Assembly: GCF_025398255.1 (NCBI RefSeq)
Contig: NZ_JAODNW010000013.1
Location: 1-64,000, forward strand
Source of the DNA: Chelativorans intermedius
GTDB lineage: Bacteria > Pseudomonadota > Alphaproteobacteria > Rhizobiales > Rhizobiaceae
Reading direction: 5' to 3'
Length of the DNA: 64,000 nucleotides
Within the stretch, counting starts at the first letter, position 1, and each line of letters begins with the position of its first letter. The notes below the pieces were generated by a model. The model did no database searches. It was not told the DNA's origin and was given only the letters and a program-made list of their open reading frames with translations. This document shows positions 1 through 64,000 of the stretch, in pieces. A program made the translations under genes and the position numbers.

Positions 1-2
1 GC

Positions 3-1610
3 TCGGCGGCAACGGCGCTGGGCGGCACGTCGGTCTATGACGGGGCGACGCAGACGCTGACGGCGGGCCTGGACGTCGACGGCACGACCTACACCAACGT
101 GCAGGACGCGCTGACGGCGGTGGGTGCCACGGCTTCTGCCGGCTGGAACCTGCAGGCCAATGGCGATGCGGCGAGCAATGTCGCGCCGGGAGGCACGGTG
201 CAGTTCCTCGATGGCCAGAACATTGCCATCACGCGCAGCGGTACGGACATCACCATCGCAACGGCCATGGACCTCATGCTGGACAGCGTGACGCTTTCGG
301 GCGGGCAGGTGTTCAGCGCCACGGGGCTTGCCATGAACGGCACGAAGGTGACGAGCCTTGCCGCGGGCACGGTGAGCGCGGCCTCGACCGACGCGGTGAA
401 CGGCGGGCAGCTCTACGGCGTCTCGCAGAGCGTTGCCGATCATCTGGGCGGCGGCGCCAGCGTGAATGCCGATGGCACCATCGCGGGGCCGAGCTACACC
501 GTACAGGGCGGAAGCTACGGCACGGTATCCGATGCGTTCGCGGCGGTGGATGGCAGCTTGACGAGCATCTCCACCACCGTCAACAACATCAACAACGGCA
601 CCGGCATCAAGTACTTCCGCGGCAACTCCTCGCTCGCCGACAGCCAGGCCAACGGCACGGATAGCGTGGCGGTGGGGCCAGCCGCGGTGGCCGATGGCGA
701 AAGCAGTGTCGCCATGGGCAACGGAGCCATGGCGGCCGGTGCGGGCTCGATCGCCCTCGGCCAGGGCGCTTCGGCCAGCGAGGCCAACAGCGTCGCGCTG
801 GGCGCGGGCTCGACGACGGAGGCTGCGGTCGGCACGGCCGGCACGACCATCAACGGCAAGGACTATGCCTTCGCCGGTACGGCGCCGGTCGGCACCGTGT
901 CGGTCGGCACCGCGGACGCCGAGCGCACCATCACCAATGTCGCGGCCGGCCGCATCAGCGCCGACTCGACGGATGCCGTGAACGGCAGCCAGCTCCACGC
1001 CACCAATCAGGCCATCGAGGACCTGGAGAGCGGGGTGGGCGATCTGAACGAGTTCGCCGTTCGGTACGACCGCAACACCGACGGCACCAAGGCGAACAAG
1101 GTGACGCTGATGGGTGGCGATCCCAACGCGCCGGTGGTGCTTGCGAATGTGGCCGCCGGCGTGGCCCAAACCGACGCGGTGAATGTGCGCCAGCTCGACG
1201 AGGGCATGGAAAACACCTTGAACCAGGCGAACAGCTACACCGACACGCGAACCACATGGGCGGTGGAACAGTCCAATGCCTACACGGACGCGGTGTCGGA
1301 GAAGACGCTGTCCGATGCCAAGGCCTATACCGACGAGCGGTTGAGCCAGATCAACCTCAATTACGGTGAGGTCCGCAAGGAGGCCAGGCAGGCGGCGGCG
1401 ATCGGTCTTGCAGCCTCGTCCCTGCGCTTCGACGATACGCCGGGCAAGCTGAGCGTGGCGGTCGGCGCCGGCTACTGGCGCAGCGCCGGGGCCTTCGCCT
1501 TCGGTGCGGGCTACACCAGCGAGAACGGCCGGGTGCGCGCCAATCTGACGGGCACCACGGCCGGCGGGCACTGGGGTGTTGGTGCCGGCCTGAGCGTGAC
1601 GTTGAACTGA
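3..1610 (+). CDS. Trimeric autotransporter adhesin (YadA-like), 3' part
   Basis: The reading frame is open from the left edge, so the N-terminus and signal peptide lie outside the window. The visible ~535 residues have the order of a trimeric autotransporter: neck/HIM-type motifs (DAVNGGQLYG, TDAVNGSQLHA, TDAVNVRQLDE), a run of ~14-residue Hep_Hag head repeats (SVAVGPAA, SVAMGNGA, SIALGQGA, SVALGAGS), a coiled-coil-like stretch, and a C-terminal YadA anchor of four amphipathic beta strands starting around AIGLAASSLRF. The family forms an outer-membrane trimer whose surface stalk and head bind host or abiotic surfaces. The last residue is Asn rather than the usual aromatic. The stop lies 5 bp before an ialB-like gene whose SD (GAGGA) overlaps it, so the genes are probably co-transcribed. 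Confidence 0.93.
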   Translation, partial: SAATALGGTSVYDGATQTLTAGLDVDGTTYTNVQDALTAVGATASAGWNLQANGDAASNVAPGGTVQFLDGQNIAITRSGTDITIATAMDLMLDSVTLSGGQVFSATGLAMNGTKVTSLAAGTVSAASTDAVNGGQLYGVSQSVADHLGGGASVNADGTIAGPSYTVQGGSYGTVSDAFAAVDGSLTSISTTVNNINNGTGIKYFRGNSSLADSQANGTDSVAVGPAAVADGESSVAMGNGAMAAGAGSIALGQGASASEANSVALGAGSTTEAAVGTAGTTINGKDYAFAGTAPVGTVSVGTADAERTITNVAAGRISADSTDAVNGSQLHATNQAIEDLESGVGDLNEFAVRYDRNTDGTKANKVTLMGGDPNAPVVLANVAAGVAQTDAVNVRQLDEGMENTLNQANSYTDTRTTWAVEQSNAYTDAVSEKTLSDAKAYTDERLSQINLNYGEVRKEARQAAAIGLAASSLRFDDTPGKLSVAVGAGYWRSAGAFAFGAGYTSENGRVRANLTGTTAGGHWGVGAGLSVTLN

Positions 1611-1615
1611 GGACC

Positions 1616-2197
1616 ATGATTAGGCAAGCCAGAGCTCCCGCCCCCCACTTGGCATTGGCTTGCCTACTCCTGGCCGGTGGCTTTCCCGCCGCCGGCCAGG
1701 AGGCTCCTGGGCGGGATGTCTTCATAAAGCCTTCAGAGGTGGTGGTGCCCCAGGGAATAGAGCTTGGAAAATACCGTCGTGTGATCCAGCCCTTCGAGAA
1801 CTGGGAGCTGATCTGCGACGAAAACCTTCAGGAAATGCAGAAGATTTGCAATATAAGTCAGTCGTTTGTCGACAATAACGGGGAGATGGTCTTTAGCTGG
1901 TCCATGGCAGCGGACGCGGATGGAAGACCGTTCATGATCCTGCGCACGCCACCGGAGGTGGGAGGGGACGGCGAGATTTCCCTCTCTTTCCCGGGCAGGG
2001 AAAAGCCCGTCAAGATCCGCCTCGAAGGCTGCAACGAGGCCGTGTGCGTGGGCTATGTGCCGGTCGGTCCGATCCTGCGTGAAGAGATCGGCAAGGAGGC
2101 CAGCGTGCATATCGCCTATCCCGCGCCCGCCGGCGCCAGTGTCCATATCGAAGCACCCCTCAAGGGGCTTGCCACCGCGCTGTCGGCGATCGATTGA
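1616..2197 (+). CDS. IalB-family (invasion associated locus B) secreted protein
   Basis: 193 aa with a signal peptide (hydrophobic ALACLLLAGGFPAAG, cleavage near AGQ). The mature part carries the IalB pattern: an early W-x-L-x-C (ENWELICDE), a second Cys in KICNIS, a central FSWSM/MILRTP beta segment, and late paired cysteines (EGCNEAVCVGYV). The family is named from a Bartonella protein linked to erythrocyte entry, but most members, including rhizobial ones, have no known function. It starts 5 bp after the adhesin stop, and its own stop overlaps the next start as TGATG. That placement suggests a periplasmic or envelope accessory to the adhesin; this is inference. Confidence 0.85.
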   Translation: MIRQARAPAPHLALACLLLAGGFPAAGQEAPGRDVFIKPSEVVVPQGIELGKYRRVIQPFENWELICDENLQEMQKICNISQSFVDNNGEMVFSWSMAADADGRPFMILRTPPEVGGDGEISLSFPGREKPVKIRLEGCNEAVCVGYVPVGPILREEIGKEASVHIAYPAPAGASVHIEAPLKGLATALSAID

Positions 2198-2913
2198 TGA
2201 AAGAAAGTCCCGCACCGGAGAAGCTGCGGTCCATCCGCGACCGTATCATGGCTCGCCAGACAGAAGCAGCGCCGGCCGACCCGGCGCCGCGGCCGGAAGA
2301 TGCCGGAGGCAGAAGGCGGCCCTGGAAATTGGGCGCTCTTGCAGCCCTTGCGATCGTCGTGCTGGCCGGAGGCGTCGGATCAGCCCTTTATCTGGGCGTC
2401 GATCCGGCCTCGCTCGCAGCCCGATGGGGCAGGGCCGAGACGCCTGCGCAGAAGGCTGAGGAAGGCGAGGCACAGACGCCGTTCCACACCGTGGCCAGAC
2501 AGGCTGGCATCTCCACCTGCCGCAACGTCTTTGCCGATCTCGGCTTGGCGCTGACGGCCGGCGCCAGATACGCCATGAACACGGAGTGGCTGAACCCCGA
2601 GCCCGACGCTCACTCGGTGCAGTCGCTGGTCGGCCTTTCCTATGAGGGCGGGCAAAGCAGGACGCAGGCGGCGGGCATCATCTTCGCCGCGCCCAACGAA
2701 AGAGCCTGCGAAGGCAACATGGTGCGCATTGTACCCTTCGAACGGTCGTGCGAGCAGGTGGCGGCGAGCCTGCCGGCCGGAAGCACATTGCGCGAGACGC
2801 TTTCCGACGTGCCGCTGTATGAGCTGGGCGGCAAGGCAGGCCAGGCCCTGCTCGTCTCGGCCGGCGGACGGTGCATCGTCGTCTCGGTCGCCCGGCTGAA
2901 GAAGGCGGAGTGA
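2197..2913 (+). CDS. Single-span membrane protein of unknown function, adhesin operon
   Basis: 238 aa from the ATG at 2197, which shares its A with the upstream stop (TGATG). An in-frame TTG one codon earlier is less likely. I recognise no family. A charged, proline-rich cytoplasmic N-terminus of ~40 residues is followed by one transmembrane helix (LGALAALAIVVLAGGVGSAL) and then a periplasmic domain of ~150 residues with four to five cysteines (STCRNVF, ERACEGN, ERSCEQV, GGRCIVV) that could form disulfides. It lies between two ialB-like genes behind a trimeric autotransporter, a position that recalls inner-membrane helpers of such adhesins (the role of SadB in Salmonella), but no sequence similarity is claimed. 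Confidence 0.75.
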   Translation: MKESPAPEKLRSIRDRIMARQTEAAPADPAPRPEDAGGRRRPWKLGALAALAIVVLAGGVGSALYLGVDPASLAARWGRAETPAQKAEEGEAQTPFHTVARQAGISTCRNVFADLGLALTAGARYAMNTEWLNPEPDAHSVQSLVGLSYEGGQSRTQAAGIIFAAPNERACEGNMVRIVPFERSCEQVAASLPAGSTLRETLSDVPLYELGGKAGQALLVSAGGRCIVVSVARLKKAE

Positions 2914-2976
2914 GACCGCAATGGGGGCAGGAATCGAGCGCGCACCCGAACGCGGGAAACAGCAATCGAGGATGAG

Positions 2977-3537
2977 ATGAAAAAGCTTTGTCGATGGACT
3001 TCCCCCGCCCTCCTGTGCCTTGCCGTGCTGGCGGGAGTGGGCTCGGCGGCGGCCCAGCAGCCGGCGGCTTCCGCCTTGCCGGGCGGCGCCTCCTCGCTTC
3101 AGGAAACCCACGGCGACTGGCAGGTGATCTGTGGCCAGCCGGAGGAAGAAAAGGCGCCGGTCTGCGTCTTCTCGCAACTGCTGATGCAGCAAAGCCAGCG
3201 CCTGCTCTCGGTGGAGCTCGTCCCGCAGGAAGGCGGCAGAACCGCTCGCGGCAGCCTCTTCCTGCCGTTCGGGCTTTCATTGGCGGATGGCGTGAGCCTC
3301 AAGGTGGATGACGGCGATCCAAGCCAGCCGCTGGCCTTCAGGACCTGCCTGCCTGTGGGATGCTCGGTTCCGGTCAGCTTCGGAGAGAACATGGTCGCCG
3401 CCCTGAAGGCCGGCAGCACGCTGCACCTGCAGGCCAGGGAAAGCCAGAACGGACAGCCGGTCGACCTTCAGGTTTCGCTCAAGGGGTTCAGCGCGGCGCT
3501 CGATCGGGCCGTGGCACTGACCCGGGCTGCCCGATAG
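2977..3537 (+). CDS. IalB-family secreted protein, second copy
   Basis: 186 aa. The N-terminus MKKLCRW plus hydrophobic LLCLAVLAGVGSAAA is a clear Sec signal ending near AAAQQ. The mature protein has the IalB pattern: HGDWQVICGQ, a second Cys in PVCVFSQ, LPFGLSLADGVSLKVDD, and the paired late cysteines RTCLPVGCSVPV. It is clearly diverged from the copy at 1616-2197, so this is an old duplication or two independent family members. A 63-bp gap separates it from the preceding membrane-protein gene on the same strand, consistent with one operon. Function is unknown; a periplasmic or surface role is inferred from the signal peptide. Confidence 0.87.
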   Translation: MKKLCRWTSPALLCLAVLAGVGSAAAQQPAASALPGGASSLQETHGDWQVICGQPEEEKAPVCVFSQLLMQQSQRLLSVELVPQEGGRTARGSLFLPFGLSLADGVSLKVDDGDPSQPLAFRTCLPVGCSVPVSFGENMVAALKAGSTLHLQARESQNGQPVDLQVSLKGFSAALDRAVALTRAAR

Positions 3538-3591
3538 AGCAGCCGGCACCCTGAAATCCTCAAGGAACGGGTTGCGCAGAGGGAGGGCGGC

Positions 3592-5148
3592 ATGCGGCCG
3601 GTACGCAAGGTTCTCGTGGTCGGCGGCGGCACGGCCGGATGGCTCACCGCCACCTATCTGGCAAGCCAGCTGGCCGCCGCACGGCCCGGCGGGATCCAGG
3701 TCGAGCTTGTCGAATCCCCCGACATCAGCATCGTCGGGGTTGGCGAGGCCACTTTCGCGACGATCCGCCAGACCCTGGCGACAATCGGGCTGGACGAGGA
3801 CCAGTTCATCGCGGGCGCCAATGCCACCTTCAAGCAGGGAATCCGCTTCGACCGTTGGGTGCGCACGCCCGGAGGCGGCGAGCGAGGGCACTATTTCCAT
3901 CCCTTCGCCCTGCCGAGCCACAGTCCTGGCAAGCCGGACCTCCTGCCGTACTGGCTGCTTGACCACGGTCCCATCGGCCTTTCCTTCGCCGAGGCGGTGA
4001 CGATCCAGAGTCAGGTGGTCGATGCCGGGCGCGGCCCCAAGCGCCTGTCCGATGCGCCTTGGCATGCACCACTGAACCACGCCTATCATCTGGACGCCGC
4101 CCGCTTTGCGGCCCTTCTGGCCGCGCACGGCTGCAAGAGGCTCGGGGTTGTGCGCCATGCGGCAACCATCGAGCGCGTCGAGCTCGACGAGACCGGGGCG
4201 ATTGCCTGCCTGCACACCCGCGAGAAGGGCCCCCTGCGGGCCGATCTCTATGTGGATTGCAGCGGTTTCCGAAGCCTCCTGTGCGGGCGGGCGCTGGGCG
4301 TGCCCTGGCACAGCGCCCGCGACATCCTCTTCAACGATCGCGCCTGGGCCATGCAGGTGCCCTACGAGCGTGCCGACGCGCCGATTCCCCCCTACACCAT
4401 CGCCACCGCTCACGAGGCGGGCTGGACCTGGGATATCGGCCTGCAGGACCGTCGCGGCGTCGGCTATGTGTTTTCCAGCCGCCACACAAGCGAGGAGCGC
4501 GCCGAAGAGGTGCTGCGCAACCATCTCGGACGCGTGGCCGAGGGGCTGCCGGCCAGGCTCATCAAGTTCGAGGCCGGCTACCGCAGGGAACCATGGTGCA
4601 GGAACTGCGTGGCCGTCGGCCTTGCCGGCGGGTTCGTGGAGCCGTTGGAATCGACCGGAATCGCCCTCATCGAGCTGGCGAACTATCTGCTCGCCAATCT
4701 GTTTCCCGCGGTCGTCGAAGACTTCGAGCCTGTGGCGCGCGTGTTCAACCGTGTCGTCGTCGCCCGCTACGAGACGATTTTCGATTTCATCAAGATGCAC
4801 TACTGCCTCACCCGCCGGCGCGACTCGCAATACTGGATCGACAACGCCGACCCCGAGAGCATCCCCGCAAGCCTGCGGGACAAGCTGGCGATGTGGCGGC
4901 ATCGGCCACCTCATTCCACGGACTTCATTGCCGACTTCGAGATGTTCCTGCCGTCGAGCTGGCAATACGTTCTCTACGGCATGGAGTTCCGTACCGACCT
5001 GTCGGCCAGGCGCACCCTTTACGACCGGGTGGTCGAGGCGCAGCGGGAATTCGCGGAAATTCAACGCATCGCACATTTCGCAAAAGGCGATCTGCCGGAC
5101 CACCGTGCCCTGGTTCAGGCGATGGCGGCGCGTGCCGCCCGGGGATAG
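3592..5148 (+). CDS. Flavin-dependent tryptophan-halogenase-family protein
   Basis: 518 aa, the normal length for the family. FAD site GGGTAGW at residues 11-17, then GVGEAT at 49-54. Lys81 in NATFKQGIRF aligns by eye with catalytic Lys79 of PrnA, and EPLESTG carries the conserved Glu. The diagnostic W-x-W-x-I motif is present as WTWDIG (PrnA has WxWxIP). These enzymes use FADH2, O2 and halide to make HOCl/HOBr, which is routed to Lys and halogenates an electron-rich substrate. SD GAGGGAGGG precedes the ATG. No NRPS/PKS, flavin reductase or tailoring gene lies nearby, so the substrate cannot be inferred and non-tryptophan substrates are likely. Confidence 0.9.
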   Translation: MRPVRKVLVVGGGTAGWLTATYLASQLAAARPGGIQVELVESPDISIVGVGEATFATIRQTLATIGLDEDQFIAGANATFKQGIRFDRWVRTPGGGERGHYFHPFALPSHSPGKPDLLPYWLLDHGPIGLSFAEAVTIQSQVVDAGRGPKRLSDAPWHAPLNHAYHLDAARFAALLAAHGCKRLGVVRHAATIERVELDETGAIACLHTREKGPLRADLYVDCSGFRSLLCGRALGVPWHSARDILFNDRAWAMQVPYERADAPIPPYTIATAHEAGWTWDIGLQDRRGVGYVFSSRHTSEERAEEVLRNHLGRVAEGLPARLIKFEAGYRREPWCRNCVAVGLAGGFVEPLESTGIALIELANYLLANLFPAVVEDFEPVARVFNRVVVARYETIFDFIKMHYCLTRRRDSQYWIDNADPESIPASLRDKLAMWRHRPPHSTDFIADFEMFLPSSWQYVLYGMEFRTDLSARRTLYDRVVEAQREFAEIQRIAHFAKGDLPDHRALVQAMAARAARG

Positions 5149-5252
5149 GCAGCGTTCCTGCTTCTGATTTTCCAAATCAAGGCAGCGAATTTGCTTGCTT
5201 TATCTGATGCCGTGCCTGTGATTTCCTCGCACGCCTCATATGGGGTGCAAGC

Positions 5253-7367
5253 ATGGAAGACATGGTGTCCTGGGGAGAGAAGCGCGAGCGACCGGCGCGC
5301 TACGACGTGCTCTTCGAGCCTGTGAAGATTGGCCCGGTGACGGCGCGCAACCGTTTCTACCAAGTGCCGCATTGCAATGGCATGGGCTATCGCGACCCCA
5401 CGGCGCTCGCCCATATGCGCGGCGTGAAGGCGGAGGGCGGCTGGGCCGTGGTCTGCACCGAACAGGTGGAGTTTCATCACACGTCGGAGATCACACCTTT
5501 CATCGAGCTGCGCCTGTGGGACGACCGCGACATCCCGGCACTTGCACGCATGGCCGACAAGATCCACGAGCATGGCAGCCTGGCCGGCATCGAACTGGCC
5601 TATAACGGCATGAACGGGCCAAACCTCTATTCGCGGGAGGTGCCGATGGGCCCTGCCCATCTGCCGGTTGCCACCTTCACCTACGATCCGGTGCAGGCGC
5701 GGCGCATGGACGGGGAGGACATCCGCAACATCCGCAAATGGCACCTGGCGGCGGTGAAGCGGGCGAGGCGCGCCGGCTTCGACCTCATCTATGTCTACGC
5801 CGCCCACGCGCTGGGCTTTCTGCATCACTTCCTGTCGCGCCGCTACAACCAGCGGACGGACGAATATGGAGGCCCGATCGAGAACCGGGTGCGGCTGCTG
5901 CGCGAGATCACCGAGGAGACGAAGGAAGCCGTGGGCGACACCTGCGCCGTGCCGGTGCGCATCTCCGTCGACGAGCTTCTGGGCGAGGGCGGCCTCTACA
6001 AGGAAGAGGTGGAGGACATGATCGGCCTGATGGCCGATCTGCCGGACCTGTGGGATGTGACGCTCGCCGGATGGGAGAACGACAGCCGCACCTCCCGCTT
6101 TGCCGAAGAGGGGGCGCAGGAGCCCTTTATCGCCGGGGTCCGGCGGCTCACCTCCAGGCCGGTGGTGGGGGTGGGGCGATACACCTCCGTCGACCGCATG
6201 GTCAGCCTCGTCAACAAAGGCATCATGGACATGATCGGCGCCGCGCGCCCTTCCATCGCCGACCCCTTCCTGCCCAGGAAGATCGAGGAAGGTCGCTTCG
6301 ACGACATCCGCGAATGCATCGGCTGCAACATCTGCGTCTCCGGCGATTTCACCATGTCGCCCATCCGCTGCACGCAGAACCCGACCATGGCCGAGGAATG
6401 GCGCAAGGGCTGGCACCCGGAGAAGATCCGCCGCAAGGCAAGCGACAAGCCGGTGCTCGTCGTCGGGGCAGGGCCTGCCGGCCTGGAGGCTGCACAGGCG
6501 CTCGGCAAACGCGGCTACGACGTGACGCTCGCCGAGGCCGGCACGGAACTGGGTGGCCGCGTACTCAAGGAGGCGCGGCTGCCTGGCCTGTCCGCCTGGG
6601 TGCGTGTGGTCGACTATCGCAGGATGCAGCTTCAGCAGCTTCCCAATGTGGAGACCTATTTCGACAGCCGGCTGACGGCCGACGACATCCTTTCCTTCGG
6701 CATTCCGCGCGTCGCCATCGCCACGGGCGCCACCTGGCGGGCCGACGGCGTGGGCCATCTCCACACCATGCCGATCTCGATGGCTGAGGGCGCGCGCATC
6801 TTCTCTCCAAGTGATGTCATGGAGGGGAAGGGGCCCGAAGGCGGGCGCGTCGTCGTCTTCGACGACGACCACTACTATATGGGCGGCGTCATGGCCGAGG
6901 TGATGGCCGAGCGCGGCTGCGAGACCGTCTATGTCACCCCCGCCTCAGAGGCATCGACCTGGACGCGCAACACGATGGAGCAGCACTTCATCCAGAAGCG
7001 GCTGCTCGAGAAGGGGGTGACGATCCGCCCCTTCACTGCGCTCGATGCGGTGGACGAGGGAGAGGCCATCGTTTCCTGCGTCTTTACCGGCCGGCGGGAG
7101 CGCCTCGCCGCTGACGCGGTGCTGCTCGTTACTGCCCGGCTGCCCAATGAGGCGCTCTTTCTGGCCCTCAAGGAGCGGCGGGAGGAATGGGCCGATGCCG
7201 GCATCGAGAGCGTCAGCGTCATCGGCGACGCGCAGGCGCCCGCCACCATCGCCCACGCCACCTATGCCGGCAGGCGCTATGCCGAGGAGTTGGACACCAA
7301 GCCCCTGCCGGAGGGGGCGCTGCCCTTCCGGCGCGAGATCACCGAGCTGCTGCCGCTCGACCAATGA
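5253..7367 (+). CDS. TMADH-family amine dehydrogenase, histamine-dehydrogenase-like
   Basis: 704 aa with the full trimethylamine dehydrogenase architecture: an N-terminal Old-Yellow-Enzyme barrel and a C-terminal NAD(P)/FAD-like Rossmann module (VVGAGPAG near residue 400). Cys41 in YQVPHCNGMG matches the Cys that makes the 6-S-cysteinyl-FMN link in TMADH. Cys355, 358, 361 and 373 match the 4Fe-4S ligands. In the substrate bowl TMADH has Tyr60, Trp264 and Trp355; here the equivalents are Gln71, Trp274 and Asp365. As I recall, histamine dehydrogenase has the Gln/Trp/Asp set. The enzyme would oxidatively deaminate a primary amine to an aldehyde, passing electrons to an ETF-like acceptor. It leads a gene run that includes an aldehyde dehydrogenase. 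Confidence 0.9.
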   Translation: MEDMVSWGEKRERPARYDVLFEPVKIGPVTARNRFYQVPHCNGMGYRDPTALAHMRGVKAEGGWAVVCTEQVEFHHTSEITPFIELRLWDDRDIPALARMADKIHEHGSLAGIELAYNGMNGPNLYSREVPMGPAHLPVATFTYDPVQARRMDGEDIRNIRKWHLAAVKRARRAGFDLIYVYAAHALGFLHHFLSRRYNQRTDEYGGPIENRVRLLREITEETKEAVGDTCAVPVRISVDELLGEGGLYKEEVEDMIGLMADLPDLWDVTLAGWENDSRTSRFAEEGAQEPFIAGVRRLTSRPVVGVGRYTSVDRMVSLVNKGIMDMIGAARPSIADPFLPRKIEEGRFDDIRECIGCNICVSGDFTMSPIRCTQNPTMAEEWRKGWHPEKIRRKASDKPVLVVGAGPAGLEAAQALGKRGYDVTLAEAGTELGGRVLKEARLPGLSAWVRVVDYRRMQLQQLPNVETYFDSRLTADDILSFGIPRVAIATGATWRADGVGHLHTMPISMAEGARIFSPSDVMEGKGPEGGRVVVFDDDHYYMGGVMAEVMAERGCETVYVTPASEASTWTRNTMEQHFIQKRLLEKGVTIRPFTALDAVDEGEAIVSCVFTGRRERLAADAVLLVTARLPNEALFLALKERREEWADAGIESVSVIGDAQAPATIAHATYAGRRYAEELDTKPLPEGALPFRREITELLPLDQ

Positions 7368-7381
7368 GAAGGACCACACCC

Positions 7382-7750
7382 ATGCTGCCTTTCACCCTGA
7401 CCATGGACCGCCCCGCTCTCGAGGACTGGGGATCGCCGGAGGACATTGGCGCGACGACGCTCGAAGGACCGATCAAGGTCGCCGGCAAGCTGCTGTTCGG
7501 CGCCCTCGATGCGCCGGTCTTCGGCGGGCTCTACAGCGCGACGAAGGGAAAGTACCGCGTTGTCTATCCATTCCACGAGCATGCCACGCTGCTCGACGGC
7601 GAGCTGGCGATCACCGATGAGGCGAGCGGCCGCACGGAGCTCTACGGCCCCGGCGATTCCTGGATTATCGCAAAGGGCACGGCGGTCGTCTGGGACATCC
7701 GCTCCGCAAAGATCGCCAAGAGCTACCTGGCCACCACGGCCGACATCTGA
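7382..7750 (+). CDS. Small cupin-domain protein (EutQ/DUF861-like)
   Basis: 122 aa from the ATG at 7382, which has the SD GAGAAGGA at 7366-7373. A longer open frame upstream overlaps the previous gene and is rejected. It is a single-domain cupin: the first motif is degenerate (RVVYPFHEHATLLDGELAITDE), the second is GPGDSWIIAKGTAVVWDI. Proteins of this kind, including many ureidoglycine-aminohydrolase-like cupins, often sit in amine or amino-acid catabolic operons with unknown function. It lies 14 bp after the amine dehydrogenase and 13 bp before the M20 deacylase, so co-transcription is very likely. The catalytic metal ligands are incomplete, and a binding role is possible. Confidence 0.8.
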   Translation: MLPFTLTMDRPALEDWGSPEDIGATTLEGPIKVAGKLLFGALDAPVFGGLYSATKGKYRVVYPFHEHATLLDGELAITDEASGRTELYGPGDSWIIAKGTAVVWDIRSAKIAKSYLATTADI

Positions 7751-7763
7751 AGGCCGGTGGACG

Positions 7764-8933
7764 ATGAGCGGCGTCGGGCGGGACGGCGGCGATGCGCTTG
7801 CCATTCTGGATCGGCTGATCGGCTTCGCCTCGGTCAGCCGTGACGGCAACATGGCCCTCATCCGCCATGTGGCGGCACTTCTCGACGAGGCAGGCATCGC
7901 TTACACGCTCTACCCGGCCAAGGAGGGCGACCGCGCCTCGCTCTTTGCGACGGTGGGGCCGGACGGCCCCGGCGGCGTTGTGCTTTCGGGGCACACCGAC
8001 GTGGTGCCGGTCGACGGGCAGAGCTGGTCGAGCGACCCCTTCCGCCTGAGGGAGCGACAGGGCCGGCTTTATGGCCGGGGAACCGCGGACATGAAGGGCT
8101 TCGTCGCCTGCGCCATCGAGGCGATGCTTTCCGCCGGCCGGCGCCGACTGCGCCGGCCTCTCCATCTGGCGCTGTCCTATGACGAGGAGATCGGCTGTGT
8201 GGGCGTACGCCCCATGCTGGAGGCACTGGCCCGTGCGGGGCTGAAGCCGGATTGGGTGCTGGTGGGAGAGCCGACCGGGATGACCGTGGCCACGGGCCAC
8301 AAGGGAAAGCTCGCCGCCCGTGCCACCTGCAGCGGCTGTGCGGCCCATTCCGCGCTGGCGCCCACGGGACTCAACGCCATTCACCTCGCCTGCGATTTCG
8401 TCGCGGCGCTTCGCGCCCTTCAGGAGGAGATCGCGCAAGGCGGGGCGCGTGACGCGGCCTATGACATCCCCTATACGACGCTTCATGCCGGCGTGATCGC
8501 CGGCGGGACGGCGCTCAACATCGTGCCCGAGCGCTGCGTGGTCGACTTCGAGATCCGCAATGTGACGGCGGACGATCCGGGCAGGCTGATGGAGCGGCTG
8601 TCCGCAGAGGCGGAGCGGATCGGCGCTGCCGGCCGCCAACGCTTTCCCGCAAGCGGCATCCGCATCGAGGTGGTCAACGCCTATCCGGGCCTGGAGGGCG
8701 GTGCGCACCGGCAGGTGGTCGAGCGCGCCGCCGCCTTGAGCGGCAGGCCGGGCGAACGCAAGCTCGCATTCGGCACGGAAGGCGGGCTGTTCGCCGAGGC
8801 GCTGGCGGTTCCGGTGGTGGTCTGCGGTCCCGGTTCCATGGACCAGGGGCACAAGGCCGACGAATATGTTTCGCGGCAGCAGATCGAGGCGTGCCGCGCC
8901 ATGCTGAGCCGGCTGGTGCAGGATCTCGGCTGA
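7764..8933 (+). CDS. M20 metallopeptidase, acetylornithine deacetylase (ArgE)-like
   Basis: 389 aa from the ATG at 7764. M20 zinc-hydrolase signature residues are in place: His77 and Asp79 in LSGHTDVVPV, Asp109 in GRGTADMKG, the Glu pair 141-142 in YDEEIGC, and a late H in SMDQGHKADEY. The sequence fits the ArgE/DapE group, which deacylates N-acyl amino acids such as N2-acetylornithine. The setting is catabolic, not an arginine biosynthesis locus, so it probably hydrolyses an N-acylated intermediate. It could also act on a different amide bond. Spacing to the cupin gene is 13 bp. Confidence 0.9.
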   Translation: MSGVGRDGGDALAILDRLIGFASVSRDGNMALIRHVAALLDEAGIAYTLYPAKEGDRASLFATVGPDGPGGVVLSGHTDVVPVDGQSWSSDPFRLRERQGRLYGRGTADMKGFVACAIEAMLSAGRRRLRRPLHLALSYDEEIGCVGVRPMLEALARAGLKPDWVLVGEPTGMTVATGHKGKLAARATCSGCAAHSALAPTGLNAIHLACDFVAALRALQEEIAQGGARDAAYDIPYTTLHAGVIAGGTALNIVPERCVVDFEIRNVTADDPGRLMERLSAEAERIGAAGRQRFPASGIRIEVVNAYPGLEGGAHRQVVERAAALSGRPGERKLAFGTEGGLFAEALAVPVVVCGPGSMDQGHKADEYVSRQQIEACRAMLSRLVQDLG

Positions 8934-9152
8934 TCGCTGTTTCAAGAAAGCCGAAGCGAACTTTCCGAAAGAAATAATTTCCGGAAGCTGCGGGTGCTGC
9001 CAACAATGGCGGCCAGCGGGGCGGGCAGGGTTCTGCCGGCACTTGCGGGAGCCCGGCGACCGGCGGCCCGCGCCGGAGCGATCGGGGTCGACTCCAGCGG
9101 CTCCATCGCCCGTGAGGAACCGCAAATCGCAATGCCAGAGAGGGAACGCCAG

Positions 9153-10424
9153 ATGTCAGTCGAGAAAACAGAGGTGCTTGTCGTCGGCGGCGGCCAGGCC
9201 GGCGTGGCGATGAGCGAGCACCTGAAAAGATGCGGCGTGCCGCACCTCGTTCTCGAGCGGCACCGCATTGCCGAACGCTGGCGCACGGCGCGCTGGGACT
9301 CGCTCGTTGCCAATGGCCCGGCCTGGCACGACCGCTTCCCTGGGATGGAATTTTCCGGCATCGACCCCGATGCCTTCGTGCCCAAGGACAAGGTCGCCGA
9401 CTACTTCGCCGCCTATGCCGAGAAGATCGGCGCCCCGATCCGCTGCGGTGTCGAAGTACGGGAGGTGCGCAGGATTGCGGGCCGCTCCGGCTTTCGCGTC
9501 GAGACCTCGCAGGGCCAGCTCGAAGCTGAATATGTGGTCGCGGCCACCGGCCCCTTTCAGCGCCCGGTCATCCCTCCCATCGTGCCGGAGGATGCCGGTG
9601 TCCTGCAGCTTCATTCGAGTGCCTACCGCAATCCCGCGCAACTGCCGCAGGGGACAATTCTGGTGGTCGGCGCCGGCTCGTCCGGCGTGCAGATCGCGGA
9701 CGAACTGCTGCGTGCGGGCCGGCGCGTCCATCTTTCCGTTGGCCCGCACGAGCGGCCGCCGCGCCGCTATCGCGGCCGCGATTTCGTCTGGTGGCTCGGG
9801 GTTCTCAACAAGTGGGACGCCGGGCCGATGCCTGGAGCCGAGCACGTCACGATCGCGGTCAGCGGCGCCCATGGGGGCGATACTGTCGATTTCCGGCGGT
9901 TGGCCCAAAGGGGTATGACGCTGCTGGGCAGGGCGGAAGGGTTCGGTCGGGGCGTCATGACCTTCGCGCCCGACCTGAGGGACAATCTCGCAAAGGGCGA
10001 TGCCAACTATCTTTCGCTGCTCGACGAGGCTGATGCCTATGTCGCGAGCAACGGCCTCGATCTGCCGGAGGAGCCAGAGGCCCGGCGTATCCCGCCCGAC
10101 CCGGACTGTGTGACCGACCCGATCCTGGCGCTGGATCTGAAGGAAGCCGGCATCGCCGCGATCATCTGGGCAACGGGCTTTGCGCTCGACTATGGCTGGC
10201 TGAAGGTCGATGCTTTCGACGAGAAAGGCGCACCCCGCCACCACCGGGGCGTTTCCTCGCAGCCAGGGGTCTATTTCCTCGGGTTGCCGTGGCAGTCGGG
10301 CCGCGGCTCCTCCTTCATCTGGGGGGTGTGGCACGACGCCAAATATGTGGCCGACCACATTTCCAAGCAGCGCGGCTACCTGGCCTATGCGTCCGACACG
10401 CAACGCGAGACGGAGGACGCATGA
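9153..10424 (+). CDS. Flavin monooxygenase (CzcO/FMO-like, two dinucleotide sites)
   Basis: 423 aa from the ATG at 9153, chosen for SD AGAGGGA; an in-frame ATG at 9132 is possible. FAD fingerprint GGGQAG at residues 12-17, and a second Rossmann GAGSSG near 170 for NADPH. Between them, ATGPFQRP and the late ATGF (IIWATGFALDY) are the conserved ATG hinges. This layout is that of group B monooxygenases and CzcO-type oxidoreductases, which hydroxylate or N/S-oxygenate small molecules. It sits 219 bp after the M20 gene and within the same run as RidA and aldehyde dehydrogenase, so its substrate is probably a nitrogen compound handled by this operon. Confidence 0.86.
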   Translation: MSVEKTEVLVVGGGQAGVAMSEHLKRCGVPHLVLERHRIAERWRTARWDSLVANGPAWHDRFPGMEFSGIDPDAFVPKDKVADYFAAYAEKIGAPIRCGVEVREVRRIAGRSGFRVETSQGQLEAEYVVAATGPFQRPVIPPIVPEDAGVLQLHSSAYRNPAQLPQGTILVVGAGSSGVQIADELLRAGRRVHLSVGPHERPPRRYRGRDFVWWLGVLNKWDAGPMPGAEHVTIAVSGAHGGDTVDFRRLAQRGMTLLGRAEGFGRGVMTFAPDLRDNLAKGDANYLSLLDEADAYVASNGLDLPEEPEARRIPPDPDCVTDPILALDLKEAGIAAIIWATGFALDYGWLKVDAFDEKGAPRHHRGVSSQPGVYFLGLPWQSGRGSSFIWGVWHDAKYVADHISKQRGYLAYASDTQRETEDA

Positions 10425-10533
10425 CCGGCGAGGGACGCGCGGGGCGCGCGCGGCCGGCGCAGCGCCCGCTGAAGACGTCAAGGCCCGCGCGCGGGGCCCT
10501 GCCTCCTGCAACAACGGGAACGAGGAAAGCCCG

Positions 10534-10953
10534 ATGACCCACACCCGCATCCGCCCCTTCAACACGAAGGATACCTATCCCGAGCAGAACCTCGACAACG
10601 ACCTGTGCCAGACCGTGGTCGCCAGGGGTACCATGGTCTTCGTACGTGGGCAGATCGGCCAGGACCTCGATACGAGCGAAAGCGTCGCCATCGGCGATGC
10701 CGCCGGTCAGGCGGAGAAGGCCATGGCCAACATCAAGATGCTTCTGGAAGAGGCGGGCTCGCAGCTCTCCCACATCACCAAGATCACGATCTACATCGTC
10801 GATCCGCGCTACCGCGAGGCCGTCTATCGCGTGGTCGGAAAATGGCTGAAAGGCGTCTTTCCCGTTTCGACCGGCATCGTCGTCTCGGCCCTTGCGCGAC
10901 CCGAATGGCTGGTGGAGATCGACGCCATCGCCGTCATTCCCGAGGAAGGTTGA
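10534..10953 (+). CDS. RidA/YjgF family protein (enamine/imine deaminase-like)
   Basis: 139 aa from the ATG at 10534 with SD GAGGAAAG. RidA family fold of ~130 residues: MVFVRGQIGQD in the first half, QAEKAMANIKMLLEEAGSQLSHITKITIYI in the helix region, then R-E-A-V-Y and VVSALARPEWLVEIDAIAVIP at the end, with the substrate-carboxylate Arg in SALARP. RidA members hydrolyse reactive enamine/imine products of PLP or flavin enzymes. Next to an amine dehydrogenase and a flavin monooxygenase, an imine-clearing role is a reasonable inference. The gap to the next gene is 3 bp. Confidence 0.9.
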   Translation: MTHTRIRPFNTKDTYPEQNLDNDLCQTVVARGTMVFVRGQIGQDLDTSESVAIGDAAGQAEKAMANIKMLLEEAGSQLSHITKITIYIVDPRYREAVYRVVGKWLKGVFPVSTGIVVSALARPEWLVEIDAIAVIPEEG

Positions 10954-10956
10954 GCC

Positions 10957-11631
10957 ATGACCTTTTCCATTTCCGCGCGTTGCACACAAAGCGGCCGGAT
11001 GGGCATTGCCATTTCCTCCTCCTCGCCCGCCGTGGCCGCGCGCTGCGCCCATGCCCGGGCGGGGGCCGGCGTCGTCGCCAGCCAGAACGTCACCGATCCC
11101 GCACTCGGCCACAAAGGGCTTGCGCTTCTGGCCGAGGGGCGCACGGCGAGGGAGACGCTGGCGGCCCTTCTCGACGGCTATTCCTTCGCGGCCTACCGGC
11201 AGCTTGCCATCGTCGACCGGGCGGGCGGTACCGCCGTCTTTTCGGGCGAAGGCGCGCTTGGCACCCATGGCACGTGCGAAGGCGACAATTGCGTCGCCGC
11301 CGGCAATCTGCTGTCGAACGAGACCGTTCCGGCGGCGATGGTGCGCGCCTTCGAGGCGGCGCGGGGCGAGCTGGGCGACCGGCTGCTTGCCGCCATGGAG
11401 GCGGCGCTGGCTGCCGGCGGAGAGGCCGGGCCGGTGCATTCGGCCGGCATGGTGATCGTCGATCGGGTGAGCTGGCCCGTGGTCGACCTGCGCGTCGACT
11501 GGCACGAGGAGGATCCCATCGGCGCGCTGAACGATCTTTGGACCCGCTACAAGCCGCAGGTCGACGATTATGTGAAACGCGCGCTCAACCCCGCCGCAGC
11601 ACCCAGCTACGGCGTGCCGGGCGATCTTTGA
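10957..11631 (+). CDS. DUF1028 (Ntn-hydrolase-like) protein
   Basis: 224 aa. It matches the DUF1028 pattern: an N-terminal MTFSISARC...MGIAISSSSPAVAARC, then GAGVVASQNVTDPALG, and GNLLSNETVPAAMVRAFE near the middle. The fold is thought to be Ntn-hydrolase-like, but the activity is unsettled. The family often appears beside RidA and M20 or amidase genes in degradative operons, as here. It starts 3 bp after ridA and ends 9 bp before the aldehyde dehydrogenase, a tightly packed order. The short C-terminal tail rich in Ala and Pro is unremarkable. Confidence 0.88.
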   Translation: MTFSISARCTQSGRMGIAISSSSPAVAARCAHARAGAGVVASQNVTDPALGHKGLALLAEGRTARETLAALLDGYSFAAYRQLAIVDRAGGTAVFSGEGALGTHGTCEGDNCVAAGNLLSNETVPAAMVRAFEAARGELGDRLLAAMEAALAAGGEAGPVHSAGMVIVDRVSWPVVDLRVDWHEEDPIGALNDLWTRYKPQVDDYVKRALNPAAAPSYGVPGDL

Positions 11632-11640
11632 GGGAGGAGG

Positions 11641-13137
11641 ATGACCGTGGCCGAACTTGCCAGACACGACTGGAGCGGAGAGGCGGGTCGCATCCGCCCG
11701 CGCAGCGATGCCTTTATCGACGGCCGGCCCGTGCCGGCGCTTTCCGGCGCCACCTTCGACTGCATCAATCCTGCCACGGGCGACCTGCTGACGAAGGTTG
11801 CCGCCTGCGGCGCCGAGGATGTGGACCGTGCGGTGACATCGGCGCGGGCGGCCTTCGAGGATGGGCGCTGGGCGGCAAGGCCGCCGGCTGAGCGCAAGGC
11901 GGTACTTCTGCGTCTTGCCGAGCTCATCCGTGCAAATCTCACCGAGCTGGCCCTGCTCGACAGCCTCGACATGGGCAAGCTGGTGATGGATGCCGCGACG
12001 GTGGACGTGCCTGGCGCGGCGGCGATCTTCCAGTGGTATGGCGAGGCCATCGACAAGCTCTATGACGAGGTGGCGCCTACCGGCCCCGGCGACTTGGCAC
12101 TGGTGCGGCGTGCGCCGCTCGGCGTGGTGGGGGCGGTGGTGCCGTGGAACTTCCCCCTCGACATGGCGACGTGGAAGTGCGCACCGGCGCTGGCCATGGG
12201 CAACTCCGTGGTGCTGAAGCCGGCCGAGCAGTCACCGCTTTCGGCCCTGCGCCTTGCCGAGCTGGCCCTGGAGGCCGGCCTGCCGGAAGGTGTGCTGAAC
12301 GTCGTGCCGGGATTCGGCGAAGTGGCGGGCAGGGCGCTGGGGCTGCACCCGGACGTGGACTGCATCGCCTTCACCGGCTCCACGGAGGTGGGCAAGCATT
12401 TCCTCACCTATGCCGGCCAGTCGAACATGAAGCAGGTGTGGCTCGAATGCGGCGGCAAGAGCCCCAACCTCGTCTTCGCCGACTGCGCCGACCTCGATGC
12501 TGCCGCCGACATGGCCGCCTTCGGCATCTTCTTCAACCAGGGGGAGGTCTGCTCGGCCAACTCCAGGCTCTATGTGGAAAAGCCGATCGCCGGGACCTTC
12601 CTTGAAAAACTGGCAGAGCGGGCGGCGCGCTATCGCCCCGGCAATCCTCTCGACCCGGCCTCCACCATGGGGGCGATCGTTGACGAGGCCCAGACGCGGC
12701 GCATCCTTTCCTTCATCGAGGCGGGCAGGAGCACCGCCCGCCTGGTGACGGGCGGCAACCGCGCGACGGTGGACGGGAAGGGCTGCTTCGTGGAGCCCAC
12801 CATCTTCGCCGATGTGGCGGCCGACGACCGGCTGGCCCGCGAGGAGATCTTCGGCCCGGTGCTGGCTGTCTCCACCTTTGAGACGGAGGAAGAGGCGGTG
12901 GCGCTGGCCAACGACACGCCCTATGGGCTGGCCGCCTCCCTGTGGACCTCCAGCCTGTCGCGTGCCCACCGGCTTTCGGAGCGGCTGCGCGTCGGCACCG
13001 TCTCGGTCAACACGGTGGACGCGCTCTCCCCCATGACGCCGTTCGGCGGGTTCAAGCAGTCCGGCTTCGGCCGGGATCTCTCGCTCCACGCATTGGAGAA
13101 ATTCAGTGGACTGAAAACGACCTGGATCAAATACTGA
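11641..13137 (+). CDS. NAD(P)-dependent aldehyde dehydrogenase
   Basis: 498 aa, typical class length. Coenzyme site GFGEVAG with FTGSTEVGK, general base Glu269 in VWLECGGKSPN and catalytic Cys304 in NQGEVCSANS are all present; the C-terminal PFGGFKQSGFGRD is also standard. Overall it most resembles PuuC-type enzymes that oxidise amino- or gamma-glutamylamino-aldehydes to acids. The neighbouring amine dehydrogenase would supply such an aldehyde. SD GAGGGAGG lies just upstream, 9 bp after the DUF1028 gene. Exact substrate is not evident. Confidence 0.93.
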   Translation: MTVAELARHDWSGEAGRIRPRSDAFIDGRPVPALSGATFDCINPATGDLLTKVAACGAEDVDRAVTSARAAFEDGRWAARPPAERKAVLLRLAELIRANLTELALLDSLDMGKLVMDAATVDVPGAAAIFQWYGEAIDKLYDEVAPTGPGDLALVRRAPLGVVGAVVPWNFPLDMATWKCAPALAMGNSVVLKPAEQSPLSALRLAELALEAGLPEGVLNVVPGFGEVAGRALGLHPDVDCIAFTGSTEVGKHFLTYAGQSNMKQVWLECGGKSPNLVFADCADLDAAADMAAFGIFFNQGEVCSANSRLYVEKPIAGTFLEKLAERAARYRPGNPLDPASTMGAIVDEAQTRRILSFIEAGRSTARLVTGGNRATVDGKGCFVEPTIFADVAADDRLAREEIFGPVLAVSTFETEEEAVALANDTPYGLAASLWTSSLSRAHRLSERLRVGTVSVNTVDALSPMTPFGGFKQSGFGRDLSLHALEKFSGLKTTWIKY

Positions 13138-13166
13138 TGTCCTGATTCCGCAACCGGAGACAGGGC

Positions 13167-14114
13167 ATGCGCTTCACGCTCAGACAGCTTGAATATTTCA
13201 TCGCGGCCGGCGAGACCGGCAGCATCACTCAGGCGTCCGAGCGCATCAACATCTCGCAGCCCTCCATCTCCACGGCGATTTCGCAGCTCGAGCAGGAACT
13301 CGACGTCCAGCTCTTCATCCGTCATCATGCCCAGGGCCTCTCGCTCACGCCAGTGGGCCGGCTGCTTCTGATGGAGGCCAAACGCCTCGTCGAGCAGGCG
13401 GAATCGCTCTACGCCGTGGCGTCCGAAGCCAGCGGCGAGGTGCGCGGGCAGCTCAATGTCGGCTGCCTGACCACTCTTGCGCCGATGATCCTGCCGGAGC
13501 TTGCCATCTCCTTCATGTCGGCCTTTCCGAAGACCAGGGTGCGCCCGCATGCCGACCATCAGGAGACTTTGCTGTTCGGCCTGCGCCGCGCGATGATCGA
13601 CGTGGCGATTTCCTACGACCTGCAGATCCCGCAGGACATAGAGTTCACGCCCTTGGTGAGCCTTGCCGTGCACGCCCTCGTGGGCGAGGGCCATGCGCTG
13701 GCCCGTGAGCCCGCCATTTCCTTGTCAGAGCTGGCCGAGCATCCGCTCATCCTGCTCGATCTGCCCTTGAGTCGCGAGTATTTCATGGCGCTGTTCATGA
13801 GGGAGGGGCTGCAGCCCAACATCGCCTTCCGCCTCGAACAGCCCGACCTGATCCGCACCATGGTCGCCAACGGCTATGGCTACACGCTTGCCAATGTCAC
13901 GCCGCGCTCCGACGTGGCGCTGGACGGGCGGCGCGTGGTGCGCGTGCGGCTTTCCGGCGAGCACCGGCCGATGACGATCGGTCTCGTCACCCTGCGCGAG
14001 GCGCGCCGTTCGCAGCTTCTCAACGCCTTCATGAACCATGCCCGCTCCTTCATCTCCGAGGCATATATTCCCGGCATGGTCGCCCCGGCCCTGGAACAGA
14101 AGAAGAGACGGTGA
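13167..14114 (+). CDS. LysR-type transcriptional regulator
   Basis: 315 aa. N-terminal winged HTH at residues 1-60 (LRQLEYFIAAGETGSITQASERINISQPSISTAI); the effector domain follows from ~90 (GQLNVGCLTTLAPMILPEL). It resembles the NAC/CynR/OxyR-like subgroup and sits 29 bp after the aldehyde dehydrogenase in the same direction, so it may be the last gene of the amine operon and also the regulator of the transporter genes beginning at 14297. A perfect 7-bp inverted repeat lies 26 bp after its stop, in front of the transporter. Confidence 0.93.
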   Translation: MRFTLRQLEYFIAAGETGSITQASERINISQPSISTAISQLEQELDVQLFIRHHAQGLSLTPVGRLLLMEAKRLVEQAESLYAVASEASGEVRGQLNVGCLTTLAPMILPELAISFMSAFPKTRVRPHADHQETLLFGLRRAMIDVAISYDLQIPQDIEFTPLVSLAVHALVGEGHALAREPAISLSELAEHPLILLDLPLSREYFMALFMREGLQPNIAFRLEQPDLIRTMVANGYGYTLANVTPRSDVALDGRRVVRVRLSGEHRPMTIGLVTLREARRSQLLNAFMNHARSFISEAYIPGMVAPALEQKKRR

Positions 14115-14139
14115 GCAGCCGTGCCGCGGCAGGGCGACT

Positions 14140-14160
14140 GCTTAGCTTTTGCCTAAGCAG
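14140..14160. promoter_or_regulatory. Inverted repeat upstream of the NitT-type transporter
   Basis: Perfect 7-bp arms TGCTTAG and CTAAGCA separated by 7 bases (CTTTTGC). It lies in the 182-bp gap between the LysR stop and the substrate-binding-protein start, and is followed by AT-rich sequence that could hold a promoter. Its size and spacing suit a LysR-type dyad, so it may be the operator for the upstream regulator. A terminator for lysR is the alternative, but no U-tract follows directly. Confidence 0.4.
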
Positions 14161-14296
14161 AACGATTAAAAATGATTGTTTTTGTGACGAATGAACCGTG
14201 CTTTCCTTTCCCCAACCCTGCGGTCGTGCTGGCCTGGCGTGGCAGCGGGGCGGAGCTCCGGCGCCGCGCGCCGGCAAGCGAACAAGAAGGGGAACG

Positions 14297-15283
14297 ATGA
14301 TGAGTTTCAGGATTGCATCCTGTCTGCGCACCACCGCGCTGGCGGCGGGGATGGCACTTGCCGCGCTGCCCGTGGCTGAGGCCGGCACGCTCAAGCTCGG
14401 CATGACCACATGGGTCGGCTACGGCCCGCTTTTCCTGGCCCGCGACATGGGCTATTTCGAGGAGAACGGGCTCGATGTGGAGCTTGAGATCATCGAGGAG
14501 GCGGCGCTTTACATGGCCGCGATGGCGGCGGGCGAGCTGCAGGGCACGGCCTCGACCGTCGACGAGATCATGAAGTACCGCTCGGAGGACTTCTGCTTCA
14601 AATCCGTCTACGCGCTCGACGACAGCCATGGCGGCGATGGGGTTCTGGTGCCCGAGGATCTCGATTCCTTTGTCGACCTGAAGGGCATGGAGGTGGGGCT
14701 CAACGAGGGCTCCGTCTCGCAGTTCTGGTTCAACGTGCTGTTGAAAGAGAACGGCATGACGGAGGCGGATGTGGAGATCACCAACATGACGGCGGACGAT
14801 GCAGCCGCCGCCTTCATGGCCGGGCGCATTCCCGTTGCCGTCACCTGGGAGCCGCATCTCACCTTCGCCAGAAAAGCCAACAAGGGTAGGGTGCTGGTCG
14901 ACTCCTCGCAGACGCCGGGCGTCATTGTCGATGTCGTGGCCCTGGAATGCGGTGTCATCGCAAGCCAGCCAGACGATGTGAAGGCGCTTGTCAAGGGGCT
15001 CAACAAGGCCAACGACCTCATCCGTGAAAACCCGCAGAAAGCCTATGAGGTGATGGCCGCCGGCGTGGGCGGATGGCTCTCCGATCCCGATGAGTTCGCA
15101 GCCTCTGCCGCCGGCGTGAACTTCTACGGCAGGGAGCGCAACGCGGCATTCTTCGCCGGTGGCGACGAGGGTGAGGCCGGAAAGCTCATCAAGCTCGGCA
15201 ACGAGATTTGGGGCAGCTTCGGCAAGCTGCAGATGGAGCTTGGCTATGACGATCTCGTCGACGCTTCCTTCCTCGAAGAGTGA
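14297..15283 (+). CDS. ABC transporter substrate-binding protein, NitT/TauT (SsuA/THI5-like)
   Basis: About 328 aa. Start ATG at 14297, with a second ATG at 14300, behind SD AGAAGGGGA. Signal peptide ends near AEAGT (ALAAGMALAALPVAEA). The mature N-terminus LKLGMTTWVGYGPLFLARDMGYFEENGLDVEL is the classic NMT1/SsuA/TauA opening. The family delivers nitrate, taurine, sulfonates, pyrimidines or aromatic acids to the permease. It is followed by permease and ATPase genes on the same strand. The substrate cannot be told from sequence alone. Confidence 0.9.
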   Translation: MMSFRIASCLRTTALAAGMALAALPVAEAGTLKLGMTTWVGYGPLFLARDMGYFEENGLDVELEIIEEAALYMAAMAAGELQGTASTVDEIMKYRSEDFCFKSVYALDDSHGGDGVLVPEDLDSFVDLKGMEVGLNEGSVSQFWFNVLLKENGMTEADVEITNMTADDAAAAFMAGRIPVAVTWEPHLTFARKANKGRVLVDSSQTPGVIVDVVALECGVIASQPDDVKALVKGLNKANDLIRENPQKAYEVMAAGVGGWLSDPDEFAASAAGVNFYGRERNAAFFAGGDEGEAGKLIKLGNEIWGSFGKLQMELGYDDLVDASFLEE

Positions 15284-15371
15284 GCGGGGCCACGGCAAGG
15301 ACGGCCAGGGTCGGCCCGACGCGCGCGCAGCCGCCACGCCGCAGGCCAGGCCGGCCCTGACGGAGAACCAT

Positions 15372-16172
15372 GTGAGACAGAAGTCCCTCACAAGAACCCT
15401 CTTTACCCCCTTCGGCCCCATCCCGCCGGCCCTGGCAGCGGCGCTCGGCATCGCCATATGGGTTGCCATCCTCGGCATCTGGATCGCCGTCACCCACAAC
15501 GGGCTCGTCGAGCCGATCTTCCTGCCCAAGCCGTCACAGGTGGTCGAGACGACCGTGGCCCTCGCGCAAAGCGGCGAGCTGTGGGAGCACACGCTGGCCA
15601 GCGTGAAGGTTGTGCTGATTGGTTTCGTCGTTTCCTCCCTGGTCGCCGTTCCACTGGGGCTGACCATGGGCACCTACCGCATCGTCCAGGCATTCCTCGA
15701 TCCACTGGTCAATTTCATCCGCTACCTGCCGGTCACGTCCTTCGTGCCTCTGTTCATCCTCTGGATCGGCATCGGCATCGAGCAGCGCGTGGCCGTCATC
15801 ATCTTCGGCATCTTTTTCCAGCAGCTCGTGATGATCGCCGACGCTGCGCGCTCGGTGCCGCGCGACCTGGTCAACGCCGCCTATACGCTGGGCACGCGGC
15901 GCGTGGAAACCGTGCGCCACATCGTCTTTCCCGCCACCCTGCCCAACGTGCTCGACATCCTGCGCGTGACGATGGGCTGGGCCTGGACCTATCTCGTGGT
16001 CGCCGAGCTGGTGGCGGCACGCTCCGGCCTCGGCTACATCTCGCTGAAGGCGATGCGCGGCTTCCAGGTGGACGTAATCTTCATGGCCATCGCCATGATC
16101 GGCGTTCTGGGCCTGTTGACCGACCAGTCATTCCGCGTGCTGCGCCGCCTCGCGGCACCATGGGCGAGCTGA
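15372..16172 (+). CDS. ABC transporter permease, NitT/TauT family
   Basis: 266 aa from a GTG at 15372 with SD GGAG at 15362-15365; a longer frame running into the upstream gene is rejected. Six hydrophobic segments are visible, and the EAA-like loop for ATPase contact (NAAYTLGTRRVETVRHIVFPATLP) lies before the last third. It matches SsuC/TauC-type permeases. It would pair with the binding protein before it and the ATPase after it. Confidence 0.9.
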   Translation: MRQKSLTRTLFTPFGPIPPALAAALGIAIWVAILGIWIAVTHNGLVEPIFLPKPSQVVETTVALAQSGELWEHTLASVKVVLIGFVVSSLVAVPLGLTMGTYRIVQAFLDPLVNFIRYLPVTSFVPLFILWIGIGIEQRVAVIIFGIFFQQLVMIADAARSVPRDLVNAAYTLGTRRVETVRHIVFPATLPNVLDILRVTMGWAWTYLVVAELVAARSGLGYISLKAMRGFQVDVIFMAIAMIGVLGLLTDQSFRVLRRLAAPWAS

Positions 16173-16182
16173 GGCAGTGTCG

Positions 16183-16980
16183 ATGCAGAACACCCCGTCC
16201 GTCGCCACCCCCGATTCCGACATCGCCGTGGAGGATGTGAGCCTGCGCTACGGCCGCGGCCAGAATGCGGTGCTGGCGCTGAGCGACCTGTCGCTCGCCG
16301 TCAGGCCCAAGGAATTCTGCGTCATCGTCGGGCCTTCGGGGTGCGGCAAGTCCAGCCTGCTTTACCTGATCGCCGGCTTGCAGGAGCGCACCGGCGGCAC
16401 CATCCGCGTCGCCGGGCGCGCGGTCAGCGAGCCGGGCGCCGATCGCGGCATGGTGTTCCAGGCCTACACGCTGTTTCCCTGGCTGACAGTGGCGCAGAAC
16501 GTCGAATACGGGCCGAAGCGCAAGGGCATCGCGGCAGCCGAGCGGCGGCGCATCGTCGATCACTATCTGGAGGAGGTGGGGCTTACGGCCTTTCGCGACC
16601 ACTACCCCGCGCAGCTCTCGGGTGGCATGAAACAGCGTGTCGCCATCGCGCGCGCACTGGCCAACGACCCCGACGTCTTGTTGATGGACGAGCCCTTCGG
16701 CGCCCTCGACAGCCAGACGCGCCATGCCATGCAGCAGCTTCTGCTGCGCGTCTGGGACCACCAGAAGAAGACGGTGCTGTTCGTCACCCACGACATTGAC
16801 GAAGCGATCCTGCTGGCCGATCGCGTGTTCGTCATGTCGGGACGGCCGGGCCTCATCCGCAAGGAGATTTCCGTCGATTTCGAGCGGCCGCGCGCGATGG
16901 ACCTCGTCATGGAGCCCGCCTTCATCGCCATGAAGCGCGAGATCCTGGAGCTCCTGAGGGGCGACGGCGACGCTCGCTGA
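16183..16980 (+). CDS. ABC transporter ATP-binding protein, NitT/TauT family
   Basis: 265 aa from the ATG at 16183; an in-frame GTG two codons upstream is less likely. Walker A GPSGCGKS at 50-57, Q-loop VFQAYTLFPWL, signature LSGGMKQR, Walker B VLLMDEPFGALD and switch His in FVTHDIDEA. The sequence is SsuB/TauB-like. It closes a three-gene importer and converges on the lrp-like gene, with a 13-bp gap between stop codons. Confidence 0.93.
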   Translation: MQNTPSVATPDSDIAVEDVSLRYGRGQNAVLALSDLSLAVRPKEFCVIVGPSGCGKSSLLYLIAGLQERTGGTIRVAGRAVSEPGADRGMVFQAYTLFPWLTVAQNVEYGPKRKGIAAAERRRIVDHYLEEVGLTAFRDHYPAQLSGGMKQRVAIARALANDPDVLLMDEPFGALDSQTRHAMQQLLLRVWDHQKKTVLFVTHDIDEAILLADRVFVMSGRPGLIRKEISVDFERPRAMDLVMEPAFIAMKREILELLRGDGDAR

Positions 16981-16993
16981 CGGCACACGGCCG

Positions 16994-17458
16994 TCAGATG
17001 GGCAGCGGGCGGCGCTCCTCTATCGCCTCCATGGCGAAATAGGAGGTCACCGATTCCAGCTCCACCTTCTGGATGAGGCGCTGATAGACCGAGTCGTAGC
17101 TGGCCATGTCGGTGGTGACGATGCGCAGCATGTAGTCGTAATCGCCGCCGATGCGGAAGAAGTCCACCACCTCGGGAATGCCGGAAACGTGCTGGCGGAA
17201 GGTCTGCAACCAGGCCGCCGAGTGGTGGCGTGTCTTGACCAGCACGAAGACGACGAGCCCGAGGCCGAGCTTGCCGCGGTCGAGCTGCAGCGTGCGCCCG
17301 CGGATGATGCCGTGATCTTCCAGCGCCCGCAGCCGGCGCCAGCAGGCATTCTGCGACAGGCCCACCTTCTCCGCCAGGTCGCGCTGGGAGAGGCCGGCGT
17401 CGCGTTGCAGCGCGCGCAGGATGCGTCTGTCAATCTGATCTACTTCCTTGCCCTTCAT
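16994..17458 (-). CDS. Lrp/AsnC-family transcriptional regulator
   Basis: 154 aa. HTH at residues 6-55 (DQIDRRILRALQRDAGLSQRDLAEKVGLSQNACWRRLRALE), then the RAM effector domain (~65-140: VKTRHHSAAWLQTF, GGDYDYMLRIVTTDMASYD). These proteins sense amino acids. It is divergent from the class V aminotransferase gene, with 117 bp between starts holding two symmetric sequences, so it probably controls both itself and the metabolic genes that follow on the plus strand. Confidence 0.93.
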   Translation of the reverse strand: MKGKEVDQIDRRILRALQRDAGLSQRDLAEKVGLSQNACWRRLRALEDHGIIRGRTLQLDRGKLGLGLVVFVLVKTRHHSAAWLQTFRQHVSGIPEVVDFFRIGGDYDYMLRIVTTDMASYDSVYQRLIQKVELESVTSYFAMEAIEERRPLPI

Positions 17459-17459
17459 G

Positions 17460-17473
17460 CGATCATATGATCG
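17460..17473. promoter_or_regulatory. 14-bp perfect palindrome at the lrp-like start
   Basis: CGATCATATGATCG is a perfect palindrome that begins 2 bp upstream of the regulator ATG (at 17458, minus strand). A second symmetric site, TCATTT-GTGA-AAATGA, lies at 17496-17511. Both are in the divergent promoter region between the Lrp-type regulator and the aminotransferase gene. Binding by the Lrp protein is inferred from position and symmetry only. Confidence 0.4.
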
Positions 17474-17575
17474 AAAATCCGTTCATTCTGCAATGTCATT
17501 TGTGAAAATGATCGCTCCGCATCGTGCAAGACTTTCAGCAAGCCGACCACGGCAGGCCATGCGGAAAGGGGGAGC

Positions 17576-19045
17576 ATGTCGGGGCTTGAGCGTTTTGTCG
17601 AGAATCTGCGGGGCGACGATCTGCCGGCCCGTCTGCGCGCCGGGCTGATCGGCGAAAGCGCGCACATCGAGGGTCCGTTCGGCCCCAAGCCTCTCATCTA
17701 TGCCGACTATGTGGCCTCGGGCCGCGCGCTCGCCCAGATCGAGGATTTCGTGCGCGACGAGGTTCTGCCCTACTATGCCAACAGCCACACTGAGGCATCC
17801 TATTGCGGCGCCTTCTCGACGCGCCTGCGCGAGGAGGCGCGTCGCGCCATCCACCGCCTGGTGAACGCGGACGCCGGGACCAGCGTCGTCTTCACGGGCT
17901 CGGGTGCTACCGCCGGCATCAACAGGCTGGTGCGGCTGCTGGAGCTTCCCGAGCTTGCGGCTGCCGGCCGGCGCCCCGTGGTCTTCACCGGACCCTACGA
18001 GCACCATTCCAACATCCTGCCGTGGCGCGAAAGCGGCGCGGAGGTCGTGGAGATACCGGAAGCCGCGGAGGGCGGCCCCGATCTCGATGCGCTGGCCGAT
18101 GCGCTCGCGCGTCACGCCGATGCGGGGTTGAAGGTGGGCGCCTTTTCCGCCGCCTCGAACGTGACGGGCATCCTGACCGACACCGATCGCGTCACGCGGC
18201 TGCTGAGGGCCCACGGCGCGCTCGCCATCTGGGACTATGCCGGCGGCGCGCCCTATCTGGCGATGGACATGCGCCCGGGCATGGACTGCGCGAAGGATGC
18301 CATCGTCTTCTCGCCGCACAAGTTTCCCGGCGGGCCGGGCGCCTCCGGCGTGCTGGTGATGCGCGATGCCATCGCGCGCGCCCGCCGGCCCACCATGCCC
18401 GGAGGCGGCACCGTCACCTTCGTTTCCCCGTGGACGCACGACTACACGCGCTCGCTGTCGGCGCGGGAGGAAGCGGGAACGCCCAACGTCCTGGGCGACA
18501 TCCGCGCCGCGCTGGTGCTTCTCGTGAAGGAAGCGCTGGGCCAGGACTTCATCGACCGGCGCAATGGCGAGCTTCGCGCGCGGGCGCTCTCGGTGTGGGC
18601 GCACAACCCGCATATCGAGCTTCTGGGAAACCGTCACGCGCCGGCGCTGCCGATCTTTTCCTTCCGCGTGCGGCGGACCGACGGCACGCACCTGCACCAC
18701 CAGCTCTTCACCCGCATGCTGAGCGACATGGAAGGAATCCAGGCCCGCGGCGGCTGCGCCTGCGCCGGACCCTACGCCCATCGCCTGCTGGACATCGGGG
18801 AGGGGCGTTCAAACGCCCTGCTGGCGGCAATCCGCGCCGGCCGCGAGATCGAGAAGCCGGGTTGGGTGCGGCTCAATCTGAGCTATCTGATGAGCGACGA
18901 TAAGGCGCAAAGGGTGATCGCCGCCGTGGACCGCCTGGCGCGCGAGGCGGAACACCATTGCGATGCCTACACCTTTGACGCGGCGACGGCACGGTTTAAA
19001 CACGAAGCCTCGGCCCAAGGGCCGGGCAGGCGAATGGCCGGCTGA
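17576..19045 (+). CDS. Class V aminotransferase (cysteine-desulfurase-like PLP enzyme)
   Basis: 489 aa, longer than most class V enzymes (~400). PLP lysine at Lys249 in VFSPHKFPGGPG. Upstream are ADYVASGRALAQIEDFV (substrate loop), the GSGATAGINRL phosphate-binding region, EHHSNILPW and the PLP-ring DYAGGAPY. A Cys-rich loop GGCACAGPYAH resembles the active-site Cys region of IscS/SufS-type desulfurases. It could be a desulfurase or C-S lyase on a sulfur amino compound, or a transaminase. SD GGGGAG precedes the ATG; it is divergent from the Lrp regulator. Confidence 0.85.
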   Translation: MSGLERFVENLRGDDLPARLRAGLIGESAHIEGPFGPKPLIYADYVASGRALAQIEDFVRDEVLPYYANSHTEASYCGAFSTRLREEARRAIHRLVNADAGTSVVFTGSGATAGINRLVRLLELPELAAAGRRPVVFTGPYEHHSNILPWRESGAEVVEIPEAAEGGPDLDALADALARHADAGLKVGAFSAASNVTGILTDTDRVTRLLRAHGALAIWDYAGGAPYLAMDMRPGMDCAKDAIVFSPHKFPGGPGASGVLVMRDAIARARRPTMPGGGTVTFVSPWTHDYTRSLSAREEAGTPNVLGDIRAALVLLVKEALGQDFIDRRNGELRARALSVWAHNPHIELLGNRHAPALPIFSFRVRRTDGTHLHHQLFTRMLSDMEGIQARGGCACAGPYAHRLLDIGEGRSNALLAAIRAGREIEKPGWVRLNLSYLMSDDKAQRVIAAVDRLAREAEHHCDAYTFDAATARFKHEASAQGPGRRMAG

Positions 19046-19184
19046 AAGGCAGGCCACACCACCGCGAGGCGGGCGGATGAGAAGGATAATGTGAGGGAGG
19101 GCGGCAGAAAGGGTTGGAAATTCCTTTTCAGGACGGGCTAGAAGGCGAAGATAGACGCAGATGCATATATCCGGGAAGATAGAT

Positions 19185-20681
19185 ATGGAGACGGGCCGCC
19201 GGCGGCTTGCCGAACTGGAAGAGCGTGTCCGGCAGGATCTGGCCTATCTCTGCCTGCCGCCGGCAAACTGGGTGCCGCCGCGCGAGCATGAGGGCGAGCA
19301 TGTCCATGACGTCGTCATCATCGGCGGCGGCATGGTGGGGCTTCTCGCCTATTTCGCCCTGTGGAGCGGCGGCATGCGCAACATGCGCATTCTCGACCGC
19401 AGCCCCGTCGGCCGCGAAGGGCCGTGGCTGACCTATGCGCGCATGGAGACGCTGCGCTCGCCCAAGCAGCTCACCGGGCCTGCCTATGGCCATGCCTCGC
19501 TCACCTTCCGCGCCTGGTTCACCGCGCTCTATGGCGAGGCGGCATGGGAGGCGCTGGACAAGATCCCGCGGCCCATGTGGATGGAATATCTCGTCTGGTA
19601 TCGCAAGGTGCTCGACATCCCGGTCGAGAACGAGGTCGAGGTCAGGCAGGTGCGGCCCGAGGGCCCCTATCTGCGGCTCGCGCTCGCCGGCTGCGGCGCC
19701 AGGGAAAGCTCGATCCTGACCCGCAAGTTCGTCATGGCCACCGGGCGCGACGGGCTGGGCCAGCCCAACATTCCGGGATTCGTGGAGGGGCTGCCGCGCC
19801 ATGTCTGGGCGCATTCTTCCGACGACATCGACTTTGCGGTGCTGAAGGGCAAGCGCGTCGCCGTCATCGGGGTGGGCGCTTCCGCCGTCGACAATGCCGC
19901 CGAGGCGCTGGAGGCGGGTGCCAGGGAGGTGCGCCATCTCATCCGCCGCAAGGAAATGCCGACCATCAACAAGATGATGGGCATCGGCTCCTTCGGTTTC
20001 ACCGCCGGCTATGCGCGCCTGCCCGACGAGTGGCGCTGGCGCTTCATGCAATATTCCTTCGCTACCCAGACGCCGGCGCCGCGCGGCTCCACACTGCGTG
20101 TCAGCCGCCACCGCAATGCCTATTTCCATTTCGGCCAGGGCATCCGCCGGATGGCCTTCGAGGATGGCGAGGTGAGGATCGAAACCACGGCGGGCAAGCG
20201 GCTGCGCACGGATTTCGTCATTCTCGGCACGGGCTTCACGGTGGAGCCTGCGGCGCGCACCGAGCTTGGCGATGCGGCTGGCGAGATCCTGCTGTGGCGC
20301 GACCGCTATACCCCGCCGCCCGGCGAGGAGAACCGCGACCTGGGCAATTTTCCCTATCTCAACCCCGATTTCACGTTTCAGGAGCGCACGCCCGGGCGTG
20401 CGCCGTGGCTTTCCAACGTCTATTGCTTCAACTACGGGGCCTCGGCGAGCCTCGGCAAGGTTTCCGGCGACATTCCCGGCATCAGCGAAGGCGCTTCGTG
20501 GCTGGCGCGCGAGATTGCCGCCACGCTCTACCGCGAGGACGTTGAAACCCATTGGCAGGGCATGCTCGACTATGCCAAGCCCGAGCTTCTGGGCGACGAG
20601 TGGACGGAATCCGACATCGAGGACGAGGCGCAGGTGCCGTCCGCGCCCGCCCTCACCAACGGGAGCTTGAACGCGAAATGA
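19185..20681 (+). CDS. FAD/NAD(P)-dependent oxidoreductase (monooxygenase-like)
   Basis: 498 aa from the ATG at 19185, which has SD GGGAAG; an in-frame ATG at 19161 would add 8 residues. FAD fingerprint IIGGGMVG at ~46-52, a second Rossmann VIGVGASAVDNAAEAL near 225, and ATGRDG and LGTGF hinge motifs. It resembles FMO/CzcO-type enzymes more than amine oxidases. Its 3' end overlaps the next gene by 4 bp (ATGA), and two carboxymuconolactone-decarboxylase-fold genes follow. This points to a shared oxidative step on a small organic substrate. Confidence 0.86.
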   Translation: METGRRRLAELEERVRQDLAYLCLPPANWVPPREHEGEHVHDVVIIGGGMVGLLAYFALWSGGMRNMRILDRSPVGREGPWLTYARMETLRSPKQLTGPAYGHASLTFRAWFTALYGEAAWEALDKIPRPMWMEYLVWYRKVLDIPVENEVEVRQVRPEGPYLRLALAGCGARESSILTRKFVMATGRDGLGQPNIPGFVEGLPRHVWAHSSDDIDFAVLKGKRVAVIGVGASAVDNAAEALEAGAREVRHLIRRKEMPTINKMMGIGSFGFTAGYARLPDEWRWRFMQYSFATQTPAPRGSTLRVSRHRNAYFHFGQGIRRMAFEDGEVRIETTAGKRLRTDFVILGTGFTVEPAARTELGDAAGEILLWRDRYTPPPGEENRDLGNFPYLNPDFTFQERTPGRAPWLSNVYCFNYGASASLGKVSGDIPGISEGASWLAREIAATLYREDVETHWQGMLDYAKPELLGDEWTESDIEDEAQVPSAPALTNGSLNAK

Positions 20682-21172
20682 GCGAGAACATCGTGGAACG
20701 GCTGGCCGGCATCGCCCCTTCGGGGCCGTTGGGCGCGGCGCTGCAGGGCCGCGCCGACGTGATGGCGATGACCGAGGCCACCCATGATGCCGCGCTCAAG
20801 CCCGCCGATCCCGGGGGCCTGTCCCACGCCCTGCGCGCGGCTCTTGCCGCGCGCGTCGCCCGCTTGAATGGCGAAGAGGCGCTCGCCGCCCACTATCTGG
20901 CCCTCATGGCGGAGGCGGAAGGCAGCGAGGCGGAGGTGGCGGTGGCCGACCCTGCCTTCAAGGGGGATGATGCGGGGCGCATCGCCGCCATCCTCGCCTT
21001 TACGGACCTGGTTTCCATGAGGCCGCGCGACACGGTGGCGGCGGACATCGAGGCGCTGCAGGCGGCGGGGCTGTCCGATCCAGACATCGTGCGCCTGGCC
21101 GAGCTCAACGCGTTTCTGGCCTATCAGATCCGCGTCATCGCAGGACTGAGACTGATGAGGGCGAGCGCATGA
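20678..21172 (+). CDS. CMD-fold protein, Avi_7170-like
   Basis: 164 aa from the ATG of the ATGA overlap with the flavoprotein. An all-helical protein of the carboxymuconolactone decarboxylase/AhpD superfamily; it lacks the CxxC pair. By eye and memory it matches the family named after A. vitis Avi_7170, whose members are found paired with an Avi_7169-type peroxidase-like gene, exactly as here. Function is unknown. The pair overlaps by 4 bp (ATGA at 21169-21172), so the two proteins may form a complex. Confidence 0.8.
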   Translation: MSENIVERLAGIAPSGPLGAALQGRADVMAMTEATHDAALKPADPGGLSHALRAALAARVARLNGEEALAAHYLALMAEAEGSEAEVAVADPAFKGDDAGRIAAILAFTDLVSMRPRDTVAADIEALQAAGLSDPDIVRLAELNAFLAYQIRVIAGLRLMRASA

Positions 21173-21756
21173 GCGGCATCATCCATGCATTCACCACGCA
21201 GATTCCCGATTGGCGGCCGCGCGTCAGGCCGGTCGATCTGGCCGAGGCCACGCCCGAGCAGCTCGACGCGTTGAAGGTCACGCCGTCCAACACCAAGGTG
21301 TCGGACTACGTGCTGGTGCTCGCCAATGACGTCGAGACGCTGAAGGTTCGCACCCCGCTCTTCAACGCGATCATGTATAATCGCGGCGGACTGAGCCGGG
21401 CCGAGCGGGAGCTGGGGGCGGTCGGCGCCTCGGTGGTCAATCGCTGCGTCTACTGCGCGGCGGTGCACGCCAGCCGCTTCAACCAGCTCACCAAGGACGA
21501 GCGCGTGATGGAGCGCATCTTCCGCGACGGCGAGGCGGCAAGGCTCGACGCGCGGCAGGCTGCCATCTTCCGTTTCGCGGTGAAGCTGTCGAAGGCGCCG
21601 AGCGAGGCGGATGAGGCGGACATGCAGGCCCTGCGCGATGCCGGGTTGGACGATGGCGAGATCCTCGATCTCATCCTGTCGGCAGCGCTTTTCGGATGGG
21701 CGAACCGGCTGATGCATGTGCTGGGCGACCCGGTCGCCAGGGAAGACCCTGAATAG
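21169..21756 (+). CDS. Alkylhydroperoxidase (AhpD)-like protein, Avi_7169-like
   Basis: 195 aa. AhpD active-site motif C-x-x-C-x-x-x-H is intact: Cys93, Cys96 and His100 (NRCVYCAAVH). The rest is helical (TKDERVMERIF, EADMQALRDAGLDDGEILDLILSAALF). It matches the partner family of the preceding gene. AhpD-type proteins reduce peroxides or disulfides with a CxxC pair; here it may protect against or use peroxide from the adjoining flavoprotein. Start overlaps the previous stop, and the next gene begins 11 bp later. Confidence 0.86.
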   Translation: MSGIIHAFTTQIPDWRPRVRPVDLAEATPEQLDALKVTPSNTKVSDYVLVLANDVETLKVRTPLFNAIMYNRGGLSRAERELGAVGASVVNRCVYCAAVHASRFNQLTKDERVMERIFRDGEAARLDARQAAIFRFAVKLSKAPSEADEADMQALRDAGLDDGEILDLILSAALFGWANRLMHVLGDPVAREDPE

Positions 21757-21767
21757 GAGACGGCGGA

Positions 21768-22883
21768 TTGGCGGGGGCTCAGTTGAAAGTGGGAATAGCG
21801 GGCGCCGGCGCCATTGCCTTCGGCACGGCGGCCTTTCTGGAAGCGGCAGGCCACAGGCCCATGCTGTGGTCCCCCTCGGGCGCGCGCACCCGGCGGCTGG
21901 CGGCGGGCGAGCCGCTGACGGCCACCGGCGCCGTGGAAGGCGCGTTCCGCCCGGACGTTGCCGAGAGCGCCGAAGCACTGGTGCAGGCGGCCGACGTTCT
22001 GCTGGTTGCCGTTCCCGGCTATGGGCACAAGGCGGTGTTCGACGCCATCGCGCCGCACATCCGCTCCGACCAGCCCGTCATCATCTCCTCCCACGCTTCC
22101 TTCGGCGCGCTCTATCTCTCGCGTCTGCTCGCCGGTCGCGGCGTTGCCACGCCCATCGTCGCCTGGGGCACGACGGCGGTGACGGGGCGGCAGCCGAGCC
22201 ATGTCGCGGTGAATGTCAACACCGTGCGCAGCAAGATCGACATGTGCACCCTGCCCGAGGCGCGTGCCGGCGAGGGGCTGGATCTGTGCCGGCGCCTGTT
22301 CGGCGACCGCTTCGTGCAGCGCGAGGGCCTGCTGGCCATCTCGCTCAGCAATCTGAACCCGCAGAACCACATGGGCATCGCCCTGTGCAACATGACCCGC
22401 ATGGAGCATGGCGAGACCTGGAGCCAGGGCTACAACGTTACGCCCAATGTCGGGCGGCTTCTCGAAGCGCTCGACCGCGAGCGCCTGGCCATAGCCGAGG
22501 CACTGGGCCTGTCCGTGCGCACCATCTTCGAGCATTTCCACCTGTCCTTCCATGTGCCCCAGGACACCGTGTCCAACATGAACCAGGAGATGCACCGGCA
22601 GGGCCGCGGCGGCACGGGACCGGCGACCGCCGACAGCCGCTACGTGACCGAGGATGTGCCCTATGGCCTGCTCGTGACGGTGAAGCTCGGCGAGATGACC
22701 GGCCGCGAAGCGAGACTGCACCGCGCCGGGGTGGACCTCTTTTCCGCCCTTTACGGCCGCGACTTCGCGAAGGAGAACAGCCTTCTGGACGCCCTGGCGC
22801 TCGACGGGATGACGCTGTCCGAGCTTCAGGCGCTGTCGCGGACAGGCTTTGCGCCGGCGGGGCAGAAGGCTTCGGCCCCATGA
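21768..22883 (+). CDS. Opine/octopine dehydrogenase-family NAD(P) enzyme
   Basis: 371 aa from a TTG at 21768, chosen because AGGAGA lies 7 bp upstream and no ATG precedes the Rossmann motif GIAGAGAIAFG (residues 9-19). The C-terminal octopine/nopaline dehydrogenase domain is clear: His201 in NPQNHMG and Asp297 in RYVTEDVPYG match the catalytic His-Asp pair of CENDH-type opine dehydrogenases. Such enzymes condense an amino acid with an alpha-keto acid reductively or run the reverse reaction. Between a CMD pair and a polyamine-type importer, opine breakdown is more likely than synthesis. Confidence 0.88.
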   Translation: MAGAQLKVGIAGAGAIAFGTAAFLEAAGHRPMLWSPSGARTRRLAAGEPLTATGAVEGAFRPDVAESAEALVQAADVLLVAVPGYGHKAVFDAIAPHIRSDQPVIISSHASFGALYLSRLLAGRGVATPIVAWGTTAVTGRQPSHVAVNVNTVRSKIDMCTLPEARAGEGLDLCRRLFGDRFVQREGLLAISLSNLNPQNHMGIALCNMTRMEHGETWSQGYNVTPNVGRLLEALDRERLAIAEALGLSVRTIFEHFHLSFHVPQDTVSNMNQEMHRQGRGGTGPATADSRYVTEDVPYGLLVTVKLGEMTGREARLHRAGVDLFSALYGRDFAKENSLLDALALDGMTLSELQALSRTGFAPAGQKASAP

Positions 22884-22989
22884 CACGCGCCGTCGGGAAT
22901 GCGATGAAAGGGGCCGGAAAGAGCCCTGTCACAAAAGCACGGATGACGCCGTGGGAGAACCGACACCAACCAGAAGAGGGAATCTTGTC

Positions 22990-24099
22990 ATGAGCAAGCT
23001 CACCACCAGCCGCAGAGGTTTCATCAAGACGGGGGCCGCCGGCGCTGCAGCGCTCGCCTTGCCGGCCTATCTGCGTTCCACCGCCGCGCGCGCCTCCGGC
23101 GCCGTGAACGTGTGGACCTACGCCAACTTCATCCCGGACGACTTCAAGGCGGAGTTCGAAAAGGAGACGGGCATCCAGGTCAACATCCGCCTGGTCGACG
23201 ATCAGGGCAAGCAGTTCAACCTGCTCGCCGCCGAGGCGCCCAATCCGACCGCCGACATCGTCACCGTTGCCGGCCACCGCTTCCTGCAGTTCATCGATTC
23301 GCAGCTCCTCGCGCCGCTCGATACGGATCGCCTGAAGAACTGGGGCAACATCAACCCCGTCTACTCGGAGAGCGACTGGGCCACCATCAACGGCAACAAA
23401 TGGGGCGCGCCCATCCTCTCCGGCGCCGAGGTGATGGCCTACAACACCGAGGTCGTGGGCGAGGACGAAGTCAAGAGCTGGGATGTGATGTTCGACCCGA
23501 AATACGAGGGTCAGACCGCCTACATCATCCAGGACATGATGTCCGTCATGATGCTCTACAAGGGCTATGACGGAAACATGATCGCCTATATGGACGATCC
23601 AGAGAAGGCTGCGGCGATCGTCAAGGAGGTGCGCGACTTCCTGATCGAGCACAAGTCTATGGTGCGGAAGTTCTACGACTCGGGTGCCGAGATCCAGCAG
23701 ATGTTCGTGAATCAGGACGTGGTGCTGGCCCATGCCTGGAACGGGCCGATCTCCCGGCTCATCATGGACGGCTTCCCCGTGGACATGACGATTCCCAGAG
23801 AGGGCAGCTACGGCTTCGTCTATACCTTCAACGTCACCAACAACGGCCCCAATCCCGACAACGCCTACATGCTGCTCGACGCGCTGCTGGCGAATGCGGA
23901 GGTGGGCGCGGAGATGACCCGTTCCTCCGGCTTCATCTCCACCTTCAAGGGTGCCGATCAGCACCTGACGGAGCTGGAGCGCAAGGCGGCCTCCTTCACC
24001 GAGGAGGAGCTGCAGGGCCTGCAGTTCTTCCGCGCCGAGGCGAACGAGATGAAGTACAAGCTCGTCGATCCGGCGGTCGAGGAGATCAAGGCGGCCTGA
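22990..24099 (+). CDS. ABC transporter substrate-binding protein, PotD/PotF-like
   Basis: 369 aa from the ATG at 22990 with SD AGAGGG. N-terminal twin-arginine-type signal (SRRGFIKTGAAGAAALALPAY). The mature part fits spermidine/putrescine-type binding proteins: VNVWTYANFIPDDFKAEFEKETGIQVNI, DIVTVAGHRFLQFIDSQLLAPLD, GNKWGAPILSGAEVMAYNTEVV, and LAHAWNGPIS. Ligand could be a polyamine, opine or other cationic amino compound. A strong hairpin follows in the 107-bp gap before the permease. Confidence 0.9.
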   Translation: MSKLTTSRRGFIKTGAAGAAALALPAYLRSTAARASGAVNVWTYANFIPDDFKAEFEKETGIQVNIRLVDDQGKQFNLLAAEAPNPTADIVTVAGHRFLQFIDSQLLAPLDTDRLKNWGNINPVYSESDWATINGNKWGAPILSGAEVMAYNTEVVGEDEVKSWDVMFDPKYEGQTAYIIQDMMSVMMLYKGYDGNMIAYMDDPEKAAAIVKEVRDFLIEHKSMVRKFYDSGAEIQQMFVNQDVVLAHAWNGPISRLIMDGFPVDMTIPREGSYGFVYTFNVTNNGPNPDNAYMLLDALLANAEVGAEMTRSSGFISTFKGADQHLTELERKAASFTEEELQGLQFFRAEANEMKYKLVDPAVEEIKAA

Positions 24100-24129
24100 C
24101 CGGCGAGGCCAGCGGCAGCGTCCGCTTGT

Positions 24130-24155
24130 CCTGCGCCCGGGGCTCCGGGCGCAGG
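24130..24155 (+). promoter_or_regulatory. Intercistronic GC-rich hairpin after the binding-protein gene
   Basis: Arms CCTGCGCCCGG and CCGGGCGCAGG are an exact 11-bp stem around a 4-base loop (GGCT). It starts 30 bp after the binding-protein stop, and the permease ATG is 51 bp downstream. No U-tract follows, so it is more likely an mRNA-stabilising hairpin, which raises binding-protein levels over the membrane proteins, than a full terminator. Confidence 0.6.
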
Positions 24156-24206
24156 CGCCGGATTTCCATTCTGGCAGTTTCAGGGGCCGGCCAGTGGCCA
24201 TGAGGC

Positions 24207-25220
24207 ATGGCGCGGCAGACGGATGATCGGCAGGACATGACCCACGTGGATGCAGACAAGGCCAAGTTCGGCACGGCACGCAGCGCCGGCAAGCGCAGCC
24301 TCTGGGGCGCGCTCATGACCAACGGCCTTTACGGGACGGTTACCGAGACGCTGTTCAAGACGCCGCGCCGGCAGTTCGTGCTGTTGGCGAGCTTCCCGCT
24401 CTTCTGGGTCTTCTTCGCCCATCTCGGGCCGATCCTGCAGATGTTCTGGATCAGCTTCCTCGACTCCTATCCGCCCTCGGTCGGCCAGGAGCCGCAATTC
24501 ACGCTCGACAACTGGGCGATTTTCTTCCGCGAGCGAATCTTCATCATCCCCTTCTTCCGCACACTGGCCTTTGCCACGGTGCTCACCCTGTCGACGCTGC
24601 TCATCACCTATCCGGTGGCCTATTTCCTGGCCAAGCATGTCAGCCGCAGGAACCAGCTCCTGCTCCTGCTTCTCCTGCTCATTCCCTTCTGGGTGGGCGA
24701 GATCGTGCGCACCTATGCGATCATGATCCTGCTCGGCAACAATGGCGCGGTGAACCTCATCCTCAAGTGGCTGGGGCTCATCGAGCGGCCGGTCCCTTTC
24801 ATGTACACCAGCTTCTCGCTCGGCATGGGCATCATCTACCTCACCGCGCTCTACATGCTTCTGCCGCTCTACTCGGCGCTGGAGAAGATCCCGCGCAACT
24901 ATCTGGAGGCGGCTGCCGATCTCGGCGCCGGCGCCTGGACGCGGTTCTGGCGCATCACGCTGCCGCTTTCCAGAGAGGGCATCGCCTCCGGCTGCACCCT
25001 GGTCTTTCTCATATCCACCGGCTACTACGCCACCCCGGTGCTTCTCGGGGGGCCGAACACCACCGTCTTTGCCGAGACCATCGCGGGCTTCTTCCATGTC
25101 GCCGGCGACGAGTGGCCGACGGGCGCCGCCTTCTCCTCGATCATGCTGATTGCCACGCTCGCCATTACCGGCCTGTTCCTGAAGCTGATGGGCCGCGACG
25201 GAAAGGGAATGATGCAATGA
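24207..25220 (+). CDS. ABC transporter permease, PotB-like
   Basis: 337 aa from the ATG at 24207; neither this nor the in-frame ATG at 24237 has a strong SD. A hydrophilic N-terminus of ~50 residues precedes six membrane segments (FVLLASFPLFWVFFAHLGPILQMF first). The EAA loop is NYLEAAADLGAGAWTRFWRITLP. It fits the first permease of polyamine-type importers. The 3' end overlaps the next permease by 4 bp (ATGA). Confidence 0.9.
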   Translation: MARQTDDRQDMTHVDADKAKFGTARSAGKRSLWGALMTNGLYGTVTETLFKTPRRQFVLLASFPLFWVFFAHLGPILQMFWISFLDSYPPSVGQEPQFTLDNWAIFFRERIFIIPFFRTLAFATVLTLSTLLITYPVAYFLAKHVSRRNQLLLLLLLLIPFWVGEIVRTYAIMILLGNNGAVNLILKWLGLIERPVPFMYTSFSLGMGIIYLTALYMLLPLYSALEKIPRNYLEAAADLGAGAWTRFWRITLPLSREGIASGCTLVFLISTGYYATPVLLGGPNTTVFAETIAGFFHVAGDEWPTGAAFSSIMLIATLAITGLFLKLMGRDGKGMMQ

Positions 25221-26002
25221 CCCGGCACACCCGCATCCTGATGTCGGTCCTCTACTGGGCGTTCGTGGTCTATCTGTTCGTGCCGCTTGTCCTCATGGTG
25301 ATGATGGGCTTCAAGGATTCGCGCTTCATCGGCTTTCCCATCAATGCCTGGACGACGGAATGGTATCTCGGCGTCTTCCAGAATGCGCAGGTGCTCACCG
25401 TCTTCGCCTATTCCATGGCGATCGCCATCTCCTCGACGCTGCTGTCGCTGGTCATCGGCACCTGGGTCGCCGTCTTCCTGGGGCCAGCCAGGTTCCGCGG
25501 CAAGCTGATCGTCTTCGCGCTTACCTGTCTGCCGGCGGTGATTCCCGGCATCATCTCGGCCATCTCGCTGCGCATCTTCGCGCGGCTCCTTTCCATCGAG
25601 CCCGGCATGCTGGCCATCATTCTGGGCCACACGGTGCACAACGTGCCCTTCGTGGCGCTGGTGGTCATGGCGCGGCTTTCCACGCAGCCCAGGAGCCATG
25701 TGGAGGCGGCGCGCGACCTCGGGGCCGACGCCCTTGTCGCCTTCTTCCGCGTCACGCTGCCCTATCTGAAACCGGCGCTCATCGGCGCGGGCATCTTCTG
25801 CATGCTGTTGTCCTTCGACGACTTCGTGCGCGCCTTCTTCCTCGGCGGCTACCAGCCGACACTGCCGGTCCTCATCTTCGCCATGCTGCGCTCGGGCATG
25901 TCGCCGGAGATCAATGCCATCTCCACCATCGTTCTCATCCTGACCGCGGTGCTGGGCCTATGGGCCGAGCGTTCCATGCGGCGGCTCAACAAGGGTGTCT
26001 GA
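25217..26002 (+). CDS. ABC transporter permease, PotC-like
   Basis: 261 aa from the ATG in ATGA at 25217-25220; a longer frame that runs into the previous gene is rejected. Six hydrophobic segments, with the EAA loop HVEAARDLGADALVAFFRVTLP. FVPLVLMVMMGFKDS at the N-terminus is typical of PotC. It pairs with the preceding permease; the ATPase ATG follows 1 bp after the stop. Confidence 0.91.
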   Translation: MTRHTRILMSVLYWAFVVYLFVPLVLMVMMGFKDSRFIGFPINAWTTEWYLGVFQNAQVLTVFAYSMAIAISSTLLSLVIGTWVAVFLGPARFRGKLIVFALTCLPAVIPGIISAISLRIFARLLSIEPGMLAIILGHTVHNVPFVALVVMARLSTQPRSHVEAARDLGADALVAFFRVTLPYLKPALIGAGIFCMLLSFDDFVRAFFLGGYQPTLPVLIFAMLRSGMSPEINAISTIVLILTAVLGLWAERSMRRLNKGV

Positions 26003-26003
26003 C

Positions 26004-27098
26004 ATGACCGGCCAAAGGGATACCATCGTTCACCTCGACAAGATTACCAAGCGTTTCGGAAAGACGGTTGCCGTGGACCGGCTGGACATGGAGATCATGG
26101 CCGGCGAGTTCGTCACCTTTCTGGGCCCTTCCGGCTGCGGCAAGTCGACGACGCTGCGCATGCTGGGCGGCTTCGAGACGCCGGACGAAGGGCGCATCGT
26201 GCTGGCCGGGGAGGACGTGACCGGGCGCCCGCCCAACCGGCGGGACGTGAACATGGTCTTCCAGGACTATGCGCTGTTTCCGCACATGACGGTGAGCCAG
26301 AACATCGCCTTCGGGCTGGAGCTGAAGGGAAAGACGCGCGCCGAGATCGACCGGCGCACCGGCGAGCTGCTCGACTTTCTGCAGCTTTCAGGCTTCGGTG
26401 ACCGCACGCCCGAGCAGCTTTCCGGCGGCCAGCGCCAGCGCGTGGCCCTGGCCCGTGCGCTGGCGCCCGATCCCAAGCTTCTGCTGCTCGACGAGCCGCT
26501 GGGTGCGCTCGACGCCAAGCTGCGTGCGCAGGTGCAGGTGGAGCTGAAGGAGATCCAGAAGCGCACCGGCAAGACCTTCTTCTTCGTCACCCACGATCAG
26601 GACGAGGCGCTGACCATGTCCGACCGCATCGTGGTGATGAATGCCGGCAGGGTGGAGCAGGCGGGCACGCCGGAGGATCTCTACTTCCGCCCCGTCAGCC
26701 GTTTCGTGGCCGAGTTCATCGGCGAGACGAATCTGCTGCGCGGCACCGTGCGCGGCGCGGATGCCGATGCCATCGTCATCGACTGGAACGGCATGGAGCT
26801 GCGCGGCTGCGCCACCGGCCATCGCCCGGCGCCCGGCGAGCCGGTGATGGCCTCGCTGCGACTGGAGAGCGTGCAATGCCATGCCGAACGGCCAGCCGCC
26901 GCCAACGCAATCCCCGGGCGCATCGTCAGCCGGCTCTTCAAGGGCAGCCGAACGGCGCTCGACATCCGCGTCGGCGAGCGCGACGACGCGCTCATCAAGG
27001 CCTATGTCGATGGGGCGGACCGGGAGAGCCTGTCGCAGGAGCAGCTCTGGATCAGCTGGGACGAGAAGCGGCTCAACGTCCTCAAGGACGGTGCCTGA
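26004..27098 (+). CDS. ABC transporter ATP-binding protein, PotA-like
   Basis: 364 aa from the ATG at 26004. Walker A GPSGCGKS at 41-48, FQDYALFPHM Q-loop, LSGGQRQR signature, LLLLDEPLGALD Walker B, THDQDEALTMSD switch; a C-terminal TOBE domain from ~245 (FIGETNLLRGTVRG). Such ATPases energise spermidine/putrescine-type importers. It completes a binding protein-permease-permease-ATPase set and ends 21 bp before a convergent gene. Confidence 0.94.
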   Translation: MTGQRDTIVHLDKITKRFGKTVAVDRLDMEIMAGEFVTFLGPSGCGKSTTLRMLGGFETPDEGRIVLAGEDVTGRPPNRRDVNMVFQDYALFPHMTVSQNIAFGLELKGKTRAEIDRRTGELLDFLQLSGFGDRTPEQLSGGQRQRVALARALAPDPKLLLLDEPLGALDAKLRAQVQVELKEIQKRTGKTFFFVTHDQDEALTMSDRIVVMNAGRVEQAGTPEDLYFRPVSRFVAEFIGETNLLRGTVRGADADAIVIDWNGMELRGCATGHRPAPGEPVMASLRLESVQCHAERPAAANAIPGRIVSRLFKGSRTALDIRVGERDDALIKAYVDGADRESLSQEQLWISWDEKRLNVLKDGA

Positions 27099-27119
27099 GA
27101 GCGCCTTCGCGTCGGCCGC

Positions 27120-28928
27120 TCATTCGACGATCTCCCAGCGGCACGGCCTTTCCGGCTGGTAGCTGCAGAAGGTGCCTGTCCTGATCGAGTTGGCAAGGTG
27201 GCGGCCGAGGCTGGGATGTGCCTTAGCGATGATGCGGATGGCATGGCGAATGCGCCAGGTGACAGCCGAGCGCGCCCGTTCGGCGAGGTCGCCCATCCGG
27301 CGCCCCCGCCCTCCGAGCCCCAGCGCTCTTGAAAGTTCCTCGACGAGACGGTCCAGCTCCGCGCGCAGCGTTTCCGCGCGGCCTGTATCGTTCCTCTCCT
27401 CCGCCTCCGCCAGCTCCTCCTGCAGGTCGCGTATGCGCGTCTTGACGGCATGGCGCGCGCGCTCGTCAAGCACGGCCTCACCCGTGGACGCACCCTCCTG
27501 CCTCGCGGCCAGATCGAGGCAGTGAAAGGCCTCTCCGGGCCGCGCCAGAAGACGCAGTATGTCCCGAACTCCCTTCAGGTCGGCGATGGTCTTCCACTCG
27601 CCGCCAAAGCAGACCCTCCAGCCATGGCCGTCGCGCCGCAGCACCTGTGCTGCGGGCGAGGCATCCGCCGCTGCGGCGGGCGCCGCATGCACGGTCGCGC
27701 CCGGGGCGGAGACGACCCCTTCATCGCCCAGCATGCGGAAGCCCTCGACGACAAGGTCGATGTCCTGCTGGCGGCGGAACGGGTTGACGTCGAGCACCCA
27801 GCGGCAGCCTTCGCCGGGGGCGGGTGCGCGGCCACGGGTGATCCGCTTGCGGAATTCCTCGTTGAAGAGCGCGAAGAGATGGCGCGCCTCATCCCAGCGG
27901 CCGGTATGGGCGCAGGCGATGGCCGAGTAGGCAGGGATGTCGATGATGGGCACGCCCGCCGCCTTGTCGGCGGTTTCCAGCGCCCTTGCGAAATCGCGGC
28001 GCACGAAGTGCGGGAAGGCGGCATAGGCGAAATAGTGGTTGGGATGGTAGGGGTTGAGGCGCATGGCCTTCTGCGCATGCGCGATGGCCGTCTCCGCCCG
28101 CCCGAGATAGACCTCCGACAGGACGAGCTGGATCAGAAGCTCCGCATCGTTCGGGCACAGCGCCAGCGCGCGGTCGAGATACCAGGCCGCGCGCTCGAAC
28201 TCGCGCCGGTAGAGCAGGATCCGCCCGATGATCAGATGCAGCATTGCATCGCTGTCGTCGAGCTCGAGCGCACGGTGCGCGTGTTCGAAGGCGAGCCTGC
28301 CGTTCTCCTCGAAGCGGTCCCAGAACTGGCAGCTCCATTCGTTGAACCACGAGAGGGACAGCCCGCCATGGGCGCGCGCATAGTGGGGGTCGATCTCCAA
28401 TGCACGGGCGAACAGCGCGCGCGCCGCCTCATCGGCCTCGAAGGTGCCCTGGCGCAGCATCGCCAGCCCCCTGAGCGTCAATTCGTAGGCGGTCAGCGAC
28501 TCGGTGGGCTTGGCGCGCGCCCGGCGCAGCAGGTCGCCCTCCAGCCGTGCAGAGAGCGTCGCCGCCACGCGCGCCACCAGCTCCTCCTGCAGGTCGAAGA
28601 CAGCGCCGCCCGTCGCCTCCATGCGCTCGTTCCACAGCTGCGCGCCGCTGTGTCCGTCCACCAGGGTGGCGGACAGGCGCAGCCGCTCGCCATCCACGCC
28701 GAGGCGCCCGCGCAGCACATGCGTTGCGCCGAGCCGCCCGGCGGCCTCGGTCTCGGCGAGGTCGCCCACCGCAAGGCCCGACATGGGCGCGATGACCTCA
28801 AGCGCGGGGAAGCGTGAAAGCTCGCCCGACAGATCCTCCACGATGCCATGTGCGATGATGCCGTCGGCCTGCGTTCCGGCATCGACCTTGAACGGCAGAA
28901 CGGCAATCACCGGCCCGGAGCTGCGCAT
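27120..28928 (-). CDS. TolB-like/TPR protein with CadC-cyclase-type C-terminal module
   Basis: 602 aa. Residues 1-130: a TolB-N-like domain seen in adenylate-cyclase and CadC-type regulators (VIAVLPFKVDAGTQADGIIAHGIVEDLSGELSRFPALEVIA). Residues ~130-400: TPR-type helices. Residues ~440-600: a conserved module with DLKGVRDILRLLARPGEAFHCLDL, VLDERARHAVKTRIRDLQEELAEAEERND, ERARSAVTWRIRHAIRIIAKAHPSLGRHL and IRTGTFCSY. That last module is usually the C-terminus of larger predicted ATPases or cyclases; here it has no visible HTH or cyclase domain. It is divergent from the methyltransferase at 29079. Function is unknown, probably regulatory. Confidence 0.8.
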   Translation of the reverse strand: MRSSGPVIAVLPFKVDAGTQADGIIAHGIVEDLSGELSRFPALEVIAPMSGLAVGDLAETEAAGRLGATHVLRGRLGVDGERLRLSATLVDGHSGAQLWNERMEATGGAVFDLQEELVARVAATLSARLEGDLLRRARAKPTESLTAYELTLRGLAMLRQGTFEADEAARALFARALEIDPHYARAHGGLSLSWFNEWSCQFWDRFEENGRLAFEHAHRALELDDSDAMLHLIIGRILLYRREFERAAWYLDRALALCPNDAELLIQLVLSEVYLGRAETAIAHAQKAMRLNPYHPNHYFAYAAFPHFVRRDFARALETADKAAGVPIIDIPAYSAIACAHTGRWDEARHLFALFNEEFRKRITRGRAPAPGEGCRWVLDVNPFRRQQDIDLVVEGFRMLGDEGVVSAPGATVHAAPAAAADASPAAQVLRRDGHGWRVCFGGEWKTIADLKGVRDILRLLARPGEAFHCLDLAARQEGASTGEAVLDERARHAVKTRIRDLQEELAEAEERNDTGRAETLRAELDRLVEELSRALGLGGRGRRMGDLAERARSAVTWRIRHAIRIIAKAHPSLGRHLANSIRTGTFCSYQPERPCRWEIVE

Positions 28929-28954
28929 CGCCTTTTCCTAAGCAAAAACCTCCC

Positions 28955-28986
28955 GCCTCACATCGTGAGGCGTCTCCTTACGCCTC
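28955..28986. promoter_or_regulatory. Two overlapping hairpins upstream of the methyltransferase
   Basis: GCCTCAC-ATC-GTGAGGC (28955-28971) is a perfect 7-bp hairpin, and GAGGCGT (28967-28973) also pairs perfectly with ACGCCTC (28980-28986). The arms overlap at GAGGC, so the two stems exclude each other. They lie ~95 bp upstream of the homocysteine methyltransferase-family start in a 150-bp divergent gap. The layout could be a leader switch or a pair of operators. No match to SAM-I, SAM-II, SAH or cobalamin riboswitch consensus was seen. Confidence 0.35.
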
Positions 28987-29078
28987 GAAGCGTGAAGGGC
29001 AGCCGGTTGCGCGGGCTTTTTCCGAACGTTTCGCTTCCCGCCAGCGGCCTGCCTGCTTCATAGCAGAGGAGACGCAAA

Positions 29079-30023
29079 ATGGCCAAGTACAGACACAGAC
29101 TACCGCAACTTGACGGCGGTGTCTTTCTCACCGATGCGGGCATCGAAACCACGCTCATTTTCCATGACGGGCAGGAGTTGCCCCATTTTGCCGCTTTCCA
29201 CCTTCTGAGGGATGCCGAGGGCACCGAGGCTCTGCGCCGCTATTTCACGCGCCATGCCAGGATCGCCCGCGACAACGGCATGGGCTTCATCCTGGAAAGC
29301 GCCACCTGGCGGTCGAGCCCCGACTGGGGCGAAAAACTCGGCTATTCGCCGGCACAGCTCGACGACGTCAACCGCAGGGCCATCGGCCTCATGCATGCGC
29401 TGCGCGAGGAGTTCGAGACCGCCCGCTCGCCCATGGTGATCAGCGGCTGCATTGGCCCGCGCGGAGACGGCTACGATCCCGGCCGGGTGATGAGCGCCGA
29501 GGAGGCGCAGGACTACCACAGCCGCCAGGCACGCATCTTTGCCGAAACCGAAGCCGATCTGGTCACGGCCATAACCATGACCAACGTGCCCGAGGCCATC
29601 GGTATCACGCGCGCCGCCCAGGCGGAGGGCATGCCGGTGGTCATCTCCTTCACCGTGGAGACGGACGGCAACCTGCCCACCGGGCAGAGCCTGAAGGAGG
29701 CCATCGGTGCCGTGGACGAAGCCACGGGCAAGGGGCCGGCCTACTACATGATCAACTGCGCCCACCCTTCGCATTTCGAGGGCGTGCTCGAAAGCGAGGC
29801 ATGGATCCAGCGGCTGAAGGGGCTGCGCTGCAACGCCTCCAGACTCAGCCATGCCGAGCTGGACGAGGCGGAGGAGCTCGACGACGGCGATCCGGTCGCG
29901 CTGGGGGCCGATTATCGCGCGCTGCGCGCCCGCTTCCCGCACATCAACGTGCTCGGCGGGTGCTGCGGCACCGATCACCGGCACATCGAGCAGATCTGCC
30001 ACGCCTGCAAGGCAGCGGCGTGA
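29079..30023 (+). CDS. Homocysteine S-methyltransferase-family protein
   Basis: 314 aa, the usual length of the single-domain family (BHMT/MmuM/Pfam S-methyl_trans). Zinc ligands are intact: Cys227 in MINCAHP and Cys295-Cys296 in LGGCCGTDH. TDAGIETTLIFHDG starts the barrel. It would use homocysteine or a related thiol/selenol as acceptor, with betaine, S-methylmethionine or another methyl donor. SD GAGGAG lies 12 bp upstream of the ATG. The next gene (GNAT) follows closely, with its alternative GTG overlapping this stop. Confidence 0.9.
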   Translation: MAKYRHRLPQLDGGVFLTDAGIETTLIFHDGQELPHFAAFHLLRDAEGTEALRRYFTRHARIARDNGMGFILESATWRSSPDWGEKLGYSPAQLDDVNRRAIGLMHALREEFETARSPMVISGCIGPRGDGYDPGRVMSAEEAQDYHSRQARIFAETEADLVTAITMTNVPEAIGITRAAQAEGMPVVISFTVETDGNLPTGQSLKEAIGAVDEATGKGPAYYMINCAHPSHFEGVLESEAWIQRLKGLRCNASRLSHAELDEAEELDDGDPVALGADYRALRARFPHINVLGGCCGTDHRHIEQICHACKAAA

Positions 30024-30040
30024 AAAGCGGAAACGGGAAA

Positions 30041-30688
30041 ATGTCCTGCGTGAAAAGGCCGGACGGCACCGCCCTCGACATCCGCTGGGCACGGCGGGAG
30101 GAGGCGGGCGAGATCGCCCGTCTGTTCCTGATCTCCTCGGACGGACTGGCCGCCTATATCTGGGGGCGCATGGCCGGGCCCGGACAGTCGCTGGAGGATG
30201 TGGGCGCGGCGCGCTATGCCCGCACGGGTGTCGACTTCTCCTACGAGAACTGCCTGCTGGCCACGCTGGACGGCAGGATCGCCGGCATGGTCCATGCCTT
30301 CCCCATGTCCGCCCGCCCGGCGGGGGAGGTGGAGGAGGATCCGGTTCTCAGGCCCTATGCGAAGCTCGAGGATCCCGGTTCGCTCTATATCTCCGGGCTC
30401 GCCGTCTATGCCCGCTACCGCTCGCAGGGGGTGGGCAGCGCGCTGATGGATTGCGCCGAGGCGCTGGCGCTTGCCCGGGCCCTGCCGCGCGTGTCGCTCA
30501 TCTGCTTCGAGCGCAATGAGGGCGCGCTGTCCTTCTATCGCAGGCGCGGCTTCCGCGAGATCGCCCGGCGGGCGGTCGTCCCCCACCCCACGCTGCACTA
30601 CGCACAGGGAGATGCGCTTCTCCTGGTGCGCGACATTTGCGGACCGGCAAACGGTTCGCCGAACGGGAAAGGAAAGGAAAAGACATGA
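30041..30688 (+). CDS. GNAT-family N-acetyltransferase
   Basis: 215 aa from the ATG at 30041. A GTG at 30020 overlaps the previous stop (GTGA) and could instead be the coupled start. GNAT fold: IRWARREEAGEIARLF at the start, LYISGLAVYARYRSQGVGSALM carrying the acetyl-CoA motif (R-x-x-G-x-G/A), and a C-terminal CFERNEGALSFYRRRGF. Substrate unknown. It overlaps the TPR-protein gene by 4 bp (ATGA), forming a three-gene run with the methyltransferase. Confidence 0.88.
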   Translation: MSCVKRPDGTALDIRWARREEAGEIARLFLISSDGLAAYIWGRMAGPGQSLEDVGAARYARTGVDFSYENCLLATLDGRIAGMVHAFPMSARPAGEVEEDPVLRPYAKLEDPGSLYISGLAVYARYRSQGVGSALMDCAEALALARALPRVSLICFERNEGALSFYRRRGFREIARRAVVPHPTLHYAQGDALLLVRDICGPANGSPNGKGKEKT

Positions 30689-32445
30689 CGGATGAAAACA
30701 TCGAAAGCCGAAAGAAGGCAGGCAGCCGCCATGGAAGGCGTGCCGGCCGCCTGGCCGCCGCGCTGCTGGCGGGGACCCTGCTGGCCACGGGCGCAATGGC
30801 CCATGGCGATGACGAGCGCGGCAAGGAGCTGTTCCGGCCCGGCCTCGACCACGCCACCACGCTGGCCGTCGACGCGGCACGGGGCAGGCCGCCGCTCTAT
30901 GAGGGGCTGGGCACCCTGTCGCTGCCGGTCACGACGGCGAGCCGGCAGGCGCAAGCCTATTTCGACCAGGGCTGGCGGCTGGCCTGGGCCTTCAACCATG
31001 CCGAGGCGCGGCGTTCCTTCCGTGAAGCCCAGCGGCTCGATCCCGATTGCGCCATGTGCTTCTGGGGCGAGGCTTTCGTGCTGGGCCCCAACATCAACGA
31101 TGCGATGCGCGCCGAAGCCGTGCGCCCGGCCCACGAGGCGATCCGCCGCGCGGCGGCGCTGAAGGCGGGGGTCTCGGCAAAGGAACGGGCACTGATCGAC
31201 GCCCTGGCCGAGCGCTATGCCGCCGAGGCGACGGATGACCGCAGCGCCCTCGACCAGGCCTGGGCGGAGGCGATGCACGCTGTCGCGCAGGCCTATCCCG
31301 ACGATGCGAACGTTCTCACCCTTTATGCGGACGCGCTCATGAACCTGCAGCCGTGGGACTACTGGGAGGCGGACGGCAAGACGCCGAATGGCCATGGCGC
31401 GGCCATCGTGGCAACGCTGGAAAAGGCGCTGGCGCTCGACCCGGAACACGCCGGCGCGGCCCATCTCTACATCCATGCGATGGAGGCGTCGGCGCAGCCC
31501 GGCATGGCAGAGGCGGTGGCCGATCGTCTTCGCGGCGCGGCGCCGGCGGCGGGCCATCTGGTTCACATGCCAGCGCACATCTACGCCCGGATCGGCCGTT
31601 TCCACGATTCCATCGTGGTCAACCGCGAGGCCATCGCCGCCGACGAGGCGTTTCTCGAACAGGCGGGAGAAGCGGCCAGCGACCTCTATCGCTTCGCCTA
31701 CTACCCGCACAATGTCCACTATCTCATGGTTTCGGCCCAGATGGCGGGTGTGAAGGAGGATGTGATTTCGGCCGCCGGGAAGCTGGCCGACATCACCTCC
31801 GATCGCGTCTCGCAGGATTTGGCGTGGGTGCAGGCCATCAAGACCGCGCCCTACACCGCCCATGCGCAGTTCAGCGATGCCGAGACCATCCTGGCCATCG
31901 ACGACCCGGGCGGGCGTTTCCCCTTCGTCAGGGGCTTCTGGCACTATGCGCGCGGCGTCGCCTTCGCCCGACGGGGCGAGCTCGAACATGCCGCCGGCGA
32001 GGTCGAGGCCATCGAGCGGCTGATCGCGGAGGCCGACATGAGCGACCTGGAGGCACAGTACCTGCCGGCGCGCGACGTTCTGGCCATTGCCAAGCATGTG
32101 GTCGAGGCCCGGATCGAGCAGGCGCGGGGAGACCTTGCCGCCGCCGAGCACCATCTGCGCGAAGCGATCGCGCTCGAGGACGGGATACCCTACATGGAAC
32201 CGCCGTACTGGTACTACCCGGTGCGCCAGACGCTCGGCGCCGTGCTTCTCCAGCAGGGACGCGGGCTCGAGGCCATCGCCGCCTTCGAGCAGGCACTGGA
32301 GCAGCTTCCCCGCAATGGCTGGGCGCTGTGGGGGCTTTGGAGGGCCTACACCGCCGCGCGTCCCGAGGCAGCGCCGCTGGCCAGACAGGCCTTCGAGGAA
32401 GCCTGGCTCGGCGATGAGAGCCTGCTAGCGCTCGATCGTCTCTAG
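30685..32445 (+). CDS. Secreted TPR-repeat protein
   Basis: 586 aa from the ATG at 30685, which overlaps the GNAT stop; SD AAAGGAAAGGAAA. The N-terminus has twin Arg (GRRAGRL) then ALLAGTLLATGAMAHG, a signal peptide with cleavage near AMA. The mature chain is TPR-like throughout (QAQAYFDQGWRLAWAFNHAEARRSFREAQRLDPDCAMCFWGEA; ALDPEHAGAAHLYIHAMEAS; GLEAIAAFEQALEQLP). It has CMCFWGE-type family hallmarks seen in secreted TPR proteins of unknown function. No catalytic domain is visible; a scaffold role in the envelope is inferred. Confidence 0.85.
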   Translation: MTDENIESRKKAGSRHGRRAGRLAAALLAGTLLATGAMAHGDDERGKELFRPGLDHATTLAVDAARGRPPLYEGLGTLSLPVTTASRQAQAYFDQGWRLAWAFNHAEARRSFREAQRLDPDCAMCFWGEAFVLGPNINDAMRAEAVRPAHEAIRRAAALKAGVSAKERALIDALAERYAAEATDDRSALDQAWAEAMHAVAQAYPDDANVLTLYADALMNLQPWDYWEADGKTPNGHGAAIVATLEKALALDPEHAGAAHLYIHAMEASAQPGMAEAVADRLRGAAPAAGHLVHMPAHIYARIGRFHDSIVVNREAIAADEAFLEQAGEAASDLYRFAYYPHNVHYLMVSAQMAGVKEDVISAAGKLADITSDRVSQDLAWVQAIKTAPYTAHAQFSDAETILAIDDPGGRFPFVRGFWHYARGVAFARRGELEHAAGEVEAIERLIAEADMSDLEAQYLPARDVLAIAKHVVEARIEQARGDLAAAEHHLREAIALEDGIPYMEPPYWYYPVRQTLGAVLLQQGRGLEAIAAFEQALEQLPRNGWALWGLWRAYTAARPEAAPLARQAFEEAWLGDESLLALDRL

Positions 32446-32480
32446 GGCGGGAGGCGGCTTGCACGCCGCAACACACTACA

Positions 32481-32580
32481 GCATTTTGCAGCCAGATGAT
32501 TCCATCTGGCGTCGCACAAATGCGGCAAAAACAAATAGATGGACCGGATCAGCGTTTCATTGAAACGATGAGCCGGTCTA
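32481..32580. repeat. Dispersed palindromic repeat, copy 1
   Basis: A ~100-bp element shared with 39362-39460 (87 of 100 aligned positions by hand). It contains a 7-bp stem CCAGATG-ATTC-CATCTGG and a longer hairpin GACCGG...CGTTTC-ATT-GAAACG...CCGGTC ending in TCTAG. Between the two copies both hairpin loops are reverse complements (ATTC versus GAAT, ATT versus AAT) while the stems are kept. It lies between the convergent TPR-protein gene and phnF. It is probably a rhizobial RIME/REP-like mobile repeat that may act as a bidirectional terminator. Confidence 0.85.
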
Positions 32581-32663
32581 GGACCCGGAGCCGCACAGGC
32601 AATGGCAATCCGCGGCGCCGGGCGCCTGCCGCCCGCGCAAACCGGCCTGGGCGCCTTCAGCGC

Positions 32664-33392
32664 TCAGGCCGGCAGTGTGTCGACGAGGACCTGCACCCGG
32701 CTGGCGGCAAAGCGCGTCAGCCCGTATTCGATGGGCATGCCCTTTCCGTCCACATTCACCGCTTCCAGGCACAGCACCGGTGCCGTGCGGGCCAGCCGCA
32801 GGTGGCGCACCTCATAGGCATCGGGCATGCGGGCGGTGATCTTGGTGGACCTGCGCAAATAGTCCTCCACGCCCAACCGGCGGAACATCGGCGTGATCTT
32901 GCGCTCCGCCTCGTAGGCCTCGAAAAGGTGGGGAAAGCGTTCGAGCGGGAAGTGGTGGGCGGCGAGGCTGACGGGATGGTCGTCGACCATGCCCACCGTC
33001 TCGATCAGTGCCACCGGCGCACCCGGCGCGAGGGAGAGCGCCTCGGCCATCTGCGCGTCGGCGGGCACCGTGGCGATGCGCAGGCAGTGGCCGGAAGGAC
33101 TCTTCGCCTGGCGCTGGACGATCTCGGAAAAGCGCGTGCGCCGACTCAAGGGATAGTCGACCACATCCTCCTGAACGAAGGTGCCGCGCCCCTGCTCGAT
33201 GCGAACCAACCCCTGGTCCTGCAGCGAGGCGACGGCGCGGCGCACCGTGTGGCGGTTGACGCCGAAACGTTGCGCAAGTTCCGTCTCCGTGGGCAGCCGG
33301 TCGCCCGGCGCATAGACCCGCTGCGCGATTTCGCGGCCGACGGAATCGGCAATGAACCGCCAGAGGGGTGAACCTTCGGGGCGTGCTGTCAT
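32664..33392 (-). CDS. phnF: PhnF, GntR/HutC-family repressor of phosphonate genes
   Basis: 242 aa. N-terminal GntR wHTH (PLWRFIADSVGREIAQRVYAPGDRLPTETELAQRFGVNRHTVRRAVASLQDQGLVRIEQGRGTFV, residues 9-75), then a UTRA effector domain. In C-P lyase loci PhnF represses phn operons and responds to phosphonates or phosphate state. It is divergent from phnG, with 137 bp between starts, including a GTCTAGAC palindrome. The phn order here (phnF | phnGHIJKLM) is the standard rhizobial one. Confidence 0.94.
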   Translation of the reverse strand: MTARPEGSPLWRFIADSVGREIAQRVYAPGDRLPTETELAQRFGVNRHTVRRAVASLQDQGLVRIEQGRGTFVQEDVVDYPLSRRTRFSEIVQRQAKSPSGHCLRIATVPADAQMAEALSLAPGAPVALIETVGMVDDHPVSLAAHHFPLERFPHLFEAYEAERKITPMFRRLGVEDYLRRSTKITARMPDAYEVRHLRLARTAPVLCLEAVNVDGKGMPIEYGLTRFAASRVQVLVDTLPA

Positions 33393-33498
33393 CTCACTGC
33401 TCCTGCGGCCGGGGCTGCCTGTCCGTCACATCCGCGTCACGAAGCGAAGGCATAAGGAACGCGTTCGGCAGCAGACTATAAGCTCTGCGGCAAAAAAG

Positions 33499-33506
33499 GT
33501 CTAGAC
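33499..33506. promoter_or_regulatory. GTCTAGAC palindrome in the phnF-phnG gap
   Basis: A perfect 8-bp palindrome, 23 bp before the phnG start and 106 bp before the phnF start. The same GTCTA half-site occurs twice in the palindrome upstream of phnC (43903-43925, in the opposite relative orientation). HutC-type GntR regulators usually bind GT-N-TA-N-AC-like symmetric sites, so it is a candidate PhnF operator. This is inference from position and shared half-sites. Confidence 0.4.
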
Positions 33507-33529
33507 GTTTATATGAATAGGTTGACACG

Positions 33530-34003
33530 ATGACCGCGCAACCCAAGGGGCCAGCCGATCCGAATGCCGAGCGGGCGCGCTGGATGGCCGTTCTCGCCCG
33601 CGCCACCAGGCACGAACTGGAGGCGGCATGGCAGGGGCTCGGAGCCCGCCCTCCCTATGCGTTCCTACGGCAGCCCGAGATCGGGCTGGTGATGGTGCGT
33701 GGCCGGGCCGGCGGCACCGGCAGCCCCTTCAACTTCGGCGAAATGACGGTGACGCGCTGCACGGTGCGGCTTGAGGACGGGCGCGTGGGCCACTGCTATG
33801 CAGCGGGCCGCGACAAGCGCAAGGCGGAACTGGCCGCCCTGTTCGACGCGTTGATGCAGGGTGGCGAGGCCGCCCGACTACAGGAGACGGTGATCGCCCC
33901 GATCGCCCGGCGGGTGGCCGAGCAGCGCCGGCGCGTCAGCCGCAAGGCGGCGGCCACCAAGGTCGATTTCTTCACCCTGGTAAGGGGAGACAATCCGCAA
34001 TGA
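33530..34003 (+). CDS. phnG: PhnG, C-P lyase core subunit
   Basis: 157 aa, the expected size. Family landmarks: ARWMAVLARATRHELEAAW near the N-terminus, PEIGLVMVRGRAGGTGSPFNFGEMTVTRCTVRLEDGRVGHCYAAGRDKRKAELAALFDALMQ in the middle. PhnG is part of the PhnGHIJ core complex that attaches methylphosphonate or other phosphonates to ribose via ATP and supports the PhnJ radical step. Its 3' end overlaps phnH by 4 bp (ATGA). Confidence 0.95.
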   Translation: MTAQPKGPADPNAERARWMAVLARATRHELEAAWQGLGARPPYAFLRQPEIGLVMVRGRAGGTGSPFNFGEMTVTRCTVRLEDGRVGHCYAAGRDKRKAELAALFDALMQGGEAARLQETVIAPIARRVAEQRRRVSRKAAATKVDFFTLVRGDNPQ

Positions 34004-34614
34004 GCGAGCACGCCACCACCATGGAGGCGGCGGGCCTGAAGCCCGGCTTTGCCGATCCCGTCTTCGAGGCGCAGACAACCTTTCGCACTCTGCTCAACGC
34101 GCTTGCCTATGCCGGGCGCCCCGGAATGCTGAGCACGCGGCTCGACCCGCCGCACCCCCTCGGCCCGGCAAGTGCTGCCGTGGCGTTGACGCTGTTCGAC
34201 TTCGAGACGCCGGTATGGCTCGATGCGGCGGCGGCGGCCGGGGGCGTGCCGGACTATCTGCGTTTTCACACTGGCGCGCCGCTGGTGGCGGAGGAGGGCA
34301 GGGCGCGTTTCGCGCTGATTGCCGATGCCATGCAGATGCCCCCGCTCGACCGCTTCGCCATCGGAGAGGACCGCTATCCAGACCGCTCCGCCACCCTCAT
34401 CGTGCAGGTGCCTTCGCTCGCCGCGGGACCGGCGGTGACATGGCGCGGGCCGGGGATCGACGGAGCGCGCGCCGTCTCCATCGCCGGGCTGCCGGAGGGG
34501 TTCTGGACGCAATGGGCGGACAATCATGCGCTCTATCCGCTCGGCGTCGACATCATCTTCACCGCCGGGCAGGCGCTGATCGGCCTGCCGCGCGGCATCG
34601 AGGCGGAGGGCTGA
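34000..34614 (+). CDS. phnH: PhnH, C-P lyase core subunit
   Basis: 204 aa from the ATG in the 4-bp overlap with phnG. Landmarks: GFADPVFEAQTTFRTLLNALAYAGRPGML, LTLFDFETPVWLDAAA, GVDIIFTAGQALIGLPR at the end. PhnH is a PLP-transferase-like fold without PLP and is a structural part of the core complex with PhnG, I and J. The gap to phnI is 3 bp. Confidence 0.95.
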   Translation: MSEHATTMEAAGLKPGFADPVFEAQTTFRTLLNALAYAGRPGMLSTRLDPPHPLGPASAAVALTLFDFETPVWLDAAAAAGGVPDYLRFHTGAPLVAEEGRARFALIADAMQMPPLDRFAIGEDRYPDRSATLIVQVPSLAAGPAVTWRGPGIDGARAVSIAGLPEGFWTQWADNHALYPLGVDIIFTAGQALIGLPRGIEAEG

Positions 34615-34617
34615 GCC

Positions 34618-35718
34618 ATGTATGTCGCGGTCAAGGGCGGCGAGAAAGCCATTCTCAATTCCCACAGGCTGATCGCCGAGACCCGGCGCGGCAACCCCGA
34701 CGTGCCGGAGATCTCCGCTGAGCAGATCGCCGAGCAGCTCGGGCTTGCCGTGGACCGGGTGATGGCCGAAGGCTCCATCTACGACCGGGGGCTTGCCGCG
34801 CTGGCAATCAAGCAGGCGCAGGGCGACCTGGTGGAGGCGATCTTCCTCCTGCGCGCCTATCGCACCACATTGCCCCGCTTTGCCAATGCGCAGCCGGTGG
34901 ACACGGCCAGGATGCTGGTTCGCCGGCGCATCTCCGCCGCCTACAAGGACATTCCCGGCGGGCAGGTTCTCGGTCCCACCTATGATTATACGCATCGCCT
35001 GCTCGATTTCGCGCTGGCCGCCGAGACGGGCGTCGGCACGCCGGAGGCGGCGGAGGCGGAGGAGCCGCTGGACCCGCACATGCCGCGGGTGGCCGAGATT
35101 CTGGACGAGGAGGGGCTCGTCGAGAGGGAGCACACCGATGGACAGGAAGCAGCCGTGTTCGACCTGACGCGCGAGCCCATGTCCTTTCCCGCCGGGCGCG
35201 ACCAGCGACTGCAGAACCTGGCGCGCGGCGACGAGGGCTTCCTCCTGGCGCTCGGCTACTCGGTGCAGCGCGGCTATGGTGGCAACCATCCCTTTGCGGG
35301 CGAGATCCGCATGGGCGAGGTGAGCGTCGAGATCGTGCCGGAGGAGCTGGGTTTTGCCATCGACATCGGCGATGTGGTGGTCACCGAGTGCCAGATGATC
35401 AACCAGTTCACGGGCTCGAAGGACACCCCGCCGCAGTTCACCCGCGGCTATGGCCTCGCCTTCGGCCACAACGAGCGCAAGGTGATGGCCATGGCGCTGG
35501 TCGACCGGGCGCTGAGGGCGCGCGAGCTCGGCGAGACGGCGGCCTATCCCGCGCAGGACGAGGAGTTCGTGCTCTACCACGCCGACAATGTGGAGGCATC
35601 GGGCTTCGTCTCGCATCTGAAGCTGCCGCACTATGTCGATTTCCAGGCCGAACTGAACCTGATCCGCAAGCTGCGGCGCGAGCATGAAGAACGCCACAGG
35701 AAGGAGGCAGCCGAGTGA
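34618..35718 (+). CDS. phnI: PhnI, C-P lyase core subunit / nucleosidase
   Basis: 366 aa. Opens with the invariant MYVAVKGGEKAI. Landmarks: AEQLGLAVDRVMAEGSIYDRGLAALAIKQAQGD, RTTLPRFANAQPVD, and GFLLALGYSVQRGYGGNHPFAGEIRMGEV. PhnI displaces adenine from ATP to form the ribose-triphosphate phosphonate. The stop shares one base with the phnJ ATG (TGATG), so translation is coupled. Confidence 0.95.
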   Translation: MYVAVKGGEKAILNSHRLIAETRRGNPDVPEISAEQIAEQLGLAVDRVMAEGSIYDRGLAALAIKQAQGDLVEAIFLLRAYRTTLPRFANAQPVDTARMLVRRRISAAYKDIPGGQVLGPTYDYTHRLLDFALAAETGVGTPEAAEAEEPLDPHMPRVAEILDEEGLVEREHTDGQEAAVFDLTREPMSFPAGRDQRLQNLARGDEGFLLALGYSVQRGYGGNHPFAGEIRMGEVSVEIVPEELGFAIDIGDVVVTECQMINQFTGSKDTPPQFTRGYGLAFGHNERKVMAMALVDRALRARELGETAAYPAQDEEFVLYHADNVEASGFVSHLKLPHYVDFQAELNLIRKLRREHEERHRKEAAE

Positions 35719-36656
35719 TGAGCGCCGCACGCCCGGCCTGGGACGAGGCCTATAATTTCGCCTATCTCGACGAGCAGACCAAGCGCATGATCCGCCGCGC
35801 CCTTCTCAAGGCGCTGGCCGTGCCCGGCTATCAGGTGCCCTTCGGCGGCCGCGAGATGCCGCTCGCCTACGGCTGGGGCACCGGCGGCATGCAGGTGACG
35901 GCAAGCGTCATCGGCCCTTCCGACACGCTGAAGGTGATCGACCAGGGGGCGGACGACACCACCAACGCGGTCTCCATCCGCCGCTTCTTCCAGCGCGTGA
36001 CGGGCGTGAACACCACGGAGGCGACCGAACAGGCTGACATCATCCAGACCCGCCACCGCATTCCCGAGGTGCCGCTCAGGGAGGGGCAGATTCTCGTCTA
36101 TCAGGTGCCGCAGCCCGAACCCCTGCGCAAGCTGGAGCCGCGCGAGACGGAGACGCGCAAGATGCACGGCTTCGGCGAATACGGCCTGATGCATGTGCGC
36201 CTCTACGAGGATATTGCCCGCTTCGGCCACATCGCCACCACCTACAGCTATCCGGTGATGGTCAATGGCCGTTACCTGATGTCGCCCACGCCGATTCCCA
36301 AGTTCGACAATCCGAAGATGCGGAACAACCCGGCCATCCAGCTGTTCGGCGCCGGGCGGGAGAAGCGCATCTACGCCATTCCGCCCTATACGCGCGTCGA
36401 GAGCCTCGATTTCGAGGATCATCCCTTCGAGGTGCAGCGCTGGCCGCATGCCTGCGCGCTGTGCGGGTCGCGCGAAAGCTATCTCGACGAGGTGGTGCTG
36501 GACGATAGCGGCGGGCGCATGTTCGTCTGCTCCGACACCCACTATTGCGCCACGCGGCGCGCGGCGGGCCATTCGGGCGCCATGGCGGAGGGCTCCGTCG
36601 CGCGCGCCCTGGCCCCCTCCGCCGGCAAGCAGGAGGACAGCCATGAGCGCGCTTGA
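35718..36656 (+). CDS. phnJ: PhnJ, C-P lyase radical SAM enzyme
   Basis: 312 aa from the ATG at 35718 (an in-frame GTG at 35715 is less likely). Cys246, Cys249, Cys271 and Cys277 have exactly the spacing of E. coli PhnJ 241, 244, 266 and 272, i.e. three 4Fe-4S ligands plus the thiyl-radical Cys. Landmarks: AYNFAYLDEQTKRMIRRALLKALAVPGYQVPF, YGWGTGGMQVTASVIG, HGFGEYGLMHVRLYEDI. It cleaves the C-P bond to a hydrocarbon and a cyclic ribose phosphate. The 3' end overlaps phnK by 14 bp. Confidence 0.96.
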   Translation: MSAARPAWDEAYNFAYLDEQTKRMIRRALLKALAVPGYQVPFGGREMPLAYGWGTGGMQVTASVIGPSDTLKVIDQGADDTTNAVSIRRFFQRVTGVNTTEATEQADIIQTRHRIPEVPLREGQILVYQVPQPEPLRKLEPRETETRKMHGFGEYGLMHVRLYEDIARFGHIATTYSYPVMVNGRYLMSPTPIPKFDNPKMRNNPAIQLFGAGREKRIYAIPPYTRVESLDFEDHPFEVQRWPHACALCGSRESYLDEVVLDDSGGRMFVCSDTHYCATRRAAGHSGAMAEGSVARALAPSAGKQEDSHERA

Positions 36657-37452
36657 GGCGGTCACCGCGCCACGGGCCGCTGTGCGCCCGCTGCTGCGGG
36701 TCTGCGGCCTGTCGAAATCCTATGGCGAGACGGTGGGATGCGTGGATGTCTCCTTCACGCTTTATCCGGGCGAGGTGATCGGCATCGTCGGCGAGTCGGG
36801 CTCCGGCAAGTCGACGCTCCTCAACCTGCTGTGCGCGCAGCTCGAACCGGATGCCGGCACGGTGGAATACGATGTCGGTGGCGAGGGACTGCGCGATGTC
36901 TTCTGCCTCCCCGAGCCGCAGCGGCGCCGGCTGATGCGTACGGACTGGGGCCTCGTGCACCAGAACCCGCGCGACGGCCTGCGCATGGATGTCTCGGCCG
37001 GCGGCAATGTCGGCGAGCGGCTGATGGCCGTCGGTGCCCGCCACTATGGGGCCATCCGCGGCGAGGCGCTCGACTGGCTGTCCAGGGTCGAACTCGACGG
37101 CGGGCGCATCGACGACCGGCCGAAGCACTTCTCTGGCGGCATGCAGCAGCGCCTGCAGATCGCGCGCAACCTGGTGACGCGGCCGCGACTGGTCTTCATG
37201 GACGAACCGACGGGCGGCCTCGACGTCTCGGTGCAGGCGCGTCTGCTCGATCTGCTGCGCGGGCTGGTGCGCGAGATGGGCATCGCCGCCGTCGTCGTGA
37301 CGCACGACCTGGCGGTGGTGCGCCTTCTTGCCGACCGGCTGATGGTCATGCGCCGCGGCCGGGTGGTGGAAGAGGGGCTGACGGACCAGGTTCTGGACGA
37401 TCCGCACCACCCCTACACCCAGCTTCTCGTCTCCTCGGTTCTGCAGGTCTAG
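36643..37452 (+). CDS. phnK: PhnK, C-P lyase-associated ABC ATPase
   Basis: 269 aa from the ATG at 36643 with the strong SD AGGAGGA inside phnJ. Walker [32 protein letters not shown] (PhnK hallmark), signature FSGGMQQR, Walker [14 protein letters not shown], switch VVTHD. PhnK docks on the PhnGHIJ core and is thought to support phosphonate turnover rather than transport. Gap to phnL is 2 bp. Confidence 0.95.
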
Positions 37453-37454
37453 CC

Positions 37455-38150
37455 ATGACAGCGCTCATTGCCGTTTCCGGCCTTTCCAAGGAATTCGTGC
37501 TGCACACCCAAGGCGGCGCGCGCATTGCCGTCTTCGAGGGGCTCGACCTTGAGGTGAGGGGCGGGGAATGCGTGTGCCTGCACGGGCCTTCCGGCGCCGG
37601 CAAGTCGACGCTGCTGCGCGCGCTCTACGCCAATTACAAGCCCTCCGCCGGCCATGTGCGGGTGCTGCACGACGGCCGCCATGTCGACCTCACACGCGCC
37701 GAACCGCGCGAGATCGTGGAGGTGCGGCGCCGCAGCGTGGGCTATGTAAGCCAGTTCCTGCGCGTCATTCCGCGCGTGCCGGCGCTGGATGTGGTGGCCG
37801 AGCCCGCAAGGACGGCCGGCCTGCCGGATGCCGAGGCGCGGGCGCGCGCCCTGCTTGCCCGGCTCAACATTCCAGAAAGGCTCTGGAGCCTGGCGCCGGC
37901 CACCTTCTCCGGCGGCGAGCAGCAGCGGGTGAACGTCGCCCGCGGCTTCGTGCTCGACTATCCGATCCTGCTACTCGACGAGCCCACGGCCTCCCTCGAT
38001 GCCGCGAACCGGCAGGTGGTGGTGGAGCTTATCCTCCAGGCCAAGGCGCGCGGCGCGGCTGTCGTCGGTATCTTCCACGACGAGCAGGTGCGCGGCCAGG
38101 TGGCGGACCGGCTGTTCGAGGTCGCAAGCTTTCGGAGAAACGCGGCGTGA
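37455..38150 (+). CDS. phnL: PhnL, C-P lyase-associated ABC ATPase
   Basis: 231 aa. Walker [10 protein letters not shown], signature FSGGEQQR, Walker [14 protein letters not shown]; the [20 protein letters not shown] stretch is typical of PhnL. It forms a second ATPase layer on the C-P lyase core together with PhnK. The 3' end overlaps the likely GTG start of phnM (GTGA). Confidence 0.95.
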
Positions 38151-39295
38151 ACGGGGAGATGGTTCTGGCCGGCGGGCGGATCGTGCTCGACCATGCGGTG
38201 ATCGCCGGCGCGGTGCAGGTCGCCGCCGGCTGCATCCGCAGCGTGGACGAGGGCCGCACGAACGTGCCCGGCGCCATCGACCTCGAAGGCGACTATCTCC
38301 TCCCCGGCCTGATCGACGTGCATACCGATCACCTGGAAAAGCACGTCTTCCCGCGCGCCCATGTGCGCTGGGACGTAATGCGGGCGGTCATGGCGCACGA
38401 TGCGCAGGTCATTGGCGGCGGCGTCACGACGGTGTTCGATTCGCTGTGCGTCGGGGCGACGGTGCGCAATCCCGAACGCCGCGAGGTCCTGGCGCCGATG
38501 CTCGACGCGCTGGAGGTGGCCGGCGCCAACGCCATGCTCAGGGCCGAGCATCTGGTGCATCTGCGCTGCGAGATCACCGACCCGGAAACGCCGGCCCTGC
38601 TCGGCGCCAATGTCGGGCGCGACATCGTGCGCGTGGTCTCGGTCATGGAGCATGTGCCGGGCAAGCGCCAGAGCCGCGACCTGAACAACTATGTGCTGCG
38701 CCGCATGGCGGAAACCGGCAAGGCCCGCGCCGTCGTGGAGCGCGAGACGCAGGCGCTGGTCGAAGAGCTGGAGGCCGCCTCGCCAGAGGTGCGCCGCGCC
38801 GTGGTGGCTCTTGCGCAAGGCCGCAGGCTGCCGCTGTTCAGCCATGACGATGCGACGCGCGCGCACATTCACCTGGCGCTGAGGGAAGGAGTCGGCGTGG
38901 CCGAGTTTCCGGTCAGCCTGGAGGCGGCGCGCGAAGCGCGGGCGGCGGGCATGCGCATCGTGGCCGGCGCGCCCAACATGCTGCGCGGGGGATCGCAATC
39001 GGGCAATGTCGCCGTGCGCGATCTTCTGGCCGAAGGGCTGGTTGACATTCTCGCCTCCGACTATGTGCCGCGTTCGCTGCTCGACTGCGTGTTCCTGCTT
39101 GCCTCGGGTCGGGTGCCGGGCATCAGCCTGCCGCAGGCGGTGCGGATGGTCACGCAGGCGCCGGCCCGCGCTTGCGGCCTCGAAGACAGGGGACGGATCC
39201 TGGCCGGGCTGAGGGCCGATCTCGTGCAGGTGCGTCTGGTCGGCGGCTTTCCCGTCGTCCGCTCGGTGTGGCGCGGTGGCCGGCGCGTGCACTGA
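38147..39295 (+). CDS. phnM: PhnM, alpha-D-ribose 1-methylphosphonate 5-triphosphate diphosphatase
   Basis: 382 aa from the GTG that overlaps the phnL stop (SD GGAG ~10 bp upstream); an ATG at 38159 is the alternative. Amidohydrolase-fold metal motifs: [32 protein letters not shown] and ILASDYVP. It removes diphosphate from the ribose-triphosphate phosphonate made by PhnGHI(L). It is the last gene of the plus-strand phn run. The ribose bisphosphate kinase phnN usual in such loci does not appear in the window. Confidence 0.95.
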
Positions 39296-39361
39296 TGCTG
39301 TTTCGGGCCTGAGCGCCGCACCCGCTGTGCCCGGAGCCACGGTTATGGCTGCGGCCCTGGG

Positions 39362-39460
39362 GCATTTTGCAACCAGATGGAATCATCTGGCGCCGCACAA
39401 ATGCAGCGAAAACAAATAGATGGACCGGATCGGCGTTTCAATGAAACGACGAACCGTCTA
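39362..39460. repeat. Dispersed palindromic repeat, copy 2
   Basis: Second copy of the element at 32481-32580, in the same orientation, in the gap between convergent phnM and the acetyltransferase gene. Stems CCAGATG/CATCTGG and CGTTTC/GAAACG are kept, but the loops are inverted (GAAT, AAT). The outer stem is weaker here because one G of CCGGTC is lost (CCGTC). Its last bases TCTA supply the TAG stop of the acetyltransferase on the minus strand, so the insertion may have set the 3' end of that gene. Confidence 0.85.
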
Positions 39461-40099
39461 GCGATATTTCTCGATGAACGCCGCCACGTCGAGCGTCCTG
39501 AAATCGCAAAGAGCCGCCGCCAGCCTGTCGCGCGGCCAGTCCCAATAGGCGATGTCGAGCAGCGCCTGCTCCTGGGACTGCGTGAAGCGCCGGCGGATCG
39601 GCCGCGCCGGCACGCCGGCGACGATCGTGTAGTTGGCCACGTCCCGCGAGACGACGGCGCCGGCGCCGACCACAGCACCCGTGCCGATGGTGACGCCCGG
39701 AAGGATGGTGACGCCATGGCCGATCCACACATCGTGGCCGATGGTCACCCGGTGGTCGCGGCGCCAGTCGAAGAAGGCGGCATCGTCCTCGCCCAGGCCA
39801 TAGGCGGCGGCGCGGTAGGTCCAGTGGTGCTGGCTGGCCCGCCAGGTGGGGTGATTGCCCGGATTGATGCGCGCGCCCCGGGCGATGGAGCAGAACTTGC
39901 CGATGCTGGTCCACACAACGTGGCAGTCCTCGACGATGTAGGAATAGTCGCCCATCGAGGAGTGCAGCATCGTGGTGCCGGCGCCCACCTCCGTCCATGC
40001 GCCGAGCGTGCAGTCGATGACGTGGGCGCTTTCGTGGATGCTCGGACTTTCGCCCAGCCTCGCCGTTGCTTCCGGGCTGCCGTTCACGGTCCTGCTCAC
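39458..40099 (-). CDS. Hexapeptide-repeat acetyltransferase, phosphonate-locus type
   Basis: 213 aa from a GTG at 40099 that overlaps the phnE stop (GTGA); the frame stays open further upstream inside phnE but no gene is likely there. Left-handed beta-helix hexapeptide repeats ([52 protein letters not shown]) and the usual NPGNHPTW catalytic His region. It resembles the CAT-like xenobiotic acetyltransferases that occur in phn loci and may acetylate aminoalkylphosphonates. Its stop codon lies in repeat copy 2. Confidence 0.9.
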
Positions 40100-40956
40100 T
40101 GCACGTTCTCCATCCTGCCGATGATCCTCATGCGCAGCCGCGCGGATATGCCGTCGATCACGTAGACGGTGAGGATGATGAGAATGATGATGGACCAGGC
40201 TTCCGGCCAGCGATAGGCGTTGATGCGGTCGGCCAGCAGAAAGCCGATGCCACCCGCCCCGACGATGCCGAGGATGGTGCCGGAACGGGTATTCGATTCG
40301 AAATTGTAGAGAATGATCGACAGGATCACTGGCATGGCCTGCGGCATGATCGCGTAGCGGATAGTCTGCAGCGGCCCGCTGCCGGAGGCGCGCACGCCCT
40401 CCACCGGCTTCTTCGATGTGTTCTCGATGGCCTCGGAGAAAAGCTTCGCGCAGGTGCCGACCTCCGAGACGGCGATGGCAAGGATGCCCGCAAGCGGCCC
40501 CAGTCCGAATGCGCGGATGAAGATCAGCGCCAGGATGATCTGCTCCACCGCCCGCAACGCGTCGAAGCCGCGGCGCACGCCATGCCGCAGCCAGCCGAAG
40601 GGCATGATGTTCCTGGCACCTAGAAATGCCAGCGGAAGGGCCACCGTCGCGCCCAGCACCGTGCCCAGGAAGGCCATGGAAACGGTCTCGCCGAGACCTT
40701 TGAGGATTTCCGCCCACTCCTGCCAGCTCTGCCACAGATGCGGCGGGAACATGAAGGCGAGAATGCGTCCGAGCCGGGCAAGCCCCTCGACGATGCGCCC
40801 TGGCGAGAAGTCGAAGGCGAACAGGCACCAGCCCGTGAGACCCGCCAGAAGCAGGATCAGCCCGCCGCGCCTGATGCGCACGCCGGGTGGCGTGGCGAAG
40901 GCTGCCGGAACCTGACTGCGCGCCCGGGCGATGATAGCCTCGTGCGTCCGGCCCAT
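40096..40956 (-). CDS. phnE: PhnE2, phosphonate ABC transporter permease
   Basis: 286 aa, six hydrophobic segments. Family landmarks: [78 protein letters not shown] and [18 protein letters not shown]. It is the second permease of PhnCDE and pairs with the one at 40958-41878, 1 bp away. The two form a heterodimeric membrane channel. Confidence 0.94.
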
Positions 40957-40957
40957 G

Positions 40958-41878
40958 TCACAGGCCCTTTCCGCTGATGCCGATGATACGGTGGCGCAGC
41001 TTCTCGCTCAGAAAATCCATGACGATGACCGTGGCGAAGATGATGAGGAAGAGCGCCGAGAGATCGGTGTATTCCTGCAGGGACATGGCCACCCGGATCT
41101 CCTGGCCCAGCCCGCCGGCGCCGACGAAACCGATGATGGAGGAGGCGCGCACATTGATCTCGAAACGCAGCAGCGTGTAGCTGATGACATTGGGAATGAC
41201 CTGCGGCACCACGCCGTAGCGGATCTGCCGGAACCAGTCGCCACCGCTGGCCTTCACGCCCTCCACGGGGCGCATGTCGATGTTCTCGTTGGCCTCCGAG
41301 TAGAGCTTGCCGAGCGCGCCGGTGGTGTGCAGGCCGATGGCCAGAACGCCGGCAAGCGGCCCCACGCCGAAGCAGAAGACGAAGATGAGCGCCCACACCA
41401 GCTCCGGCACTGTGCGCACGATTTCCAGATAGCGCCGCGTAAGATTGAGCACCAGACGGCTGGGCGCCAGGTTGCGTGAGGCGGGAAAGCTGAGGATGAA
41501 GGCCCCGACGACGCCCAGAGCCGTGGCCATGTAGGCAATGAGGATGGTTTCGAGAAGCAGCCGCAGCCAGGTCTGCCAGCGCCAGAACCAGTCGGCCAGA
41601 TCGGTGCCCAGGCTGTCCCAGCGCAGCACGGGCAGCGTTTTGTACAGATATTCGCCGAGGCGCGGCAGGCCGGCCCACAGGCGCCAGGCGGTCACGCGCT
41701 CGCCGGAGGGCAGCGTCACCTCGCTCACGTCGAAGAAGCCGCCCATACGGGCCGTTGCCAGGAAGGCGACGGCGAAGGCAAGCACCGAGACTGCCTGCAC
41801 GCGGCGCGCGCGGCGGCGGTGGGCGGCATAGTCGGCCTCGAACTGATGGCTGGCTGGGGATATGTCGGTGCTCGACAT
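40958..41878 (-). CDS. phnE: PhnE1, phosphonate ABC transporter permease
   Basis: 306 aa from the ATG at 41878 (MSSTDISPAS); an ATG at 41941 would add 21 residues with no typical features. Landmarks: LLLETILIAYMATALGVVGAFILSFPASRNLAP, VPELVWALIFVFCFGVGPLAGVLAIGLHTTGALGKLYSEANENID and IIGFVGAGGLGQEIRVAMS. The N-terminus is longer than in PhnE2, with an extra periplasmic loop. Neither start has a strong SD. Confidence 0.94.
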   Translation of the reverse strand: MSSTDISPASHQFEADYAAHRRRARRVQAVSVLAFAVAFLATARMGGFFDVSEVTLPSGERVTAWRLWAGLPRLGEYLYKTLPVLRWDSLGTDLADWFWRWQTWLRLLLETILIAYMATALGVVGAFILSFPASRNLAPSRLVLNLTRRYLEIVRTVPELVWALIFVFCFGVGPLAGVLAIGLHTTGALGKLYSEANENIDMRPVEGVKASGGDWFRQIRYGVVPQVIPNVISYTLLRFEINVRASSIIGFVGAGGLGQEIRVAMSLQEYTDLSALFLIIFATVIVMDFLSEKLRHRIIGISGKGL

Positions 41879-41957
41879 GGCATCGCTCGACTGGGGCAGT
41901 GCGCTTGGAAGATGGCCGCCAGGCCGCTGCCCGGCAGCCATCGGTGGCCGAAACGGC

Positions 41958-42875
41958 TCAGCCCGAACGGCGCTGCTGCTTCAGCCAGTCGCGCATCTCG
42001 ATGATCCATTCGTAGCGCGGATGGTCCACCTCGACATAGCCTCTGCCGGTCGACGTCTCGCCGCCATCCATCTGGCGGAAGGCTTCCGGGTCCTTCTCCG
42101 GCACGGCAAGCACCGCCTTCTTCATATCCTCGATCAGCGCCTCGGGCAGGTTGGCCCGCGCGGTGAAGGGGCCGGAGGTGATCTCCGGCGACTGCCAGAT
42201 GGGGCAGACGGCACCCTCCTCGATCATGCCCTTGGCCACCATGCGCTGGGGAATGCCGTTGACCTCGTTGTTCTGATAGGTGGCGGCGGCGTCGTATTGC
42301 CCGTTGACCACCCCCAGAACGCCGCTTTCATGGGCGCCGGAGAAGGGTACGGCGCTGAAGTGGGTCTGCGGATCATAGCCCTGCTTGACAAGGTTGAAGA
42401 ACGGCACCGCATAGCCGGAGGTAGAGTCGGGATCGGCGAAGGCGAGCACCTTGCCCCGGAGGTCGTCGAGCGTTTCGTAACCGGAATCGCAGCGCACCAC
42501 GATGATCGAGTAGTAGCCGGTGGAGCCGTCCTGCTGTTGCTTCGTGACGAGCGGCACGACACCGCCATTCGTCTCCGTATAGGCGGCGGCATAAGAGGAG
42601 GAGCCGAGGAAGGCGAATTCGATCTGGTCGGCCGCCAGCGCCTGAATGACGCCGTCATAGGAGCCTGCGGTGAAGATCTCGATCTCCACGCCGAGCTCCT
42701 TCTCCAGATAGGTCTCGAACGCGGTGTAGCGCGCGATGCGGTCCTTCTCGTTCTCGCCCGACAGCACGCCGAACCGCAGAACCTTGTAGCTTTCCTTCCA
42801 TTCCTGCGCGACCGCGCCCGTGCAGGCAAGACCAGCCACAAGACCAGCGGCGATGGCAATGTGTTTGCGTTTCAT
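41958..42875 (-). CDS. phnD: PhnD, phosphonate-binding periplasmic protein
   Basis: 305 aa from the ATG at 42875 with SD AGGAGAG; an upstream ATG at 42908 lacks one. Signal peptide AIAAGLVAGLACTGAVAQ. Mature landmarks: LRFGVLSGENEKDRIARYTAFETYLEKELGVEIEIFTAGSYDGVIQALAADQIEFAFLGSSSYAAA, STSGYAVPFFNL, VNGQYDAAATYQNNEV. It binds phosphonates or phosphite for PhnCE. It follows phnC on the minus strand by 53 bp. Confidence 0.95.
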   Translation of the reverse strand: MKRKHIAIAAGLVAGLACTGAVAQEWKESYKVLRFGVLSGENEKDRIARYTAFETYLEKELGVEIEIFTAGSYDGVIQALAADQIEFAFLGSSSYAAAYTETNGGVVPLVTKQQQDGSTGYYSIIVVRCDSGYETLDDLRGKVLAFADPDSTSGYAVPFFNLVKQGYDPQTHFSAVPFSGAHESGVLGVVNGQYDAAATYQNNEVNGIPQRMVAKGMIEEGAVCPIWQSPEITSGPFTARANLPEALIEDMKKAVLAVPEKDPEAFRQMDGGETSTGRGYVEVDHPRYEWIIEMRDWLKQQRRSG

Positions 42876-42928
42876 CTCTCTCTCCTGTGTTCGGCCCGGA
42901 CCGGGCACTTGAAACGGGACGAGTGCGC

Positions 42929-43750
42929 TCAGGCCGCCTCGGTGCGGGCCGGTTGCCGCGGGCGGCTGAGGGGGATGGCGGTGGAGGTGACGCGTTCATC
43001 CACCTCGGCCTCAAGGCCATCCGTGCCGTAGATCTCGCGTACCCGCGCTTGGGTGAGTTCTTCGGCAGCCCCGTCGAAATGGACCTTGCCTTCACGCATG
43101 GCCACGATGCGCTCGCAATAGGAGCGGGCTGTGTCGAGTGTGTGCAGGTTGACCAGAACGGTGATCCCGTCCTCCCGGTTGATCGCCTTGAGCGTTTCCA
43201 TCACCCGCGCGGCATTGGCCGGATCGAGCGAGGCGATGGGCTCGTCCGCCAGGAGAATCTTCGGGTTCTGCACCAGTGCCTTGGCAATGGCCACGCGTTG
43301 CTGCTGGCCGCCGGAGAGCGTGCCCGCCCGCTGCAGGGCCTGGGGGAGGAGATCGACCCGTTCGAGTGCGCGAACGGCGCGCGCTCGGTCCAGCTCGCTG
43401 AAATGAAGCACCATGGACGACAGGAACCCCTGATGGGCAACCCGCCCGATCAGGACGTTGGTCAGCACATCCATGCGCTCCACGAGGTTGAATTGCTGGA
43501 AGATCATGGCGCAGGAAGCGCGCCACAGGCGCAGCTCGCGGCCCCTCAGATGGGTGATCTCGCAGCCGCAGAAGCTGATCTTGCCCGCCGAGGGGTCGAT
43601 CAGCCGGTTGATGAGGCGCAGCAGGGTGGACTTGCCGGCCCCAGAGCGGCCGATGATGCCCACCATCTGCCCCGGCTCAATGCGAAGAGAGACGTCATCG
43701 ACCGCCAATATGTCGCCGAACTTCTTCGTTATCCCCCGTATCTCAAGCAT
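42929..43750 (-). CDS. phnC: PhnC, phosphonate ABC transporter ATPase
   Basis: 273 aa from the ATG at 43750 ([13 protein letters not shown]), placed 6 bp from SD GGGAGAG; the ATG at 43756 directly abuts it. Walker A GRSGAGKS at 34-41, [20 protein letters not shown] (PhnC hallmark), signature LSGGQQQR, Walker [13 protein letters not shown], and [14 protein letters not shown]. It is the first gene of the minus-strand phnCDE1E2-acetyltransferase run. Its AT-rich leader holds two palindromes. Confidence 0.95.
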
Positions 43751-43819
43751 AGACATCTCTCCCGGTGCGTCTATCTTCATTCTTCGGAGTTTATTATTCT
43801 CATTTTTTATATTTATAGT

Positions 43820-43836
43820 TATCACTGGCAGTGATA
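43820..43836. promoter_or_regulatory. 17-bp palindrome upstream of phnC
   Basis: TATCACTGGCAGTGATA has perfect 8-bp arms around one central G. It lies 70 bp upstream of the phnC start within a 233-bp AT-rich gap. Half-site TATCACTG resembles lambda-type cI operator half-sites, but no cI-like gene is in the window. It is a probable protein-binding site; the binder is unknown. Confidence 0.4.
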
Positions 43837-43902
43837 CGAATAATACACTGCTTGTGTGACACCATTATTTCACTCTATGCGGTGATTTTCAGAAGTAAAA
43901 AC

Positions 43903-43925
43903 TAGACAAATACTATATTTGTCTA
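43903..43925. promoter_or_regulatory. 23-bp inverted repeat upstream of phnC (GTCTA half-sites)
   Basis: Arms TAGACAAATA (43903-43912) and TATTTGTCTA (43916-43925) are exact reverse complements around CTA. Both carry the GTCTA/TAGAC half-site also found in the GTCTAGAC palindrome between phnF and phnG. It lies 153 bp upstream of phnC. A PhnF operator shared by both phn arms is the simplest inference; a terminator for the lysR gene ending at 43984 is possible. Confidence 0.45.
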
Positions 43926-43983
43926 TGCGTTCGTTGCGGTCGTCGAGCGGGCGTGAGGAGGGCGTGGCGAAGGCGCGCGGTCG

Positions 43984-45225
43984 TCAGAGGTCTGGGGTGG
44001 TGTTGGCAGGCCCTTGGGGGGTCTGCGGGTGTGCGGCCGCCCGCGCCACCGTGCGCAGGGTGTCGATAAACTCGCGCTGCAGGGCGGTCGGAAGCCAGCG
44101 CTTGCGGGTGGTGATGCCGATCGCGAGGCCCGGATCGTCCACCTCGAAGTCGAGCGGCGAGAGGAAGCCGGCCTGCATCTCATAGTCGATCTGGAGGGGG
44201 GAGAAGAGCGCCAGATGATCCGATTCCATCAGGATGCCGCGCGCCACGCCGAGGGAACCTGTCTCCACGCTGCGCAAGGCGGGCTTTCCCGGTGGAAAGC
44301 GGCTGGCAAGCGCGGTGAAGACCGCGCGCGAGGGCGTGCCCTCCCGCGCCATGACCCACGGGTACTCCGCAAGGTCGGAAACATCCAGATTGCGGCGCCC
44401 GGCGAGCGGGTGGCCGGCCCGCGCCACCACCGACAGGCGATAGGTGAACAGCTCCTCCTGTTCCAGCGTGCTCGATGCCAGATGGGGGCGCAGCGCCCCC
44501 ACCAGAATGTCGATGCGACCCATCTCCAGGTCGCGCAGCAGCGCCTCGTAGCGGCCCTCGGCGATCGAGAAACTGGCGAGTGCGTGGCGCGCACCGACGG
44601 CCGTGATCGCCCGTGGCACGATGCCGGTACGCGCCAGCGGCAGGGTGCCGAGCGCCACATGGCCCTCGAAGCGGCCGCGCAGCTCGCGGATCTCGGCTGC
44701 GGCGTTGTCCAGTTCGTTGAGTGCCAGGCGTGACCAGCGCGCCGCTGAAAGCCCGGCACTGGAAAGCCGGATGGCCCGGCCCGAACCCTCGAAGAGCGGT
44801 GTGCGCAAGGTGGCTTCGGCATCGCGCGCCGTACGGTGCACGGCAGGTTCGGATTGCCTGAGGATGCGGGCAGCCGCGCTGAAGCTGCCGCCTTCGGCAA
44901 AGGCGGCGAGAGCGCGCAGATGCGGCAGGGTCAGCCGCGTCTCCGCCGCCTGTCCGCCTCCCGGGCCGCGCAGGCGCGCAACTCCCGTGCGGATCAGCTC
45001 CAGCGCCCGCTGGGCACGGGCATGCACGATCCGGCCTTCGGGCGTGGCGCGGGCAGTGCCGCTCCTCGTGTCGATGAGCGGTGCGCCGAAGATGGCCTCC
45101 ATCCGCGCAAGCCCCTGCGAGGCTGCCGGTTGCGTGACGCCGATCTGCTCGGCAGCGCGGCTCATCGAGCCGAGCTGAACGCAGGCACAGAACAGCCTTA
45201 TGTGGCGCAGATTGGGATAGCTCAC
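43984..45225 (-). CDS. LysR-family regulator with two tandem HTH domains
   Basis: 413 aa, about 100 longer than usual LysR proteins. Residues 4-65 form one LysR wHTH (NLRHIRLFCACVQLGSMSRAAEQIGVTQPAASQGLARMEAIFG). A second LysR-like HTH follows at ~98-165 (LTLPHLRALAAFAEGGSFSAAARILRQSEPAVHRTARDAEATL). The effector domain starts near 190 (RGRFEGHVALGTLPLARTGIVPRAI) and runs to the end. It lies 33 bp downstream of the MetF-like gene on the same strand, so it probably belongs to the aromatic O-demethylation cluster. GbpR-like regulators with extra N-terminal HTHs are known, but this is uncommon. Confidence 0.9.
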   Translation of the reverse strand: MSYPNLRHIRLFCACVQLGSMSRAAEQIGVTQPAASQGLARMEAIFGAPLIDTRSGTARATPEGRIVHARAQRALELIRTGVARLRGPGGGQAAETRLTLPHLRALAAFAEGGSFSAAARILRQSEPAVHRTARDAEATLRTPLFEGSGRAIRLSSAGLSAARWSRLALNELDNAAAEIRELRGRFEGHVALGTLPLARTGIVPRAITAVGARHALASFSIAEGRYEALLRDLEMGRIDILVGALRPHLASSTLEQEELFTYRLSVVARAGHPLAGRRNLDVSDLAEYPWVMAREGTPSRAVFTALASRFPPGKPALRSVETGSLGVARGILMESDHLALFSPLQIDYEMQAGFLSPLDFEVDDPGLAIGITTRKRWLPTALQREFIDTLRTVARAAAHPQTPQGPANTTPDL

Positions 45226-45258
45226 CGCGCCACCTCCCGCCGCCGCCGGCGCATGCGC

Positions 45259-46188
45259 CTATGCGGCACCCGGTTCGCGCTGGCGCGCGGCGTAGGCATT
45301 GGCCCATTCCGCCGCCGCGCGCACACCCCCGAGGGGGAAGATGTGAACCTGCTCGAAAAGGCTGTCCGGCCGGGTGGCCCGGTATGCTGCAAGCTCGGAA
45401 AGCATGACGGTCGGTTCATAGGGAAGCATCAGTTTGCGGACATCCATGGCCCGCTTCTGAAGTACCCTAAGCGACGGCCCCACGCCACAGGCCAGGGCGT
45501 ATTTCATAAGCGTCTGCAGCTTGGCCGGGCCCGCAACGCCCACGTGGATGGGCAGGGTGATCCCCATGCGCGCGAGCCTCTCGCTCCAGGCGATCAGCGG
45601 TGCGGCATCGAAGAGAAACTGCGTGACGATGGCCATCCTGGCGTCGCTGTGCCGCTGCGCAAAGTGCTGTTTCCAGCGCAGTGCCTCGTCGGCCCGCCGG
45701 GTCGAGCCGTCGGGGTCGATGTCACGGCTGCCTTCAGGATGGCCGGCCACATGCAGGTGGGAGAAGCCGAACCTGTCGAACAGCCCGGTCTCCAGAAGCG
45801 CCATCGAGCTGTCGAACGCACCCACCGGGCGCCTTCTGCCGCCCGCCAGCACCAGCGCCCTTTCGACGCCGGCCTCCTCCCTGTAGCGGCCGATCCAGGT
45901 TTCCAGCATGCGCCGGTCCTCGATGAGGCGGGCCGGGAAATGCGGCATGACCGCGAAGCCCTCTTCTGCCAGCCGTCGCGCTGTCGTCACCATCGCGTCG
46001 ATCGGCGTGCCCTCAATATGCGCTATGTATACGAGAGTGCCTCTGGGAAGCAGGGTAGAAAAGGACTTCACCTTTGCGGCAGTGCGGGGTACGACCTCGA
46101 TCGAATATCCGGAAAGAAGCTCGCAAAGCCCGGAATGGATGGGGTTTTCGTTGCCGGCACGTCGGTTCGGGAAGTTCAGCAGGGTCAC
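45259..46188 (-). CDS. Methylenetetrahydrofolate reductase (MetF)-like protein
   Basis: 309 aa from a GTG at 46188, fixed by the strong SD AAGGAGGAG 7 bp upstream; upstream ATGs have none and lie beyond an operator-like palindrome. MTHFR barrel: SIEVVPRTAAKVKSF, EGTPIDAMVTTARRLAEEGFAVMPHFPARLI, then ALVLAGGRRRPVGAFDSSMALLETG, and MAIVTQFLFDAAPLIAWSERL. It is shorter and more divergent than housekeeping MetF. As in the ligM-metF setting of Sphingobium SYK-6, it probably recycles the methyl-THF formed by the O-demethylases at 46458 and 55459. No ligH-like formyl-THF ligase is in the window. Confidence 0.85.
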   Translation of the reverse strand: MTLLNFPNRRAGNENPIHSGLCELLSGYSIEVVPRTAAKVKSFSTLLPRGTLVYIAHIEGTPIDAMVTTARRLAEEGFAVMPHFPARLIEDRRMLETWIGRYREEAGVERALVLAGGRRRPVGAFDSSMALLETGLFDRFGFSHLHVAGHPEGSRDIDPDGSTRRADEALRWKQHFAQRHSDARMAIVTQFLFDAAPLIAWSERLARMGITLPIHVGVAGPAKLQTLMKYALACGVGPSLRVLQKRAMDVRKLMLPYEPTVMLSELAAYRATRPDSLFEQVHIFPLGGVRAAAEWANAYAARQREPGAA

Positions 46189-46212
46189 GGTGGTTCTCCT
46201 CCTTGCATTCAT

Positions 46213-46226
46213 TAATGTATACATTA
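46213..46226. promoter_or_regulatory. TGTATACA operator-like palindrome, MetF-like gene
   Basis: TAATGTATACATTA is a perfect 14-bp palindrome 24 bp upstream of the GTG start of the MetF-like gene. The same TGTATACA core recurs 28 bp upstream of the LigM-like gene (56900-56907) and 30 bp upstream of the GntR gene (57818-57827). Position and repetition suggest binding by the GntR regulator. Confidence 0.6.
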
Positions 46227-46398
46227 TGAGCACGTGACGGAAAACCCACTTGCCGACGAAAGGCTGCGCCCCACCGGCGAAGACCGTGCGGGGAGGGGGC
46301 CTGGAAGGATCGGCGCGCCACCAGCGTCCCCGCTGCTGCAGGGCGGCGAGAGGATGGCTTGCAGGGTAAAGGGGTGCCGGGCAGGAGGCGGCACATGA

Positions 46399-46441
46399 CC
46401 GGCGCCGGCGGGCTTTCGCGCTGCGATCCCGCCGGCGCCGG
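46399..46441 (-). terminator. Strong GC hairpin after the O-demethylase gene
   Basis: Arms CCGGCGCCGGCGGG (46399-46412) and CCCGCCGGCGCCGG (46428-46441) are exact 14-bp complements with a 15-base loop, 17 bp past the stop of the O-demethylase gene on the minus strand. No clear U-tract follows, so intrinsic termination is not assured, but the stem should block 3' exonucleases and may insulate the MetF-like transcript. Confidence 0.5.
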
Positions 46442-46457
46442 CCGCCCCCCGGCTTTG

Positions 46458-47834
46458 TTACTTCCGCGCGCGGTAGGTGCGGCGCGAAGCCTCGTGAATG
46501 GGCCAGGGATGCACGGTGGCGCCGATCTCCGTCTGCCGGTGCCGTTCGACGGCGGGCTTGCGGGTGCCACCCTCCGCCTCTCCCCAGATCACGGTGAGAT
46601 GTGTTCCGGGCTGCGAAAGCTTCTCCTCGACCGTGGCAAGCGAAATCCAGGCGCGTTCGTTGGCGGTGTATACAGGATAGGTCGAGATGCCCACGGTGCG
46701 TCCGTCGCGCACCACCCTGTCATAGGGGTGGGCGGCGTAGTGGGCGGCGGGCATCTCCATCAGCTTGGGCATCATCTCGCCCTCCTCCATCAGCCCGGCA
46801 TAAACCTTCAGCACGTCCTGCTTGTCCCACACGAGGGTGACCTTGCGGCGATGCGGCCCGCCGGCCATTCTCTCCAGCGCCTCGCGGCCGATGAAATCGT
46901 GGTCGAAGCGGATCATTCGGCCATAGTCTAGGTCCCACGGCGTCAGGTAATAGTCTTCCACGTTCTCGGACTGGAAGCTGCCGCCAATGGAACACACGGC
47001 CTCGAAGCTGGTTGCCGGCAGCCATTCGCGATAGGGTCTCATCTTCTCGCCCGTATAGATGGCCGGCAGAGGGGAGGGGATCCAACCCGACTCCATGGCC
47101 ACTGTCGAGTAGGCCCGGGCGCCGGCCTGCCGCAGGCCGTGTTCCTGGCCCGCCTCGATGAGGGCGGCCTTGACCTTCGGCCCCTCCTCGGCCGGTCCCC
47201 ACAACTCCAGCCCTGGCGCGCCACCCATGCCGTGGGCCAGCGTGCGCGCCCGGCAGCCGGCAATCGTGATCTCGCCCATGTGGAAGAACCGGGTGGTCAG
47301 CGGCCCGCCCTCGTTCACCGCTTCCAGTATCTTCATCGCATTCGGCCCCTGAACCTCGTAGCGGTAGGTCTTGCGGGGCTTGCCAGGCTCGTCGGCGGTG
47401 CGCTCGTCGCGCTCCACGGTCACATCGTAGCCGCCGGTCTCGGCATGGAACTGCACCCAGTTTGGCACGGGCGGGCGGCCGACAAGGCTGACCAGGTCGT
47501 CTTCCAGGCCGAACAGGATCACATCGCCGATAACATAGCCGTCATGATTGCAGCAGACGAACTGCTTGGCCTTGTTGCGGCCGAAATTCTGGAAGCTGTT
47601 GATGCCAAGATGCGACAGCAGGCGCACCACATCCGGCCCTTTTACGTACAGATCCGTCATGTGAAAGGACTGGTCGAAGAGCACGGCCGTCTCGCGCCAG
47701 GCACGCTGCTCCTCGATCCAGTTGGTGAACTCGGGCGCAATGGGATAGACATAGCGCCCCGCTGGCGCGTTCTGCAGCATCAGTGCCGGGTTGCCGAGTG
47801 CCTGCAGCTTCTCTTCGAGCGAGCTGTAGCTCAT
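46458..47834 (-). CDS. LigM/DesA-like tetrahydrofolate-dependent aryl O-demethylase (paralog 1)
   Basis: 458 aa, GcvT-fold family, with the length of LigM (471) rather than glycine cleavage T protein (~370). Landmarks shared with LigM: YVYPIAPEFTNWIEEQRAWRETAVLFDQSFHM, GAPGLELWGPAEEG, ESGWIPSPLPAIYTGEKMRPYREWLPATSFEA, IRFDHDFIGREALE and VIWGEAEGG. His58, Arg120 and Tyr242 align by eye with LigM His60, Arg122 and Tyr247 (numbers from memory), which bind and activate vanillate. It would move an aryl methyl group to THF. It is clearly diverged from the copy at 55459, e.g. QSFHM versus QSHHM. Overlaps the next gene by 4 bp. Confidence 0.87.
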   Translation of the reverse strand: MSYSSLEEKLQALGNPALMLQNAPAGRYVYPIAPEFTNWIEEQRAWRETAVLFDQSFHMTDLYVKGPDVVRLLSHLGINSFQNFGRNKAKQFVCCNHDGYVIGDVILFGLEDDLVSLVGRPPVPNWVQFHAETGGYDVTVERDERTADEPGKPRKTYRYEVQGPNAMKILEAVNEGGPLTTRFFHMGEITIAGCRARTLAHGMGGAPGLELWGPAEEGPKVKAALIEAGQEHGLRQAGARAYSTVAMESGWIPSPLPAIYTGEKMRPYREWLPATSFEAVCSIGGSFQSENVEDYYLTPWDLDYGRMIRFDHDFIGREALERMAGGPHRRKVTLVWDKQDVLKVYAGLMEEGEMMPKLMEMPAAHYAAHPYDRVVRDGRTVGISTYPVYTANERAWISLATVEEKLSQPGTHLTVIWGEAEGGTRKPAVERHRQTEIGATVHPWPIHEASRRTYRARK

Positions 47835-48763
47835 TGCGAACCTCCTCCGTTTCCTGGTTCCCGCTGCGCCAGCCGTGCGCGCAGCACGGCGCCGAGATCC
47901 TCGGCAAGCGCCTGCGCCCGCGGCGGCGGCACCTGTGCGCGGCCCATCCGCTCCTCCACCTCGGCGATTTCCTCAGCGAGCCTGCCGTGCAGGCCCAGTT
48001 CGCGCACTGTGGCGGCACACTCGCGCATTTCCGCAGCGCGCCGCCGCCCGTGGCGCAGTGCGCGCTCGAACTCGTAGGCCGCGAAGTCTGGCCAGCCGAG
48101 GCCCGCGAAATCGCGCGCCAGCGAGTGCGTCACGCTTTCAAGGCAACCCGACGCTTCGGCAGCCAGAAGTGCCTCGATGGTGATCGCCTCCAGCCCCTTC
48201 ACGAACAGCGAGCGTGCCATCTTGACGGCCGTCGCCGCCCCGGTCTCCGCCCCCGCCACCTCGTGGCTGAAGCCGAGATTGTCGAGCGCCGGGACGAGCC
48301 GTTCTGCCGCAGGGCCGGCGATGAGCACGGGCGTGCGATGCTTGCGCGGGTGCACCGGCGCCATGATCGCCATGTCGAGATAGTGCGCCCCCTGCGCCTC
48401 GACGAGCGCCGCTGCCGCGCGCTTGCGCCCCGGCGAGACCGAGTTGACGTCGATGAGCAGCCGCGCTGGGCGCAGGTACGGGGCAAGCCGCTGCACCGCT
48501 GCCAGGCTCTGGTCCGCCGTTACCGCGCTGATGATCCAATCCGCCTTTGCCAGCGCCGCCGGATTCTCGGCCACCTCGACCCCGCGCCGGTGCATCGCCG
48601 AGCGCATCTCGCCGGCGCTGCCGGGCTCGTCGAGCAGAATGTCATAGGCACGGAAGGAAAGGGCTGGATCGTGCGTGGCGAGGCTTTCCTGAAAGGCGCG
48701 CGCAGCCTCTCCGAAGCCAAGGAAGGCGATGCTCTGCGGTTTTTGCGAAGGAAGGACGTTCAT
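47831..48763 (-). CDS. NAD(P)-dependent dehydrogenase, 6PGDH/HIBADH-like with DUF1932
   Basis: 310 aa from the ATG at 48763 (MNVLPSQKPQ). N-terminal Rossmann FLGFGEAARAFQ; WIISAVTADQSL and the beta-hydroxyacid signature region DVNSVSPGRKR; Lys in MARSLFVKGLEAITIEALLAAE; then a DUF1932-like helical C-terminus. Members of this superfamily oxidise or reduce short hydroxyacids. Its job in the aromatic cluster is unknown; it might handle a side product of ring cleavage or a C2-C4 hydroxyacid. Its 3' end overlaps paralog 1 (ATGA). Confidence 0.82.
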   Translation of the reverse strand: MNVLPSQKPQSIAFLGFGEAARAFQESLATHDPALSFRAYDILLDEPGSAGEMRSAMHRRGVEVAENPAALAKADWIISAVTADQSLAAVQRLAPYLRPARLLIDVNSVSPGRKRAAAALVEAQGAHYLDMAIMAPVHPRKHRTPVLIAGPAAERLVPALDNLGFSHEVAGAETGAATAVKMARSLFVKGLEAITIEALLAAEASGCLESVTHSLARDFAGLGWPDFAAYEFERALRHGRRRAAEMRECAATVRELGLHGRLAEEIAEVEERMGRAQVPPPRAQALAEDLGAVLRARLAQREPGNGGGSQ

Positions 48764-48946
48764 CGGGAAAACACCATTCTCCTGCGGCGATTGGCCTGTG
48801 CACGGCATTCCCCACGGGCTGGACGGCCCGCCGGGAGGGCGCAGCACCGCAGGACACCGCCCGTGCGGTCGTCCTCGACCGGATGCACCGCGGCAACGCC
48901 TGGCCGGTTCGTACAGCGGAGGGGGAGGACGCGGTTCGTCATGCTC

Positions 48947-50002
48947 TCAGGCGAAGACATGCCCCTCGAACAGCTTTCGTGCGGTGCGCAGGACGGCGGC
49001 GCGCTTGATGGCGCCCTGCGCGTCGAGCGTGGCAATCACCGTCATCTCGCCGCTGGGATGCTCGATGGAGAGGGTGCGTTCGCGGCCCTGACCGGTGCTG
49101 GCCATGGCCGCGGCGGGACTGCCTTCGATAAGGCAGGCGGTCGCCACGCTGACCGCACCGAGCACGCCGATCGAGGCGTGACAGCGATGCGGGATGAAGG
49201 TGCGCGTGGCGATGGCACCGCCATGGCGTGGTGGGGCGATCATCGTCATCTTTGGTACCGACTTGCGCGAAACGTCGCCGAGATTCATCATCGGCCCGGC
49301 CTTGAGGCGGATCGCCTCCAGCCTGCCGCGCAGGCCTTCGTCGGCATCCAGCGCCTCCCGCGTCTCCTCGCCGGTTATGCCGAGGTCGGCCGCGCGCAGG
49401 ATAACGCAGGGCATGCCGTTGTCGATCAGGGTGGCCTCCACCCCGTCGATCACGTCCACCGCGTTGCCGGTGGGCAGGAGCGCGCCGCAGGAGGAGCCGG
49501 CGGTGTCCTCGAACGCGATGGGGATGGGAGCGGCCGTGCCCGGCACGCCGTCGATGCGGGCTGCCCCTTCATAGGTGACCCGGCGGCCCGGCGTGCAGAC
49601 CGTCGCCACCGCCGTCTGGCCCGTGTTCTCCATGTGGATGCGCACGTCCGTGGTCCCCTCCCGCGCCTCCACGAGGCCGCGCTCGATGGCGAAGGGGCCG
49701 ACGCCGGCCAGGATATTGCCACAGTTCTGCGCGTCGGTGACGATGGCCTGATCGACGAAGACCTGCAGGAAGAGGTAGTCCACGTCCACGCCGGGGCGTC
49801 GCGAGGGCCTGACCACTGCCACCTTGGAGGTGAGCGGGTCGGCCCCGCCAAGACCATCGATCTGGCGCGGATCGGGTGAGCCCATGATGCGCAGCAGAAG
49901 CGCATCGCGCGCTGCCGGGTCGGAGGGCAGGTCCGAAGCCAGGAAATAGCCGCCCTTTGAGGTGCCGCCCCGCATCCAGAAGGCCGGGATTTTTTCAGAC
50001 AT
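48947..50002 (-). CDS. galD: 4-oxalomesaconate tautomerase (GalD/PrpF-fold)
   Basis: 351 aa from the ATG at 50002; it overlaps the end of the aldolase gene by 8 bp. PrpF-family isomerase opening [16 protein letters not shown], then [36 protein letters not shown] and [15 protein letters not shown]. In the gallate pathway GalD interconverts the keto and enol forms of 4-oxalomesaconate so that GalB can hydrate it. The two genes beside it fit GalC and GalB, which makes this assignment stronger than for an isolated PrpF homolog. A 183-bp gap without genes separates it from the dehydrogenase. Confidence 0.82.
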
Positions 50003-50666
50003 ATGTGAGGCCTTTGTTTTTGAGTTTCTGTCGCATGTCGTAGATGTCGAGGCCGAGTTCGCCGTTTGCGAGCCTTTGGCGTTTTTGCTCTTCTGCGGCG
50101 TTTCGGCGTCGGGCGGCATCGAGCACGGTTTCGGCGTCCTGGCGGGGCACCACGCACACGCCGTCGTCGTCGGCGACGATGACGTCGCCCGGATGGACGA
50201 GCGCGCCGGCGCACACCACCGGCACATTGACCGAGCCCAAGGTCTCCTTCACCGTGCCCTGCGCGAAGATCGCCTTTGCCCAGACGGGAAAGCCCATCCG
50301 CGTCAGCGCGGCCACGTCGCGCACCCCCGCCTCGATGACGAGGCCGCGGCAGCCGCGCGCCATGGCCGAGGTGGCCAGCAGGTCCCCGAAATAGCCGTCC
50401 TGGCAGGGGCTGGTGGGCGCCAGCACCAGCACGTCGCCCGGCCGCACCTGCTCGATGGCCACATGCAGCATCCAGTTGTCGCCCGGCGGCGCGGAGATGG
50501 TGACCGCCGAGCCGGCCAGCCGCGCGCCGGCGAAGATCGGCCGCATGTGGGCGGCAAGAAGCCCCTTGCGCCCCTGCGCCTCGTGCACCGTGGCCACCCC
50601 GCATTCGCCCAGGCCCGCCACCACTTGCGGGTCGGCGCGCGCGATCTTCTGCACCACCACGCCCAT
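49995..50666 (-). CDS. galC: 4-carboxy-4-hydroxy-2-oxoadipate aldolase (LigK/GalC, RraA-like)
   Basis: 223 aa from the ATG at 50666, coupled to the previous stop as TGATG. RraA-fold aldolase landmarks: [45 protein letters not shown], and [28 protein letters not shown] with the conserved Arg-Asp. LigK/GalC-type enzymes cleave CHA to pyruvate and oxaloacetate and can also decarboxylate oxaloacetate. The placement between GalB- and GalD-like genes supports that role. The C-terminus LKNKGLTYV is typical of the group. Confidence 0.88.
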
Positions 50667-51394
50667 CACAGCCCATCCACCGTTCTGGGAAACACCGCCT
50701 GGAAGGCCTCCGCATAGCGCGCCTCCCGTCCCCCCGCCTGGCCGCCGGAATTGCGGCGGAACTGGTTGGCCCGGTTCTCCGCCACGCGGGTGTAGTAGTC
50801 CCAAAGGTGCTGCTGGCCCTCCATGCACTCAATGGCCGCACGCTTCTGCTCCCACACCTCGGTGATGTCGAGCAGGGTGTCCGGCTTCCAGCCGCATTGC
50901 TCGCTCTGGTGCGGCTCGAAGAGGTAAAGCTGCGGCGCCCCCAGAACCGTCTCGCCCGGATTGTGACCCCAGGCCTGGGCGATCATCCGGCACTCCAGCG
51001 CCACCCGCGTCGCATAGGGGTGGTCGGTGTTGTAGGGGTCCTCCAGCGAGTGCGAAAGCATGAAGGCAGGCTGCACCTGGCGGATCACCTCGACAAGCCG
51101 GTACTTCGCCTCCCGATCCAGCTCCAGCGGATAGTCGCCAAGGTCGAAAAACCGAATGTCGTGCGCCGCAAGCGCCGCCGCCGCCTTCTCCGCCTCCCGA
51201 CGACGCGACGCCTTCACGCGATCCAGCGTCATCCCCTCCTCCTTCCAAAGGCGCGCGCTCTCTCCACGCTCCCCATACGAAAGGCAAACAATCGTCACAT
51301 CAAAACCGCGACGCCCATGAAGCGCGATCGCACCCCCGCAACGCCAAACAAAATCCGCCGAATGGGCGCTCACGACCAATGCAGTATTTCTCAT
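50666..51394 (-). CDS. galB: 4-oxalomesaconate hydratase (GalB-like, PIG-L family)
   Basis: 242 aa from the ATG at 51394 with SD AGGAGC. PIG-L/LmbE zinc motif [12 protein letters not shown] with His11 and Asp14, and a third ligand His125 in [13 protein letters not shown]. Most PIG-L proteins are deacetylases; GalB of P. putida is a member that hydrates 4-oxalomesaconate to CHA. Position directly before the GalC-like aldolase, with a shared stop/start base, favours hydratase. A deacetylase on an acylated aromatic is the alternative. Confidence 0.84.
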
Positions 51395-51403
51395 GTCAAG
51401 CTC

Positions 51404-52378
51404 CTAGTCCTTTCCCGCCGGGGTCTCGATCGGCGGTGTGCCGTGTGTGTGGAAGGATTCGATGGTCTTCAGCCCCCAGGCCTGGCCGCGTCTGCGTTCG
51501 GCCTCCGTCCAGACGACGGGTTGCCAGTCGGGATCGAGCACCAGCCGCGCCCCGGCATTGGCGACCTCCACCCGGTTCCCGGCCGGTTCGTAGACATAGA
51601 GGAAGAACGTGCCCTGAATGGCGTGCTTGTGGGGGCCGGTCTCGATGAAGACTCCGTTTTCGAGGAAGATGTCGGCCGCCCGCAGAATCTCGTCGCGGTG
51701 ATCGGCGGCGTAGGTGACGTGATGGAAGCGGCCTCGGGCGCCGGAATGGTCCTCCGTGCAGGCCATGTCATAGCCCTTGTTGTTGACGGTGAACCAGCAG
51801 CCGCCAAGGCGCCCGTTGTCGAGCCGGATCATCTCGGTGACGCGGCTGCCCAGGGCTTCGACCATGAAGTCGCGCATCTTCGACACGTCCGAGGCCAGCA
51901 GGTTGAAGTGGTCGATCCGTCGCGGCGCCGCTCCGCGCCCGTGAAAGCGCTGGGCGATGTTCTTGAGCGCTGGCTTCTCGCCTTCCGGCGCGACATATTT
52001 TCTCGTCTCCCAATAGAGCTCGAAGACGTGTCCGTCCGGGCTCCTGAAGCGATAGGACGGCCCGTGGCCGAGATCGCCATCCGTCCAGCCGATGCCGAGC
52101 CCCATCTCCTCGATCACCTTCACGCGCCGATCGAGCGCGGCCTGCGACGAGGTACGGTATGCGCAGTGCCCCATGCCGGTCGTCTGCGAGCGCGTCAGCT
52201 TCAGCGTATGGAATTCGTAGTCGTCCCAGGCGCGCAGATAGACGGAGTTTTCGTCGCGCCCGCTTTCTGTGAGCCCGTAGACGCGCACGAAGAAGTCGAG
52301 GCTTTCCTCGAAGCGGTTCGTCAGGAGCTCGACATGGCCGAGATGCGCGACATCGAAGCAGGGTTCCTTCACTTTCAT
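51404..52378 (-). CDS. VOC-family type I extradiol ring-cleavage dioxygenase
   Basis: 324 aa, two VOC repeats. Metal ligands of XylE (His153, His214, Glu265) match His157 in RIDHFNLL, His220 in RFHHVTY and Glu271 in GNRVEV. XylE His246 and Tyr255 match His252 and Tyr261, but XylE His199 (acid-base) is replaced by Tyr203 (KGYDMAC). It would cleave a catechol-type ring beside an OH. It is the only ring-cleavage gene in the cluster, next to galB/C/D-like genes. Start is uncertain: SD AAGGAGA abuts the ATG at 52378, and the GTG at 52372 has better spacing. Confidence 0.9.
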   Translation of the reverse strand: MKVKEPCFDVAHLGHVELLTNRFEESLDFFVRVYGLTESGRDENSVYLRAWDDYEFHTLKLTRSQTTGMGHCAYRTSSQAALDRRVKVIEEMGLGIGWTDGDLGHGPSYRFRSPDGHVFELYWETRKYVAPEGEKPALKNIAQRFHGRGAAPRRIDHFNLLASDVSKMRDFMVEALGSRVTEMIRLDNGRLGGCWFTVNNKGYDMACTEDHSGARGRFHHVTYAADHRDEILRAADIFLENGVFIETGPHKHAIQGTFFLYVYEPAGNRVEVANAGARLVLDPDWQPVVWTEAERRRGQAWGLKTIESFHTHGTPPIETPAGKD

Positions 52379-52399
52379 TCTCCTTTGCAATGCCTCGCC

Positions 52400-53704
52400 T
52401 CAGCGGATCATCGTGTCGGGCAGGAAGAGGGCGATTTGCGGAAAGCTGACGAGCAGGATGAGCGCCACCAGCATGGCTCCCCAGAAGGGCAGCACGCCCT
52501 GGAAGATCTTGGCGAGCGGAACGTCCTGTGCCACCAGCTTCACGATGAAGACATTGACGCCCACCGGCGGCGAGATGAGCCCCATCTCCAGCGTCACGAC
52601 CACGAGCACGCCGAACCAGATCGGGTCGAAGCCAAGCGACGTGACGAGCGGAAAGAAGATCGGCATCGTCAGCACCAGCATCGCAAACCCCTCGATGAAG
52701 CAGCCGAGGAAGAGATAGCTGGCGAGGATGATTGCCAGAATCGACAGGTTGGAGATCTCCAGGCCCGTCAGCAGCGCTCCGACGGCCTGCGGAATCTGGC
52801 TGAGCGCCAGAAAGGGGTTGAGCAGGTGCGCGGCGATCAGGATCAGCATGACGGTCGCCGTCGTGACCACGGAGTCCTTGAGCGCCTGCCACAGGAGCGC
52901 GGCGGTGAGCCTTCGCATCAGCGCCCCCAGGAAGATCATCAGCCCGGCGCCGACGGCAGCCGCCTCGACGGGCGAGAAGATGCCGCCATAGATGCCGCCG
53001 ATGGTGAGCAGGATGACGCCCAGCACCGGCGCTGCCCCTGCCAGCGCCGCGAATTTGGCCCGGAGCGACGTGCGCGGGCCAGCCGGGCCGAGCTGCGGGC
53101 GCAGCCAGCACAGGAAGCTGATGAGAAGCACGAACAGGCTGAGCAGCAGCAGGCCCGGCAGGACCCCCGCAAGGAAGAGACGCCCGATCGACTGGTCGGT
53201 CAGGATGGCATAGATGACGAAGCCCGTGGATGGCGGGATCAGGATGCCGAGCGTGCCGCCCGCCGCGACGGCGCCGGTGGACAGGCGCGGATCGTAGCCG
53301 AAGCGCTTCATCTCGGCCAGCGAGACCTTGCCCATGGTGAGCGCCGAGGCGACCGAGGAGCCGGAAAGCGCGGCGAAGCCGCCACAGCCGATGACCGTAG
53401 CCGAGGCCAGCCCGCCGCGGATCGGGCCGATGACGGCATAGGCCGCGTCGTAGAGCCGGCTGCTCATGCCCGTCGCAGAGGCGACATTGCCCATCAGGAT
53501 GAACAGTGGCACCACCACCAGCTCCGCCGAGGAGGAAAGGGTGAAGGTCTCCGATGCGAGCAGGCTCATGGCCGCCGGCAGGCCATTGAGGATGGCGATA
53601 CCGACGAAGCCGACCGCAAACATCGCAAAGGCCACCGGCACGCGCAGCATGAGCAGCGCGAGCAGGACGAGCATGCCCAGCCCGCCGATTGCCATGGGGC
53701 TCAT
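52400..53704 (-). CDS. TRAP transporter large permease (DctM)
   Basis: 434 aa with ~12 hydrophobic segments and the family motifs SGSSVASALTMGKVSLAEMKRFGYD, AAGGTLGILIPPSTGFVIYAILTDQSIGRLF and MGLISPPVGVNVFIV. It is the ion-coupled transport subunit. It overlaps dctQ by 4 bp (ATGA). Position beside the aromatic cluster suggests uptake of an aromatic acid or similar carboxylate. Confidence 0.94.
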   Translation of the reverse strand: MSPMAIGGLGMLVLLALLMLRVPVAFAMFAVGFVGIAILNGLPAAMSLLASETFTLSSSAELVVVPLFILMGNVASATGMSSRLYDAAYAVIGPIRGGLASATVIGCGGFAALSGSSVASALTMGKVSLAEMKRFGYDPRLSTGAVAAGGTLGILIPPSTGFVIYAILTDQSIGRLFLAGVLPGLLLLSLFVLLISFLCWLRPQLGPAGPRTSLRAKFAALAGAAPVLGVILLTIGGIYGGIFSPVEAAAVGAGLMIFLGALMRRLTAALLWQALKDSVVTTATVMLILIAAHLLNPFLALSQIPQAVGALLTGLEISNLSILAIILASYLFLGCFIEGFAMLVLTMPIFFPLVTSLGFDPIWFGVLVVVTLEMGLISPPVGVNVFIVKLVAQDVPLAKIFQGVLPFWGAMLVALILLVSFPQIALFLPDTMIR

Positions 53705-54204
53705 GCGGGTTCCTCGCGAATGTCACGCCCGGCCACCAGCAGTTCCACGGCGCGCAGCGCCATGCCGAGGGCAGCGATGACGCTGAACCCGGACAACGCC
53801 CACTGGAAGTAGACCTTGGGAAGGTTGATGACGTTGGTCGACAGGTTGAGCAACTGCGACAGCTTCGAGGACTCGTAGACGGTCCAGGCAATGCCCAGGA
53901 AGAGGCACATGCCGAGAATGGCGCTGGCGACATCGCCGGCCCGCCTGAGCCAGAGGGGAAAGCGCGTCTCGAAGATGTCCACGGCGATGTGGCCGCCCAG
54001 CCGGTCGCACAGCGCCATGGCGCCGAAGACGAGGACGACCATGGCCATTTCAGAAACGTCGCGTGCGCCCGCCAGCGGCCGTCCGAAATAACGGCCGGTG
54101 ACGTCTGCCAGGATCACCGCGACCTCGACGACAAGCCCCAGCGCGCCGATGGTGGCGGCCAGTCCGATCAGCCTGTCGGCAAGCCAGCGCAGCCTCGCGA
54201 GCAT
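53701..54204 (-). CDS. TRAP transporter small permease (DctQ)
   Basis: 167 aa with four hydrophobic segments (LIGLAATIGALGLVVEVAVILADVTGRYF first) and the DctQ motif GARDVSEMAMVVLVFGAMALCDRLGGHIAVDIF. It links the binding protein to DctM. The gap to dctP is 6 bp. Confidence 0.93.
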   Translation of the reverse strand: MLARLRWLADRLIGLAATIGALGLVVEVAVILADVTGRYFGRPLAGARDVSEMAMVVLVFGAMALCDRLGGHIAVDIFETRFPLWLRRAGDVASAILGMCLFLGIAWTVYESSKLSQLLNLSTNVINLPKVYFQWALSGFSVIAALGMALRAVELLVAGRDIREEPA

Positions 54205-54210
54205 GGCGCA

Positions 54211-55212
54211 CTACTCTCCGCGCATGGCAGCCAGCACCTCTTCGGCGCCCATCTCGGCAATGAGCCGGTCGGTGACCGGAAGGGTCAGCTCGGCGAATGC
54301 CTGGACCTCCTCCTCCGTCAACTCGATGACCGTGTTGTCGCCGGTCTCGCGCAGCTTCTCTACCGTCTCGGTGGCGCGCGCATTCCACGCCTCCTCCCCG
54401 CTCCTCGACAGGCCGATGCCGCTGTGCGCGTCGATCGCCGACCGGAACTCCTCGGGCAAGGCGTCGTATCGCGCCTGGTTCATCACGAGATAGAAAGAGA
54501 TGTGGCCGAGCGGCGGCCCGATGGTGTAGCTGTCGGCCACCTCGTCGAGCTTGAAATCGGCGACCGCACTGGCGCCGGTGATCAGCCCGTCGATCAGCCC
54601 GGTCTGCAGCGAGTTGTAGATCTCCCCCGCCGGCATCTGCACCGGCGTGGCGCCCAGCGCCTCGACCACCGCGCCGGCGATGGCGCCCGACACGCGGATC
54701 TTCAGGCCCTTGATGTCGGCGGGCGTGCGGATCTCGCGGCCCTTGGTGATGATGATATTCGGCTCGGAAACCCAAAGGGCGAGCGGCTTGGTGCCCGGAT
54801 ATTCGTCCTTCAGATGCGTCTCGTAGGCATTCCAAAGCATCTCATAGCCGCTCATGCCCTCGGGGATCGCACCTGGCATCTCCACGATCATGGTCTTGGG
54901 AAACTGCGAGGAGGTGTATCCCTGCAGGCCCCATGTGATGTCCGCCACGCCCTGCAGTGCCCGCACATACTGCTCCATCGGCCCGGCACCGAGCTCGCCG
55001 CCCGGATAGACCTCGATGGTCAGGGCGCCGTCGGTATCCTCGGCCACGCCCTTGACCAGCGGATCGACCACCGAGGAATTGACGACATGGGTGGGCGAGA
55101 CGAAATGCGCCAGCTTCAGGGTCTCTGCCACCAGCGGACCCGTAGTCAGCACGGTGGCAAGCCCGGCGGCGGCAAGGCGCGTCACGGCGCCGGATAGGGG
55201 TGTGTTCAACAT
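54211..55212 (-). CDS. TRAP transporter solute-binding protein (DctP)
   Basis: 333 aa from the ATG at 55212 with SD GGAGGAG. Signal peptide to ~AETLK. Landmarks: LKLAHFVSPTHVVNSSVVDPLVKGV, GELGAGPMEQYVRALQGVADITWG, GLKIRVSGAIAGAVVEALGATPVQMPAGEIYNSLQTGLIDG with the ligand-carboxylate Arg (KIRV). It binds an organic acid for DctQM. It starts the TRAP-VOC-gal run, and the 246-bp gap upstream may hold the promoter. Confidence 0.94.
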   Translation of the reverse strand: MLNTPLSGAVTRLAAAGLATVLTTGPLVAETLKLAHFVSPTHVVNSSVVDPLVKGVAEDTDGALTIEVYPGGELGAGPMEQYVRALQGVADITWGLQGYTSSQFPKTMIVEMPGAIPEGMSGYEMLWNAYETHLKDEYPGTKPLALWVSEPNIIITKGREIRTPADIKGLKIRVSGAIAGAVVEALGATPVQMPAGEIYNSLQTGLIDGLITGASAVADFKLDEVADSYTIGPPLGHISFYLVMNQARYDALPEEFRSAIDAHSGIGLSRSGEEAWNARATETVEKLRETGDNTVIELTEEEVQAFAELTLPVTDRLIAEMGAEEVLAAMRGE

Positions 55213-55458
55213 CGCTGCTCCTCCCTCATTGCTTCTTGCCGGCCCCGATACCGATAGGCCCAAGGGCCGGACGGGAAGACTAGTGCATCGCAGCGCGAGG
55301 AGCGAATTGGTTCTGCATTCAGACCATAAGATTTACCTATAGACGTGATGAGAAAAATACCTTCATGCCCCTTCACGCAAAAGATACGGGCTCCTTCAGA
55401 AGAAGGAATGGGTATATATGGTGCGCTGTTCTGCCCGCCGTGAGGCGGCGGGCCTCTG
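55213..55458. other. 246-bp intergenic region with likely TRAP operon promoter
   Basis: The gap lies between the LigM-like stop and the dctP start. It is AT-richer than its surroundings near 55310-55360. No TGTATACA core or convincing -35/-10 pair was found, so the TRAP/gal run may be under a different control from the two LigM/MetF units. No gene is seen. Confidence 0.3.
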
Positions 55459-56871
55459 TCAGCCGTGCTGCCTGGTGCGCCAGCTTTCCGCGTAGTTCTC
55501 GCGCGCCATGCGCGAATAGGGGATCGGCGAGACGCGCACGCGGATTTCCGCCTGCCTGTGCCGTTCCGTGGAGGTCTTCGCGCTGCCGCCGTCGGGTTCG
55601 CCCCACACCAGCGTAAGCACGTCGCCCTCCTTGATGTCGGGATCGACGATACCGAGCGAGAGCATGCAGCGTTCGTTGAAGCTGTAGCCGTTGAACATCG
55701 AGAGCCCCACCACACGCTCGCCCAGCATTACCCGGTCGAAGCCGGAGGACGAATAGTTGGGCTGCGGGAAGTCGATCCACTTGGCATTCGTCTCGCCGGG
55801 CTTCAGGCAGGACGCCATGACCTTGAGAATGTCCTCGGCGTTCCACTCGAAGGTGACCTTCCTGCGGTGTGGCGTGTCCTTCATCTTTTCGAGCGCCGCG
55901 CGGCCCACGAAATCATGGTCGAACTTGATATAGATGCCGTAACCCAGCTCGAAGGGGGTGGTGTAATAGTCGCGGATGTCGTCGGAGACGAAGCTGCCGC
56001 CGATGGAGCAGGTTGCCTCATAGCTGTCCGCCGGCAGCCACTCGCGATAGGGGCGCAACGCCTCGCCCGTATAGATGGCCGGCAGGGGCGAGGGAATCCA
56101 TCCCGATTCGACCGTGTTGGTGGAATAGGCACGCGCCCCCACCTGGTGCAGGTCGACGCCGGCCGCGTCCGCCGCCTCGAGGATGGCTGCGCGCACGTCG
56201 TCCTTCTCCTCGTAGGGGCCCCAGATCTCAAGCCCCGGCGCGCCGGCCATGCCATGGCGCAGCGCGCGCACCCGCCGCCCGGCGACATTGATCCAGTCGA
56301 CGTGGAAGAACTTGATCTGCGGCAGAGGTCCGCCATGCATCCGTTCCAGAACCTTGGGCGCGTCCGGGCCCTGGATCTGGAAGCGGTAGTGAACGCGCGT
56401 CACCGCCTTGCCGTCGGGCCGGGAGGGCGAGCGCGGATCGCGCGTCACCGCCACCTCGTGCTTACCGAGCGAGGCGTTGTACTGCACCCAGTTGGCGGTC
56501 GGCGCGCGGCCCACCAGCACGAACCTGTTCTCCTCCTCGCGGAAAATGATCATGTCGCCAATCACGTAACCTTCCGGCGAGACGGGCACGAAGTGCTTGG
56601 CCCTGTTGGTGGAGAAGTTGGAGAAACTGTTGATCGCAAGCCCCTCCAGAAATCGCGCCGCATCCGGGCCTTCGACGATCAGCTCGTCCATGTGGTGCGA
56701 CTGGTCGAACAGCACGGCCGATTCCCGCCAGGCGCGCTGCTCGTCACGCCAGTTGGTGAACTCGGAGGCGACAACGGGGTATACATACATGCCGATTCTG
56801 GAGTTGCGTAGCACCGGCACGATATTCCCTGCTTCCTCGATGATCCCTTGCAGGCTGGGCTTCCTGGCCAT
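55459..56871 (-). CDS. ligM: LigM-like tetrahydrofolate-dependent aryl O-demethylase (paralog 2)
   Basis: 470 aa from the ATG at 56871 with SD AGGGAGGA; LigM of Sphingobium SYK-6 has 471. It is very LigM-like along its length (LRNSRIGMYVYPVVASEFTNW, VLVGRAPTANWVQYNASLG, RALRHGMAGAPGLEIWGPYE, ESGWIPSPLPAIYTGEALRPYREWLPADSYEA). His60, Arg122 and Tyr249 match the substrate-site residues I recall from LigM. It should demethylate vanillate, 3-O-methylgallate or a related methoxybenzoate, giving 5-methyl-THF. A TGTATACA site lies 28 bp upstream. Confidence 0.9.
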   Translation of the reverse strand: MARKPSLQGIIEEAGNIVPVLRNSRIGMYVYPVVASEFTNWRDEQRAWRESAVLFDQSHHMDELIVEGPDAARFLEGLAINSFSNFSTNRAKHFVPVSPEGYVIGDMIIFREEENRFVLVGRAPTANWVQYNASLGKHEVAVTRDPRSPSRPDGKAVTRVHYRFQIQGPDAPKVLERMHGGPLPQIKFFHVDWINVAGRRVRALRHGMAGAPGLEIWGPYEEKDDVRAAILEAADAAGVDLHQVGARAYSTNTVESGWIPSPLPAIYTGEALRPYREWLPADSYEATCSIGGSFVSDDIRDYYTTPFELGYGIYIKFDHDFVGRAALEKMKDTPHRRKVTFEWNAEDILKVMASCLKPGETNAKWIDFPQPNYSSSGFDRVMLGERVVGLSMFNGYSFNERCMLSLGIVDPDIKEGDVLTLVWGEPDGGSAKTSTERHRQAEIRVRVSPIPYSRMARENYAESWRTRQHG

Positions 56872-56899
56872 GGGGCGTCCTCCCTCTGTGAGCAGATTG

Positions 56900-56907
56900 T
56901 GTATACA
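56900..56907. promoter_or_regulatory. TGTATACA operator-like site, LigM-like gene
   Basis: An 8-bp perfect palindrome 28 bp upstream of the O-demethylase ATG, a usual place for a repressor site near the promoter. It shares its core with the sites at 46213-46226 and 57818-57827. Confidence 0.55.
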
Positions 56908-57055
56908 TTCTTGTGTCAGCCGGCCGGGAATTGCAAGAGCCATCCGGCCAGGGCGCGCGGTACCGGCCGGATGGCAGGCGGGCGCCTGCCGCTTTTCTCG
57001 GGATGGGAGGAGGTCTGCCGCTGGCTGCGGGGATGGCGCTGCGGCAGCGGGCTGC

Positions 57056-57787
57056 TCAGTTCAGCACCAGCGCCAGGCCCGGCACGCGCCCGGCAAGGCC
57101 GCCGTGCTCCGTGACGAAATATTCGAGATTGGTGCGCGCCGCCCGCGCGTGCTCGCGTGCCAGCGCTTCGGCCCGCGCCCCCTCGCGCGCTTCGATGGCT
57201 GCGACGATCGCCCTGTGCTGCGCCTGGTTTGCGATCAGCGAGGTGCGGAAGTTCGGATTGTAGACCCTGTCGGGCAGGAACGCGGTGGGCGAGGCGAAGG
57301 GCAGCCGGTTGACCCGCTCGATCTCGCGCTGCACCACCTCGCTGCCGGAGAGCGCGGCAAGCTCCTGATGGAAGCGCCCGTTGAACTCCCGATAGCCGTC
57401 GAGGTCCACGTCGCCCGGCTCCGTGCCGAAGCAGCGGTCGAGCGCCTGAAGCGTCTTGTGGATACGCTTGAGGGCCGCCGGTTCGGCGCCCCGCTCGGCC
57501 GCCAGCCGCGCCGCGGTTCCCTCCAGAACGCCGCGCAGTTCGATGGCATCGACGACGTCCTTGAAACGGAAGCTGCGCACCAGGAACCCACCGCCCGGCG
57601 CACGGTCGAGAAGTCCCTCCTCGGCAAGTCGCGACATCGCCTCGCGCACGGGCGTGCGCGAAATTCCCAGCTCCTCCGCCAGCGGCACCTCGAACAGGCG
57701 GGTGCCGCCGGCCAGGCTGCCGTCAAAGATCCGCTGCCGCAGCTCGATCATCGCCCGCATCGTGTGGGTCTTGCTCGAAGACTTTTC
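57056..57787 (-). CDS. GntR-family regulator, FadR/FCD type
   Basis: 243 aa from a TTG at 57787 (GGAA 5 bp upstream); an ATG at 57760 would also keep the whole HTH. wHTH at ~10-75 (MIELRQRIFDGSLAGGTRLFEVPLAEELGISRTPVREAMSRLAEEGLL), then an all-helical FCD domain with metal/ligand positions (FNGRFHQELAALSGS, QAQHRAIVAAIEAREG). FCD regulators sense carboxylic acids such as aromatic or dicarboxylic acids. A TGTATACA site lies upstream of its start, suggesting self-regulation, and the same core precedes the LigM- and MetF-like genes. Confidence 0.9.
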   Translation of the reverse strand, partial: EKSSSKTHTMRAMIELRQRIFDGSLAGGTRLFEVPLAEELGISRTPVREAMSRLAEEGLLDRAPGGGFLVRSFRFKDVVDAIELRGVLEGTAARLAAERGAEPAALKRIHKTLQALDRCFGTEPGDVDLDGYREFNGRFHQELAALSGSEVVQREIERVNRLPFASPTAFLPDRVYNPNFRTSLIANQAQHRAIVAAIEAREGARAEALAREHARAARTNLEYFVTEHGGLAGRVPGLALVLN

Positions 57788-57817
57788 CAAGGCCGTTCCA
57801 TCCGCATTCCCTGCAGC

Positions 57818-57827
57818 ATGTATACAT
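57818..57827. promoter_or_regulatory. TGTATACA operator-like site, GntR gene
   Basis: ATGTATACAT, a perfect 10-bp palindrome, 30 bp upstream of the likely GntR start on the minus strand. Third copy of the core in the cluster; points to autoregulation. Confidence 0.55.
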
Positions 57828-57939
57828 CGCAGGACGATTCGGCGCCATTGCCTTGTTCGCAAAAGGGGCACCAGCCCGGGGCGTGGCTGCCGGAGGGCGC
57901 CAACCCTTTCATGGGGTGCCCTCGTCAGCCGCAGGTGGC

Positions 57940-59184
57940 CTATTCGGCGGCCGGGCGCGGATGCGAGAGGGCCTTCGCGCGTTCGCGCAGGTCGAAGGCG
58001 GGATCGTCGAGCTCGGCGCGCGTCACCGTCGCCTGCGCTTCCAGCAGCTTGCGCGCCATCGCGTAGGTCGCCCCGTCATTGAGGCTGTCGACGGCAATCA
58101 GCCGCCCCTGCCGGAAATAGAAGAAGGAGACGGAACCTTCCCGCTTGCCCGCCCGCGTGACGACGCTGTCGTAGCCCCTGTGGTATCCGGCGATCTGCAG
58201 CTTCACGTCGTACTGGTCCGACCAGAACCAGGGGTGCGGAGTGTAGGCCGTGGGCGTGCCGGCGATGTTGGCGGCCGCCGCCGCGGCCTGATCCTGCGCA
58301 TTCTGCACCGATTCGAGCCGGGTGGGCGCCCCCTGAAAGGGAAAGAGGGCGCAGTCGCCGGCCGCGAAGATGGCAGGATCGCTGGTGCGGCAGTGTGCAT
58401 CCACCACGATGCCGTCCGCCACTTCCAGGCCGGCGGCTTCGGCAAGCGCCACATCGGGCTCGATGCCGATGCCCACGACCGCCAGGTCGAGCGGCAGTTC
58501 CCTGCCGTCGTCAAGCCGCACCGCGCAGGCATGCCCCTGCCTTTCCACGAAGCGCTGCGGCCGCGTGTTCTCGAGGATCCTGACGCCGTGTGCGGCGTGG
58601 AGCGTGCGCAGCGCATCCGCCGTCTCGGCGCATGCCACGCGCTTGAGAATGCGCTCCGCCGCCTCGACGACCGTGACGTCGAGGCCCTTCTTGGCCGCTT
58701 CGGCCGCCGCCTCCAGGCCGACATAGCCCCCGCCGATCACCACCAGACGGCGCCCCGCCGTCATCTCGCGCATCAGCCATTGCGCGTCGGCCAGCGTGCG
58801 CATGACGCGGACATTGGGAAGCTCCCCGCCCATCGCGGCGGGCAGGCGCCGCGCCCGCGCGCCCGTTGCAAGCAGCAGCGCGTCATAGCCAAGCACGTCG
58901 CCGTTGCCGAGGGCGAGTCTCTTTCCTGCCCGGTCGATGGCGGTTGCGGCGGCGCCGAGGTGCAGCCGGATGCGCCGCTCCTCATACCATTCGCGCGGGC
59001 GCAGCCACAGCCGCTCCAGCGCCATGGTGCCCGACATGTACTCCTTGGAGAGGGGTGGCCTCTGATAGGGCAGCGTCGCCTCGTCCGAGACGATGGCGAT
59101 CTCCATCTCGGGCGCATGTCGGCGCAACGCCGCCGCGGCGGCGATCGCCGCGTGGCTTCCCCCCACGATCACGGTTCGGGTCAT
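57940..59184 (-). CDS. Ferredoxin reductase-like FAD/NADH oxidoreductase
   Basis: 414 aa from the ATG at 59184 with SD GGAAG; an in-frame GTG at 59199 is possible. Putidaredoxin-reductase type: FAD site VIVGGSHAAIAAAAAL, PPLSKEY, ATGARAR, NAD site VVIGGGYVGLEAAAEA, VGIGIEPDVALAEAAGL and IFAAGDCALFPF. Such enzymes reduce [2Fe-2S] ferredoxins for P450s, Rieske oxygenases or, like XylT partners, for reactivation of extradiol enzymes. No ferredoxin or oxygenase partner is in the window. Confidence 0.9.
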   Translation of the reverse strand: MTRTVIVGGSHAAIAAAAALRRHAPEMEIAIVSDEATLPYQRPPLSKEYMSGTMALERLWLRPREWYEERRIRLHLGAAATAIDRAGKRLALGNGDVLGYDALLLATGARARRLPAAMGGELPNVRVMRTLADAQWLMREMTAGRRLVVIGGGYVGLEAAAEAAKKGLDVTVVEAAERILKRVACAETADALRTLHAAHGVRILENTRPQRFVERQGHACAVRLDDGRELPLDLAVVGIGIEPDVALAEAAGLEVADGIVVDAHCRTSDPAIFAAGDCALFPFQGAPTRLESVQNAQDQAAAAAANIAGTPTAYTPHPWFWSDQYDVKLQIAGYHRGYDSVVTRAGKREGSVSFFYFRQGRLIAVDSLNDGATYAMARKLLEAQATVTRAELDDPAFDLRERAKALSHPRPAAE

Positions 59185-59380
59185 GCTCGCTTCCCGCACA
59201 TTCCTTCCGCCGCCAGCCGGCCGTCGGCGGTGTTATCGCAGCCACCCCCGCCCGCCGTGAAGAGCGAAAATCGCCGCGTCCCCATCTCCCGCCCCAAACG
59301 GGGGCACCGGCCGCCACCGAACTGCAGCCGCCCCGGGTCCGCAGCCGGGAATCGAGAGAAGCGTGAATGGAAGAACAAAA

Positions 59381-59456
<76 letters not shown>

Positions 59457-59608
59457 GCGGGCCTGCAGCGTGCTGCCGCCCTTGCGTGACGCCTGATACC
59501 CGCATCGTCGGTGAAGATCAAGAGATGTTGCGTCGCGCGTGGCCGGTCCGCGTCTTGTTCCAAATGATACATGGACTCTCGGGCCGCCTGCGCTAAGCTG
59601 TGCCATGG

Positions 59609-59625
59609 CCCGCCGCATCGGCGGG
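59609..59625. promoter_or_regulatory. GC-rich hairpin upstream of coxS
   Basis: CCCGCCG-CAT-CGGCGGG is a perfect 7-bp stem, 41 bp before the coxS ATG. No U-tract follows. It may sit in the coxS leader. Confidence 0.3.
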
Positions 59626-59665
59626 CAAAGCAATCGCGGCAACGAGCGACCTGAGGAGGGACCCA

Positions 59666-60154
<489 letters not shown>

Positions 60155-60163
60155 AAGCAAACA

Positions 60164-60233
60164 GCGAATAGGGAGTGGTGAACAGGGGTCGAGCATACTC
60201 CCCCTTCTCGCTATTGGCTATCTCCCTACTCGC
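60164..60233. repeat. Inverted repeat in the coxS-coxL gap
   Basis: Arms GCGAATAGGGAG (60164-60175) and CTCCCTACTCGC (60222-60233) pair at 11 of 12 positions. Shorter CGCTATT-type words lie inside. The gap between coxS and coxL is unusually long for an operon of this kind. The repeat looks like a REP-type element common in Rhizobiales intergenes. Confidence 0.6.
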
Positions 60234-60256
60234 CAGCCCCGACGGAGGAGGAAACC

Positions 60257-62596
60257 ATGGGCATCGAAGGCATCGGCGCGCGGGTGGCGCGCAAGGAGGA
60301 TAAGCGGTTCATCACCGGGCTCGGCCGCTATGTGGACGACATGGTGGTGCCGGGCATGAAGCACGCCGTGTTCGTGCGCAGCCCGCATGCGCACGCGGCC
60401 ATCAAGGGCATCGACGCGACGGCGGCCAAGGCCATGCCCGGCGTCATCGACGTGCTGACCGGGCCGGAATTGAAGGCCGACGGCATCGGCAACCTGATCT
60501 GCGGCTGGATGATCCATTCCAAGGATGGCTCGCCGATGAAGATGGGCGCCTGGTCGCCGCTCGCCGTCGACCGGGTGCGCTATGTGGGCGAGGCGGTGGC
60601 CATCGTCGTGGCGGAGACGCGCAACCAGGCGCGCGACGCCGCCGAGGCGGTGGAGGTAAGCTATGAGGAGATGCCCGCCGTCACCGACGCGGCCAGGGCG
60701 CTGGACGCAGGCGCCCCGCAGCTTCACCCCGAGGCGGAGGGAAACCTCATCTACGACTGGGAGATCGGCGAGGCGGCCGCCGTCGACGAAGCGCTCGCAA
60801 AGGCGGCGCATGTGACGCGCCTGAAGCTGGTCAACAACCGCCTGGTGCCCAATGCCATGGAGCCGCGCGCCGCGCTCGGCCACTACGACATGGCCGAGGA
60901 CCACTTCACGCTGTGGACGACCAGCCAGAACCCGCATGTCGCCCGCCTCGTGATGAGCGCGTTCTACAACGTGGCACCGGAGAACAAGCTGCGGGTGATC
61001 GCCCCGGATGTCGGGGGCGGTTTCGGCTCCAAGATCTATATCTACCCGGAGGAGATCGTCTGCCTGTGGGCGTCGAAGCGCACCGGCGTGCCGGTGAAAT
61101 GGACGGCGGACCGCACCGAGAGCTTCATGTGCGATGCGCATGGCCGCGACCACCACACGGAGGTCGCCCTCGGCTTCGACGCGGACAACCGCATGGTGGC
61201 ACTCAAGGTGGACACCATTGCCAATTTCGGCGCCTACATGTCGCTCTTCTCCTCCGCGGTCCCCACCTATCTCTATGCCACGCTGCTTTCGGGCCAGTAT
61301 GTCATCCCGAAGATCCACTGCAACGTGCGTGCGGTCTACACCAACACCGCGCCGGTGGATGCCTATCGCGGTGCCGGTCGGCCGGAGGCCACCTATGTTC
61401 TGGAGCGCACGGTGGAGACGGCGGCGCGCGAGCTGGGCATCTCGCCGGCCGAGCTGCGCCGCAGGAATTTCATCCGCGAGTTTCCCTACCAGACGCCGGT
61501 CATCATGAACTACGACGCCGGCGACTACGAGGCCTCGCTGGATGCGGCCATGCGCGCGGCCGACTATGACGGCTTCCCCGCCCGCCGCGAGGAGGCGAAG
61601 AAGCGCGGCAAGCTGCGCGGCATCGGCATGAGCTGCTACATCGAAGCCTGCGGCATCGCCCCCTCCCAGGCCGTCGGTTCGCTGGGAGCCGGCGTCGGCC
61701 TTTGGGAGTCGGCGGAGGTGAGGGTGAACGCGGCCGGCACCATCGAGGTGCTGACCGGCTCGCACAGCCACGGCCAGGGACACGAGACCACCTTCGCGCA
61801 GGTCGTCGCCTCGCGCTTCGGCGTGCCGCTCGATCAGGTCTCCATCGTCCATGGCGACACCGACAAGGTGCAGATGGGCATGGGCACCTATGGCTCGCGT
61901 TCCGGCGCCGTCGGCGCCTCGGCCATCGTCAAGGCGCTCGACAAGGTGGAGGCGAAGGCCAAGAAGATCGCCGCCCACCTGCTGGAGGCCGACGAGGGCG
62001 ACATCGTCATCGAGAACGGCGAGGCCAAGGTGGCGGGCACGGACAAGAGCCTGCCCTGGGCCCAGGTGGCGCTCGCCGCCTATACGGCGCACAACCTTCC
62101 CGAAGGCATGGAACCGGGCCTCAAGGAGACCTCCTTCTACGATCCCACCAACTTCACCTTTCCGGCCGGCTGCTACATTGCCGAGGTGGAGGTGGACCCG
62201 GAAACGGGCCACACGGACATCGTGCAGTTCGTGGCGGCGGACGATTTCGGGAACATCATCAACCCGTTGATCGTCGAAGGTCAGGTGCATGGCGGCCTGG
62301 CACAGGGAATCGGCCAGGCGCTTCTGGAAGGCTGCCATTACGACCCCGCCTCGGGCCAGCTCGTCACCGCCTCCTACATGGACTACACCATGCCGCGGGC
62401 GGGCGACCTGCCGTCCTTCAAGGTGTCTACCACCAACACGCCATGTCCCGGCAATCCGCTGGGCGTGAAGGGCTGCGGGGAGGCCGGGGCCATCGGCTCG
62501 CCGCCGGCCATCATCAATGCGATCACCGATGCCATCGGCACCAACGCGCTGGACATGCCGGCAACACCGCAGAAGGTGTGGGCGGCGATGAAGTGA
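60257..62596 (+). CDS. coxL: CoxL-type large subunit, form II molybdenum hydroxylase
   Basis: 779 aa. Opens [25 protein letters not shown]. The active-site loop at 369-375 reads AYRGAGR, the form II signature; form I CO dehydrogenases have AYRCSFR. Other Mo-site motifs: [26 protein letters not shown], and late [13 protein letters not shown] with the catalytic Glu. Form II enzymes are xanthine-oxidase-family proteins with mostly unknown substrates, and CO oxidation is not assured. SD GGAGGAGG. Confidence 0.93.
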
Positions 62597-62600
62597 GCGA

Positions 62601-62684
62601 AGAGCGAACAATGAGTGGCGAACGGGGAAGCGAAGAAGTCCGGGGCGGGAAACCAGCCTCTGTTCGCTGATCCCTGTTCGCTCT
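62601..62684. repeat. Inverted repeat in the coxL-coxM gap
   Basis: Perfect 10-bp arms AGAGCGAACA (62601-62610) and TGTTCGCTCT (62675-62684) span most of the 107-bp gap. Its GCGAA-type words resemble those in the coxS-coxL gap, so the same repeat family may have entered both gaps. Confidence 0.6.
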
Positions 62685-62703
62685 CCAGAAAGAGGAGAAT
62701 CCC

Positions 62704-63507
62704 ATGCACCAGACCACCTACCACCGCGCTTCCTCCATCTCCGAGGCGGTGAAGATGCTGAAGGAGGCCGAAGACGGCAAGTTCGTAGCCGGCGGCCAGA
62801 CGCTCATCCCCACCATGAAGCAGCGGCTGGCAGCACCCTCCGATCTCATCGACCTGCGCCACATCGGCGAGCTCAAGGGCATCGAGGTCGCCGGCAACAC
62901 GGTGAAGATCGGCGCCGGCACCACCCATGCCGAGGTGGCGCGGGATGCCGCGCTTGCCAAGGCGTGCCCGGCGCTGTGCCACCTTGCCGCCCATATCGGC
63001 GACCCGCATGTGCGCCACATGGGCACGCTCGGCGGCTCCATTGCCAACAACGATCCGGCGGCCGACTATCCGGCCGCCGTTCTGGCGCTCGCAGCCACCG
63101 TGCACACCAACAAGCGCGAGATCGCGGCCGACGACTTCTTCGTCGATCTGTTCGAGACGGCGCTGGAGGATGACGAGATCGTCACCGCCATCTCCTTCGC
63201 CGTGCCGGAGAAGGCGGGCTACGCCAAGTTTCCCAATCCGGCCTCGCGCTATGCGCTCACCGGCGTCTTCGTGGCGAAGCACGCCGATGGCGTGCGTGCC
63301 GCCGTCACGGGTGCGGGTGAGAACGGCGTCTTCCGCGCCGAGGCGATCGAGAAGGCGCTTGTCGGCGCCTTCGAGGCTTCCGCCCTCGACGGCACGACCG
63401 TTCCCGCCGACGGCCTGATGTCCGACATCCATGCCTCGGCGGAGTACCGCGCAAACCTCATCGTCGTCATGGCGAAGCGCGCCGTGCAGGCGGCGAACGG
63501 CGGATGA
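62704..63507 (+). CDS. coxM: CoxM-type FAD-binding medium subunit
   Basis: 267 aa. Residues ~30-40 AGGQTLIPTMKQR and 95-112 MGTLGGSIANNDPAADYPA are the two FAD-binding motifs of the PCMH-type domain; the C-terminal CO_deh_flav_C part includes YAKFPNPASRYALTGVF. It links CoxS to the quinone or other acceptor. SD AGAGGAG. A 52-bp gap to the convergent maeB-like gene holds no visible gene. Confidence 0.93.
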   Translation: MHQTTYHRASSISEAVKMLKEAEDGKFVAGGQTLIPTMKQRLAAPSDLIDLRHIGELKGIEVAGNTVKIGAGTTHAEVARDAALAKACPALCHLAAHIGDPHVRHMGTLGGSIANNDPAADYPAAVLALAATVHTNKREIAADDFFVDLFETALEDDEIVTAISFAVPEKAGYAKFPNPASRYALTGVFVAKHADGVRAAVTGAGENGVFRAEAIEKALVGAFEASALDGTTVPADGLMSDIHASAEYRANLIVVMAKRAVQAANGG

Positions 63508-63559
63508 TCGACGCGCGTGGCCGCCTGCCGATGGCGGGCGGCCACGGCACCGGCGGGGC

Positions 63560-64000
63560 CTACTGCCCCGCGTTGTAGGCCGCGATGGCCGCCATGTTGG
63601 CGATGTCGGAATCCTTGGCGTTCAGCGACACGATCTGCACCGGCTTGTTGAGGCCGACCAGAAGCGGCCCGATCACCGTGGAGCCGCCGAGCTCCTGCAG
63701 CATCTTGGTGGAGATCGATGCGGAGTGGAAGGCCGGCATCACCAGCACGTTGGCCGGCCCGGAGAGGCGGCAGAACGGATATTGCTGCATGAGCTGCGGG
63801 TTGAGCGCCACATCCGCCGCCATTTCGCCGTCATATTCGAAGTCAACGCGCCGCTTGTCGAGGATCTTCACTGCCTCCTGCACCTTGGCCGAGCGCTCGC
63901 CGGGCGGATGACCGAAGGTGGAATAGGCGAGCATCGCCACCCGCGGTTCGTATCCCATGCGCCGTGCCATGCCCGCCGCCTCCTCGGCGATATCGGCCAG
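63560..64000 (-). CDS. maeB: NADP-dependent malic enzyme, C-terminal PTA-like domain (partial)
   Basis: The frame is open to the right edge, so the N-terminus lies outside. The visible ~146 residues match the phosphotransacetylase-like C-terminus of MaeB-type malic enzymes (VAMLAYSTFGHPPGERSAKVQEAV, FEYDGEMAADVALNPQL, YPFCRLSGPANVLVMPAFHSASISTKMLQELGGSTVIGPLLVGLNKPVQIV), which binds acetyl-CoA as a regulator. A true phosphotransacetylase is less likely because the C-terminus (DIANMAAIAAYNAGQ) is MaeB-like. Confidence 0.88.
   Translation of the reverse strand: MADIAEEAAGMARRMGYEPRVAMLAYSTFGHPPGERSAKVQEAVKILDKRRVDFEYDGEMAADVALNPQLMQQYPFCRLSGPANVLVMPAFHSASISTKMLQELGGSTVIGPLLVGLNKPVQIVSLNAKDSDIANMAAIAAYNAGQ

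Follow-up and report, generated by a model that had tools for sequence, protein, structure and literature searches.

The minus-strand operon at positions 45259-56871 of the window (64,000 nt of Chelativorans intermedius contig NZ_JAODNW010000013.1) probably serves the catabolism of syringate, 3-O-methylgallate and gallate, with a VOC type I dioxygenase replacing GalA/DesB/LigAB. The clade to which this dioxygenase belongs carries Tyr in place of a His. This clade, to which no function had been assigned before, is rather likely a family of gallate dioxygenases with an origin separate from that of the LigB-type enzymes, acting in the catabolism of gallate/syringate in Rhizobiales, Rhodobacterales, Pantoea and some Thermus and actinobacteria.

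Gene content and organization of the operon

The following genes were identified; scores are given in bits, with the profile cut-off where one applies.

57056-57871, minus strand: GntR/FCD regulator, first gene in the direction of transcription (PF00392 and PF07729; start codon uncertain, alternative ATG at 57760)
55459-56871, minus strand: LigM-like tetrahydrofolate-dependent vanillate/3-O-methylgallate O-demethylase (NF047885, 691.7 bits, NCBIfam cut-off 580; PDB 5x1i, 571 bits)
54211-55212, minus strand: TRAP solute-binding protein DctP (PF03480; best PDB match 7nr2, 150 bits)
53701-54204, minus strand: TRAP small permease DctQ (PF04290)
52400-53704, minus strand: TRAP large permease DctM (PF06808)
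51404-52378, minus strand: VOC (type I) extradiol dioxygenase with two domains, putative gallate dioxygenase (TIGR03211, 320.8 bits; metal ligands; the ORF begins at TTG 52390 with an ATG at 52378, and residues are numbered from 52390)
50666-51394, minus strand: GalB, gallate-pathway hydratase with PIG-L fold (PDB 5cgz, 319.8 bits)
49995-50666, minus strand: GalC, 4-carboxy-4-hydroxy-2-oxoadipate aldolase (NF006731, 391.5 bits, cut-off 179; TIGR02798, 380.2 bits, cut-off 304.5)
48947-50002, minus strand: GalD, 4-oxalomesaconate tautomerase (NF033377, 554.6 bits, NCBIfam cut-off 440)
47831-48763, minus strand: DUF1932/NAD-binding beta-hydroxyacid-dehydrogenase-like protein (PF09130, PF03446; the ORF runs from 48847, ATG at 48763)
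46458-47834, minus strand: DesA-like O-demethylase, syringate-type by score (NF047633, 638 bits, cut-off 800; NF047885, 571.6 bits, cut-off 580; both NCBIfam)
45259-46212, minus strand: divergent MetF-like protein (PDB 7xg9, 155.7 bits)
43984-45225, minus strand: PcaQ-like regulator of the LysR family containing a pair of LysR-type HTH domains (PF00126 matched in two segments, PF03466)

Each of the methoxyaromatic/gallate-type genes named in the sequence-only reading (the two O-demethylases, MetF-like, TRAP importer, galB, galC, galD and VOC) was found on the minus strand. Position 56871, given in that reading as the end of the cluster, is exactly the ATG of the LigM-like gene. The neighboring genes from dctP to galD overlap or are separated by at most 21 nt, and dctPQM-VOC-galBCD thus forms a tightly packed block, in which the VOC gene lies between dctM and galB. 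The GntR and LysR genes flank the cluster; these two regulators and the DUF1932 dehydrogenase were absent from the earlier gene list. A GntR gene of the same kind was present in 11 of 80 VOC loci, as determined by clustering, and a relative of the DUF1932 protein in 28 of 80. Neither promoter matches (1 vs. 1.3 in shuffled sequence) nor terminator matches (8 vs. 7.0) were in excess.

The scores above place the 55459-56871 product in the LigM family, GalD among the OMA tautomerases and GalC among the GalC/LigK CHA aldolases. The 46458-47834 product scored below both the DesA and the LigM cut-off and is, judged by these profiles, DesA-like only. GalB was matched over almost its full length by 5cgz, a 4-oxalmesaconate hydratase that we take to be the P. 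putida GalB. The MetF-like protein is very divergent, with only 22 bits on TIGR00676 and no match in the Pfam search; its PDB match 7xg9 is named 5,10-methylenetetrahydrofolate reductase. The LysR regulator reached 206 bits on TIGR02424, below the cut-off of 303.8.

The VOC enzyme and its clade

The VOC protein matched PF00903 and not PF02900, which places it outside the type II (LigB superfamily) enzymes. Its metal ligands are conserved among its close family members: His161 and His224 in 103/103 sequences and Glu275 in 102/103, with one gap. When the structure model (pLDDT 81.3) was compared by Foldseek, 3lm4 was matched with a TM score of 0.86. By its predicted two-domain VOC fold and His-His-Glu ligands, the protein is a type I extradiol dioxygenase. 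It shares this fold and site with AphC of Rhodococcus (3lm4), catechol 2,3-dioxygenase and homoprotocatechuate 2,3-dioxygenase, along with the residues Trp199, His256 and Tyr265.

The enzyme differs from these dioxygenases in its galBCD context and in three residues. Tyr207, present in all 103 family sequences, occupies the position of the acid-base His of catechol 2,3-dioxygenase (His200 in homoprotocatechuate dioxygenase), and Thr251 and His254 are peculiar to the Tyr clade. A His is found at position 207 in 7q2a, 3hpv and 1f1x and in the relatives L105, L106, L109 and L110; relatives at ~46% identity have His, not Tyr. The Tyr clade splits off with a support of 99/95. The closest solved sequence, PDB 9wgj (391.9 bits; called Catechol 1,2-dioxygenase), also has Tyr at position 207 but Leu251 and Ser254; no paper naming 9wgj was found in the literature search. 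We infer a role for Tyr207. Loss of the His in this clade could mean a different reaction.

On another reading, the protein would be an ordinary catechol 2,3-dioxygenase, in agreement with its automatic annotation, and located in this operon by chance. Its TIGR03211 score agrees with this, although it passes the cut-off of 320.2 bits by a mere 0.6 bits. We consider this explanation highly improbable and rejected it on gene context and Tyr207. The ~46% identity relatives keep the His, and one of them sits in an annotated catechol-type operon, whereas the well-supported Tyr clade is separate and its association with galBCD spans Alphaproteobacteria, Gammaproteobacteria and Thermus. To our knowledge, GalB, GalC and GalD cannot process the product of catechol meta-cleavage.

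Ring-cleavage genes elsewhere in the genome

The C. intermedius genome is 99.97% complete. No LigB-family dioxygenase (PF02900) was found anywhere in it (0/1), while the control search was positive in 4 of 14 genomes. The earlier claim that no type II gallate dioxygenase accompanies this pathway thus holds for the genome as a whole, and a type II enzyme elsewhere was discarded as an explanation. The LigA search gave no match in this genome, and its control likewise matched no genome. The genome contains one VOC gene of the Tyr family and one galD.

Two adjacent PF00775 intradiol dioxygenase genes, which we take to be pcaGH, are located on another contig. As the substrate for ring opening, gallate is preferred, with 3-O-methylgallate as a less likely candidate. 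Vanillate-derived protocatechuate, an option named in the sequence-only reading, appears the least likely, because of this PF00775 pair and because LigC/LigI-type steps would be needed, for which no gene was seen in the operon. The nearest LigI-like genes, two distant relatives with 35-36% identity, lie on other contigs. On these grounds, we think it unlikely that a protocatechuate 4,5-pathway is encoded.

Neighborhood of the VOC gene in other genomes

At least one of galB, galC and galD was present near the VOC gene in 65 of 80 related loci, and all three in 56. In the 15 loci where the VOC gene stands apart from gal genes, galD was found elsewhere in the genome in every case (15/15); for comparison, galD exceeds the cut-off in 75 of the 297 genomes that represent the order. 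The counts given next for this 297-genome set exclude G188, whose VOC is split in two, as well as the more distant VOC relatives (~46% and ~30% identity), sub-cut-off galD matches and LigB matches below ~142 bits. In these counts, galD was present in 36 of 44 VOC genomes; eight genomes, all of one family, had a VOC gene (64-66% identity) but no galD above the cut-off. Among the matches listed, 93 galD genes were distributed as follows: 19 within 10 kb of a VOC gene only, at least 13 near a strong LigB only, at least 3 near both, and 58 near neither, so that galD alone is no pointer to a ring opener.

Chelativorans sp. YIM 93263 (L011) has the entire gene order apart from MetF, which was not found there. 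In Rhizobium johnstonii 3841, the VOC gene adjoins galB, galC and galD, and the genome gave no PF02900 match. On the pAt plasmid of A. tumefaciens, the order is galB-VOC-galC-galD, followed by a tannase gene, the only one among the loci examined. The VOC gene is accompanied by galBCD in Pantoea piersonii, by galB- and galC-type genes in Thermus oshimai and by a galC-type gene in Nonomuraea. No gal gene was present in 2 of 14 annotated plasmid regions examined (Pantoea At-9b and Chimaeribacter). LigB proteins were missing from 31 of 50 VOC genomes searched; in a Roseomonas locus, a LigB gene lies alongside the VOC gene.

It is doubtful, and we think improbable, that the VOC enzyme is not the ring opener, its substrate being a different catechol or an intermediate further down the pathway, with gallate opened by another enzyme such as the intradiol pair. 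The replacement of the conserved acid-base His by Tyr, the existence of the PF00775 genes and the VOC genomes without galD would agree with this. However, the metal ligands are kept wherever the alignment column is filled, the fold is close to that of the extradiol dioxygenases, the VOC gene directly adjoins galB, and most VOC genomes searched had no LigB.

Somewhat less improbable, but still unlikely, is that the VOC enzyme mainly opens 3-O-methylgallate, with the methyl ester CHMOD or 2-pyrone-4,6-dicarboxylate as the product, and that LigM serves vanillate. LigM/DesA genes occur near the VOC gene in 21 of 80 loci, including 10 of the 15 without neighboring gal genes. A LigI-like amidohydrolase is near it in 7 of 80; at those loci the substrate could be one that forms a pyrone, for example 3-O-methylgallate. 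Moreover, Pseudomonas NGC7 opens 3-O-methylgallate without demethylation (PMC12314914). Against this, no methylesterase or PDC hydrolase was found in the operon, the LigI-like genes of C. intermedius are remote from it, and no demethylase of the LigM/DesA kind was seen in the examined stretches of the Pantoea loci or of the A. tumefaciens locus with the tannase gene.

Proposed pathway and comparison with known systems

In the proposed pathway, the TRAP system would import the aromatic acid, and the DesA-like and LigM-like enzymes would transfer methyl groups to tetrahydrofolate, probably converting syringate to 3-O-methylgallate and then to gallate. The MetF-like protein would presumably recycle methyl-tetrahydrofolate. 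The VOC enzyme would open gallate between C4 and C5 to 4-oxalomesaconate, which GalD, GalB and GalC would convert to pyruvate and oxaloacetate. Ring opening by the VOC enzyme and completion by GalD, GalB and GalC had been suggested from the sequence alone. This is still the best-supported reading, although an inferred one; it draws on the genome without LigB, the packing of the VOC gene between dctM and galB, the gal genes at most VOC loci, the galD genes found elsewhere in genomes where the VOC gene stands apart, the LigB-free VOC genomes and the single tannase locus.

The operon resembles the gallate pathway of Pseudomonas putida KT2440 (galTAPR, galBCD) in GalB, GalC and GalD, in LysR regulation and in the expected products. 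In contrast to KT2440, the type II enzyme GalA is missing, with the VOC enzyme in its place, and a TRAP importer is present instead of GalT/GalP. The tetrahydrofolate-dependent DesA/LigM-type demethylases and the MetF-like protein recall the syringate pathways of Sphingobium SYK-6 and Novosphingobium DSM 12444, whose reported ring openers, DesB, DesZ and LigAB, are all type II (PMC12314914, PMC3962378). The syringate pathway of Pseudomonas sp. NGC7 (VanA1B1, MgaABCD, GalDBC) has the same GalDBC end and GntR and LysR regulators. Unlike this operon, it uses oxygenase demethylation, and MgaAB opens 3-O-methylgallate.

Among CC-licensed PubMed Central papers, in a search that partly missed enzyme names with "2,3-", none was found to attribute the opening of the gallate ring to a VOC enzyme in these organisms. 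The one related finding there concerns a type I catechol 2,3-dioxygenase of Bacillus ligniniphilus, which is reported to have decreased the phenolic content of gallic acid by 14% in 6 h (PMC9925492) and, in another paper, to be inactive on pyrogallol and protocatechuate (PMC8671467).

Implications

VOC enzymes of the Tyr clade are currently annotated either as catechol 2,3-dioxygenase or simply as VOC family protein, and a homologue survey for gallate/syringate degradation looks for LigB-type ring openers (PMC12314914). Since genome surveys seek such openers, organisms relying on the VOC enzyme instead would be classed as unable to degrade these compounds. The naturally occurring exchange of His for Tyr parallels the His200 variants of homoprotocatechuate dioxygenase made in the laboratory, for which solved structures exist, and it offers a direct test of how a type I enzyme handles a trihydroxy substrate. 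If the proposed function is true, it would explain how gallate use could be within reach of many soil, plant-associated and marine bacteria that do not have the textbook gene.

Organization of the proposed gallate-type operon

The named catabolic genes had been placed on the minus strand by the sequence-only reading, and the gene order from 57871 to 43984 bears this out. In transcription order, GntR is followed by a LigM-like demethylase, the TRAP importer DctP-DctQ-DctM, VOC (a two-domain type I extradiol dioxygenase, 51404-52378), GalB, GalC, and GalD. Downstream of GalD, on the same strand, lie a DUF1932 dehydrogenase, a DesA-like demethylase, a MetF-like protein, and LysR. The intergenic distances from DctP to GalD are 6, -4, 21, 9, about -1, and -8 nt, and the 21 nt between DctM and VOC become 9 nt when VOC starts at the TTG. 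With neighbors this close or overlapping, the VOC gene is tightly enclosed by the importer genes and galB. Wider spacings occur at four positions:

After GntR, minus strand: 112 to 184 nt, depending on the start site
After LigM, minus strand: about 195-246 nt
After GalD, minus strand: 99-183 nt
After DesA, minus strand: about 224-245 nt

Additional promoters inside the operon are therefore possible at these gaps; a consensus scan of the operon found none above chance. Other features of the window were as follows:

43984-45225, minus strand: the LysR regulator, with two tandem LysR-type HTH domains
40096-43825: phosphonate ABC transporter genes, with PhnC and PhnD both exceeding their cut-offs
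40096-40956 and 40958-41941: two permease-like ORFs in the phosphonate region
59600-62596, plus strand: small and large subunits of a molybdenum hydroxylase

Ring-cleavage genes in the host genome

The assembly holding the window on contig C9 (4.18 Mb, 99.97% complete) was checked for a type II dioxygenase gene elsewhere. No LigB-superfamily protein was found in this genome by a PF02900 search, with the control search positive in 4/14 genomes. The genome encodes a single VOC of the Tyr family (E up to 1e-20) and one galD. Two adjacent PF00775 genes are located on another contig, C1. MTHFR-family genes comprise two described as canonical on C1 and the divergent one in the window; the C1 gene at 249403-250281 is a second, divergent member (114.5 bits; canonical gene, 308.7 bits). 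Two LigI-like amidohydrolases (35-36% identity) are encoded on contigs other than that of the window.

Gene neighborhood of VOC relatives

Of 195 loci with a gene for a VOC relative, the best 80 (71-91% identity) were kept, and their neighborhoods within 8 kb of VOC, shorter at contig ends, were compared, with related genomes counted individually. Among these 80 loci, galB (hydratase) was near VOC in 61, galC (CHA aldolase) in 62, and galD (OMA tautomerase) in 62; at least one was present in 65 and all three in 56. LigM/DesA genes were found in 21/80 and a DUF1932 gene in 28/80. All 15 gal-free loci belong to genomes with galD over the cut-off (NF033377, 440 bits) elsewhere, compared with 75/297 genomes in the order as a whole, and LigM/DesA adjoins VOC in 10 of them.

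The DUF1932 beta-hydroxyacid-dehydrogenase-like protein (47831-48763 in the window) is a recurrent VOC-galBCD partner, also in Pantoea, Thioclava, and Agrobacterium. An NF005085 cobalamin-independent methionine synthase II family protein (L034:6886-7995 and relatives) lies near VOC in 19/80 loci, mostly from Bosea, and also accompanies VOC in Pantoea piersonii; it could be a methyl-group acceptor or another demethylase. A LigI-like amidohydrolase is near VOC in 7/80 loci. At L090:5064-5936, such an amidohydrolase (PF04909) is followed by a GalB relative and VOC; the genome there has no galD over the cut-off. These findings hint that some relatives may go through a pyrone intermediate.

The VOC protein matched 333 plasmid records when matches of every strength are counted, and 58 of these had 60-80% identity. 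At least one gene annotated as PIG-L/galB, CHA aldolase, or OMA tautomerase was present in 12 of the 14 Tyr-type annotated plasmid regions inspected; those of Pantoea At-9b and Chimaeribacter had no annotated gal gene. On Agrobacterium tumefaciens pAt, the order galB-VOC-galC-galD is followed by a tannase gene (PF07519, 437.9 bits), the one such locus among those examined; tannases free gallate from tannins. Pantoea piersonii combines VOC with galBCD, DUF1932, and LysR, and one strain adds an aromatic acid/H+ symporter. In Roseomonas, a class III extradiol gene lies alongside VOC. Unlike these, a Thermus thermophilus relative (46% identity) sits in a catechol-type operon, among genes for acetaldehyde dehydrogenase, 4-hydroxy-2-oxovalerate aldolase, and a tautomerase.

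Distribution of VOC and LigB across the order

In 297 genomes of the order, VOC (at least 64% identity) was present in 44, of which 36 had galD over the cut-off (odds ratio 24.7, Fisher p 5e-18, with all genomes treated as independent, related or not). VOC lay within 10 kb of galD in 22/44 cases. Within the same distance, the 93 galD genes over the cut-off had only VOC (19), only strong LigB (13), both (3), or neither (58). By genome, 75 carried galD: VOC occurred in 36, strong LigB in 27, both in 12, and neither in 24. A LigB match was absent from 31 of 50 VOC genomes (50 of the 80 were searched) and exceeded 140 bits in 8 of the remaining 19. Counter-evidence came from 8 VOC genomes of one family without galD over the cut-off, one of which encodes, upstream of VOC, a LigI-like amidohydrolase together with a relative of GalB (53%).

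Active site and fold of VOC

Residues, counted from the TTG at 52390, were mapped onto homoprotocatechuate 2,3-dioxygenase (1f1x, numbering checked). The metal ligands His155/His214/Glu267 correspond to H161/H224/E275, and Trp192/His248/Tyr257 to W199/H256/Y265. His200, the acid-base residue, is replaced by Tyr207 (103/103 aligned sequences), and Arg243 by Thr251 (101 Thr, 2 Ser). His254 is invariant (103/103), with a different residue in all four PDB sequences. Tyr207 was also found in 8 further relatives (59-82% identity, some overlapping with the 103), whereas four relatives at 30-46% identity have His. The 106 Tyr sequences among the 113 rows of a phylogenetic tree grouped as one clade (support 99/95), with long outgroup branches flagged as unsure. 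PDB 9wgj (named Catechol 1,2-dioxygenase), at the base of this clade, shares Tyr207 but has Leu at position 251 and Ser at position 254. The AlphaFold model (mean pLDDT 81.3, pTM 0.84, poor C-terminal part) matched type I extradiol dioxygenases, with 3lm4 as the top match (TM 0.86, 37% identity).

Proposed pathway and novelty

The TRAP system would import the aromatic acid, and the DesA- and LigM-like enzymes would convert syringate and 3-O-methylgallate to gallate, with the MetF-like protein recycling methyl-tetrahydrofolate from demethylation. VOC would then cleave gallate to 4-oxalomesaconate, which GalD, GalB, and GalC would convert to pyruvate and oxaloacetate. For these last predicted steps, the enzymes either exceed curated cut-offs or closely resemble one of known structure; we infer the ring-opening step and the substrates from gene context. 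The proposal that VOC is the ring opener is supported by this context and the galBCD association, and gallate cleavage is its probable, predicted activity. Gallate is preferred over 3-O-methylgallate as its substrate.

PraA, protocatechuate 2,3-dioxygenase, is a type I enzyme with a hydroxybenzoate substrate. AromaDeg assigns gallate dioxygenases to the LigB superfamily and classes the enzymes for 2,3-dihydroxybenzoate as type I. Type I cleavage of hydroxybenzoates is therefore not new in kind. In the syringate/gallate pathways reviewed, the only ring openers named are LigAB, DesZ, DesB, GalA, and MgaAB (PMC12314914; PMC8091115, PMC4250580, PMC3962378). What appears unreported in the openly licensed PubMed Central literature that we searched is a type I family devoted to gallate, with Tyr replacing His and galBCD genes nearby.
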